This document shows positions 1 through 38,226 of a stretch of DNA of 38,226 nucleotides, in pieces. The stretch is taken from contig CACXJE010000012.1 in assembly GCA_902767915.1 (NCBI GenBank), forward strand, positions 1 to 38,226, read 5' to 3'. A model generated the notes under the pieces. It made no database searches. It was not told where the DNA came from and worked only from the letters and a program-made list of their open reading frames with translations. A program made the translations under genes and the position numbers. Source of the stretch: Oscillospiraceae bacterium (GTDB taxonomy: Bacteria; Bacillota; Clostridia; Oscillospirales; Oscillospiraceae). How positions within the stretch are numbered: the stretch's first letter is position 1; each line of letters starts with the position of its first letter.

Positions 1-16
1 GAAAGGAGGCGCGGCC

Positions 17-550
17 TTGCTGAAGCATTTTCATCTGACCCGGCGGCAGTGGATCGCCGCCCTCAAATGGACCATCTATGCCCTTATGCTGCTGCTGGTG
101 CTGATCATTCAGGACGTGGTGCTGTCCAAGCATCCCCCCTTCGGCCGCAGCCTGCAGCCGGTGCCGGTCTATATCGTCTGCGTCTGTGTCCGGGAGGGGC
201 CCGAGCGGGGCGGCCTGTTCGCACTGATCGCCTCGGTGTTCTGGTGCCTGTCCGGGGCGGACTACGGCAACCTTTCGGTGGCCCTCCTGCCCATCGGCTC
301 CATTCTGGGGGCGGTGCTGTGCCGGGCGGTGCTGACGGTGCGGTTCCTGCCCACCTTTTTGTGCTGCGCCGCGGTGTGCCTGTTAAATGACTCGGTGATC
401 TTCGCCTTTAAGCTGGTGCTCACCGCCGTCAGCCCGGATCAATACTATCGGATGCTGCTGCCCGGCTGGGCCCTGTCCCTGCTGTCGGTGCCGGTGCTGT
501 ATTTCCCGGTGAAGGCCATCAGCAGAATAGGAGGCCGAAATGACCTATAA
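17..550 (+). CDS. mreD: Rod shape-determining protein MreD
   Basis: Integral membrane subunit of the elongasome, which in rod-shaped bacteria links MreB/MreC to the PBP2-RodA wall synthase. The 177 residues are strongly hydrophobic: a long first segment at about residues 14-33 (ALKWTIYALMLLLVLIIQDV), several more segments through residue 130, and a last one near 148-166, as in the five- or six-pass MreD family. The start is a TTG at 17 preceded by AAAGGAGG at 2-9, a near-ideal ribosome binding site; no ATG in this frame fits as well. The 3' end overlaps mrdA by 11 bp, so the two are probably translationally coupled. mreB and mreC would be expected left of the window. MreD sequences are poorly conserved, so the call rests on topology plus the position directly before a PBP2 gene. 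Confidence 0.85.
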   Translation: MLKHFHLTRRQWIAALKWTIYALMLLLVLIIQDVVLSKHPPFGRSLQPVPVYIVCVCVREGPERGGLFALIASVFWCLSGADYGNLSVALLPIGSILGAVLCRAVLTVRFLPTFLCCAAVCLLNDSVIFAFKLVLTAVSPDQYYRMLLPGWALSLLSVPVLYFPVKAISRIGGRNDL

Positions 551-2615
551 TCTCAAGCTTCGGATCGGTCTGTTTCTGACCTTCTTCGGCCTGCTGATCG
601 GCCTGTATGCCTACCGGCTGATCCAGCTCCAGGTGGTTTTGCCCGAAAAAACCGACACCTCCGCCGTGGGCACCTTCACCTACGACACCCGGGTCACCGC
701 GGCCCGGGGCGAGATCCTGGACCGGAACGGCAACGTGCTGATCTCCAACCGGGCCAGCTACAACCTGATCCTGATCAACTACGCCCTGTTCAACTCCTCC
801 AACCCCAACGAGTCCCTGCGGCAGCTGTCGAATCTGGGGCGGGAGCTGTATATCGACTTCACCGACCACCTGCCCGTCACCAAGGAAAAGCCCTACGAAT
901 ACACCACCTCGGAATTCAACGACACCTGGAACGGCTATTTCCGCACCTTCCTGCGGCAGAACCGCTGGGATTCCGACGTGTCCGCCGCCCAGCTCATCAA
1001 GCTGATGCGGACCCGGTTCCGCATCCCCAACGACTGGACCGACGAGGAGGTCCGGGGGGTGCTGGGGCTCCGCTACGAGCTGGATCTGCGGAACTATATC
1101 AATTCCCTGCCTACCTACACCCTCCTGTCCGACATTGAGGACACCTCCCAGCTCACCGAGCTTACCGAGCTGAACATCCCCGGCATGCAGGTGCAGTCCA
1201 GCACCATCCGGGAGTACAACACCGTCTACGCCGCCCACATTCTGGGCCGGACCGGCCCGATCTTCGCCGAGGAGTGGGACGACTACAAGGACAAGGGCTA
1301 CGCCATGGACGCCCGGGTGGGCAAGGAGGGCCTGGAAAAGGCCTTCGAGGAGGAACTTCACGGCACCGACGGCGTTCTGCGCACCACCGTGGACCGGGAC
1401 GGCAACATCATCTCCCAGCAGTATGTGGTGGAGCCCAAGGCCGGCTCCAACGTGGAGACCACCCTGGACATCAATCTGCAGATGACCACCGAGGAGGCCC
1501 TGAAGAACTATATCCTGAGCCTCCGGGAAACCGGCGTGGGCAGAAACCAGGAGGGCAAGGACGCCGAGGGCGGCGCCTGCGTGGTGCTGGATATTAAGAC
1601 CGGCGCGGTGCTGGCCAGCGCCTCCTATCCCACCTTCAACCCGGCCACCTTCTCCGAGGACTATGAGGAGCTGGCGGCAGACAAGTACTCGCCCATGTTC
1701 AACCGGGCCCTGCTGCAGGCCTATCCCCCCGGCTCCACCTACAAGATGAGCACCGCCATCGCGGCTTTGAACAACCACGTGATCTCCAACATGACCACCG
1801 TGGAGGACCGGGGCATCTACGACTACTACGAGGACTACCAGCCCGCCTGTTATCTCTACACCGCGAGCCACACCACCCACGGCGTCATCAACTGCGCCCA
1901 GGCGCTGGAGGTCTCCTGCAACTACTTCTTCTACGAGGTGGGCCGACTCACCGGCTGGCGGAAAATGGACGAGACCGCCAAGGCCCTGGGTCTGGGAGAG
2001 CCCACCGGCGTGGAGCTGCCGGAGACCACCGGCTGGCGTGCCAATCCGGACTCCAAAAAGGCCCTCTATGACGATCCCGGTCTGCAGGTCTTCACCGACG
2101 GCGACACCATCTCCATGGCCATCGGCCAGTCGGAAAACCGGTTCTCGCCCATGCAGCTGGCAGTCTACACCGCCGCCCTGGCCAACCGGGGCACCCGCTA
2201 CAAGGCCACCTTCCTGAACCGGATCATCTCCGCCGACTACCAGACCCTGCTCTATGAGATGGAGCCCACGGTGGAAAACCGGTTCTATATCACTGAGGAG
2301 GCCTATGAGGTCTATACCTCCGGTATGCGGATGGCGGTCACCGAGCCCAACGGCACCGCCAACAAGGTCTTCGGCAACTACGCCGTGCCGGTCTGCGCCA
2401 AGACCGGCACCGCCCAGCACGGCGCCGCCGGCTCCGACCACGCCTCCTTTGTCTGCTACGCCCCCGCCGACGACCCCCAGATCGCCATCGCCATCTACGT
2501 GGAAAAGGGCGCCAACGGCGGCAACCTGGGCAATATTGCCAAGGCCATCTTTGACGTCTACTTTGCCACCGAATACGAAAACGACACCGTCAAGCCGGAA
2601 AACGAACTGAATTAA
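540..2615 (+). CDS. mrdA: Penicillin-binding protein 2, elongation transpeptidase
   Basis: Class B penicillin-binding protein that cross-links peptidoglycan during lateral wall growth, working with RodA and the MreBCD scaffold outside the membrane. It has 691 residues. A single N-terminal membrane anchor (about residues 10-30) is followed by a dimerisation domain and the transpeptidase domain. All three penicillin-binding motifs are visible: STYK with the acyl-accepting Ser399, SCN at 459-461 and KTG at 621-623. ATG at 540 has TAGGAGG at 527-533. Its start lies inside the end of mreD, giving a coupled mreD-mrdA pair. The whole gene contains no TTA, CTA or TCA codon. A 20-bp stem at 2687-2732 follows it. 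Assignment to PBP2 rather than a division PBP3 rests on the mreD neighbour. Confidence 0.93.
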   Translation: MTYNLKLRIGLFLTFFGLLIGLYAYRLIQLQVVLPEKTDTSAVGTFTYDTRVTAARGEILDRNGNVLISNRASYNLILINYALFNSSNPNESLRQLSNLGRELYIDFTDHLPVTKEKPYEYTTSEFNDTWNGYFRTFLRQNRWDSDVSAAQLIKLMRTRFRIPNDWTDEEVRGVLGLRYELDLRNYINSLPTYTLLSDIEDTSQLTELTELNIPGMQVQSSTIREYNTVYAAHILGRTGPIFAEEWDDYKDKGYAMDARVGKEGLEKAFEEELHGTDGVLRTTVDRDGNIISQQYVVEPKAGSNVETTLDINLQMTTEEALKNYILSLRETGVGRNQEGKDAEGGACVVLDIKTGAVLASASYPTFNPATFSEDYEELAADKYSPMFNRALLQAYPPGSTYKMSTAIAALNNHVISNMTTVEDRGIYDYYEDYQPACYLYTASHTTHGVINCAQALEVSCNYFFYEVGRLTGWRKMDETAKALGLGEPTGVELPETTGWRANPDSKKALYDDPGLQVFTDGDTISMAIGQSENRFSPMQLAVYTAALANRGTRYKATFLNRIISADYQTLLYEMEPTVENRFYITEEAYEVYTSGMRMAVTEPNGTANKVFGNYAVPVCAKTGTAQHGAAGSDHASFVCYAPADDPQIAIAIYVEKGANGGNLGNIAKAIFDVYFATEYENDTVKPENELN

Positions 2616-2686
2616 CACAGAGCTGCCAAAGCCGCTGGGCCTGCTGCTCTGCCGGAAAAAGGAATATTAATATTGTAAACAGATAA

Positions 2687-2732
2687 ACAGAACCGGCCGA
2701 CGCTTCTTTTCGGAAGCGTCGGCCGGTTCTGT
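2687..2732 (+). terminator. Long hairpin after mrdA, probable terminator between convergent genes
   Basis: Perfect 20-bp stem (2687-2706 with 2713-2732) around a 6-nt loop TTTTCG. It lies 71 bp after the mrdA stop and 155 bp beyond the end of the convergent cca gene. No clear T-run follows on either strand, so it may be a bidirectional transcript end or RNA stabiliser rather than a classic intrinsic terminator. Confidence 0.6.
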
Positions 2733-2774
2733 ATGTGTGGGAGTGTTCAAATCGGGATTTGTGGGGCTGCGCCC

Positions 2775-2844
2775 GTAGGGGCCGATGCCCACATCGGCCC
2801 TCACGCTGATCCGGGGTAGGGCCGATGTGGGCATCGGCCCCTAC
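2775..2844. repeat. 70-bp palindromic element bounded by GTAGGG/CCCTAC
   Basis: The element begins GTAGGGGCCGATG and ends CATCGGCCCCTAC. Its two ends form an inverted repeat of about 27 bp, and each arm is itself nearly palindromic (GGCCGATG/CATCGGCC), so it can fold either as one long hairpin or as two small ones. The centre, CTCACGCTGATCCGG, is unpaired. Ends match those of the 77- and 94-bp elements elsewhere in the window. It sits between the convergent ends of mrdA and cca. Confidence 0.85.
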
Positions 2845-2887
2845 GAATTGAAATCGCCAAATCCGAATTTGCAAAACGCAGGTATTG

Positions 2888-4237
2888 TCAACGATCAATT
2901 GTCAGCTGCTTCGCCAGCGCCAGCAGGGCTTCCCGCTGGTTTTCCGCCTCGCCGTTCAGCACCGCCTCCAGAAGCTGATCCAAAAGCCGGCCCATGGCCG
3001 GGCCAGGAGCCATTCCCAGAGCCAGCAGATCGCCGCCCTTCACCGCAAGCGTTTTCAGAGACACGCACTGGTCCCGGGCGATCAGCTCCCGGGCCAGAGC
3101 CTCCAGCCGGTCGCAGACCGCCGCCCGGCCCCGATAGGCCGGGGCATGGGCCAGGGAATCCCCCCGCTTCAGATCCAGCAGCCGGAAGAAGTCCGCTTCT
3201 CCCAGGCGGTTCAGGAGCTTTTTCACCGCTTTTTCAGCCGACTCCTCCGGCGGGTCGATCGGATAGTCGTGGAGGGCTGTCAGCTGAGTCACCCGACGGA
3301 TCGTGTCCTTGTCAAAGCGGAGCCGGGTCAAAATCTCCTCGGCCATCCGGGCGCTGACCTTGGCGTGACCGTAGAAGTGGCCGGTTCCGGCGGCGTCCAG
3401 AGTGAAGCAGGCGGGCTTGCCCACATCGTGCAGCAGGGCGGACCAGCGGGTCAGCCTGTCCGGCCGCACCGCGGCGCAGGCCGCGGCGCTGTGGGCCAGC
3501 ACGTCATAGCAGTGGTATTTGCTCCGCTGGTCAAGACCCGCCATGGCCCGCAGCTCCGGGACCGGCACTGCCAGGATGGGCCAATAGCCGTTCACCACCC
3601 GTTCCACGGCGGGGCCGCAGAGGAGCTTGGTCAGCTCCGCGGCGATCCGTTCCCGGCTCACATGCTCCAGCAGCTGCCGTTGGGCCAGGGCCGCGGCGGC
3701 GGTGTCCGGGTGGATGGAGAAATCCAGGGTCGAAGCAAACCTCAGGGCCCGGAGGATCCGCAGGGCGTCCTCGTCAAAGCGGCGCTCCGGCTCTCCCACG
3801 CAGCGAATCACCCGGTTTTTCAGATCCGCCTGACCGTTGAAGCAGTCCACCAGCCCCAGGTCCGGGTGCCAGGCCATGGCGTTGACCGTGAAGTCCCGGC
3901 GGGCCAGGTCGTCCTCCAGCCTGGGGGTGAAGCAGACCGCGTCGGGATGCCGGTGGTCGGAGTAGGACAGGTCCCGTCGATAGGTGGTGATCTCCAGGGG
4001 CAGGCCCTCCCGCAGCACCGTGACGGTGCCGTGCCTGAGACCGGTCTCGATGATCCGTTCCCCGGCAAAGACCGCCTCCACCTGCGCCGGCGTCGCGGAG
4101 GTGGTGATGTCGAAATCCCCGGGCGTCCGGCCCATCAGCAGATCCCGGACGCAGCCCCCCACCAGGAAGGCCTCATTCCCGGCGGTATTCAGTTGTTTCA
4201 GGGCGGCAAGCGCCGGCCGCGGGATCATTTCTTTCAT
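2888..4237 (-). CDS. cca: CCA-adding tRNA nucleotidyltransferase with HD domain
   Basis: Adds or repairs the 3'-terminal CCA of tRNAs from CTP and ATP without a nucleic acid template. The N-terminal nucleotidyltransferase core shows GGCVRD at residues 27-32 and the metal-binding DFD at 41-43, then RRDFTVNA (113-120) and the ERRFDEDALR RNA-binding segment (151-160). An HD motif (H270, D271 in LLHDVGKP) marks a C-terminal phosphohydrolase-like domain. I chose ATG at 4237 because GGAG lies 8 nt upstream of it; the in-frame ATG at 4249 has no ribosome binding site. The product has 449 residues. It is downstream of topB on the same strand, separated by 132 bp of repeats, so the two may share a transcript. 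Poly(A) polymerase is a paralogous alternative, but the HD domain and the lack of a basic tail favour Cca. Confidence 0.92.
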   Translation of the reverse strand: MKEMIPRPALAALKQLNTAGNEAFLVGGCVRDLLMGRTPGDFDITTSATPAQVEAVFAGERIIETGLRHGTVTVLREGLPLEITTYRRDLSYSDHRHPDAVCFTPRLEDDLARRDFTVNAMAWHPDLGLVDCFNGQADLKNRVIRCVGEPERRFDEDALRILRALRFASTLDFSIHPDTAAAALAQRQLLEHVSRERIAAELTKLLCGPAVERVVNGYWPILAVPVPELRAMAGLDQRSKYHCYDVLAHSAAACAAVRPDRLTRWSALLHDVGKPACFTLDAAGTGHFYGHAKVSARMAEEILTRLRFDKDTIRRVTQLTALHDYPIDPPEESAEKAVKKLLNRLGEADFFRLLDLKRGDSLAHAPAYRGRAAVCDRLEALARELIARDQCVSLKTLAVKGGDLLALGMAPGPAMGRLLDQLLEAVLNGEAENQREALLALAKQLTIDR

Positions 4238-4256
4238 TGGAATCTCCATGGGGCGA

Positions 4257-4329
4257 AATTAAGAATTGAGAGTTGAGAATTGAGAATTGAGAATGAAATG
4301 TGTTTTGCAAATTGCAATTTGCAAAACTC
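4257..4329. repeat. AATTGAG heptamer array joined to a TTTTGCAAAT palindrome
   Basis: Five consecutive 7-bp units (AATTAAG, AATTGAG, AGTTGAG, AATTGAG, AATTGAG; 4257-4291) lead into AATGAAATGTG and the palindrome TTTTGCAAATTGCAATTTGCAAAA with CTCCGA after it. The same combination occurs at 10491-10582, so this is an interspersed composite repeat. It lies between topB and cca. Confidence 0.85.
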
Positions 4330-4332
4330 CGA

Positions 4333-4374
4333 CCCTGTTCCCTGTTCCCTAGTCCCTGTTCCCTAGTCCCTATT
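4333..4374. repeat. CCCTGTT/CCCTAGT heptamer array
   Basis: Six consecutive 7-bp units: CCCTGTT, CCCTGTT, CCCTAGT, CCCTGTT, CCCTAGT, CCCTATT. The last unit overlaps the topB stop codon (CTA at 4370-4372 on this strand, TAG on the coding strand). Related arrays are at 23056-23097 and 37193-37220. Confidence 0.88.
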
Positions 4375-6535
4375 TTTTATTCTTCTCCATCCACTTCGCC
4401 AGGGCGTCGGCCATGGCGGAGTTTTTTTCTGCCTTCTGCTCCTGCTGGGCCATATAGCGGCGGACGTCGGATTTGCCGGCCTCGAAGTCCGAGAGCTTCT
4501 CCCGGTAGCCGCAGGCGCAGGCGAAGGTCTGCTTGTCTCCCTCGCCCCAGAGCTCCAGCTTCTTGTGGCAGTTGGGGCAGCGGGCGTTGGTGACTTGGGT
4601 GGTCCGCTTCCGGAAGCCGCATTCCCGGTCCGGGCAGACCAGCAGCTCCCCCCGCTTGTCCTTTACCAGAAGCAGCAGCTTGCCGCATTCCGGGCAGGGC
4701 TTCCGGGTCTGGTTGTCGTGGGTGTAGGTGGCGTCGCTGGCCTTCACGTCGGCCACCAGCTTCGTTGCGTACTTCCGCATCTGGGCCACAAAGTCCGCGT
4801 CCCGCTCCTGGCCCTTGGCGATCCGGGCCAGCCGGTCCTCCCATTGTGCGGTCAGCGCCGCGCTGCGCAGCTCCGCCGGGGCCAGCTGCACCAGCTGGAT
4901 CCCCTTGGAGGTGGGCACCAGGGTCTTGCCCTGGCGCTCGATATAGAAGGCAGAGAACAGCTTTTCAATGATGTCCGCCCGGGTGGCGGGGGTGCCCAGG
5001 CCGGAGGTCTCCTGCAGGATCTTCTGCAGGTTCTTGTCCGCCACCTGGGAAACCGGATGCTCCATGGCGGTCAGCAGGGTGGCCTCGGTGTACCGGGCCG
5101 GAGGCGCGGTCTTGCCGGTGGTGAGCCGGAGCTTCCGGACCTTGAGCCGCTGGCCCTTTTGCAGGTCCGGCAGCCGCTGCTGCTCCTCCTCGGTCTCGTC
5201 GTCCTCGTCCTCCAGGGCGGCAAAGTTCTTGTCGTAGGCTGCCTTCCAGCCCTGATCCAGCACCCGCCTGCCCGCGGCGGTGAAGGTCTGATCTCCGATC
5301 TTTACGGTCAGACGGATCTCCTCATATTCAAAGGGGGGCATCAGCACCGCCAGGAAGCGGCGGACCACCAGATCATAGATATTTTTCTCCGGGCCGGTGA
5401 GTTCATACAGGGACGCCGCCTCCTCGGTGGGGATGATGGCGTGGTGGTCGGTGACCTTGGCGTTGTTCACCAGGTACTTGGTCTGGAAGGGCTTTTTCCG
5501 CTGGACAGCCCAGGCCAGCTCCTTGTATTCCGCCTGGGCCACCGCCCGGAGCCGGTCCGGCAGGGTGGGCACCACGTCGTCGGAGATGTAGCGGCTGTCG
5601 GTCCGGGGATAGGTCAGGGCCTTGTGCCGCTCATAGAGGCTCTGCATCAGGTTCAGGGTCTCCTTGGCGGAGTAGGCGTATTTCTTGTTGGCGTCCCGCT
5701 GGAGCTCCGTCAGGTCGTAGGCCGCCGGGGGCGGGGTCATCTTCCGCATTTTGGAGATCTGGGTGATGACGGCCTCCTTGCCCTCGCAGGCCTTCAACAG
5801 CCGTTCCAGCTTTTCCCTGTCGAAGGTGCGGCCACTGCCCTTCTCGTCCTTCCAGGTGGCCCGGAAGCCCTCCAGCTCGGCGCACAGGCCGTAGAACTCC
5901 CTGGGCACGAAGCGGCGGATCTCATTCTCCCGCTCCACCACCAGAGCCAGGGTCGGGGTCTGGACCCGGCCGGCGGAGAGCTGGGCGTTGAATTTGCAGG
6001 TCAGGGCCCGGGTCACGTTGAGCCCCACCAGCCAGTCCGCCTCGGACCGGGCCTGGGCGGACCGGTAGAGATTGTCGTAATCCTTGGCGGGCTTCAGATT
6101 GGCGAAGCCCTCCCGGATGGCCTTGTCGGTCTGGGAGGAGATCCACAGCCGCTTGGCAGGCTTGTTCCAGCCGGCCTTCTGCATGATCCAGCGGGCCACC
6201 AGCTCTCCCTCCCGGCCGGCGTCGGTGGCGATGACCAGGTCGGAGACGTCGCCCCGCTTCATCAGATTCGCCACCACCTTGTACTGGCGGCTGCTCTCGG
6301 GGATCACCACTAACTTCATCTTCTCCGGCAGCATGGGCAGGTCGTCCATGCTCCATTTTTCCAGCTTTTTATCATAGACGTCCGGGTCCGCCAGCGTCAC
6401 CAGATGGCCCAGGGCCCAGGTGACCACGTACCGGTCCCCCTCCATGCAGCCGTCGCCGCTCCGCTTGCAGCCCAGCACCCGGGCCAGCTCCTTGCCCACG
6501 GAGGGCTTTTCCGCTAAAACCAAAGTTTTCGCCAT
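4370..6535 (-). CDS. topB: DNA topoisomerase III (type IA)
   Basis: Type IA topoisomerase that nicks one strand through a 5'-phosphotyrosine and decatenates or relaxes DNA. The 721-residue protein opens with the TOPRIM domain (LVLAEKPSVGKELA near residue 5 and TDAGREGE at 104-111). The active site is Tyr309 in TYPRTDSRY. Near the C-terminus are two zinc-ribbon-like modules, CPECGK...CPDRECG and CPNCHK...CACG, then a charged tail. The start is the ATG at 6535, before MAKTLVLAEKP, with GAGGTGA just upstream; a 23-residue in-frame extension has no ribosome binding site and overlaps the promoter. TopB differs from TopA in its compact size and this N-terminal motif. The gene is divergent from hrcA, and its stop codon lies in a heptamer repeat. 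Confidence 0.94.
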   Translation of the reverse strand: MAKTLVLAEKPSVGKELARVLGCKRSGDGCMEGDRYVVTWALGHLVTLADPDVYDKKLEKWSMDDLPMLPEKMKLVVIPESSRQYKVVANLMKRGDVSDLVIATDAGREGELVARWIMQKAGWNKPAKRLWISSQTDKAIREGFANLKPAKDYDNLYRSAQARSEADWLVGLNVTRALTCKFNAQLSAGRVQTPTLALVVERENEIRRFVPREFYGLCAELEGFRATWKDEKGSGRTFDREKLERLLKACEGKEAVITQISKMRKMTPPPAAYDLTELQRDANKKYAYSAKETLNLMQSLYERHKALTYPRTDSRYISDDVVPTLPDRLRAVAQAEYKELAWAVQRKKPFQTKYLVNNAKVTDHHAIIPTEEAASLYELTGPEKNIYDLVVRRFLAVLMPPFEYEEIRLTVKIGDQTFTAAGRRVLDQGWKAAYDKNFAALEDEDDETEEEQQRLPDLQKGQRLKVRKLRLTTGKTAPPARYTEATLLTAMEHPVSQVADKNLQKILQETSGLGTPATRADIIEKLFSAFYIERQGKTLVPTSKGIQLVQLAPAELRSAALTAQWEDRLARIAKGQERDADFVAQMRKYATKLVADVKASDATYTHDNQTRKPCPECGKLLLLVKDKRGELLVCPDRECGFRKRTTQVTNARCPNCHKKLELWGEGDKQTFACACGYREKLSDFEAGKSDVRRYMAQQEQKAEKNSAMADALAKWMEKNKK

Positions 6536-6572
6536 GTCGTTCACCTCGTTGTTCGGAATTCCTTCTGGGCAT

Positions 6573-6601
6573 ATTATAATGTAAGCCGGGAAAAAAAGCA
6601 A
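6573..6601 (-). promoter_or_regulatory. Sigma-70-type promoter for topB(-cca)
   Basis: On the minus strand: -35 TTGCTT (6596-6601), 17-bp spacer, -10 TATAAT (6573-6578). The predicted start gives a leader of about 30 nt before the topB ATG, with the ribosome binding site inside it. Confidence 0.75.
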
Positions 6602-6634
6602 CAATGAACAGATTGTGAATTCTCAAAATAGGCC

Positions 6635-6663
6635 TTGACATTTCCAGGAAGCGGGTGTATATT
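6635..6663 (+). promoter_or_regulatory. Sigma-70-type promoter of the hrcA-grpE-dnaK-dnaJ operon
   Basis: TTGACA (6635-6640), 17-bp spacer, TATATT (6658-6663). The -10 box overlaps the left end of CIRCE, so HrcA bound to CIRCE would block RNA polymerase, the usual arrangement for class I heat-shock operons. Confidence 0.88.
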
Positions 6664-6688
6664 AGCACTCAGAAAAGGCGAGTGCTAA
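6662..6688. promoter_or_regulatory. Perfect CIRCE operator (HrcA binding site)
   Basis: TTAGCACTC (6662-6670), nine bases, GAGTGCTAA (6680-6688): an exact match to the CIRCE consensus, the 9-bp inverted repeat with 9-bp spacer recognised by HrcA. Confidence 0.97.
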
Positions 6689-6712
6689 GCACTTGCCGAA
6701 ACGGAGTGCCAA
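6686..6712. promoter_or_regulatory. Second, degenerate CIRCE overlapping the first by 3 bp
   Basis: TAAGCACTT (6686-6694; 7 of 9 matches to the left half-site), exactly nine bases, GAGTGCCAA (6704-6712; 8 of 9 to the right half-site). It starts 24 bp after the start of the perfect CIRCE and ends just before the hrcA ribosome binding site. Spacing and near-match make chance unlikely, but binding is untested. Confidence 0.6.
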
Positions 6713-6731
6713 GACGAAAGGAGCGGCCACA

Positions 6732-7811
6732 ATGGAGTTAACCGACCGACAAAAGCAAATATTGCGGGCCATTGTGGACATCTACGTCTCCACGGCGGAG
6801 CCCGTGGGCTCCAAGGCCATTGCGGCCCTGCCGGACGTGAACTTCTCCTCCGCCACCATCCGCAACGAGATGGCGGATCTGACCCAGATGGGCCTTTTGG
6901 AGCAGCCCCACACCTCTGCGGGACGGGTTCCTTCCCCGGCGGGCTACCGGCTCTACATCGACGAGCTGATGCAGGACTACCGGCTGAGCCTGGACGAGAC
7001 CAAATCCCTCAACGAGGCGCTGGAGCTGAAATCCCAGGAGTTCGACCAGATGATGTCCCAGGTGGGCAAGCTGGTGTCCAAGATGACGGACCTGCCCGCC
7101 TACGCCATGGCCACCCGGCAAAGCGGGGCTGTGGCCAAGCACTTCGATCTGATCATGGCTGGGCCCGGCAGCATCATTTTAGTGCTGATGCTCTCCGGCG
7201 ATGTTGTAAAAAACAAGCTGATCAAGCTGCCGGTCTCCGTGACCGAGGCTGATCTCAAGCTCCTGGCTGCGGTTTTGAACGCCAGCCTGACGGATCTCCC
7301 CGCCCAGCAGATCACCGGCGAGGTGCTGGAGAAGATCTCCCGCTCCGCCGGAGCTGCCAGCCCTCTGGTGCCCCTGGTGATGGATTTCACCCTGGAGTGC
7401 CTGCGGCAGCAGCACGGGGACGTGCACCTGACCGGCCAGATGCGGCTTTTGGGCCAGCCCGAATACCGGGACGCCGCCGAAAAGGCCCAGGAGGTCTTTG
7501 AGACCCTGGACGAGGAGATGATCTCCAAGCTGCCGGCGGTCCTGCCCAAGGACGGCCCGGTGCAGTTCCTGGTGGGCCCGGAAAACGTGGCCCGGGAGCT
7601 GAAGGACACCTCGGTGGTCATGATGCGCTTCGACATCGGCGAGGGCATGCAGGGCACCATCGGCGTGGTGGGCCCCACCCGGATGGATTACGCCAAGATC
7701 ACCGCCAAGCTCGGATATTTTGCCGAGAATCTGGGCAGGATGTTCCAGAAGGGCGGAACGCCTTCGGCCATGCCTCCGGCACTGACCGAAGGAATGAAAA
7801 ATGAAGAATGA
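6732..7811 (+). CDS. hrcA: Heat-inducible transcription repressor HrcA
   Basis: Represses class I chaperone operons by binding CIRCE; GroEL normally keeps it active, so misfolded protein relieves repression. The protein has 359 residues, normal for the family. The N-terminal winged helix is plain (ELTDRQKQILRAIVDIY near residue 2, then SSATIRNEMADL and TSAGRVPSPAGYR near 53-80), followed by the GAF-like dimerisation core with DIGEGMQGTIGVVGP near residue 300. The start is ATG at 6732 with AAAGGAG at 6717-6723; a 13-residue in-frame extension would begin within the second CIRCE and has no ribosome binding site. The gene is first in its operon and downstream of two CIRCE-like sites, so it is autoregulated. 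The last codons run directly into an AATGAA-rich repeat. Confidence 0.96.
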   Translation: MELTDRQKQILRAIVDIYVSTAEPVGSKAIAALPDVNFSSATIRNEMADLTQMGLLEQPHTSAGRVPSPAGYRLYIDELMQDYRLSLDETKSLNEALELKSQEFDQMMSQVGKLVSKMTDLPAYAMATRQSGAVAKHFDLIMAGPGSIILVLMLSGDVVKNKLIKLPVSVTEADLKLLAAVLNASLTDLPAQQITGEVLEKISRSAGAASPLVPLVMDFTLECLRQQHGDVHLTGQMRLLGQPEYRDAAEKAQEVFETLDEEMISKLPAVLPKDGPVQFLVGPENVARELKDTSVVMMRFDIGEGMQGTIGVVGPTRMDYAKITAKLGYFAENLGRMFQKGGTPSAMPPALTEGMKNEE

Positions 7812-7831
7812 AAAGATGAAAAATTGAGGTA

Positions 7832-7855
7832 TTTTTCAAATTGTCATTTGAAAAA
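7832..7855. repeat. TTTTTCAAAT palindrome, variant of the TTTTGCAAAT repeat core
   Basis: TTTTTCAAAT and ATTTGAAAAA arms around TGTC, preceded by AAATTGAGG. It resembles the core of the composite repeat at 4257-4329 and 10491-10582, here without the heptamer array. Confidence 0.5.
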
Positions 7856-7878
7856 CGCAAAACGAACATTTCCCTGCC

Positions 7879-7955
7879 GTAGGGAGCGGCGTCCTCGACG
7901 CCCCGTGTGTATCAGAAATCGAAAGGTTCGGGCCGTCGGGGACGCCGGCCCCTAC
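7879..7955. repeat. 77-bp palindromic element bounded by GTAGGG/CCCTAC
   Basis: It begins GTAGGGAGCGGCGTC and ends GACGCCGGCCCCTAC, so the ends can form a long imperfect stem. The middle (TATCAGAAATCG...GTTCGGG) matches the reverse complement of the middle of the elements at 32678-32754 and 32792-32868, so this copy lies in the opposite orientation. It sits in the 173-bp gap between hrcA and grpE, inside the heat-shock operon, and would be transcribed. Confidence 0.85.
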
Positions 7956-7984
7956 GGATGAATATCGCAAAGGAATGAGCAGTT

Positions 7985-8560
7985 ATGTCTAAGAAAAACA
8001 AAGAAAAAAAGGACCAGCCTGTGACGGAAGAAACTGCTTCCGAGGTCGAAGAGATCAAGGAAGCGCTTCCCGAGGAGGAAACGGCTGAGAAAGAGGCTCC
8101 CAAGGAGGAGGCCCCCAAGGAATCCGAGCTGGAAAAGGCCCAAAAGGCCCAGGCCGCGGAGCATGACCAGTATCTGCGGATCCTGGCGGAGTACGACAAC
8201 TTCCGCAAGCGTAGCCGCAAGGAAAAGGAAGCCCTGTATCTGGACGTCAAGGCCGAGACTGTGGCGAAATTCCTGCCGGTCTTCGACGATCTGGAGCGGG
8301 CCCTGGCGGGCGAAACCGCCGACGAGGCCTACAAAAAGGGCGTGGAGCTCACCATGGCCGGCCTGCGAAAGGTGATGACCGGTCTCGGCGTGGAGGAGTT
8401 CGGTGAAGTCGGAGAAGCCTTCGACCCCAACGCCCACAACGCCGTCATGCATATCGAAAACGAGGACCTCGGGGAGAACGTGATCGCCCAGGTCTTCCAA
8501 AAGGGCTTCCGCATCGGAGATAAAATAATTCGACATGCAGTTGTTCAAGTTGCAAACTGA
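7985..8560 (+). CDS. grpE: Nucleotide exchange factor GrpE
   Basis: Releases ADP from DnaK in the DnaK-DnaJ-GrpE folding cycle in the cytosol. It has 191 residues. Residues 1-45 are a lysine- and glutamate-rich, probably disordered tail with EAPKEEAPKE repeats; residues about 45-95 form the long dimerising helix containing EYDNFRKRSRKEKEALY; the C-terminal beta domain ends with the family signature QVFQKGFRIGDKIIRHAVVQV. ATG at 7985 is preceded by AAAGGA about ten bases upstream. It lies 39 bp before dnaK and 173 bp after hrcA in the CIRCE operon. Confidence 0.95.
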   Translation: MSKKNKEKKDQPVTEETASEVEEIKEALPEEETAEKEAPKEEAPKESELEKAQKAQAAEHDQYLRILAEYDNFRKRSRKEKEALYLDVKAETVAKFLPVFDDLERALAGETADEAYKKGVELTMAGLRKVMTGLGVEEFGEVGEAFDPNAHNAVMHIENEDLGENVIAQVFQKGFRIGDKIIRHAVVQVAN

Positions 8561-8599
8561 TTCGTTAACAATTTAGTTTATATATAGGAGGAATTCAAA

Positions 8600-10438
8600 A
8601 TGAGTAAAATTATCGGCATCGACCTTGGTACCACCAATTCCTGCGTGGCCGTGATGGAAGGCGGCGAGCCCGTCGTCATCGCCAACGCGGAAGGCAACCG
8701 CACCACCCCGTCCGTGGTGGCATTCTCCAAGACCGGCGAGCGTATGGTCGGCCAGATCGCAAAGCGTCAGGCCGTCACTAACTCCGACCGCACCATCTCT
8801 TCCATCAAGCGCCACATGGGCGAAAGCTACAAGGTCACCATTGACAACAAGAATTATACCCCCCAGGAAATCAGCGCTATGATCCTGCAGAAGCTGAAGG
8901 CCGACGCGGAGGCCTATCTGGGCGGCCCCGTCACCGAGGCGGTCATCACCGTCCCCGCTTACTTCAACGACTCCCAGCGTCAGGCCACCAAGGACGCCGG
9001 CAAGATCGCCGGCCTGGAGGTCAAGCGGATCATCAACGAGCCCACCGCTGCGGCTCTGGCCTACGGCATCGACAAGGAAGCCGAGCAGAAGATCATGGTC
9101 TATGACCTGGGCGGCGGCACCTTCGACGTCTCCATCCTGGACATCGGCGACGGCATCGTAGAGGTGCTGGCCACCTCCGGCAACACCCATCTGGGCGGCG
9201 ACGACTTCGACAAGTGCATCATCGACTACCTCGTAGCCGAGTTCAAGAAGACTGACGGCATCGACCTGTCCCGGGACAAGGTCGCCATGCAGCGTCTGCG
9301 TGAGGCTGCCGAAAAGGCGAAGGTGGAGCTCTCCGGCGTCACCTCCACCCAGATCAACCTGCCCTATATCACCGCCGACGCCACCGGCACCAAGCACATG
9401 GACATCACCCTGACCCGGGCCAAGTTCAATGAGCTGACCGCCCACCTGGTGGAGGCCACCATGGGCCCCGTGCGCCAGGCCCTGTCCGACGCCAACCTGC
9501 AGCCCAGCGAGCTGAGCAAGGTCCTGCTGGTGGGCGGCTCCTCCCGGATCCCCGCCGTGCAGGAGGCTGTCAAGAAGATCACCGGCAAGGAAGGCTTCAA
9601 GGGCATCAACCCCGACGAGTGCGTGGCAGTGGGCGCTGCGATCCAGGCCGGCGTCATGAACAATGAGGTGGAGGGCATGGTCCTGCTGGACGTCACCCCC
9701 CTGAGCCTGGGCATCGAGACCCTGGGCGGCGTGTGCACCAAGCTCATCGAGCGCAACACCACCATCCCCACCAAGAAGAGCCAGGTCTTCTCCACCGCTG
9801 CCGACGGCCAGACCTCCGTTGAGGTCCACGTGCTGCAGGGCGAGCGGGAAATGGCCGCCTACAACAAGACCCTGGGCCGCTTCCACCTGGACGGCATCGC
9901 TCCGGCTCCCCGCGGCGTACCGCAGATCGAGGTCACCTTCAACATCGACGCCAACGGCATCGTGAACGTCTCCGCCAAGGACCTGGGCACCGGCAAGGAG
10001 CAGAACATCACCATCACCGCCTCCACCAACCTGTCCAAGGAGGACATCGACAAGGCCGTCCGGGAGGCTGAGCAGTTCGCCGCCGAGGATAAGGCCAACA
10101 AGGAAGCCGCCGACGCCCACAACGAGGCCGACCAGACCGCTTACCAGCTGGAAAAGGCTCTGAACGACCTGGGCGACAAGGTCTCCGCGTCTGAGAAGGC
10201 TCCGGTCCAGGCCGCCATCGAAAAGGTCAAGGAAGCCAACAAGGGCACCGACGTGGCCGCCATCAAGGCCGCCATCGACGAGGCTCAGAAGGCCTTCTAC
10301 CCCCTGGCTGAGAAGCTTTATCAGCAGGCCAATCCCCAGGGTCAGCCCGGCGCCAACCCCGGCGCAGGCTTCCAGGGCAACCCCGGCAAGCCCGACGACG
10401 GCGTGGTAGACGCGGACTTTGAGGAAGTCAACGACTGA
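8600..10438 (+). CDS. dnaK: Molecular chaperone DnaK (Hsp70)
   Basis: ATP-dependent Hsp70 chaperone. It has 612 residues, the usual size for Gram-positive DnaK. The ATPase domain shows [17 protein letters not shown] at the N-terminus, [17 protein letters not shown] near residue 170 and [14 protein letters not shown] near residue 310. The linker and substrate domain follow ([16 protein letters not shown]), then the helical lid and a Gly/Pro-rich tail ending in [12 protein letters not shown] at 8600 has TAGGAGG nine bases upstream. Arginine is often encoded by CGT/CGC rather than the CGG preferred by its neighbours, consistent with high expression. There is no TTA, CTA or TCA codon. A perfect 36-nt palindrome follows the gene and may reduce read-through into dnaJ or stabilise the mRNA. 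Confidence 0.98.
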
Positions 10439-10443
10439 CAGCG

Positions 10444-10479
10444 TTCCACCGGGAGCGGCAATTGCCGCTCCCGGTGGAA
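10444..10479 (+). terminator. Perfect 36-nt palindrome between dnaK and dnaJ
   Basis: TTCCACCGGGAGCGGCAA is followed at once by its reverse complement, giving an 18-bp GC-rich stem. No T-run follows, so partial termination, mRNA processing or protection of the dnaK 3' end are all possible. Intergenic hairpins in the dnaK operon are known to set DnaK to DnaJ ratios in other Firmicutes; that role here is inference. Confidence 0.6.
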
Positions 10480-10490
10480 GCTGAATGTAC

Positions 10491-10582
10491 AATTGACAAT
10501 TGACAATTGAGAATGAATGTGTTTTGCAAATAGCAATTTGCAAAACTCCGAAATTTTCAATTCTCAATTTTCAATTGTCAAT
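10491..10582. repeat. Composite inverted repeat: heptamers flanking a TTTTGCAAAT palindrome
   Basis: Left arm: three heptamers AATTGAC, AATTGAC, AATTGAG (10491-10511). Core: AATGAATGTG then GTTTTGCAAATAGCAATTTGC and AAAACTCCG. Right arm: four heptamers in inverted sense, TTTCAAT, TCTCAAT, TTTCAAT, TGTCAAT (10555-10582). The whole is a palindrome that could fold into a stem-loop of about 90 nt. The left part and core match 4257-4329. Confidence 0.85.
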
Positions 10583-10609
10583 TTTATTTCACCTGTGAGG
10601 TGATCATAC

Positions 10610-11764
10610 ATGGCAAACGAAAACAAGAGAGATTACTACGAGGTCCTGGGCGTGGAGAAAAACGCCGCGGCGGACCAATTGAAAAAGGCCTACCGGAAGC
10701 TGGCGGCCAAATATCACCCGGACGTGAACCACGAGGCGGACGCCGAGGAGCGGTTCAAGGAGATCAACGAGGCCTATGAGGTCCTCTCCGACCCCGACAA
10801 GCGGGCCCGCTACGATCAGTACGGCTTTGCGGGGGTGGATCCCAACTTCTCTGCAGGCGGCAACCCCTTCGAGGGCTTCGGCGGCGGGTTTGGGGGCTTC
10901 TCCGGCTTCGGCGACCTGGGAGACATCTTCGGCGACTTCTTCGGCGGCGGCCGGTCCTCCCGCAGCGGCGGCACCAGAGCCGCCCGGGGCGAGAACGTGG
11001 TGGTCCAGATCGAGGTCAGCTTTGAGGAGGCCGCCTTCGGCTGCAAGAAGGAGGTCAACGTCTCCCGGATCGAGACCTGCGACCAGTGCCACGGCTCCGG
11101 CTGCGCGGAGGGCACACAGCCCGAAACCTGCCCCCAGTGTAAGGGCTCCGGCCAGGTCCGCACCACCCAGAGCTTCATGGGCATGACCATGCAGTCCACC
11201 GCCGTCTGCCCCACCTGCGGCGGCAGAGGCAAGCTGATCAAGAACCCCTGCACCCGCTGCAAGGGCAAGGGCCGGATCAAGCGTTCCCACAGGCTGATCG
11301 TGGAGGTCCCCGCCGGCATCGACGACGGCCAGGCCTTCCGGGTCGCCGGCCAGGGCAGCGCCGGCGCCAACAACGGGCCCAGCGGCGATCTGATGGTCAA
11401 CGTCCGGATCCGTCCCCATGACATCTTCACCCGGGACGGCTCCAACGTCTACTGCGAGATGCCCATCTCCTTCGCCCAGGCCGCCTGCGGCGCGGAGATC
11501 GAGGTGCCCACCCTGGACGGCAAGGTCCGGTACAACGTGCCCGAGGGCACCCAGACCGGCACCACCTTCCGGCTCAAGGGCAAGGGCATTCCCTACGTGG
11601 GCTATAAGAACCGGGGCGACCAGTACGTCACCGTGGTGATTGAGACTCCCACCAAGCTGACCCAGCAGCAGAAGGAGCTGCTCCGCCAGTTCGACCAGGC
11701 CACCGAAAAGGCCCAGCCCAAGAAGAAGTCCTTCTTCGAAAAGCTGAAGCGGAATTTCGGATAG
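10610..11764 (+). CDS. dnaJ: Chaperone protein DnaJ (Hsp40)
   Basis: Delivers substrates to DnaK and stimulates its ATPase. It has 384 residues with the full type I architecture. The J domain (about residues 8-72) carries the HPD tripeptide in KYHPDVN. A Gly/Phe-rich stretch (about 80-118) follows. Four CxxCxGxG zinc-binding repeats lie at about 160-225 ([32 protein letters not shown]), then the C-terminal substrate-binding domains. ATG at 10610 has GAGGTGAT a few bases upstream. It is last in the hrcA operon, 171 bp after dnaK, with the composite repeat in between. No TTA, CTA or TCA codon occurs. Confidence 0.97.
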
Positions 11765-11782
11765 ATTCAGGGAACAGGCGCC

Positions 11783-11867
11783 TGTAGCGCCGGCTATCAG
11801 CCGGCCCGACATGCACCAGCCCTCCCGCAGCGCCGGCTGTACCCTTCACGGGTACAGCCGGCGCTGC
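11783..11867. repeat. Palindromic repeat with AGCGCCGGC ends
   Basis: It begins GTAGCGCCGGCTATCAG and ends AGCCGGCGCTGC. The right half is a perfect 18-bp stem (11827-11844 with 11850-11867) around a TTCAC loop. A partial copy of the left half is at 14224-14249. It follows dnaJ, but lacks a T-run, so it is called a repeat rather than a terminator. Confidence 0.7.
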
Positions 11868-11872
11868 AATGG

Positions 11873-12020
11873 TTCATAACCCCTCCACCACTGCGCTTCG
11901 CGCGGCGGTCCTCCTGATTAACTGGCGATAAAACCCAAAACAGTCCCCCGGAGGGTTTTGTTCTTAAGGCCCTTACGGGCCGATAGGGGAGGTTTTCGCG
12001 GTGGCCTGTGACCAGGGGTT
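11873..12020. other. Multi-hairpin intergenic island of unknown role
   Basis: Within the 612-bp gap after dnaJ this stretch carries no plausible gene but several short palindromes: GCGCTTCGCGC, AAAACCC...GGGTTTT around TCCCCCGGA, and GGCCCTTACGGGCC. CCCCTCC near the left end pairs with GGGGAGG near the right end, which could close the island as one multi-branched structure. It may be a repeat element or a structured RNA. Confidence 0.4.
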
Positions 12021-12114
12021 GTAGGGAGGCATCCCCAGATGCCTCCGGCCGCTTCGCAGAAGCGGCGTCATTGCCTGAGGCAATGACCGGAGCGATGAGG
12101 GCATCGCTCCCTAC
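12021..12114. repeat. 94-bp palindromic element, copy A
   Basis: Bounded by GTAGGG and CCCTAC, it contains four consecutive small hairpins: GAGGCATC...GATGCCTC, GCCGCTTC...GAAGCGGC, CATTGCC...GGCAATG and GAGCGATG...CATCGCTC. The copy at 16514-16607 is in inverted orientation and differs at only two of 94 positions. Confidence 0.92.
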
Positions 12115-12191
12115 GACGCGCCGGTGACTGGCGCATCAGGCGGGCAGGGACGTTCCGATTTCGTCATTGCGAGGCCCGAAGGGCCGTGGAC

Positions 12192-12233
12192 AATTAATTC
12201 TCAATTCTCAATTCTCAACTTTCAATTCTCAAG
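12192..12233. repeat. Heptamer array (TCTCAAT type)
   Basis: Six consecutive 7-bp units: AATTAAT, TCTCAAT, TCTCAAT, TCTCAAC, TTTCAAT, TCTCAAG. This is the complement of the AATTGAG array at 4257 with a shifted register. It abuts the terminator-like stem at 12232. Confidence 0.8.
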
Positions 12234-12276
12234 CAGGGGCCGCGCACAGGCGCAGCCCCTGCTGTTGCCTATTTTT
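12232..12276 (+). terminator. Terminator-like hairpin before the 12377 gene
   Basis: Nine-bp stem AGCAGGGGC (12232-12240) with GCCCCTGCT (12255-12263), then T6 at 12271-12277 after an 8-nt gap. It could end read-through from dnaJ. The distance from stem to T-run is longer than usual. Confidence 0.5.
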
Positions 12277-12376
12277 TCCCTTCCCTCCTTCCCTCGACAA
12301 GTTCCTCTCTCCCGGGAGGCTATACTGTTGGTACACAAAGAACCACGTATACGCCTATGGAGAGGAGCTTATACAA

Positions 12377-13114
12377 ATGAACCGCTATTCTCTGCGGCTG
12401 GCCTGGGTGGGGACGTTGATCGGCGTCCTGACCCTGAGCGCCGTCGCCATTGCCAATCTCAGCAGGGCAGAAGCCCGGGCTGCCCGAAGGAACCCCGGGC
12501 CGGCGGCCCCAAGCCAAACAGCAGCTCTTGAAACCGCCGCGGATCTGTGGGAGGAGCCCGCGGCCCAGGCCTTTGCCCCCGGGGATGGGGACTGCAGCTG
12601 CCTGCTCTGCTTTTCCGGGACGGACGCCGCCGGAGCTTATGAGCTTTTGGATCTGCAGGGCCGTTCCTTTGGCACGATCCGGCCGGACAGCAACCTGGAA
12701 AGCCTCCTGGGCCCATTGCCGCCGGGCCGGTATCAGCTCACCGGGGACGGAACCAGCCTGGGCTCCTTCCGGATCACCGAGGAGGAGGGCATTGAGGAGA
12801 CCGGCGGCCGGCTCTGGACCGACGGGGAGCGGCTCTGGCTGGAGTCCTTCTGCCCGGGAGCTGCCGAGATCCGGCTGCAGCTTCCCCACCCGGGGTATTT
12901 CAGCTATCAGCTGGTGGACGACCTGGGCAGGCAGTGGACCCGGGACGTCTTTCTCTCCGACAGGACGCCCCCGGATCCGGACGGACTGTATCGCCGGGTC
13001 CTCCGCTATGACGGCCTGCCCGAGGGCCGCTATACCCTGGTGGAGGCGGGTCAGCCGCTGACCCAGTTTCGGGTGCTGGCCGGCGGCACGGCACGGATTT
13101 CCGTCGGCGATTAA
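12377..13114 (+). CDS. Membrane-anchored protein of unknown function with an internal duplication
   Basis: I do not recognise this 245-residue protein. It has a hydrophobic N-terminal segment (about residues 8-28, LAWVGTLIGVLTLSAVAIAN) that could be a membrane anchor or signal peptide, and a low-complexity linker to about residue 70. Two similar beta-rich modules follow. The first ends PLPPGRYQLTGDGTSLGSF (113-131) and the second ends GLPEGRYTLVEAGQPLTQF (213-231); the matching segments are exactly 100 residues apart. Cys73, Cys75 and Cys78 cluster just after the linker. ATG at 12377 has AGGAG ten bases upstream, and a longer in-frame version would run back through repeats, so it was rejected. 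A TATACT at 12321-12326 is a possible -10 box without a clear -35. The gene is single and convergent with acpP. Extracytoplasmic location is inference. Confidence 0.7.
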   Translation: MNRYSLRLAWVGTLIGVLTLSAVAIANLSRAEARAARRNPGPAAPSQTAALETAADLWEEPAAQAFAPGDGDCSCLLCFSGTDAAGAYELLDLQGRSFGTIRPDSNLESLLGPLPPGRYQLTGDGTSLGSFRITEEEGIEETGGRLWTDGERLWLESFCPGAAEIRLQLPHPGYFSYQLVDDLGRQWTRDVFLSDRTPPDPDGLYRRVLRYDGLPEGRYTLVEAGQPLTQFRVLAGGTARISVGD

Positions 13115-13126
13115 GCGGTACAAGGA

Positions 13127-13159
13127 AAAGCGGCCTTCCCCGGTTGGGAAGGCCGCTTT
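13127..13159 (+). terminator. Bidirectional terminator between the 12377 gene and acpP
   Basis: Perfect 14-bp stem AAAGCGGCCTTCCC (13127-13140) with its complement (13146-13159), loop CGGTT. It is centred between two convergent genes, 12 bp after one stop and 19 bp from the other. The T-runs are short. Confidence 0.75.
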
Positions 13160-13178
13160 CGCAGCGCGAAAAAACCGT

Positions 13179-13427
13179 TTATTCAAAGGCGTCCTGATCC
13201 ATACCGCCCTGGCGCTCCAGGTAGGAGACCACGTCGCCGACCGTGTTGAAGCCCACCAGCTCCTCGTCGGGGATCACAATGCCCTTCTCCTCCTCAATGG
13301 TCATCAGCAGCTGGAGAATGTCCAGGGAATCCGCGCCCAGATCGTCCTTGATCCGGGACTCCATGGCAATGTCCTTTCCTTCCAGATGCAGCTGCTGGGC
13401 AAGAATATCACATACTTCATCAAACAT
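13179..13427 (-). CDS. acpP: Acyl carrier protein
   Basis: Carries growing fatty acyl chains on 4'-phosphopantetheine during type II fatty acid synthesis. The 82-residue acidic protein has the attachment site Ser34 in GADSLDILQLLM and the usual four-helix pattern (MFDEVCDILAQQL... to VGDVVSYLER). I chose ATG at 13427 because GGAGAAGG lies just upstream on the minus strand; the in-frame ATG at 13478 has no ribosome binding site, and anything beyond about 13553 precedes the predicted transcription start. plsX lies about 0.9 kb upstream on the same strand, with a GtrA-family gene in between. ACPs for other pathways look similar, but the plsX, degV and fakA neighbourhood supports the fatty acid role. 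Confidence 0.9.
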   Translation of the reverse strand: MFDEVCDILAQQLHLEGKDIAMESRIKDDLGADSLDILQLLMTIEEEKGIVIPDEELVGFNTVGDVVSYLERQGGMDQDAFE

Positions 13428-13559
13428 GGTATCCTTCTCCGTTTCGTAAACAGTATCTTCCTCGGCGGGATCCGCCATCTCAGCGGGCCGGGTGTATTCT
13501 TCGATCACCGGTTCAAACTCCTTTCCAATTTGCCGATCAGAGGCATTTTTTCCGTTCCT

Positions 13560-13588
13560 ATGATACATGACCGACCCGGGTTCGTCAA
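13560..13588 (-). promoter_or_regulatory. Sigma-70-type promoter for acpP
   Basis: Minus strand: TTGACG (13583-13588), 17-bp spacer, TATCAT (13560-13565). The predicted leader is about 125 nt. It makes longer N-terminal versions of the ACP frame unlikely. Confidence 0.65.
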
Positions 13589-13637
13589 GTGCGACTTTTT
13601 TCCGCCCGGGGCAGCGTCGGTCCGCGTCGAAAAAACC

Positions 13638-13667
13638 TTGACACAGAATTCCGCCGTATGCTATAAT
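13638..13667 (+). promoter_or_regulatory. Consensus sigma-70 promoter for the GtrA-family gene
   Basis: TTGACA (13638-13643), 18-bp spacer, TATAAT (13662-13667): both hexamers match the consensus. It is divergent from the acpP promoter about 50 bp away. Confidence 0.85.
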
Positions 13668-13743
13668 GCGGGTTGTATCAAAATGTATCGGCCCGGACCC
13701 GGCCCGGCAGACAGCCGCCCGGAGCGGGCAGAACGGAGCTCCC

Positions 13744-14220
13744 ATGAAAAAGATTATAAATCGGGAAACCATCCTGTATCTCGTGTTCGGCGTCCTCACC
13801 ACCCTGGTCAATTACGCGGTGTTCTGGGTGGGCATCCGGCTGTTCACAGACAAATATACCCTGCTGATCAATGCGGCGGCCTTTGTGGTGGCGGCGGCCT
13901 TCGCCTATGTGACAAACAAGCTGTTTGTCTTTGAGAGCAAGAGCTGGCGCTTTTCGGTGCTGAAAAAAGAGATCCCGGCCTTTTTTGCCGCCCGGATCTT
14001 CTCCTTCGGCCTGGAGGAACTGGGCCTCTGGCTCAGCAAGGACGTGCTCCGGGTGGGCCGGTACGCCCTGGTGCTGCCGGTGGGCTCCCGGAGCTTCTCG
14101 GTGGGCGGTATTATGATCGCCAAGATCATCCTGTCCGTGGTGGTGGTGCTGCTGAATTACGTGTTCAGCAAGCTGGTGATCTTCAAAAAAGGCGGAGAGG
14201 CCGAAAAACAGGAAAAATAA
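13744..14220 (+). CDS. GtrA-family membrane protein
   Basis: Small integral membrane protein of the GtrA family, whose members are thought to help move lipid-linked sugars across the membrane or assist cell-surface polysaccharide glycosylation. It has 158 residues and four probable membrane helices (about 10-30, 37-60, 77-95 and 122-147). The family's paired signatures are present: AYVTNKLFVFES after helix 2 and NYVFSKLVIFKK after helix 4. ATG at 13744 has GGAG at 13735-13738; the in-frame upstream ATG begins at the promoter -10 region. The strong own promoter and a terminator at 14292 make it a single-gene unit placed between plsX and acpP, both on the other strand. No sugar-transfer partner gene is in the window, so its substrate cannot be stated. 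Confidence 0.85.
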   Translation: MKKIINRETILYLVFGVLTTLVNYAVFWVGIRLFTDKYTLLINAAAFVVAAAFAYVTNKLFVFESKSWRFSVLKKEIPAFFAARIFSFGLEELGLWLSKDVLRVGRYALVLPVGSRSFSVGGIMIAKIILSVVVVLLNYVFSKLVIFKKGGEAEKQEK

Positions 14221-14223
14221 TCT

Positions 14224-14249
14224 GCAGCGCCGGCGATCAGCCGGCCCGA
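14224..14249. repeat. Partial copy of the AGCGCCGGC palindromic repeat
   Basis: GCAGCGCCGGCGATCAGCCG and CGCCGA-like sequence after it match the left end of the element at 11783-11867 with two or three differences. It starts four bases after the GtrA-family stop codon. Confidence 0.6.
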
Positions 14250-14291
14250 AACGAATCGCCAGACCCCGCTTTGTGCTTCTTTGACAAGCTG

Positions 14292-14329
14292 ACGCCGCTG
14301 CCGGCATTGCCGGCAGCGGCGTTCCTGTT
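14292..14329 (+). terminator. Intrinsic terminator of the GtrA-family gene
   Basis: Perfect 14-bp GC-rich stem (14292-14305 with 14309-14322), loop ATT, followed by TCCTGTTTTT. It lies just before the end of the convergent plsX gene. Confidence 0.85.
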
Positions 14330-14337
14330 TTTCCGAA

Positions 14338-15360
14338 TCAGACCGGCTGGCTCTGCAGGGCCGCCAGGGACTCGGCGATCTTTTCGTTCATGCCGGAGGC
14401 GGCCATCTGGTGGGCCTGCTCCACGCATTTGAAGAAGGCGGAGGGGGTGCTGGAGCCGTGGCCCTTCACCACTAACTTTTCCGCGCCCAAAAGCACGCTG
14501 CCGCCGTAGTTCTGGTAGTTGAAGAACCGGGCCTCCTCCCGGAACATCTTCTTCATAAACAGGGCCCCCAGCTTGTAGATGCCCTTGGAATAGATGTCCC
14601 GCTTGAGCTTTTTCATCAGCTCCAGGGCGGTGCCCTCGGTGGTTTTGATCAGCACGTTGCCGCCGAAGCCGTCGGTGACCACCAGATCGTAATTGCCGCT
14701 CAGCAGATCCCGGCTCTCCATGTTGCCCACGAAGTGGATGTTCGGGGTGTTTTCCAGGATAGGGAAGGCGGCCTTCCGGAGATTGTCGCCCTTTTCGGTC
14801 TCCACGCCGATGTTCAGCAGGGCCACCCGGGGCCTTTCGATGCCGAAGGCGCATTCCAGGTAGCGGCTGCCCATGACGGCGAACTGCTGCAGCTGCTCCG
14901 GCAGAATGTCCACGTTGGCGCCGCTGTCGCAGACGCCCACGATCCCGCCGGTCATGGTGGGCAGGATCGGGCAGAAGGCGGGCCGCCGGACCCCGGGGAT
15001 CCGGCCGATCCGCAGGGTGGCCCCGGCCACCAGGGCGCCCGTGGAGCCGGTGGAGAGCAGGGCATCAGCGGCGGGATCCTCCCGCAGCATCCGGATGCCC
15101 CTGACCATGGAGCTGTCCTTTTTCAGACGGATCGCGTCGGTGGGCCTGTCCTCGCCGGTGATGACACCGGGGGCGTGGACGATTTCGATCCGGCTCCGAT
15201 CCACGGGCTGTTCGGTCTTTTTCAGCTCGGCCTCGATGCCAGCCTCGTCGCCGATCAGGACCACGGACAGTTCGGGATATTTTTCCAGGCCCATCAGGGC
15301 GCCGGAGACGTTGGTGCCCGGGCTGTTGTCGCCGCCCAGGCAGTCGATGAGGAATTTCAT
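14338..15360 (-). CDS. plsX: Phosphate acyltransferase PlsX
   Basis: Converts acyl-ACP and phosphate to acyl-phosphate, the acyl donor used by PlsY to start phospholipid synthesis. The 340-residue protein begins MKFLIDCLGGDNSPG, the PlsX equivalent of the usual AMGGDxAP opening, and keeps the STGALVAGATL and GAEKLVVKGHGSS segments of the family. ATG at 15360 has GGAG in the last codons of the upstream gene. The stop of that gene ends one base before this ATG, so translation is coupled. It is the last gene of a probable fakA-degV-GNAT-plsX transcript. FakAB makes the same acyl-phosphate from free fatty acids, so both supply routes are co-located. acpP, the usual neighbour, is displaced by the GtrA-family gene. 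Confidence 0.94.
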   Translation of the reverse strand: MKFLIDCLGGDNSPGTNVSGALMGLEKYPELSVVLIGDEAGIEAELKKTEQPVDRSRIEIVHAPGVITGEDRPTDAIRLKKDSSMVRGIRMLREDPAADALLSTGSTGALVAGATLRIGRIPGVRRPAFCPILPTMTGGIVGVCDSGANVDILPEQLQQFAVMGSRYLECAFGIERPRVALLNIGVETEKGDNLRKAAFPILENTPNIHFVGNMESRDLLSGNYDLVVTDGFGGNVLIKTTEGTALELMKKLKRDIYSKGIYKLGALFMKKMFREEARFFNYQNYGGSVLLGAEKLVVKGHGSSTPSAFFKCVEQAHQMAASGMNEKIAESLAALQSQPV

Positions 15361-15361
15361 G

Positions 15362-16486
15362 TTAATTCTCCAATTTCTTCACAAAGGAGCGGCGCTTCTT
15401 ATGCTGCACGGCCTTGAACCGCTTCCACTGGTTGATGATGGCCCGGTTGTCCTCTAAGTTCAGGTTGGTTTCCGCGTATTCCACGCCGTCGGATCTCAGC
15501 AGCTTCAGAATATGGGCGGAGGCGATGGTGGCCACGCCCCGGTTGGCCCACTCCGGATCCACGGCCACCAGGCCCAGATCCAGGATCTTCGGCTTCTTCA
15601 CGTCCCGCAGCACCCGGACCAGGGCGGCAGGGGTCAGCTTGCCGTTGGATTTCTGCAAAGCCCGGGACAGGGAGGGGAAGCAGAGCCCCAGCATCACCAG
15701 CTTGTCCTGCTCGTCCAGCACCACCCCCACGTATTTCAGGTCGATGATCAGCATGAAGTTCTGGATCAGCATATCCTGCATGCCCTTGGTGAAGGGGACC
15801 GTGCCGTAGATATCCTTGTAGCCCCGGTCGATCAGATCGAAGAAGGCGTCGCCGTAGCGGCGGATGAAGTCCTTCTTGTTTTTGGCGGGGCCGAAATGGA
15901 GGTGATACCGGTCCATGATGAATTTGGACATTTTTTCCAGGGTGCCGTCGTCCTGATCCGGGAGATAGATCTTCCGCTCCTCCCAGTCCACCTCCTTGCC
16001 GTAGCCGCAGTGCTCGATGAGCCGCTGGTAGTAGTCGGCGTTGTACTGCTCCTCAAAGGTGGAGAGCTGGTCAAAGCCCTCGATCAGAAGGCCCTCCCGT
16101 TCCAGGTCGGAGAAGCCCAGAGGGCCGCAGACCGTGTCCATACCCTTGGCCCGGGCCCAGTTTTCCAGAGCGTGGAACAGGGCGTCGGCCACCTCCTGAT
16201 CGTCAATGGCGTCGAACCGGGTGAAGCGGATCCGCTTTTCGCCGGTTTTTTCGTTGTGGGCCTTCTGCAGGATGCCCTGGATCCGGCCGACGATCTTCCC
16301 GTCCCGGTAGGCGTTCCAGCAGGCCGCCTCGCAGGTGTCGTAGTAGACGTAGTCGGACCGGAACATTTTCTTTTCGTCCCCGTACAGAGGGGGCACAAAG
16401 CAGTCGTTGCCCTTGTAGAGCTTCAGCGGGAAGTCCAGAAAGTCCTTTTGCTGCCGTTTTGTCTTGACCTCGATGATTTCGACCAT
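15362..16486 (-). CDS. GNAT-fold N-acetyltransferase-like protein
   Basis: Protein of 374 residues with a C-terminal acyltransferase-like segment: LDLGLVAVDPEWANRGVATI resembles the GNAT motif A acyl-CoA loop, and ETNLNLEDNRAIINQWKRF resembles the family's final strand-helix. The N-terminal part (KDFLDFPLKLYKGNDCFVPP) matches, as I recall, a widespread family of uncharacterised proteins in anaerobes. The substrate is unknown. ATG at 16486 has AGAGGTC about eight bases upstream; a 15-residue extension starts in the adjoining repeat and was rejected. The stop is one base before plsX, so the two are coupled. That coupling suggests a lipid or acyl-related role, which is inference. Confidence 0.7.
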   Translation of the reverse strand: MVEIIEVKTKRQQKDFLDFPLKLYKGNDCFVPPLYGDEKKMFRSDYVYYDTCEAACWNAYRDGKIVGRIQGILQKAHNEKTGEKRIRFTRFDAIDDQEVADALFHALENWARAKGMDTVCGPLGFSDLEREGLLIEGFDQLSTFEEQYNADYYQRLIEHCGYGKEVDWEERKIYLPDQDDGTLEKMSKFIMDRYHLHFGPAKNKKDFIRRYGDAFFDLIDRGYKDIYGTVPFTKGMQDMLIQNFMLIIDLKYVGVVLDEQDKLVMLGLCFPSLSRALQKSNGKLTPAALVRVLRDVKKPKILDLGLVAVDPEWANRGVATIASAHILKLLRSDGVEYAETNLNLEDNRAIINQWKRFKAVQHKKRRSFVKKLEN

Positions 16487-16513
16487 GAAAATGACCTCTT
16501 TTCGTAAAGCTTT

Positions 16514-16607
16514 GTAGGGAGCGATGCCCACATCGCTCCGGTCATTGCCGCAGGCAATGACGCCGCTTCTGCGAAGCGGCCGGAGGCATCTGGGGATGCC
16601 TCCCTAC
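16514..16607. repeat. 94-bp palindromic element, copy B (inverted)
   Basis: Reverse complement of the element at 12021-12114, identical at 92 of 94 positions. The differences fall in the loop or centre of two of its hairpins, leaving the stems intact. It lies between degV and the GNAT-like gene, six bases from the degV stop, within a probable operon. Confidence 0.92.
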
Positions 16608-16613
16608 GGGCGG

Positions 16614-17483
16614 TTACCGATGCACCGCGTGGAAGCAGACGCCTACGCCGTTGGGCCCGCAGTGGGCGCCGGCGGTGGGGTTGACGCAGACGATTTCGGG
16701 CTCCAGCTTGTCGCCGAACTTGGCCTTCAGCGCCTGGGCCACCTGGTCGGCGATTTCGGGGGCGTCGGTGTGGCCGATGCAGATCCGGTGGGCGCAGACC
16801 TCGTCGCCCAGCTCCTCCACGTAGCTGATCAGACGGTCCACGGCCTTCTGCCGGCCCTTTTCCTTGCCGATGGAGACCATCTTGCCCTCCTGGCTCATGT
16901 GGATGATGGGCCGGATCCCCAGCAGGGTGCCCATGGTGCCGGCCAGACCGGAGACCCGGCCGCTGTGCTTGAAGAACTTCAGATCGTCGGCGAAAAAGTA
17001 CATGGCGTACTTGTCCACCTCGGTCTTCGCCCAGTCCAGAATCTCCTCCGGGGTCTTGCCGGAGTTCAGCAGGTCGCCCACGGTCCGGACGATGGTGTAG
17101 CTGATGGTGGTGATGCCCTTGGTGTCGACCTCATAGAACTTCCGCTCCGGATATTTCTCCCGGAGCTCCGCCAGGGCCTGATCCATGGAGTCAAAGGTGG
17201 CGGTCATGGCCCGGGAGAAGTGGACGTAGAGGATGTCGTCTCCCCGGGCGAAGCAGGGCTCAAAATACTGGATGTACTGGTCCTTGCTCAGGGCGCTGGT
17301 GTTGGGCAGAACGCCCTCCCGGAGCTGATCGTAGAAGCCGTGGAAGTCGAAGCTGCCGCCGTCGGCGTAGGGGTAGACGGTGCGGCCCTCGATGGAGTAG
17401 GGCATGCTGATCAGCCTGCAGTTGTACTGCTTGGCAACCTCCGGGGTCAGGTCGGTATCGGTGTCGGTGAAGAATTGCAGCAT
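16614..17483 (-). CDS. DegV-family fatty acid-binding protein (FakB type)
   Basis: DegV proteins bind one fatty acid and present its carboxyl to the kinase FakA, making acyl-phosphate. The 289-residue protein has the family landmarks: FTDTDTDLTPEVAKQY at the N-terminus, PNTSALSKDQYIQYF near residue 60, HFSRAMTATFDSMDQAL near 90, the FKHSGRVSGLAGTMGTLLG stretch near 165 and a C-terminal TAGAHCGPNGVGVCFH. ATG at 17483 has AAAGGA about ten bases upstream. It lies 38 bp after fakA on the same strand, an arrangement that supports a FakB role. The usual TDS-type opening is TDT here. Chain-length preference cannot be read from sequence. There is no TTA, CTA or TCA codon. Confidence 0.88.
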   Translation of the reverse strand: MLQFFTDTDTDLTPEVAKQYNCRLISMPYSIEGRTVYPYADGGSFDFHGFYDQLREGVLPNTSALSKDQYIQYFEPCFARGDDILYVHFSRAMTATFDSMDQALAELREKYPERKFYEVDTKGITTISYTIVRTVGDLLNSGKTPEEILDWAKTEVDKYAMYFFADDLKFFKHSGRVSGLAGTMGTLLGIRPIIHMSQEGKMVSIGKEKGRQKAVDRLISYVEELGDEVCAHRICIGHTDAPEIADQVAQALKAKFGDKLEPEIVCVNPTAGAHCGPNGVGVCFHAVHR

Positions 17484-17521
17484 TGATATGGGGTCCTTTC
17501 AAATCATTGGAAGTGAGATTG

Positions 17522-19177
17522 TTATTCGAGAATCATAATGTAATCGTAAACCGGCTGGTCGCCCCGGAGGGAGATGACCTCGGTGCGGGGGAGGGCGGCC
17601 TTGAGCCGGGCCTCCACCTGTCGGGCCTCCCGGGGATCCACAGCCTGCCCGGCCAGCAGCAGCAGGATGTCGTAGGTTCCGGCCTTCAGTCGGTCCGCCA
17701 GGGCCACGACGGCCTCGGCCCGATCCGGGTCGTCCACGTAGATGGTGTCGCCGGCAAAGCCGATGTAGTGGCCGGGATGGATGGCCACGCCGTCCTTCAC
17801 GGTTTCCCGGTTGGCGGCGGAGACGTGGCCCGTGACCACGCCGGCGATGACCTCCTCCAGCTCCGCCAGGATGGCCTCGGTGTCTCCGGAGCCGGTGTCC
17901 AGCATGGAGATGGCGGCGTAGCCCTCGCCGATGGTTTTGGTGGGGACGATGCAGACCTTGGCCTTGTCATAGAGCTCGGCGGCCTGCCGGGCGGTGAGGA
18001 TCACGTTGCCGTTGTTGGGAAAGACCAGGATCGTGTCGGCGTTGATCTCGTCGAAGGCCCGGAGGAAGTCCTCCGCGGCGGGGTTCATGCTCTGGCCTCC
18101 GTCCACCACCTGGTCGCAGCCCAGGGAGGCGAAGGTCTCCCGGATCCCGGCTCCCGCGGCCACGGTCACAATGCCGTAGGCCTTGTGGAGCTTGGGCTTT
18201 GCGGGCCGGTAGTTGTTGCGGACCGTGGTCTCGTTGTGCTGGAGGGTCATGTTTTCGATCTTCAGCTTCAAAAACTCGCCGTAGCGCTGCATCTCGTTGA
18301 GGATGTCGCCGGGCCGCATGGTGTGAACGTGGACCTTCACGATGGAGCCGTCCCGGAAGCAGACCACGGAATTGCCCACGGAATTGAGCCAGTCCAGGAT
18401 GACGTTCAGATCAAAGTGCTCCAGATCCACCTTGGACCGCTGGAGCCGCAGCAGGAACTCGGTGCAGTAGCCGAATTCCAGAACGGAATCCTCGGTGAAG
18501 CCCTCCACGTCCGGCTGAGAGGCCTGGGGAGCCTCCGCCGGCAGGGCCGCGGCGGGCTCTGTGCCGGTCAGGGCGTTCTGCATGCCCTCGGCGATGTAGA
18601 TGAAGCCCGCGCCGCCGCTGTCCACCACGCCGGCCTCCTTCAAAACGGCCAGCAGCTCCGGGGTCCGGTCCAGAGACCGGCGCAGCTCCTCCAAAAAGTC
18701 CCGGAAGAAGGATTCGGCGGTGCTGTCCGGGGTCAGCTGCCCATCGGCATAGCGGACCGCGTCCTTGTAGACCGTGAGAATCGTGCCCTCCACGGGAACC
18801 GAGACGGCCCGGTAGGCCTCCTCCACGCCCTGCCGGAAGGCCTTGGAGAAGGTGGGCAGGTCCGCCTGCTCCACACCCTTGAGCCCATGAGAAATCCCGG
18901 CAAAGATCCGGGACAGGATCACGCCGGAATTGCCTCTGGCTCCCAGGAGCATGCCCTTGGCCGCGGAGGCGGCCACGTCGCTGAGAGAGCCGGCGGATTG
19001 ATTCCGGAGCTCGACTGCGCCGGAATCCATGGTCATATACATATTGTCGCCCGTGTCCCCGTCGGGGATCGGGAATACGTTCAGGTCGTTGACGATCTGT
19101 CGGTTGGCCGCCAGATTGGCGGTACCGCAGCGCACCATGTTGGCAAACATGGCGCCGTCGATGATCCGGGTTTGCAT
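17522..19177 (-). CDS. fakA: Fatty acid kinase catalytic subunit FakA (DAK2/DhaL domain)
   Basis: Phosphorylates DegV/FakB-bound fatty acids with ATP, feeding exogenous or recycled fatty acids into PlsX/PlsY. The 551-residue protein has an N-terminal DhaL-type kinase domain with the nucleotide and magnesium loop NVFPIPDGDTGDNM (33-46) and KGMLLGARGNSGVILSRIF. The middle domain has YCTEFLLRLQ and KVHVHTMRPGD; the C-terminal domain has VDGGQSMNPAAEDFL and FPNNGNVILTA. In relatives I know, the loop reads DGDTGTNM; here that Thr is Asp44. The start is taken as ATG at 19177 with GGGAGG upstream at slightly long spacing; a TTG at 19198 would overlap the ribosome binding site. It leads the fakA-degV pair, and the promoter at 19245 fits. 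There is no TTA, CTA or TCA codon. Confidence 0.93.
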   Translation of the reverse strand: MQTRIIDGAMFANMVRCGTANLAANRQIVNDLNVFPIPDGDTGDNMYMTMDSGAVELRNQSAGSLSDVAASAAKGMLLGARGNSGVILSRIFAGISHGLKGVEQADLPTFSKAFRQGVEEAYRAVSVPVEGTILTVYKDAVRYADGQLTPDSTAESFFRDFLEELRRSLDRTPELLAVLKEAGVVDSGGAGFIYIAEGMQNALTGTEPAAALPAEAPQASQPDVEGFTEDSVLEFGYCTEFLLRLQRSKVDLEHFDLNVILDWLNSVGNSVVCFRDGSIVKVHVHTMRPGDILNEMQRYGEFLKLKIENMTLQHNETTVRNNYRPAKPKLHKAYGIVTVAAGAGIRETFASLGCDQVVDGGQSMNPAAEDFLRAFDEINADTILVFPNNGNVILTARQAAELYDKAKVCIVPTKTIGEGYAAISMLDTGSGDTEAILAELEEVIAGVVTGHVSAANRETVKDGVAIHPGHYIGFAGDTIYVDDPDRAEAVVALADRLKAGTYDILLLLAGQAVDPREARQVEARLKAALPRTEVISLRGDQPVYDYIMILE

Positions 19178-19244
19178 GTGGTGATAGTTCCCTCCCAATC
19201 ATCCGGTAAAGAGAAGCTGCCGGATGACCAAAATAATCTACATT

Positions 19245-19272
19245 ATTATATCACAAAACTTCAAAAAGCCAA
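19245..19272 (-). promoter_or_regulatory. Promoter for fakA-degV
   Basis: Minus strand: TTGGCT (19267-19272), 16-bp spacer, TATAAT (19245-19250). The leader of about 60 nt includes a small ATCCGG...CCGGAT hairpin (19201-19226). Confidence 0.65.
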
Positions 19273-19358
19273 GCCTATATTCGACATTTTTCGATTTTAC
19301 CGGGAACCGATGCGGAAAAAATAATTCCGCCGGACGGGTGGAAAAACCGGCGGGAGTA

Positions 19359-19367
19359 TGGTATACT
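19359..19367 (+). promoter_or_regulatory. Extended -10 promoter for the 19423-22727 operon
   Basis: TATACT at 19362-19367 preceded by TGG, an extended -10 (TGn) arrangement. No good -35 hexamer is seen, which extended -10 promoters tolerate. It lies 56 bp before the first gene. Confidence 0.55.
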
Positions 19368-19422
19368 GGTTCGGAACGGGCGCCCGAGCCGCTGCCCGGA
19401 GCTGAAAGAAGGGAGGCGCGCC

Positions 19423-20061
19423 ATGAAATATGCGGAAACCGTGGTGGCCGCCCTCGTTTTGTGCTTCGGCGCGGGCATGGGGATCGCCCTGCTGCGGCGG
19501 CGGAACGCTGCCGGCCGGCGGATGGCCCTGGGGGCGCTGCTTCTGACCCTGGGCGCCGCGGCCCATCTGGCGCCCCGGAGTCTGGGGCTGCTGTTCGATT
19601 GGGACACCACCCATTGGCGGGGGCTGGGCAGACTGGCCGCCGCCCTGGCCCTGACGGGCTGGTATCTGCTGCTCTACCGGAGCTGGGAGCGGGAATTCCG
19701 CCCGGAGGTCCGGGACCGGGTCGTCCTCTGGACGGTGATCGGCTGCGTGATTTTGCGGCTGCTGCTGATGGCCGCCCCGGCCAACGGCTGGTGGCGGAAC
19801 GGGCACGATCCCCTCTGGCAGACTCTGCGGAATCTGCCGCTGGCGGTGCTGGCGGCGGTGACGGTGCTGCTCTACCGGCTGACCCGGCGGGAAAACCGGG
19901 CCCTGGCCCCGGTGTGGATCCTGCAGCTGATCAGCTTTCTCTGCTATCTCCCCGCCGCCGTGGGCAGAACGCCCGTAGCGGTGCCCTCTATGGCCCTTAT
20001 GGCCCTCTGCCAGCTGGGAACCCTGTGCTGTTTCCTGCGGGCAGCGAAAGAAAAGAGATAA
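19423..20061 (+). CDS. Polytopic membrane protein of unknown function
   Basis: I do not recognise this 212-residue protein. About seven hydrophobic segments can be seen (roughly residues 5-24, 33-52, 67-85, 99-118, 134-152, 160-180 and 185-205), separated by short arginine-rich loops such as LLRRRN and RLTRREN, and it ends in AKEKR. There is no obvious catalytic motif. ATG at 19423 has GGGAGG six bases upstream. It is first of four same-strand genes, 34 bp before the ATP-cone gene, so it is probably co-transcribed with msrA. A transporter-like or sensor role is possible but nothing in the sequence decides it. Confidence 0.7.
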   Translation: MKYAETVVAALVLCFGAGMGIALLRRRNAAGRRMALGALLLTLGAAAHLAPRSLGLLFDWDTTHWRGLGRLAAALALTGWYLLLYRSWEREFRPEVRDRVVLWTVIGCVILRLLLMAAPANGWWRNGHDPLWQTLRNLPLAVLAAVTVLLYRLTRRENRALAPVWILQLISFLCYLPAAVGRTPVAVPSMALMALCQLGTLCCFLRAAKEKR

Positions 20062-20095
20062 ACAAGCTTTTATTACGATCTTGGAGGAACCAGCC

Positions 20096-20920
20096 ATGTC
20101 CATAGCCGTCATCAAAAAGCGGGACGGACGGATCGTCCCCTTCGACATGAAGAAGATCTCCGACGCCATCGAAAAATCCTTCCGGGCCGATACGGGCCCC
20201 ACGGAGCGGCGGGCCGCTGCGGACCAGCTGGCCTGGGACGTCACCACCCTGCTGGAGCAGGAGGGAAACCCCGCCCCCACGGTGGAACGGATCCAGGACC
20301 TGGTGGAGCAGGTGCTGATGGACCGGGGCTATCTGGCCGCGGCCAAGCGCTATATCCTGTACCGGCAGGCCCGGACCGATGCCCGGAACCGGGGCGAGCG
20401 GGGCAAGGGCAACGTCATCTTAGAGAGCTGGGAGCCCACCCTGACCGGTCAGGCCGTGGCGATCTGCGCGGCCATCCGGAACAACGGCGGCGCCGAACGG
20501 CTGACGGGCTTTTATGAATCTCTGGTTCCCGCAGCGGAGGAAATGCTGCGGATCTGCTATACCAACGCCCTGCGGGTCACCCTGGAGATGCGGACCGGCT
20601 GCCGGGTGGCCCGGCAGACCCTGCGCTCCATCCGACTGGCGGTGACGGACGGGGGCTATTCTCTGACCGGGCAGGACCCGGAGGCCTATCAGGCCCGGCA
20701 GGCGGAGCTGCTCTGCGGGACCCTGGGCTGTGACCGGGCCGCCGTGGAGGAGGCCCAGCGGGCGGCCTTTGAGCTGGCCGCCGAGCAGACCGAGGAGGCC
20801 CTGCGGGAGACCCTGCGCTGTCTCCATGCCCGGGGCTGCATCCGGGAGATGATCGTCCCGCCGGAGACCGTCACCCCGGTGCTGCAGATGATATTAGATG
20901 TAGAGGAGAAGGAACCATGA
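20096..20920 (+). CDS. Orphan ATP-cone domain protein
   Basis: The N-terminal part (about residues 3-93: IAVIKKRDGRIVPFDMKKIS ... QVLMDRGYLAAAKRYILYRQ) is an ATP-cone, the nucleotide-sensing module that controls ribonucleotide reductases and the NrdR repressor. Here it is followed by about 180 residues, mostly helical in appearance and with seven cysteines, that match neither the NrdA/NrdD catalytic barrel nor the NrdR zinc ribbon. It is therefore neither a reductase nor NrdR. ATG at 20096 has GGAGG eight bases upstream; an in-frame ATG at 20081 overlaps that site. The stop overlaps the msrA start by 4 bp (ATGA), so translation is coupled. A role as an ATP/dATP-responsive regulator is inference. 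Confidence 0.75.
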   Translation: MSIAVIKKRDGRIVPFDMKKISDAIEKSFRADTGPTERRAAADQLAWDVTTLLEQEGNPAPTVERIQDLVEQVLMDRGYLAAAKRYILYRQARTDARNRGERGKGNVILESWEPTLTGQAVAICAAIRNNGGAERLTGFYESLVPAAEEMLRICYTNALRVTLEMRTGCRVARQTLRSIRLAVTDGGYSLTGQDPEAYQARQAELLCGTLGCDRAAVEEAQRAAFELAAEQTEEALRETLRCLHARGCIREMIVPPETVTPVLQMILDVEEKEP

Positions 20921-21417
20921 AGACAATCTACTTGGCTGGCGGCTGCTTCTGGGGCGTCCAGCAGTTTATCCGGCAGATCGACGGGGTGCTGGCCACCGAG
21001 ACCGGCTACGCCAACGGCAAGACCGAGAACCCCACCTATGAACAGGTGAAATACTGGGGCACCGGCCACGCGGAGACCGTCAGGATCGACTACGACGAGA
21101 GGGTTCTGCCCACCCGGGAGCTGCTGGAATACTATTTCCTGGCCATTGATCCCACCTCCGTCAACAAGCAGGGCCCCGACGTGGGGGTCCAGTACCGCAC
21201 CGGCATCTATTATGTGGACGCGGACCAGAAGGTCGACGCGGAGGCGTCCCTGGCGGCGCTGTCGGCGAAGCTGGGTCAGCCCCTGGCTGTGGAGTGCTGC
21301 CCGCTGGAGCAGTTCTTCCCGGCGGAGGAATACCACCAGGACTATCTGATCAAGAATCCGACAGGGTATTGCCATATCCCGCGGGACCTCATCAATAAGG
21401 TAAAAAGTAAGAAGTAA
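20917..21417 (+). CDS. msrA: Peptide-methionine (S)-S-oxide reductase MsrA
   Basis: Repairs the S-epimer of methionine sulfoxide in proteins, usually with electrons from thioredoxin. The 166-residue protein opens with AGGCFWGVQ, placing the catalytic Cys10 almost at the N-terminus. The substrate-binding stretch EVKYWGTGHAETV-like region, DPTSVNKQGPDVGVQYRTGI and EEYHQDYL follow as in the family. There is no MsrB domain, unlike the fused MsrAB of some relatives. Further cysteines (two adjacent in VECCPL) could serve as resolving residues. GAGGAGAAGG precedes the ATG, which overlaps the upstream stop. trxA and trxB, likely electron donors, are at 35.7-37.1 kb. Confidence 0.95.
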   Translation: MKTIYLAGGCFWGVQQFIRQIDGVLATETGYANGKTENPTYEQVKYWGTGHAETVRIDYDERVLPTRELLEYYFLAIDPTSVNKQGPDVGVQYRTGIYYVDADQKVDAEASLAALSAKLGQPLAVECCPLEQFFPAEEYHQDYLIKNPTGYCHIPRDLINKVKSKK

Positions 21418-21431
21418 AAAGGAACGATCAC

Positions 21432-22727
21432 ATGACACTCTTGGAAACCTACGAACAAAACGGCGTCTCGCCGGCAATCTACAGCTTCGGGCAGGAGATC
21501 CTGGCCGGTCTGAAGGACCGCTTTGAAAAAATAGACGAAATGGCGGAGCTGAACCAGGGCAAGGTGCTCCGCGCCATGCAGGAGGCCCGGGTGGACGCGG
21601 CCTGCTTTGCGGCCACCACCGGCTACGGCTACGACGACGTGGGCCGGGAACGGCTGGAGAAGGTCTATGCCGCCGTCTTCGGCACCGAGGCCGCCCTGGT
21701 GCGGCCCCAGATCACCTGCGGCACCCACGCCCTGACCGTGGCCCTGTCGGCCAACCTGCTGCCCGGGGACGAGCTGCTGTCTCCCGTGGGCGCTCCCTAC
21801 GACACCCTGCAGGAGGTCATCGGCATCCGGCCCTCTCCCTGCTCTTTGGCGGAGTACGGGGTCAGCTACCGGCAGGTGGACCTGCTGCCCGACGGCAGCT
21901 TTGACTATGCAGGCATCCGGGCCGCCATCGGTCCCAAAACCAAGCTGATCACCATCCAGCGGTCCAAGGGCTACGCCACCCGGCCCAGCTTTTCGGTGCC
22001 GCAGATCGGGGAGCTGATCGCCTTCTGCAAGGGCCTCAAGCCCGACGTCCTCGTGATGGTGGACAACTGCTACGGCGAGTTTGTGGAGGCCCTGGAGCCC
22101 TCCCAGGTGGGCGCGGATATGACCGTGGGCAGTCTGATCAAGAATCCCGGCGGCGGCCTGGCCCCCATCGGCGGCTATATCGTGGGCACCAGGGCCTGCG
22201 TGGAGCGCTGCGCCTACCGGCTGTCGGCCCCGGGCCTGGGCCAGGAGGTCGGGGCCAACCTGGGTATTCTGCCCAGCTTCTATCAGGGCCTGTTTCTGGC
22301 CCCTACGGTGGTGGCCGGAGCCCTGAAGGGCGCGGTCTTCGCCGCCAACTGCTATGAGCGCCTGGGCTTCCGGGTGATCCCCGGGGGCGCCGAGGACCGG
22401 CACGACATCATCCAGGCGGTGGAGCTGGGCTCCGAGGCCGGGATGCGGGCCTTCTGCAGGGGCATCCAGGCGGCTGCCCCGGTGGATTCCTATGTGGAGC
22501 CCATCCCCTGGGCCATGCCGGGCTACGACGACGAGGTCATCATGGCGGCGGGGGCTTTCGTCCAGGGCTCCTCCATCGAGCTCTCCGCCGACGGTCCCAT
22601 CCGTCCGCCCTACGCGGTCTATTTCCAGGGGGGACTGACCTGGTATCACGCCAAGCTGGGCATCCTCAAGTCCCTGCAATGTATGGCGGACGCGGGACTG
22701 CTGCCCGGAATGAATCGGGCGCAGTGA
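21432..22727 (+). CDS. Methionine gamma-lyase family PLP enzyme (aluminium resistance protein type)
   Basis: Fold-type I pyridoxal-phosphate enzyme of the family usually annotated as methionine gamma-lyase family or aluminium resistance protein; the physiological substrate is not firmly established. It has 431 residues. Lys237 in SLIKNPGGGLAP is the likely PLP Schiff-base lysine, with VMVDNCYGEFVE upstream (about 209-220) as the cofactor-binding Asp region, and QITCGTHALTVALSANLLPGD near residue 95. ATG at 21432 has AAGGA upstream. It is last of the four-gene operon, 14 bp after msrA, and followed by a strong terminator. Proximity to msrA hints at sulfur amino acid metabolism, which is inference. 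Confidence 0.85.
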   Translation: MTLLETYEQNGVSPAIYSFGQEILAGLKDRFEKIDEMAELNQGKVLRAMQEARVDAACFAATTGYGYDDVGRERLEKVYAAVFGTEAALVRPQITCGTHALTVALSANLLPGDELLSPVGAPYDTLQEVIGIRPSPCSLAEYGVSYRQVDLLPDGSFDYAGIRAAIGPKTKLITIQRSKGYATRPSFSVPQIGELIAFCKGLKPDVLVMVDNCYGEFVEALEPSQVGADMTVGSLIKNPGGGLAPIGGYIVGTRACVERCAYRLSAPGLGQEVGANLGILPSFYQGLFLAPTVVAGALKGAVFAANCYERLGFRVIPGGAEDRHDIIQAVELGSEAGMRAFCRGIQAAAPVDSYVEPIPWAMPGYDDEVIMAAGAFVQGSSIELSADGPIRPPYAVYFQGGLTWYHAKLGILKSLQCMADAGLLPGMNRAQ

Positions 22728-22830
22728 TCGCTTTCCTGTGCAGAATGCCGAATGAAAAATAAAGAATATTCATAATATTTATTCACAACAATTCGAGAAT
22801 TCCTTGAAATTTTCGAGGGCCTTCCCGAAG

Positions 22831-22878
22831 AAATCCGCCGCGGACAGAGTCTGAACAGACTGCCCGCGGCGGATTTTT
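22831..22878 (+). terminator. Strong intrinsic terminator of the msrA operon
   Basis: Outer 13-bp stem AAATCCGCCGCGG (22831-22843) with CCGCGGCGGATTT (22864-22876), a nested AGTCT...AGACT hairpin, and a T6 run (22873-22878). Confidence 0.93.
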
Positions 22879-22971
22879 TGGTGGAAATGCACGAAAACCG
22901 GGCGACACGGGAGGCTGCAGGTTGTCTGGAATGCGCTATAAGATTTTTATCAATCTTCCTGCTGTTATGCC

Positions 22972-23000
22972 TTGACTGTTTCCGAAAAAGGTGTTAGAAT
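22972..23000 (+). promoter_or_regulatory. Promoter of the S8 protease gene
   Basis: TTGACT (22972-22977), 17-bp spacer, TAGAAT (22995-23000). The predicted start near 23007 gives a leader of about 155 nt. The stretch 22879-22971 before it shows nothing recognisable. Confidence 0.75.
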
Positions 23001-23023
23001 ATACGGTACAGAAGAGTCTTTTT

Positions 23024-23054
23024 TTCGGGGACAGCCGCTGCCCCTGTCCCCGAA
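23024..23054 (+). promoter_or_regulatory. Leader hairpin of the S8 protease mRNA
   Basis: Eleven-bp stem TTCGGGGACAG (23024-23034) with CTGTCCCCGAA (23044-23054), just after a run of T at 23019-23025 and near the predicted 5' end. It could stabilise the transcript; no riboswitch class is recognised. Confidence 0.55.
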
Positions 23055-23055
23055 T

Positions 23056-23097
23056 CCCCGATCCCTAATCCCTGTTCCCTGTTCCCCGTTCCCCTAC
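23056..23097. repeat. CCCTGTT-type heptamer array in the protease leader
   Basis: Six 7-bp units: CCCCGAT, CCCTAAT, CCCTGTT, CCCTGTT, CCCCGTT, CCCCTAC. Related to the arrays at 4333-4374 and 37193-37220. It is transcribed in the 5' untranslated region between the leader hairpin and the ribosome binding site. Confidence 0.82.
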
Positions 23098-23163
23098 TTA
23101 GTATATTGTGCGTCCGTCTTGCCGCGGCGCGTAATATAAATATTTCCAAAAGGAGAAATGACT

Positions 23164-26100
23164 ATGAAGAACGCACCTTTGTACCGTCGGCTTCTGTCGG
23201 TGGCTCTGGTGATTGCCATGCTGGCTACGTTCCTGGTCCCCACGGCCAGTGCGGAACCCGCCAAGGCAACAGAGTCTCAGGTTGAGGAACTCACCCTCAC
23301 CCCGATCGATCCCGGTACGCTGGAGTCCCAGAAGCTTGGCGCTGTCAAGACTGGCGACACCGTAGAAATGGAAGACCACGCGCTCTCCGACGTCGTTCGT
23401 GTTTCCATCGTGCTGGACAAGGCTTCCACTCTGGATGCCGGCTACAGCATGGAAGGCTTCACGAACAATGCCGAGGCCAAGGCCTACCGTGAAGGGCTTC
23501 GCGCTGACCAGGCTGCCATGACCGCCAAGATCGAAAAGGCGATCGGCAGCAAGCTGGACGTCAAGTGGAACCTGACACTGGCGGCCAACAACATCTCCGC
23601 GAACGTTCTCTACGGCCAGATCGACACCATCAAGGCAGTCCCTGGCGTCAAGGACGTTTTCCTGGAAAATCGTTACGAGCCCCAGGTTGCTGAGAAGGGC
23701 GACGAGCCCAACAACGGCTCTGCATCCTACATGATCGGCTCCAACATCACCTGGGCCGCCGGCTATACCGGCGCCGGCAGCAAGGTTGCTGTCATCGATA
23801 CCGGTATCGACTCCGAGCACATTTCTTTCTCCGGTGAGGCTCTTGAGTATGCGCTGGCTCAGAACGCCGAAGAGAAGGGCATGTCCTATGACGAGTATGT
23901 TGCTTCTCTGAACCTGCTGACCCCCGAAAAGATCGACGCGGTCAAGGGTGAGCTGAACGCCAACATCGGTTCCGGCGCGGATGCTTACCGCAGCACCAAG
24001 ATTGCCTACGGCTACAACTACGTGGACAAGCGCGTTGACTACATCGAGCATATGCAGGACTCCCAGGGTGAGCACGGCTCCCACGTGGAAGGCATCTCTG
24101 CTGCCAACCGCTTCGTGAAGGTTGACGGCGAGTTCAAGCCCGCGCTGGAAGCTGTCGGCACCCAGGGTGTTGCCCCCGACGCCCAGATCGTCACCATGAA
24201 GGTCTTCGGCATCGGCGGCGGCGCTTATGACTCCGACTACATGGTTGCCATCGAAGACGCCATCGTCCTCGGCTGCGATTCCGCGAACCTGTCTCTGGGC
24301 TCCGGCGCTGCCGGCTTCGGCTTCTCCGACGGCTACGAGGCAGTGCTGAACAAGCTGGTTGCCAACGGCATGGTTTGCTCCATCTCCATGGGCAACTCCT
24401 ACGGCTGGTACGACACTCCCTACGACACCGCCATGTATCCCTACCTGTACGCCGATGACGTCAACTACTCCACCGGCGGCAGCCCCGGCTCCTTCACCAA
24501 CTCCCTGGCTGTTGCCTCTGTGGACAACCTGGGCAGCACCGGCTATCCCCTGATGTTCGGTGACCGCCATGTGTTCTACTCCCAGACCAGCGGCTACGGC
24601 AATGAGCCCATCAACACCATCGCCGGCCCCGAGTACGAATACGTTCTGCTGGACGGCCCCGGCGTTGACGACAACGAGCACGTGGGTCAGGAAGGCGACG
24701 CTTTCATGGCTCTGGGCGAGGATGTTGTGAAGGGCAAGGTGGCCATGTGCTACCGCGGCACCTCCTCCTTCTTCGCCAAGGCCAACGCGGCTGTGGCCCA
24801 GGGCGCTGTTGCTGTGATCATCATCAACAACACCGACGGCGTCATCAACATGAACCTGACCGGTTACAACTACACCGCTCCTGCAGTCTCCATCCTGAAG
24901 GCTGACGGCGACGCCATCAAGGCGGCCTCCGAAAAGGTTACCACCGAGGGTGGCCTGGAGTACTACACCGGCACCATGAGCGTTTCCGCCGACATGGAAG
25001 TCCAGGTTCCCGAAGCCACCGACACTGTCACCGTCTCCGCCTTCTCCTCCTGGGGCATTCCCGGCACCATGGTTCTGAAGCCCGAGATCCTGACCCCCGG
25101 CGGCTCCATCTACTCCGTCTGGGGCGCCAACATCGCCTCCGGCAGTGCGCAGAGCGGCCATGACCAGTACGAGGTCATGTCCGGTACCTCCATGGCGGCT
25201 CCTCAGGTCAACGGTATGGCCGGCGTGCTCGGTCAGTACATCCGTGAGAACGGCCTGTGCGAGAAGACCGGCCTGAGCCAGCGTCAGCTGATCAACTCCC
25301 TGCTGATGTCCACCGCTCACCCCGTCTACGACGCTGACGGCAACTACTGGCCCGTCATCCGTGTCGGCGCCGGCCTCGGCAATGTTGCCGACGCTGTGGC
25401 TGCCAAGTCCTACATCCTGATGGACGAAGAGTCCACCCTGTTCCCCGACTCCGCCAAGGACGGCAAGGTCAAGGCTGAGCTGGGCGACGATCCCGAATAC
25501 ACCGGTGAATACACCTACTCCTTCACCATCTATCCTCTGGAAGGCGAGAAGGAATTCACGCTCCGCACCGATATCTTCACCCAGTGGCTGGCCGGCAACG
25601 GCGGCTACGGCATGCTGCAGGATCAGGCCACTGTTCTGCTGGGCTCCGAAGCCACCTATGAAATCAACGGCGAGACCTATGAAGATACCTATATGGTAGA
25701 AGCTGACGTCAATATGGACGGCGAAACCGACGCTGCCGACGCCCAGGCCATCCTGGACCACATCACCGGCGCTGAGGAAGAGGGCGCCCAGTTCGACGCA
25801 GAAGCTGCCGATGTAGACGGCGATGGCAAGATCACCTCCTACGACGCCAAGCTTCTGCTCGACTCCTGCGCAACTCCCACCGTCACCATCACCGAGCCTA
25901 CCAAGGTCACCGTGAACTTCAAGATCGATGAAGGCGACAAGGCGTTCCTGCTGAACTACTTCACCAATGGCTTCTACGTACAGGGCTACACCTACGTTGA
26001 GCCTGTTGCCGATGAAGAAGGCAACATGGACGTTGTGCACTCCATCCCCATCCTGGGCTACTGCGGCTCCTGGACCGACCCCGCCATGCTGGATCGCAGC

Positions 26101-29100
26101 TCCGTTATCGACGCTGCCTACGGCACCGGCAAGCGGCCCTACCTGGCCAACTCCAACACCAACTACCTGACCCTGAAGGATCCCGAGGGCAATTCCGCTA
26201 TCTACATGGGCAACCCCTACATGGTCGAGGACAAGTTCCCCGCTGACCGGCTGGCCATGAACAGCGAAGCCACCGTGGCGGCCTTCAACTATCTGAACAT
26301 CCGTAACGTGACGACCCTGGGCTTTGCTGTGACCAACGCCGACGGCCGGGTCCTGTACTCCCAGGTGACTCCCACCAGCAAGTACGCTGCTTACTACTAT
26401 GTCAACGGCGGCGCATGGCAGAACTACAGCCCCGCCAACTACAGCGTCAACAAGAAGCTGGCTGCTGCGGGCGTCAAGGAAGGCGACAAGGTTACCGTCG
26501 GCTTCTATGCGCTGCCTGAGTACTACGCCATCCAGGCTGCCAAGCTGAAGGGCGAGGTTGCCACCTCCGGCTCTCTGGACAACGACGGCTTCAAGTCTGT
26601 CCTGGAGGCTGGCATTGTTGGCGACGGCGCCGGCATTAAGTACGACGTGCTGATTGACGATACCGCTCCTGTGGTCAAGGGCGCCTTCCGCGACCTGATC
26701 ACCGGCGACATCACCGTCATGGCCTCCGACGACAACTACATCGCTTACGTCGGCGTGCTGAACAAGTCCGGCACCAAGGAATTCCTGGGCGTTGTGCCCG
26801 AGCAGACAGAGCCCGGCCAGCAGGTCGAGGTTCCTCTGGATCTGGAAGGCCAGAAGTTGCCCAACGAGGTCACCCTGCTGGTTGGCGACTACGCCGGCAA
26901 CGAGGCTGCCTTCAAGGTCAATCTGGGCGGCTCCGAGGAAGACGTTGAGCCCATCATGCTGGGCTTTGTTCCCGCCGGCTCCACCGCGGCCCCCGGCAGC
27001 GGCAACCGTGTCTGGGAGATCGACCGTGAGAACGTCTCCTACAACTACTCCGCCGGCACCTACACCGGCCTGAGCGTCTACTCCAACGTTCCCGCCGCTG
27101 TCACCGCCGCTGAGCATGTGGACGGCTACATCTTCATGGCTGCCGATGACGGCTGGTTCTATGCCGGCGATCTGAACAGCCTGGACGAGGCCTCCCCTGT
27201 GGGCAAATTCTCCGACAAGACCGAGAAGGTCTATGACATGGCATTCAGCTACAAGGACAACACCATGTATGTCCTGGGCATGAACAACGTAATCTACACC
27301 ATGGACCTGCTCACCGGCAAGCTGACTCCTGCCATTAAGCTGACCCTGCCCGGCACCAGCGGTATCTACGCTGAGGCCAACGCCCTGGCCATCGATGACA
27401 ATGGCGAGTTCTACGTTGCCAACTACGGCAGCACCTCCAGCACTGTACTGTTCAAGTTCACCTACGAGGCTCCCGAACCCGTGGAAGAGGAGCCCGTGGA
27501 AGAGGACAACGCCATTGCGCGCTTCGACTTCGAGGCTGCCAACGCCCTGGAGGGCTGGACCATCCTGGATGTGAACGGCGACAACAGCACCTTCACCCTG
27601 AATACCACCGCCAACTACGCCCACGGCGGCTCCGTCTCCCTGGCCAACCGCTACAATTCCTCCATCAGCGTGGATGACTGGGCCATTACTCCCGCCATCG
27701 ACCTGAACGGCCTGGAGACTGCCAAGCTCTCCTTCTTTGCCGCCAACCGCGCCAACTCCTTCCCGGAGACCCTGGCCGTGGCCATCGGCACCACCCCCAA
27801 TCCCGACGAGATGACCGTGATCATCCCCGCCACCACGCTGGGCGCCTCGGTTGACAGCTACGCCAACCTCACCGCGGATCTGGCCGACTACATCGGCGAG
27901 GAGCCCGTCTACATCGGCTTCCACCATTTCGACAGTACGGATACCTTCTATCTGCACATCGACGACGTGGAGATCCAGGGCGAGTATCCCGCCTCCGACG
28001 AGCCCGAACCCGAGCCCGAACCCGAACCCGATCCCGAGCCTCTGGCTGTCGAAGCCGAGCGCGTGGGCAACATGGGCGTCTACAACTACAGCAACGGCGG
28101 CGCCCTTGCCTGGGACCATGACACCGATACCCTGTACATGGCCTCCAACTACAGCAAGACCCAGGACTACGACCACTATCTGTGGACCGTCAACACCGAG
28201 ACCGGCCGTGCCGCCAAGGCCAACAGCTCCAACGGCAGCTACTCCGCCCGTCTGTACGGCAATGTCTGCGGCCTGGTAATCGTGCCCGGCACCAACCATA
28301 TGTTTGAGCCCACCGAAGAGCCCACCGACCTGATTGTCATGCCTGAGGCGCTGAACCTCCTGAAGGGCCAGACCGTCACCGCCTCCGCAGTGGTTCTGCC
28401 TTGGACTCTGACTGAGAAGGAAGTCACCTGGGAGTCCGCCGATGAGACCGTCGCCACCGTCAAGGATGGCGTCGTCACCGGCGTTGAGGTGGGTGAGACC
28501 ACCATCACCGTCACCACCGTTGCCGAGCCCGCATTGACTGCTGAGATCCCCGTCACCGTGGAGAACATCCCCGAGGCAGAGATCCGCGGCATCATCTGGG
28601 ACGAGGACGGCAAGGGCCAGTCCTCCGTCTTCAACACCGTCGCTCCTTCCGAGTGGACTGCGGAAGCCCAGGTCGGTGCGTTCCGCTGGGGCGCCCTGGT
28701 AGACGACACTGTCTATGGCTCCACTGAAGACACCATGTTTGCCTATGATGCGGATACCTATGAGGTTACCCAGCTGGGCGGCATCGTCAGCATGTGGATC
28801 CCCTCCGACGCCATCGCGATTCCCGCTGATCTGGTTGAGGCCTGGGGCATCACCGGTCGCGTCGGCGGCCTGTGCAACAACGGTACCTACTTCGAGGTCC
28901 TGGACCCCGAGGTCGGCAGCCTGAACTACTGGAATCTGAGCTCCGCCTACAGCTCCGATCCCATGGCTGTCATCGCCACCATTGGCCGCGGTGACTACAC
29001 CGACGTCAACGGCGATGCGCATCCCAATTCCATGCTGAACTACATGATGACCGAGGGCGGCGTCCTGTGGCTGTTCGTCCTGGATCAGGAAGGCCACCTC

Positions 29101-32100
29101 ATCCGTGAGGAGCTGGGTCGTGTAGGCATCTCCCTGGAGGGCGTCTCCGATCCCACCAACAGCGTCTGGGCCTCCATGGTCTACGATGCTGCCAGCGAGT
29201 TCCTGTTTATCACCCACTACGACGGCAGCAGCGATGTTGCCAACCTGATTGCCATCGACTCCAACGACCTGGATCGCTGCGCTGTGGCCGGCGACTTCAA
29301 TGACAATGTATGGCCTGTTGTGGGTCTGTATCAGTACGAGCCCGCCACCGATCTGGTTCTGAAGGTCGACCCCACTGAGATTGAACTCTACGAGACCCAG
29401 ACTGCTGAGCTGAACGTCAAGGTCAAGATGGGCGAAACCAACGAGTACACCGTTGAGGTTGCCGATCCTGCCATTGCCTCCTATGAGGACGGCGTTGTCA
29501 CCGGTCTGAAGGCTGGCGAGACCGACCTCATTGTCACCACCGTCGACTCCAACGAGGCCGGCGAGCAGCTGAGCGAAACCGTCCATGTGACCGTCAAGCC
29601 TCTGGTTGCTCTGAACCTCACCGTCAAGGGCCAGGTTACCGACGCCAAGGGCGCCCGCTTCACCTCTATCCTGCTGGACGGCCCCACCGCCGGCGCCAGA
29701 GGCCCCGAGGCTCCCTTCGATGTCTACTCCGGCACCCGTTTCGGCACCCACTACCTGGCCGGCGCCACCACCCAGTTCAAGGTTCTGAACGCGGAGGGCT
29801 TCGCTGAAGAGTCCCTGAACATGGGCTTCGCCGACTATGCTAACTATCCTCCCACCGACCTGGCCAACTACCCCTCCTTCGTCAATGAGGACGGCGAGTT
29901 CGAGGAGAACTACGTGCTCTTCCCCGTGACGGAAGGCTTCCTGGTCACCCCCGACCTGTACGGCTGGAACCTGAGCTCCTATGTCTCCGACATGGCCGGC
30001 TTCGCCTTCGCAGGTCTGGATGAGGCTGAGGATGGCAGCATCCTGTATGTCTACTACATGCTGACCGCCTCCGGCGTTCTGTATGAGATCGACATCAACC
30101 CCGCCGCCGGCCGTATCACCACCTTCCAGGCCATTCTGGAAACCGGTATCACCGTGGCGGATCAGCACAACCTGTCCATGGCCTTTATCTACGGCGTGGA
30201 CGTCACCTACTCCTCCGAGGAAGCCTCCTACGGTCTGATCGTTGCCAACAACGAGGACAAGACTATGTGGTTCATCGACTTCCAGACCGGTGAAGTGGGC
30301 ATGGTAGGCACCCTGGATGCGGACAACGTCTCCGGCCTGGTTGGCTACTTCGACGAGATCGAGACCACCGCTGAAGAAATCCCCGTGGATCCCTTCGATG
30401 AGGCCGAGGTGCTCAAGGCCTTCGACTTTGAGGCGGATCCCACCGATTGGACCTTCGTGGACAAGGACGGCGACGGCTACACCTGGGCCTGGAACCACAA
30501 CATTACCAGCTGGTATGCCGCGGACGCGCAGCCCGATTACGACACCATGGCCTATGAGGGCACCGGCTGCATCCTTTCCGCCTCCTTCATCAACACCGCG
30601 GGTGTGCTGTACCCCGACAACTGGGCTGTCACTCCCGCCGTTGATCTGACCGAGGCCGGCGAGGGCACCTACTTCTCCTTCTTCGCGAAGGGTGTGGACT
30701 CCAACTACGCCGCCGAGCACTTCGCCATCTATGCCGGCACCACCCCCAACCCCGACGAAATGACCCAGATTTCCGAGGAGTTCGTGCTCACCGGCGCCTG
30801 GAAGCGCTACTACGCCGATCTCTCCGACTTTGCCGGCGAGAGCGAGGTCTATGTGGCTATCCGGCACTTCAACGTCTCCGACATGTTTATCATGGACCTT
30901 GACAAGGCCGAGATCCTGACTGGTGTGAACATGGGCGACGACTCCGGCGCCATTGCTCAGCCCATCGACGTCACCGCCCGTGCCTACACCGGCGCTGAAA
31001 TCGCCAAGCTCGGCGACGGCATCGCTGTCATGGGCAATGCGGCCTCCATGGACTATGCTGTGGACGGCATCGAAATGGTCAAGGTTGGCGAAGCCACCAA
31101 CGCTGTTGTCGGCGGCACCAACGCTGTCACCGGTCTGGTCCGGAAGCCTGTTGATGACACTGTCGTCGCTGACGGCGAGGTCACCATCGAGCTGACCGAG
31201 GACGAGATCACCACCAATGGCCTGATCACCGTCAAGTACGACGCTGAGAAGCTGACCTACGTGGACACCCTGTCTGAGGTGGAACTGTACTCCGTCAACG
31301 AAGCCGAAGGCGTTATCACCTTCGCCTACGCTGCCACCGAGGAAATTGATGCCGGTAAGGTTCTCGCCACCCTGAAGTTCACCTACGAGGGCGAGGAGGT
31401 CGACACCGAAGTCACTGTTACCACCGCCGAGCGCAACGACGACGTTGCCGTCGAGGAAGAGACTCTGGTGATCCCCGTCAAGGTTGAGATTCCTGTGGAG
31501 CCCAAGACCTTCAATCTGGTTGACGTTGTCAGCGACGGCGACGAGATCGTGATCTACAACCCGCTGTCCGGCATGGCTGTGTCCAATGCCGACCTGTCCG
31601 CGGAGTATCCCAACTACCGTGCCGGTGTTGCGGTCACCCCCGAGGACGACAAGATCGTCACCAACAACACCGCCATCGTCTGGACCGTCAAGGTCGTGGA
31701 CGGCGGCGTGCAGCTGCTGGATGCCGAGGGCCACAAGCTGTCCATGGACAAGAGCGGCCTGGAGCTGGATAAGGCCAACGACGTCTGGGAGATCCTGTTC
31801 ATCGAGGGCGAGGGCATGACCTGCAACATCGTCAACGTCAACGCCGCGCCCGGCAACTCCGGCGATCCCAAGGCTCTGGAGTGGTACACCAAGTTCTCCG
31901 AGTTCAGCACTCACTATCTGAATGCCTCCGATGGCCAGTTCATCTTCGAGATCTATGACGTGAACGTTGCCGAGCCCGCGCACGACTGCAAGATCGCTCA
32001 CTTCACCGACGTGATGGAGCAGTACCCCTACGGCACGCCCGAGCACGAAGCCATTGAATGGGCCTACACCCATGAGCCCATCCAGATCACTTCCGGTATG

Positions 32101-32562
32101 ACCGAGACCACCTTCGGCGTCGGCAAGACTCTGACCCGCGGCCAGGCGGCCACCTTCCTGTATGCCGCTGCCGGCAGACCGGAATTCGACGTGAGCACCG
32201 CCACCAAGACCTTCTCCGACGTACCCGAAGGCAAGTACTACACCAAGGCTGTTCTGTGGGCAGCTTCCGAGGGCCTGGTCGACGGCTATTCCGACGGCAC
32301 CTTCAAGCCCGAGGGCACGCTGACCCGCGGCCAGATCCTGGTGATCCTGTACGCCAAGGCCGGCAAGCCCGATGTCACCATCGAGAACCCCTACACCGAC
32401 GTTCCCGCCGGCAAGTGGTACACCAAGCCCGCTCTGTGGGCCTACGAGAATGGCATCGAGAAGGGTGTGGACGGCAAGTTCGAGTATCAGACGCCTTGCA
32501 CCCGCGAAGCCTTCGTCCTGTACCTCTATCGTCAGATGGAAGGCAAGGCTCTGGCTGAATAA
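23164..32562 (+). CDS. Giant S-layer-anchored S8 serine protease, multidomain, with nested dockerin-like pair
   Basis: Secreted 3132-residue surface protein. Signal peptide at residues 1-30 (cut after TASA); I9-like propeptide about 75-175; subtilisin-like domain about 195-720 with Asp212 (IDTGID), His304 (HGSHVEG) and Ser676 (GTSMAAP), plus a PA insert about 520-600. An Fn3-like domain of lactocepin type (about 775-970) is split by two calcium loops resembling a type I dockerin (from Asp848 and Asp883). Then: Ig-like module (about 1150-1258); propeller-like stretches; cleaved-adhesin-like modules (about 1449-1608 and 2415-2589); a Glu-Pro linker (1613-1625); Big_2-like domains (about 1720-1800 and 2062-2146); a cohesin-like segment (about 2665-2763); three SLH repeats (2942 to the end). 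ATG at 23164 was chosen because AAGGAG is eight bases upstream; ATG at 23158 is too close. It probably digests extracellular proteins while bound to wall polymer. Substrate unknown. Confidence 0.93.
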   Translation: MKNAPLYRRLLSVALVIAMLATFLVPTASAEPAKATESQVEELTLTPIDPGTLESQKLGAVKTGDTVEMEDHALSDVVRVSIVLDKASTLDAGYSMEGFTNNAEAKAYREGLRADQAAMTAKIEKAIGSKLDVKWNLTLAANNISANVLYGQIDTIKAVPGVKDVFLENRYEPQVAEKGDEPNNGSASYMIGSNITWAAGYTGAGSKVAVIDTGIDSEHISFSGEALEYALAQNAEEKGMSYDEYVASLNLLTPEKIDAVKGELNANIGSGADAYRSTKIAYGYNYVDKRVDYIEHMQDSQGEHGSHVEGISAANRFVKVDGEFKPALEAVGTQGVAPDAQIVTMKVFGIGGGAYDSDYMVAIEDAIVLGCDSANLSLGSGAAGFGFSDGYEAVLNKLVANGMVCSISMGNSYGWYDTPYDTAMYPYLYADDVNYSTGGSPGSFTNSLAVASVDNLGSTGYPLMFGDRHVFYSQTSGYGNEPINTIAGPEYEYVLLDGPGVDDNEHVGQEGDAFMALGEDVVKGKVAMCYRGTSSFFAKANAAVAQGAVAVIIINNTDGVINMNLTGYNYTAPAVSILKADGDAIKAASEKVTTEGGLEYYTGTMSVSADMEVQVPEATDTVTVSAFSSWGIPGTMVLKPEILTPGGSIYSVWGANIASGSAQSGHDQYEVMSGTSMAAPQVNGMAGVLGQYIRENGLCEKTGLSQRQLINSLLMSTAHPVYDADGNYWPVIRVGAGLGNVADAVAAKSYILMDEESTLFPDSAKDGKVKAELGDDPEYTGEYTYSFTIYPLEGEKEFTLRTDIFTQWLAGNGGYGMLQDQATVLLGSEATYEINGETYEDTYMVEADVNMDGETDAADAQAILDHITGAEEEGAQFDAEAADVDGDGKITSYDAKLLLDSCATPTVTITEPTKVTVNFKIDEGDKAFLLNYFTNGFYVQGYTYVEPVADEEGNMDVVHSIPILGYCGSWTDPAMLDRSSVIDAAYGTGKRPYLANSNTNYLTLKDPEGNSAIYMGNPYMVEDKFPADRLAMNSEATVAAFNYLNIRNVTTLGFAVTNADGRVLYSQVTPTSKYAAYYYVNGGAWQNYSPANYSVNKKLAAAGVKEGDKVTVGFYALPEYYAIQAAKLKGEVATSGSLDNDGFKSVLEAGIVGDGAGIKYDVLIDDTAPVVKGAFRDLITGDITVMASDDNYIAYVGVLNKSGTKEFLGVVPEQTEPGQQVEVPLDLEGQKLPNEVTLLVGDYAGNEAAFKVNLGGSEEDVEPIMLGFVPAGSTAAPGSGNRVWEIDRENVSYNYSAGTYTGLSVYSNVPAAVTAAEHVDGYIFMAADDGWFYAGDLNSLDEASPVGKFSDKTEKVYDMAFSYKDNTMYVLGMNNVIYTMDLLTGKLTPAIKLTLPGTSGIYAEANALAIDDNGEFYVANYGSTSSTVLFKFTYEAPEPVEEEPVEEDNAIARFDFEAANALEGWTILDVNGDNSTFTLNTTANYAHGGSVSLANRYNSSISVDDWAITPAIDLNGLETAKLSFFAANRANSFPETLAVAIGTTPNPDEMTVIIPATTLGASVDSYANLTADLADYIGEEPVYIGFHHFDSTDTFYLHIDDVEIQGEYPASDEPEPEPEPEPDPEPLAVEAERVGNMGVYNYSNGGALAWDHDTDTLYMASNYSKTQDYDHYLWTVNTETGRAAKANSSNGSYSARLYGNVCGLVIVPGTNHMFEPTEEPTDLIVMPEALNLLKGQTVTASAVVLPWTLTEKEVTWESADETVATVKDGVVTGVEVGETTITVTTVAEPALTAEIPVTVENIPEAEIRGIIWDEDGKGQSSVFNTVAPSEWTAEAQVGAFRWGALVDDTVYGSTEDTMFAYDADTYEVTQLGGIVSMWIPSDAIAIPADLVEAWGITGRVGGLCNNGTYFEVLDPEVGSLNYWNLSSAYSSDPMAVIATIGRGDYTDVNGDAHPNSMLNYMMTEGGVLWLFVLDQEGHLIREELGRVGISLEGVSDPTNSVWASMVYDAASEFLFITHYDGSSDVANLIAIDSNDLDRCAVAGDFNDNVWPVVGLYQYEPATDLVLKVDPTEIELYETQTAELNVKVKMGETNEYTVEVADPAIASYEDGVVTGLKAGETDLIVTTVDSNEAGEQLSETVHVTVKPLVALNLTVKGQVTDAKGARFTSILLDGPTAGARGPEAPFDVYSGTRFGTHYLAGATTQFKVLNAEGFAEESLNMGFADYANYPPTDLANYPSFVNEDGEFEENYVLFPVTEGFLVTPDLYGWNLSSYVSDMAGFAFAGLDEAEDGSILYVYYMLTASGVLYEIDINPAAGRITTFQAILETGITVADQHNLSMAFIYGVDVTYSSEEASYGLIVANNEDKTMWFIDFQTGEVGMVGTLDADNVSGLVGYFDEIETTAEEIPVDPFDEAEVLKAFDFEADPTDWTFVDKDGDGYTWAWNHNITSWYAADAQPDYDTMAYEGTGCILSASFINTAGVLYPDNWAVTPAVDLTEAGEGTYFSFFAKGVDSNYAAEHFAIYAGTTPNPDEMTQISEEFVLTGAWKRYYADLSDFAGESEVYVAIRHFNVSDMFIMDLDKAEILTGVNMGDDSGAIAQPIDVTARAYTGAEIAKLGDGIAVMGNAASMDYAVDGIEMVKVGEATNAVVGGTNAVTGLVRKPVDDTVVADGEVTIELTEDEITTNGLITVKYDAEKLTYVDTLSEVELYSVNEAEGVITFAYAATEEIDAGKVLATLKFTYEGEEVDTEVTVTTAERNDDVAVEEETLVIPVKVEIPVEPKTFNLVDVVSDGDEIVIYNPLSGMAVSNADLSAEYPNYRAGVAVTPEDDKIVTNNTAIVWTVKVVDGGVQLLDAEGHKLSMDKSGLELDKANDVWEILFIEGEGMTCNIVNVNAAPGNSGDPKALEWYTKFSEFSTHYLNASDGQFIFEIYDVNVAEPAHDCKIAHFTDVMEQYPYGTPEHEAIEWAYTHEPIQITSGMTETTFGVGKTLTRGQAATFLYAAAGRPEFDVSTATKTFSDVPEGKYYTKAVLWAASEGLVDGYSDGTFKPEGTLTRGQILVILYAKAGKPDVTIENPYTDVPAGKWYTKPALWAYENGIEKGVDGKFEYQTPCTREAFVLYLYRQMEGKALAE

Positions 32563-32577
32563 TCTTCGCCAAAGCGA

Positions 32578-32646
32578 CTCTGTGTGAAAACACAGAGAAA
32601 CCCTAAGCAAAAAAACATGGCTGCTTCGGCAGCCATGTTTTTTTGC
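32578..32646 (+). terminator. Double-hairpin terminator after the S8 protease gene
   Basis: First a short stem CTCTGTGT/ACACAGAG with a GAAA tetraloop (32578-32597), then a perfect 18-bp stem (32607-32624 with 32629-32646) with a TTCG tetraloop whose right arm carries T7. Both tetraloops are among the most stable known. A-run and T-run make the second one bidirectional. Confidence 0.95.
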
Positions 32647-32660
32647 TGTTCAGGCGCATA

Positions 32661-32888
32661 TCGGGGTTTAATGCGCCGTAGGGGGCGGCGTCCCCGACGC
32701 CCCGAACGTACCGTTCTCTGATACCTGCGGGCCGTCGAGGACGCCGGCCCCTACGGGCGTTTCCGCCCGACAAATCGGGGTTTAATGCGCCGTAGGGGGC
32801 GGCGTCCCCGACGCCCCGAACGTGCCGCTTTCTGAAACCCGCGGGCCGTCGGGGACGCCGGCCCCTACGGGTGTAGCCCGATAAATCC
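32661..32888. repeat. Tandem duplication, 114-bp period, containing two 77-bp elements
   Basis: Two successive units each begin TCGGGGTTTAATGCGCC and carry a 77-bp GTAGGG...CCCTAC element (32678-32754 and 32792-32868). The elements differ mainly in the centre. After the second, GTGTAGCCCGATAAATC resembles the start of a further decayed junction. Both elements are in the same orientation, opposite to the copy at 7879-7955. This fills most of the 455-bp gap between the protease gene and typA. Confidence 0.9.
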
Positions 32889-32949
32889 CAATTTGCCTTG
32901 CATGCATTCTGCCCTGCGGGTATGCCGGCAGCGGTCCCTGCAGGGCAAT

Positions 32950-32993
32950 TAAAAAACACCGGAGGAACCGGGCTGCTGCCCGATTCCTCCGGT
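32950..32993 (-). terminator. Intrinsic terminator of typA
   Basis: Minus strand: 16-bp stem with one mismatch (32978-32993 with 32958-32973), then TTTTTT (32951-32956). It lies 24 bp after the typA stop. A further hairpin, TGCCCTGC...GCAGGGCA, lies at about 32909-32946. Confidence 0.9.
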
Positions 32994-33017
32994 ATACCAT
33001 GCCGGATTATGAATCTG

Positions 33018-34841
33018 TCAGGATCTCTTTTTCATCAGCTCCCGCATCCGCTGGGCGTGATCCAGGATCCGCTTCCGCATCCGCAGGTTTTTCGGCGTGA
33101 CCTCCAGCAGCTCGTCGTCGGCCAGGTACTCCAGGCATTGCTCCAGGGAGAAGGTTCTGGGCGGCACCAGCCGGATCGCGTCGTCGGAGCCGGCGGCCCG
33201 CATGTTGGTCAGCTGCTTCTTCTTGCAGACGTTGACGGTCATATCCTCGTTCCGGCTGCAGGCGCCCACGATCATGCCCGCATACACCGGCACGCCGGGG
33301 GAGACAAACATGGTGCCCCGATCCTGCACGCCGCCGATGCCGTAGGCCGTGGTCTCGCCGGTCTCATGGGCCACCAGGGAGCCGGTTTTCCGGCGCTCGA
33401 TCTCGCCCTTGACCGGGGCGTAGGAATCCAGCACCGAGGACATGACGCCCTCGCCGTGGGTGTCGGTCAAAAATTCACTGCGGTAGCCGAACAGGCCCCG
33501 GCTGGGCACCAGGAACTCCAGCCGATAGCGGCTGCCCATGGGGGTCATGGAGCTCAGATCGCCCTTCCGCTGGCCGATCTTGTCGATGACGGTGCCCACG
33601 GCCCCTTCGGGCACGTCTGCCACCATCCGCTCGATGGGCTCGCACTTGACGCCGTCAATGACCTTGGTCAGCACACGGGGGGTGGACACGGAGAACTCGT
33701 AGCCCTCCCGGCGCATGGTCTCGATCAGGATGGACAGGTGCATCTCACCCCGGCCCGCCACGTTGAAGGCGTCGGTGCCCTGCTCGGTCACATGGAGGGA
33801 CACGTCCTTGAGAAGCTCCCGCATCAGCCGGTCCCGCAGGTTCCGGGAGGTGACGTACTTGCCCTCCCGGCCCGCAAAGGGGCTGTCGTTAACCGCAAAG
33901 GTCATCTCAATGGTGGGGTCGGAGATCTTCACAAAGGGCAGGGGCTCCACATTCAGAGGATCGCAGACCGTCCGGCCGATGGTGATGTCGGAAATACCGG
34001 AGAAGGCCACGATCTCGCCGGCGCTGGCCTCCTGGATCGGGGTCCGGCCCAGACCGTCGAAGGCGTAGAGGGCCACGATCTTGCCCTTTTGCTGCACAGA
34101 ACCGTCGTGATAGTCGCAAATCATGACCTCCTGGTTCTGGCGGATGGTGCCCCGCTCGATGCGGCCCACGCAGATCCGGCCCACATAGTCGTTGTAGTCC
34201 AGGGAGGACACCAGCATCTGCAGGGGAGCGGAGGCGTCGCCCTCCGGAGCGGGGATATAGTTGACGATGGTTTCAAAGAGGGGGATCAGATCCTTGCCCT
34301 CCTCGTGAGGCCCGTAGGCGGAGATGCCCTGCCGGGCGGAGCAGAAGATGGTGGGGGACTCAAACTGTTCCTCGGTGGCGTCCAGATCCAGCAGCAGCTC
34401 CAGCACCTCGTCCATCACCTCGTCGATGCGGGCGTCGGGCCGGTCGATCTTGTTGACCACCACGATAACCTTGTGGCCCAGCTCCAGGGCCTTCTGCAGC
34501 ACAAAGCGGGTCTGGGGCATGGGGCCCTCGGCGGCGTCCACCAGCAGCAGAACGCCGTTGACCATTTTCAGGATCCGCTCCACCTCGCCGCCGAAGTCGG
34601 CGTGGCCCGGGGTATCCACAATATTGATTTTGTAGTCCTTGTAGTGGACGGCGGTGTTTTTGGCCAGGATGGTGATGCCCCGCTCCCGTTCCAGGTCGCC
34701 GGAGTCCATGACCCGGTCCACCACCGCCTGGTTCTCCCGGTAGATGCCGCCCTGCTTCAGCATTTCGTCCACAAGGGTGGTTTTGCCGTGGTCAACGTGG
34801 GCGATGATGGCAATATTTCTGATTTTTTCCTGAGGGGTCAT
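33018..34841 (-). CDS. typA: Translational GTPase TypA/BipA
   Basis: Ribosome-associated GTPase of the EF-G superfamily, linked in other bacteria to 50S assembly and growth under stress or cold. The 607-residue length is typical. G-motifs: HVDHGKTT (15-22), DTPGH (76-80), NKID (130-133), CSAR near residue 170. The EF-G-like domains and the TypA C-terminal domain follow, with TNMRAAGSDDAIRLVPPRTFSLEQCLEYLADDELLEVTPKNLRMRK-type ending. ATG at 34841 has AAGGAG nine bases upstream on the minus strand. It is a single-gene unit with its own promoter and terminator, divergent from gpx. No TTA, CTA or TCA codon occurs. Confidence 0.95.
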   Translation of the reverse strand: MTPQEKIRNIAIIAHVDHGKTTLVDEMLKQGGIYRENQAVVDRVMDSGDLERERGITILAKNTAVHYKDYKINIVDTPGHADFGGEVERILKMVNGVLLLVDAAEGPMPQTRFVLQKALELGHKVIVVVNKIDRPDARIDEVMDEVLELLLDLDATEEQFESPTIFCSARQGISAYGPHEEGKDLIPLFETIVNYIPAPEGDASAPLQMLVSSLDYNDYVGRICVGRIERGTIRQNQEVMICDYHDGSVQQKGKIVALYAFDGLGRTPIQEASAGEIVAFSGISDITIGRTVCDPLNVEPLPFVKISDPTIEMTFAVNDSPFAGREGKYVTSRNLRDRLMRELLKDVSLHVTEQGTDAFNVAGRGEMHLSILIETMRREGYEFSVSTPRVLTKVIDGVKCEPIERMVADVPEGAVGTVIDKIGQRKGDLSSMTPMGSRYRLEFLVPSRGLFGYRSEFLTDTHGEGVMSSVLDSYAPVKGEIERRKTGSLVAHETGETTAYGIGGVQDRGTMFVSPGVPVYAGMIVGACSRNEDMTVNVCKKKQLTNMRAAGSDDAIRLVPPRTFSLEQCLEYLADDELLEVTPKNLRMRKRILDHAQRMRELMKKRS

Positions 34842-34885
34842 ACAGCTTCTCTCCTTAAGGATTCATATCTTTGTTCAACCCCAAA

Positions 34886-34914
34886 AATATAGCACAATCC
34901 CCAAATAATTGCAA
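34886..34914 (-). promoter_or_regulatory. Promoter of typA
   Basis: Minus strand: TTGCAA (34909-34914), 17-bp spacer, TATATT (34886-34891). An inverted repeat ATCCCCAAA (34897-34905) / TTTGGGGAT (34920-34928) brackets the -35 box and could be an operator. Confidence 0.7.
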
Positions 34915-34979
34915 GACTTTTTGGGGATACTTCTGAAAGAAATATGGCGGATGTTCAAAAAAATGTTACAATTATCTGC

Positions 34980-35008
34980 TTGACAAAGTGAAATTAATTT
35001 GATACAAT
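34980..35008 (+). promoter_or_regulatory. Promoter of gpx
   Basis: TTGACA (34980-34985), 17-bp spacer, TACAAT (35003-35008), with AT-rich surroundings unusual for this window. Confidence 0.85.
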
Positions 35009-35042
35009 TCAATTGCAAACAAAATAAATAGGAGGGCACACC

Positions 35043-35585
35043 ATGAACATTTACGATCTCACTGTGAAAACCCGGAAGGGAGAGGACTTCTCCCTGGCGC
35101 AGCTGCAGGGCAAGGTCCTGCTGGTTGTGAACACCGCCACCGGCTGTGGCTTTACCCCCCAGTACAAGGCTCTGGAGGAGCTCTACGAGGCCTATCACGA
35201 AAAGGGCCTGGAAATCCTGGACTTCCCCTGCAACCAGTTCGGCCATCAGGCCCCCGGCGAGGATGAAGAGATCCATGCCTTCTGCACCGGCAAATACAAG
35301 ACCCAGTTCGACCAGTTCAAGAAGATCGACGTGAACGGCGAGACTGAGGATCCCCTCTACACCTGGCTCAAGGCCGAGGCCCCCGCAGAGGAGGCTCCCA
35401 AGGGTCTGAAGAACAAGGCGGCCATGAAGATGATCGCCGGCATCAGCACCACCTGCAAAAAGGAGAACGACATCAAGTGGAACTTCACCAAGTTCCTGGT
35501 GGACCGCAGCGGCAGGATCGTCAAGCGCTGGGATCCCACCTCCGACCCCGCCGACTTCCGGAAGGACATCGAGGCGCTGCTCTGA
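35043..35585 (+). CDS. Glutathione peroxidase-family thiol peroxidase, probably thioredoxin-dependent
   Basis: Reduces hydrogen peroxide or organic hydroperoxides in the cytosol. The 180-residue protein has a peroxidatic Cys35 in NTATGCGFTPQY (cysteine, not selenocysteine), Gln69 in FGHQAPG, and Trp146-Asn147 in KWNFTKFLVD, completing the Gpx catalytic tetrad. Cys63 (FPCNQFG) and Cys81 (AFCTGKY) occupy the places of Cys64 and the resolving Cys82 of yeast Gpx3, which points to a two-cysteine, thioredoxin-reduced enzyme. Residues about 112-140 form an insert found in short bacterial forms. ATG at 35043 has AGGAGG about eight bases upstream. trxA and trxB follow on the same strand, supplying the likely electron donors. 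Confidence 0.93.
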   Translation: MNIYDLTVKTRKGEDFSLAQLQGKVLLVVNTATGCGFTPQYKALEELYEAYHEKGLEILDFPCNQFGHQAPGEDEEIHAFCTGKYKTQFDQFKKIDVNGETEDPLYTWLKAEAPAEEAPKGLKNKAAMKMIAGISTTCKKENDIKWNFTKFLVDRSGRIVKRWDPTSDPADFRKDIEALL

Positions 35586-35592
35586 GCCCCGG

Positions 35593-35612
35593 CGGGAATA
35601 TTTCCCGGTTTT
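35593..35612 (+). terminator. Weak terminator-like hairpin after gpx
   Basis: Six-bp stem CGGGAA (35593-35598) with TTCCCG (35602-35607), then GTTTTC. Short, so read-through to trxA is likely. Confidence 0.45.
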
Positions 35613-35637
35613 CCCCGAAAAGCACGGAGCTGCGGGC

Positions 35638-35666
35638 TTGACCTGCAGGCAAGAACTTGCTATGAT
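35638..35666 (+). promoter_or_regulatory. Promoter of trxA
   Basis: TTGACC (35638-35643), 17-bp spacer, TATGAT (35661-35666). The leader would be about 100 nt. Confidence 0.72.
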
Positions 35667-35772
35667 GGAGCTGTGAGAACGGGGGACCAAGGTTCGGGAA
35701 GCAGGCGGCGGCCCGCTGCCCGTGTCCGGACGCCGTTTTGAAACTGTGAACTGAAAAAAAGGAGAAACTGAT

Positions 35773-36081
35773 ATGGCAATCCATGAAATTACTTCCGCTG
35801 ATTTTGAATCCGTTGTTCTGAAGGCTGAAAAGCCCGTGCTGGTGGACTTCAACGCCACCTGGTGCGGCCCCTGCCGGATGCTGAAGCCCACCCTGGAGGC
35901 GGTTGCCGCCGAGCGTCCCGACGTGGAGATCGTCGGCATCGACGTGGACGAGAACCAGGACCTGGCCGAGGAGTACGGCGTCTATTCCATTCCCTGCCTG
36001 ATCCTGTTCAAGGACGGCATGGAGGCCGACCGCAGCGTGGGCCTGGTGCCCAAGGAAGCCATCGAAGGCCTTCTGGGGTAA
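35773..36081 (+). CDS. trxA: Thioredoxin
   Basis: Small disulfide reductase that passes electrons from TrxB to thiol peroxidases, methionine sulfoxide reductase and other targets. It has 102 residues with the classic active site WCGPC (Cys31, Cys34) after VDFNAT, and the cis-proline loop near residue 74. That loop reads SIPC, with Cys75 where most thioredoxins have Thr, which puts an extra thiol beside the active site. ATG at 35773 has AAAGGAG about eight bases upstream. It lies 187 bp after gpx and 153 bp before trxB. Confidence 0.95.
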   Translation: MAIHEITSADFESVVLKAEKPVLVDFNATWCGPCRMLKPTLEAVAAERPDVEIVGIDVDENQDLAEEYGVYSIPCLILFKDGMEADRSVGLVPKEAIEGLLG

Positions 36082-36084
36082 GGG

Positions 36085-36210
36085 ATGCTTCGCATAGGAA
36101 GTATTGCTTCGCAATCTTATGATGAAGCTGACAGGTTTTGTCTATATGGCCGCAGGCCATACTTCATAACACGCAAGTGATACTTCATATTCCGGAAGGA
36201 ATACTTCATC
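36085..36210. repeat. Array of mini-hairpins separated by ACTTCAT-type spacers
   Basis: Between trxA and trxB small perfect hairpins occur in series: ATGCTTCGCAT (36085-36095), ATTGCTTCGCAAT (36103-36115), GACA...TGTC (about 36130-36142), TGGCCGCAGGCCA (36147-36159), CACGCAAGTG (36170-36179) and ATTCCGGAAGGAAT (36189-36202). The last three are separated by the same spacer TACTTCAT. The earlier spacers (AGGAAGT, ATGATGAAG) are looser relatives in the other sense. Each hairpin has a different sequence but a 3- or 4-base loop. Confidence 0.75.
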
Positions 36211-36234
36211 AGAACATGACCGGAGGAATCGAAT

Positions 36235-37140
36235 ATGTTTGATATCATCATCGTGGGCGCCGGTCCTGCGGGCCTGACCGCCGCCATCTACGGCCGGCGG
36301 GCCTCCAAGTCCGTGCTGGTGCTGGAAGCCAAGGCCTGGGGCGGACAGATCATCAACACCCCGGATATTGAAAACTATCCCGTGGTGGCCCATATCTCCG
36401 GCTTCGACTTTGCCAACCAGCTCTATGAGCAGGCCAAGGCCCTGGGGGCGGAAATCGTCCTGGATAAGGTCGTGGAGCTGCGGGACCTGGGGGATCGGAA
36501 GGAAGTGGTCACCCCCCGGCAGACCTATGAGGCAAGGACCGTGATCCTGGCCACCGGCTCCGAAAACCGGAAGCTGGGCGTGGAAGGGGAGGATCGGCTG
36601 GTGGGCCGGGGCGTGTCCTACTGCGCCACCTGCGACGGCAACTTCTTCCGCAAAAAGACCGTGGCCGTGGTGGGCGGCGGCAACACCGCCCTGGAGGACG
36701 CCCTCTATCTGGCGGACCTGGCGGAGAAGGTCTATCTGATCCATCGCCGGGACCAGTTCCGGGGAGAGGAGACCACCGTTGCCAAGCTGAAGCAGCGGGA
36801 AAACGTGGAGATGATCTACAACGCCATCGTGACCAGGCTGCTCTATGAGAAGCGGCTCACCGGCATCGAGGTCACCGACAAGCTGGACGGCTCCGTTCGG
36901 ACCCTGGCGCTCCAGGGCCTGTTCGTGGCCGTGGGCCGGATCCCGGAGAACGAGAATTTCCGCTCCCTTGTGGAGCTGGACCCGAGCGGCTACGCGGTGG
37001 CGGATGAGAGCTGCCATACCCGGACCCCCGGCGTCTTCGTGGCCGGCGATAACCGGACCAAGGCGGTCCGCCAGCTGGTGACCGCCGCCGCCGACGGCGC
37101 CGTCGCCGCCACCGAGGCAGTCAAGTATTTGAATCAGTAA
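36235..37140 (+). CDS. trxB: Thioredoxin reductase (NADPH, low-molecular-weight type)
   Basis: FAD enzyme that reduces thioredoxin with NADPH. The 301-residue protein shows the FAD-binding GAGPAGLTAAIYGRRA (8-23), the redox-active CATC (Cys130-Cys133), the NADPH-binding GGGNTALEDALYL (147-159) and HRRDQFRGE (about 174-182) motifs, and a C-terminal FAD motif ending GVFVAGDNRTK. HRRD with a following Arg is the usual NADPH-preferring pattern. ATG at 36235 has CGGAGGA nine bases upstream. It completes the TrxB-TrxA-Gpx relay. The upstream mini-hairpin array means trxB may be partly uncoupled from trxA. Confidence 0.96.
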   Translation: MFDIIIVGAGPAGLTAAIYGRRASKSVLVLEAKAWGGQIINTPDIENYPVVAHISGFDFANQLYEQAKALGAEIVLDKVVELRDLGDRKEVVTPRQTYEARTVILATGSENRKLGVEGEDRLVGRGVSYCATCDGNFFRKKTVAVVGGGNTALEDALYLADLAEKVYLIHRRDQFRGEETTVAKLKQRENVEMIYNAIVTRLLYEKRLTGIEVTDKLDGSVRTLALQGLFVAVGRIPENENFRSLVELDPSGYAVADESCHTRTPGVFVAGDNRTKAVRQLVTAAADGAVAATEAVKYLNQ

Positions 37141-37152
37141 TCGGCAAAACAG

Positions 37153-37190
37153 AACCCCGACCCATTGAAATGGGTCGGGGTTGTGCTTTT
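37153..37190 (+). terminator. Terminator of trxB
   Basis: Twelve-bp stem AACCCCGACCCA (37153-37164) with its complement (37171-37182), loop TTGAAA, then GTGCTTTT. It lies 12 bp after the trxB stop. Confidence 0.85.
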
Positions 37191-37192
37191 GC

Positions 37193-37240
37193 AGGGACTA
37201 GGGAACAGGGAACAGGCCCGTTCGTAGGGGCGGTCGTTGT
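37193..37240. repeat. AGGGAAC heptamers and a half palindromic element
   Basis: AGGGACT, AGGGAAC, AGGGAAC (37193-37213) is the complement of the CCCTGTT array. CGTAGGGGCGGTCGTTGTAC (37224-37243) resembles one end of the GTAGGG element without its partner. Confidence 0.65.
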
Positions 37241-37257
37241 ACTTGTCCTTTGCTCCC

Positions 37258-38226
37258 TCAATTCCCGGTGTCGATCCTGGTGACTGTGTAGCCGGCCTGC
37301 CGCAGGGCCTCCACCAGCCCGTCCGCCCCTACCAGGTGGGCGACGCCAACGGCGAAGAACACGGTTTTCCCGCTCTCCAAATAGGAGGCGGCGGTCTCCG
37401 CCATGGGCGCATTCCGCTGGGCGGTGAGGGTGCCGTAGTATTCCTCGTAGACAGCCCGTTCGTCTGCAGTCATCTCCGCAAGGGCCTCTTCAGACAGATC
37501 CGGCAGCTCGGCGGCCAAGCTTTCCTCATCCCCCAGGCACCACAGCTCATAGGTTTTGGAGACGCTGTCCAGGTACTGTTTCCGGCTGGCGAAAACGGTG
37601 GAGCCCAGAACCGCCTCCTGAACGGCGTCGGAATAGTCGGGGCCCGCTCTCCCAGCCTTTTTTCCAGGCCCTTGGAGGTGGTGAGGCTGCGGCCCTGATC
37701 CAGATAAAAGCCTTGCAGCAGTCTGGCCCATTCCACTGCCTTGACCTGCTCCATCTCGAGCTGGTATTCCCCGGCTATCTGCATCCGCAGAAGGGCAAGA
37801 TAGTAGAAGGAGGGACTGATGTGATCCTGGATGGTTTCGTTGTCAGTATAGCGGTAGCTGTCCTGCACCCGCTGATCCAGCGCCTGGTCTGCCTCCCTGC
37901 GCTCCCAGAAGGCCTCGTCGTCAAATTCCAGCGCCAGCGCGTCGGCGCTGTCAAAGGCGTCGTAGATTACCTGGGGCAGAAAGCCTGTCCGGCTGTCGCC
38001 CAAATGGACGGTGCCGAAGAGATACAGCTTCTCTCCGTTTTCCCCGGTGACCTCATAGAACAGAGGCGTAGGAGGAACTTCCGGGGCCTCGTCCGGCAAG
38101 GACTCACCGGAGATGGCCTCATAGGTATTGGGGTGGCAGATCCGGTACTTGGTCAGCAGCTCCATCTGGAGGCTGCAGGGACGGCCGTAAATGGTGTGAA
38201 CCCCTTCAAAGCCCAGGGCCAGGGAG
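37258..38226 (-). pseudogene. TraB/GumN-family protein, frameshifted and cut by the window edge
   Basis: The TraB/GumN fold carries two GxxH motifs and is a putative metal-dependent hydrolase or peptidase. Both motifs are present but in different frames: FGTVHLGD in the upstream frame (about 37990-38035) and VGVAHLVG in the downstream frame (about 37335-37360). The upstream frame is open from 38225 through the window edge, so the N-terminus is missing. It reads well to GLEKRLGER at about 37650; from there the family-like sequence (AGPDYSDAVQEAVLGST...) continues one base back, to the stop at 37258. The break coincides with an A6 run (T6 at 37658-37663); seven A would restore the frame (EKKAGRAGPDY). 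It may be a real inactivating indel or a sequencing error. Substrate unknown. Confidence 0.78.

Follow-up and report, generated by a model that had tools for sequence, protein, structure and literature searches.

A four-hairpin REPIN family with GTAG-tagged ends in an uncultured genus of Oscillospiraceae-like Bacillota, probably mobilized by RAYT transposases

Results

A 94-bp element in two inverted copies

We analysed 38,226 nt from an Oscillospiraceae bacterium (assembly GCA_902767915.1, contig CACXJE010000012.1, positions 1 to 38,226), referred to below as the window. It carries a 94-bp element twice, once downstream of dnaJ (copy A) and once, inverted, between a GNAT-domain gene and a DegV gene (copy B). 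The relevant features are:

2775..2844, no strand assigned: another GTAGGG...CCCTAC REPIN, with end REP GTAGGGGCCGATGCCCACATCGGCCC
7879..7955, no strand assigned: another GTAGGG...CCCTAC REPIN-like repeat
10610-11764: DnaJ gene, upstream of copy A
11986..12020, + strand: separate repeat module (GGGGAGGTTTT...)
12021..12114, + strand: copy A, 94-bp REPIN in the dnaJ 3' intergenic region (repeat match, folds and alignment)
12021..12046, + strand: A-type end REP of copy A (GTAG tag and 9-bp stem GGAGGCATC/GATGCCTCC, loop CCCA)
12025-12046, 12048-12066, 12067-12087 and 12089-12110, + strand: hairpins 1-4 of copy A (fold)
12047..12088, + strand: structured spacer of copy A with two inner hairpins, the first varying in length and sequence among copies
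12089..12114, - strand: B-type end REP of copy A (GTAG tag and stem GGAGCGATG/CATCGCTCC, read on the - strand)
15362-16531, - strand: GNAT-domain ORF beside copy B (the listed start is a GTG inside the element; an ATG lies at 16486)
16514..16607, - strand: copy B, 94-bp REPIN, inverted
16582-16603, 16562-16580, 16541-16561 and 16518-16539, - strand: hairpins 1-4 of copy B (fold)
16614-17483, - strand: DegV gene beside copy B
32678..32754, no strand assigned: another GTAGGG...CCCTAC REPIN-like repeat, first of a tandem pair
32792..32868, no strand assigned: GTAGGG...CCCTAC REPIN-like repeat, second of the pair

Copy A and the reverse complement of copy B were identical at 92 of the 94 positions, all of which aligned (98 %, E 7.2e-41); the pair was also found as inverted arms of 99 nt (12021-12119/16509-16607, 96 %). 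Both mismatches lie in loops, those of hairpins 3 and 4. The near identity of the inverted copies and the sparing of the stems, both noted in a preliminary description of the locus, were thus confirmed.

The element folded into four hairpins with stems of 9, 8, 9 and 9 bp. As DNA, the folding energy was -39 kcal/mol (z -8.3; equalled by 0/200 shuffles), with the outer GTAG and CTAC unpaired beside 9-bp stems. As RNA, it was -62.7 kcal/mol (z -7.6; again 0/200), and pairing of GTAG with CTAC closed a cloverleaf. Comparison of the two folds shows that the enclosed cloverleaf belongs to the RNA parameters, whereas the DNA parameters yield serial hairpins with free GTAG tags. Of the arrangement originally described, four hairpins enclosed by GTAGGG/CCCTAC, the hairpins therefore stand far beyond chance, and the enclosure holds for the RNA fold but not for the DNA fold. 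No Rfam family matched above threshold within the window.

Dispersal and covariation within the genus

In the source genome we found 12 full-length and three partial copies, in 15 places on nine numbered contigs and with mostly different flanks. The window pair therefore has further, dispersed copies and is not confined to one segmental duplication; either finding to the contrary would have refuted the first reading. Six source-genome copies are preceded at a distance of 34-36 nt by the GGGGAGGTTTT module, suggesting that some copies may have been copied together with their flank.

When the 23 genomes of the genus were scanned with a model, nine, source genome included, matched strongly (best E at most 1.5e-9); 72 candidates were scored per genome, and the counts are lower bounds. 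Weaker matches in G009, G019, G021, G028, G034 and G042 were not counted as the element. From the nine genomes we read 54 copies and aligned 45, leaving out nine (L014, L011, L049, L284, the second L274 copy, L293, L294, L295 and L296). The alignment bore out two inverted end REPs with GTAG outside, that is, a head-to-head (HH) dimer. Standard pairs occupied 98.7 % of 1634 pair cells, and 9/38 pairs had changed on both sides. Double-change cells numbered 45, compared with 11.4±3.5 in shuffles (0/500 reached the observed value). Selection for structure and recent copying, offered earlier as alternative reasons for the intact stems, thus each proved partly true: the source-genome copies are very alike, and the compensatory changes run through the 45 copies. 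Nearly every copy keeps the two inner hairpins, and few if any bases between them are unpaired.

A-type and B-type ends also bracket other spacers, at 5/5 loci read in genome G322 and 3/4 sites read in G135, in units of 73-89 bp; the end pair therefore looks like the moving unit. B ends lacking an A mate were seen at the six loci read in G005, at the loci read in G110, G151, G188 and G413, and at most of those in G280. Among the copies read, the element did not adjoin a constant gene family from one species to the next, bar a few orthologous copies, such as those in TruB, CoaE and MutL of G004 and G016.

Insertion sites

The ends were analysed in 43/54 copies, leaving out five orthologous or tandem duplicates, copies with nonstandard ends (L011, L038, L039, L295 and L296) and L262, whose flank is short. 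A pyrimidine preceded GTAG in 43/43 copies and a purine followed CTAC in 42/43. None of the 43 had a direct repeat at its ends, whereas shuffled pairings led us to expect target duplications of at least 2 nt in 0.4 of 43. This result speaks against a duplicating enzyme but favours no single alternative.

Element-free orthologous sites exist. The site of copy B was free of the element in all three congeners aligned, and empty sites were found for L264 (four loci), L282 (four), L294 (two) and L283 (two of three, the third holding another insertion). The congeners' intergenic and loop regions have diverged too far for the insertion point to be placed to the base. For the orthologous site of copy A, the congener matches listed end with dnaJ and gave no comparison.

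RAYT genes in element-bearing genomes

The source genome has four RAYT-like ORFs with GTAG hairpins in the flanks of each; the RAYT matches score 56-65 bits, below the NCBIfam cut-off of 80. The end REP GTAGGGGCCGATGCCCACATCGGCCC of the REPIN at 2775..2844 also adjoins RAYT genes at L065, L067, L120 and L121. In a tree of 76 RAYT cores (one-locus duplicates were dropped, and the source-genome RAYT L056 is missing because the motif filter did not fit it), nine RAYTs formed a clade with support 100/98, and all nine have a GTAG hairpin within the gene or close to it. One of them, L093, comes from another genus; hetero-ended REPINs of 82 bp flank it and contain the 26-mer GTAGGGAGGCGTCCCCTGACGCCTCC, a G-C variant of the A-type REP that recurs without a change as the A end in copies L039, L262 and L263. 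Among the RAYT loci scanned for A and B ends (28 from 12 relatives; 30 of a larger number of matches listed, 80 of 240 confirmed), L093 alone had such an exact A-end variant nearby.

Neither in the source genome nor in the eight other element-bearing genomes was a RAYT found with exactly this element in its flanks; at L057, a copy lies ~1 kb off, with another gene in between. No RAYT match at all came from three of the eight, G002, G010 and G013 (88, 70 and 56 % complete). The search for a cognate enzyme thus yielded related GTAG hairpins at RAYT genes and one exact A-end variant, but no RAYT carrying the element itself.

Discussion

A new REPIN family and its probable mover

In Pseudomonas, the REPIN unit is two inverted REPs. 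The element described here represents a new family, with several hairpins, among the established REPs/REPINs: its unit would comprise two inverted GTAG-tagged REP hairpins, the different ends A and B (a head-to-head heterodimer), around a spacer of two more hairpins. The earlier suggestion, REP-like DNA mobilized by an enzyme encoded elsewhere, gains support from the GTAG-tagged end hairpins, from the RAYT-like genes in this and related genomes, and from the end at L093. We consider it probable that the element is a REPIN that carries no gene itself and whose mover was most likely a RAYT (a Y1 HUH transposase of the IS200/IS605 type) acting on single-stranded DNA. By analogy with known RAYT and IS200/IS605 enzymes, the RAYT would recognise both ends by a 5' GTAG and its hairpin, and the strand would be inserted between two pyrimidines and two purines with the target left unduplicated. 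The enzyme responsible may come from the clade of L091 and L093.

A shortness, inverted ends and dispersal like the element's would also suit a MITE, whose terminal inverted repeats are used by a DDE transposase. The MITE-like label first given to the element is unsupported in that sense, however, since not one of the 43 copies has a target duplication; the element's ends are not plain inverted repeats but GTAG-tagged hairpins, ends of this kind occur at RAYT loci, and we regard a DDE mover as highly improbable. Nor do we give much credence to a structured RNA, whether cis-regulator or small RNA, retained because of its RNA fold and duplicated accidentally. The strong RNA fold and the compensatory changes would fit it, as would the copy at L294, which adjoins the inverted repeat TTAGCACTC/GAGTGCTAA, presumably the CIRCE operator. 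Yet the window lacks an Rfam family at threshold, the flanks are many and different, copies lie even inside coding sequence of sister species, and aligned congener sites do without the element, so that this origin is very unlikely.

A larger composite repeat, spread by duplication or gene conversion with no transposition of the 94-bp unit, would explain the module upstream of six source-genome copies, and some copies have the downstream flank in common as well. The remaining source-genome copies and most copies of relatives, however, have unrelated flanks starting at the same base, and at the loci examined the module precedes source-genome copies only, occurring elsewhere in relatives' L034 and L270. 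We think a composite repeat unlikely, if somewhat less so than the two preceding explanations, and retain the RAYT-mobilized REPIN.

Comparison with described REP systems

Published examples already exist of head-to-head heterodimers, of spacers with structure and of GTAG REPs within genes (Di Nocera et al. 2013, PMC3733652). By that account, the GTAG-tagged REP superfamily agrees with the element in the GTAG tag at one end of each hairpin, the 9-bp stem and the 4-nt loop, and its HH heterodimers resemble it in the GTAG ends outside, the two different partners and the nearby RAYT genes. CGTC dimers, too, are described with a spacer of two small stem-loops. The element differs from the superfamily as described there in the two extra hairpins kept in nearly all copies, with little unpaired between; we set it beside the 24 GTAG REP families by description, not by sequence. 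The main text, as far as seen, makes no mention of Firmicutes or Clostridia. Pseudomonas REPINs (PMC3116915) are dispersed, REP-based, RAYT-linked miniature mobile DNA; the element departs from them in its differing ends and structured spacer. In the open-licence literature we recognised no publication on this REPIN family in Oscillospiraceae.

The findings extend the range of GTAG REPs and their RAYTs to an uncultured genus of Oscillospiraceae-like Bacillota with several coexisting RAYT and REP families, and add a member whose two ends differ.

REPs inside protein-coding genes

In sister species, 12 copies lie in frame, all in one frame, inside conserved proteins of nine gene families (TruB, RimM, Maf, CoaE, RsmE and others), and domain matches span the element or stand on both sides of it, so that these housekeeping genes can still be translated; the copies are from the sister species, not the source genome. 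Each strand of the element offers a single clean open frame. Neither 94 nor 91 nt is divisible by three, so that a copy can be in frame only with additional bases or after small later changes. Some GTAG REPs are likewise reported inside genes, including that for tRNA pseudouridine synthase B, and Rickettsia palindromic elements (RPEs) are described as palindromes within unrelated protein-coding genes (both in PMC3733652). The in-frame copies are RPE-like by description; unlike RPEs, the element has GTAG-tagged ends, and most genomes that bear it also hold RAYT-like genes. Core genes with in-frame copies, some at sites that are empty in relatives, offer a direct way to study how proteins tolerate mobile palindromes.

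RAYT genes themselves hold REPs. In about half of those read, the coding sequence itself contains REP hairpins, and in many an inverted REP pair sits at recurring points within it, which makes self-recognition a testable question. Tentatively, REPs of this lineage might have been shaped for translatability, and RAYT genes might be tagged internally by a sequence that their transposase may recognise.

Structure of the element and its neighbours

The preliminary description reported a palindromic element in two inverted copies, and sequence comparison confirmed this. Each copy has four hairpins, with stems of 9, 8, 9 and 9 bp. As described, both differences between copies A and B lie in loops and leave the stems intact in the alignment. 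With DNA parameters the element folds at -39 kcal/mol (z -8.3) with unpaired GTAG and CTAC ends; with RNA parameters it forms a closed cloverleaf (-62.7 kcal/mol, z -7.6).

Repeats in the window
12021-12114, forward: element, copy A
16514-16607, reverse: element, copy B
2775-2844: GTAGGG...CCCTAC palindromic repeat, other sequence family
7879-7955: GTAGGG...CCCTAC palindromic repeat, other sequence family
32678-32754: GTAGGG...CCCTAC palindromic repeat, other sequence family
32792-32868: GTAGGG...CCCTAC palindromic repeat, other sequence family
11986-12020: separate repeat CCCCTATAG...ATAGGGGAGGTTTT

The CCCCTATAG...ATAGGGGAGGTTTT repeat also occurs at loci L002, L004, L005, L007 and L009, lies 34-36 nt upstream of six element copies of the genome and runs into a truncated one in L011. 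Another repeat type, a series of small hairpins with ACTTCATAT between them, was seen at L024 (genome G000, contig C36, around 19135). The window also holds AT-rich short periodic repeats of the AATTGAGA type (4257-4294, 10484-10597, 12196-12227) and the CCCTGTTCCCTAGT type (4333-4384, 23035-23100, 37192-37216). The 3134-aa product of 23158-32562 combines subtilase, cleaved adhesin, SLH and dockerin domains.

Stem pairing is maintained among copies. In an alignment of 45 copies (43 distinct) from nine genomes, 98.7% of stem cells were paired; when partners were slid by 1 to 3 columns as a control, just 33-58% paired. Both-sided changes occurred at 9 of 38 stem pairs and in 45 cells, against 11.4 in shuffles (reached in 0 of 500). 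In hairpin 1, for instance, three copies have G-C in place of A-T, and in hairpin 4 nine copies have C-G in place of G-C. Further pair types were less telling (16 versus 14.0 in shuffles; 25 of 500). Inner hairpin 2 was the most variable part.

Distribution and insertion sites

BLAST against the window's own genome (99 contigs totalling 2.2 Mb; completeness 78%) returned 25 rows. Fifteen were element places on nine contigs, 12 full (all 94 positions) and three partial, one of these truncated by a contig start; the other ten were short self-palindrome matches. A covariance model searched over 59 genomes gave matches at E <= 0.001 in 15. Strong matches were in nine genomes, all within the 23 of the same genus. 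The exact pattern of the B end, one of the two different terminal REP hairpins, occurred in 9 of 400 genomes sampled from the family (6 of 106 genera), with some element-bearing genomes lying outside this sample.

The base 5' of GTAG was C or T in 43/43 copies and that 3' of CTAC was G or A in 42/43. Not even a one-base direct repeat was found at the borders of any of the 43. The site of copy B was element-free in all three aligned congeners with the same gene order. Joined flanks (18 pairs) used as queries found orthologous sites lacking the element; alignment showed this at four loci each for L264 and L282, at two for L294 and at two of three for L283, where the third holds a different insertion.

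Relation to known GTAG REPs

Di Nocera et al. (PMC3733652) describe GTAG REPs and head-to-head heterodimers, CGTC dimers whose spacers carry two stem-loops, association of REPs with RAYT (REP-associated tyrosine transposase) genes, and REPs inside genes, TruB being one recurrent target. The element's kind is therefore already known. The main text of that paper mentions neither Firmicutes nor Clostridia; in a comparison by its descriptions rather than by consensus sequence, neither the host lineage nor the four-hairpin GTAG unit of our element was found there.

In-frame copies in proteins

Each strand of the element has one long open frame. We translated the spanning ORFs, scanned most for domains and then scanned the pieces on either side separately. 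Twelve copies, in nine gene families, had domain matches that span the element or lie to each side of it. Matches spanned one copy each in RsmE, RimM, Maf, an RluB-type pseudouridine synthase and a heavy-metal P-type ATPase. TruB and CoaE had two in-frame copies each, the CoaE profile picking up again at position 108 or 109 beyond the element. The two in RlmD sit in near-identical loci of G013 and G016, and may be one event or contamination. The single copy in an Orn/Lys/Arg decarboxylase (L035) has a downstream domain that barely passes (24.4 versus 24.2 bits). For TIGR03936 copy L293 the downstream match fell below cut-off. Domains were one-sided in four copies: MutL twice, TIGR03936 (L283, whose DNA aligns with congeners on both sides of the element) and a decarboxylase (L296).

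A single frame was used in 17/17 copies, most encoding VGSD[AP].IAPVIA.... Since neither of the usual lengths, 94 and 91 nt, is divisible by three, the in-frame cases probably survive by selection. In the window's own genome, none of eight scanned spanning ORFs (L002, L003, L007-L010, L012, L014) had domains on both sides, and the window copies thus look like ordinary intergenic ones. Other repeat-like in-frame stretches (such as ATGNRQQATGD and MQNAKCKMQNE) occur in spanning ORFs of L035, L037, L264, L270, L277, L281, L293 and L296, as if protein loops tolerated several repeat families.

RAYT genes and the candidate enzyme

Four RAYT-like ORFs, all flanked by GTAG hairpins, are present in the own genome. 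They score 56-65 bits against NCBIfam REP_Tyr_transpos (cut-off 80) and give weak or no matches to Pfam Y1_Tnp. RAYT matches occurred in 8 of 12 relatives searched and were absent from G002, G010 and G013 among the eight element-bearing relatives searched. A RAYT of G005, a genome with strong element matches, is identical to one in MAG Tb.RUG.97 (Oscillospiraceae bacterium).

Five RAYT loci (L065, L067, L120, L121, L122) carry GTAGGGGCCGATG...CATCGGCCC, the end REP of window repeat 2775-2844, or a loop variant. RAYT locus L093 (G322) is flanked by 82-bp hetero-ended REPINs that share an exact 26-mer with the A end, the element's other terminal hairpin, of L039, L262 and L263. RAYT locus L091 has GTAGGGAGCGACG..., a near match to the B end. 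L091 joins L093 with support of 99/92 inside a nine-member clade (100/98). Other spacers separate A-type and B-type ends in G322 (5/5 loci read) and G135 (3/4 sites read). B ends lacking an A mate occur at the six G005 loci read, at the loci read of G110, G151, G188 and G413, and at most of those of G280. These RAYT and end observations are the main support for RAYT mobility of the element, as an association and not as proof.

GTAG hairpins also lie inside RAYT genes. Among 126 RAYT ORFs (loci L056-L059, L062-L199), counted with approximate gene bounds, some loci fetched twice and loci drawn with related queries, 66 had at least one internal hairpin, 43 had both orientations inside and 51 had a hairpin within 500 nt outside; the far flanks gave a background of 27 hairpins in 231,528 nt. 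Relative to the HUH motif, many internal hairpins lie near codons -41 and +22. Two genomes point different ways as to whether the internal pair is just the genomic REP. The G261 type has 22 copies, two of them inside a RAYT gene, and is missing from 6 of 7 other genomes, with two copies in G005; G137 holds the two internal copies only, with one match in G337.
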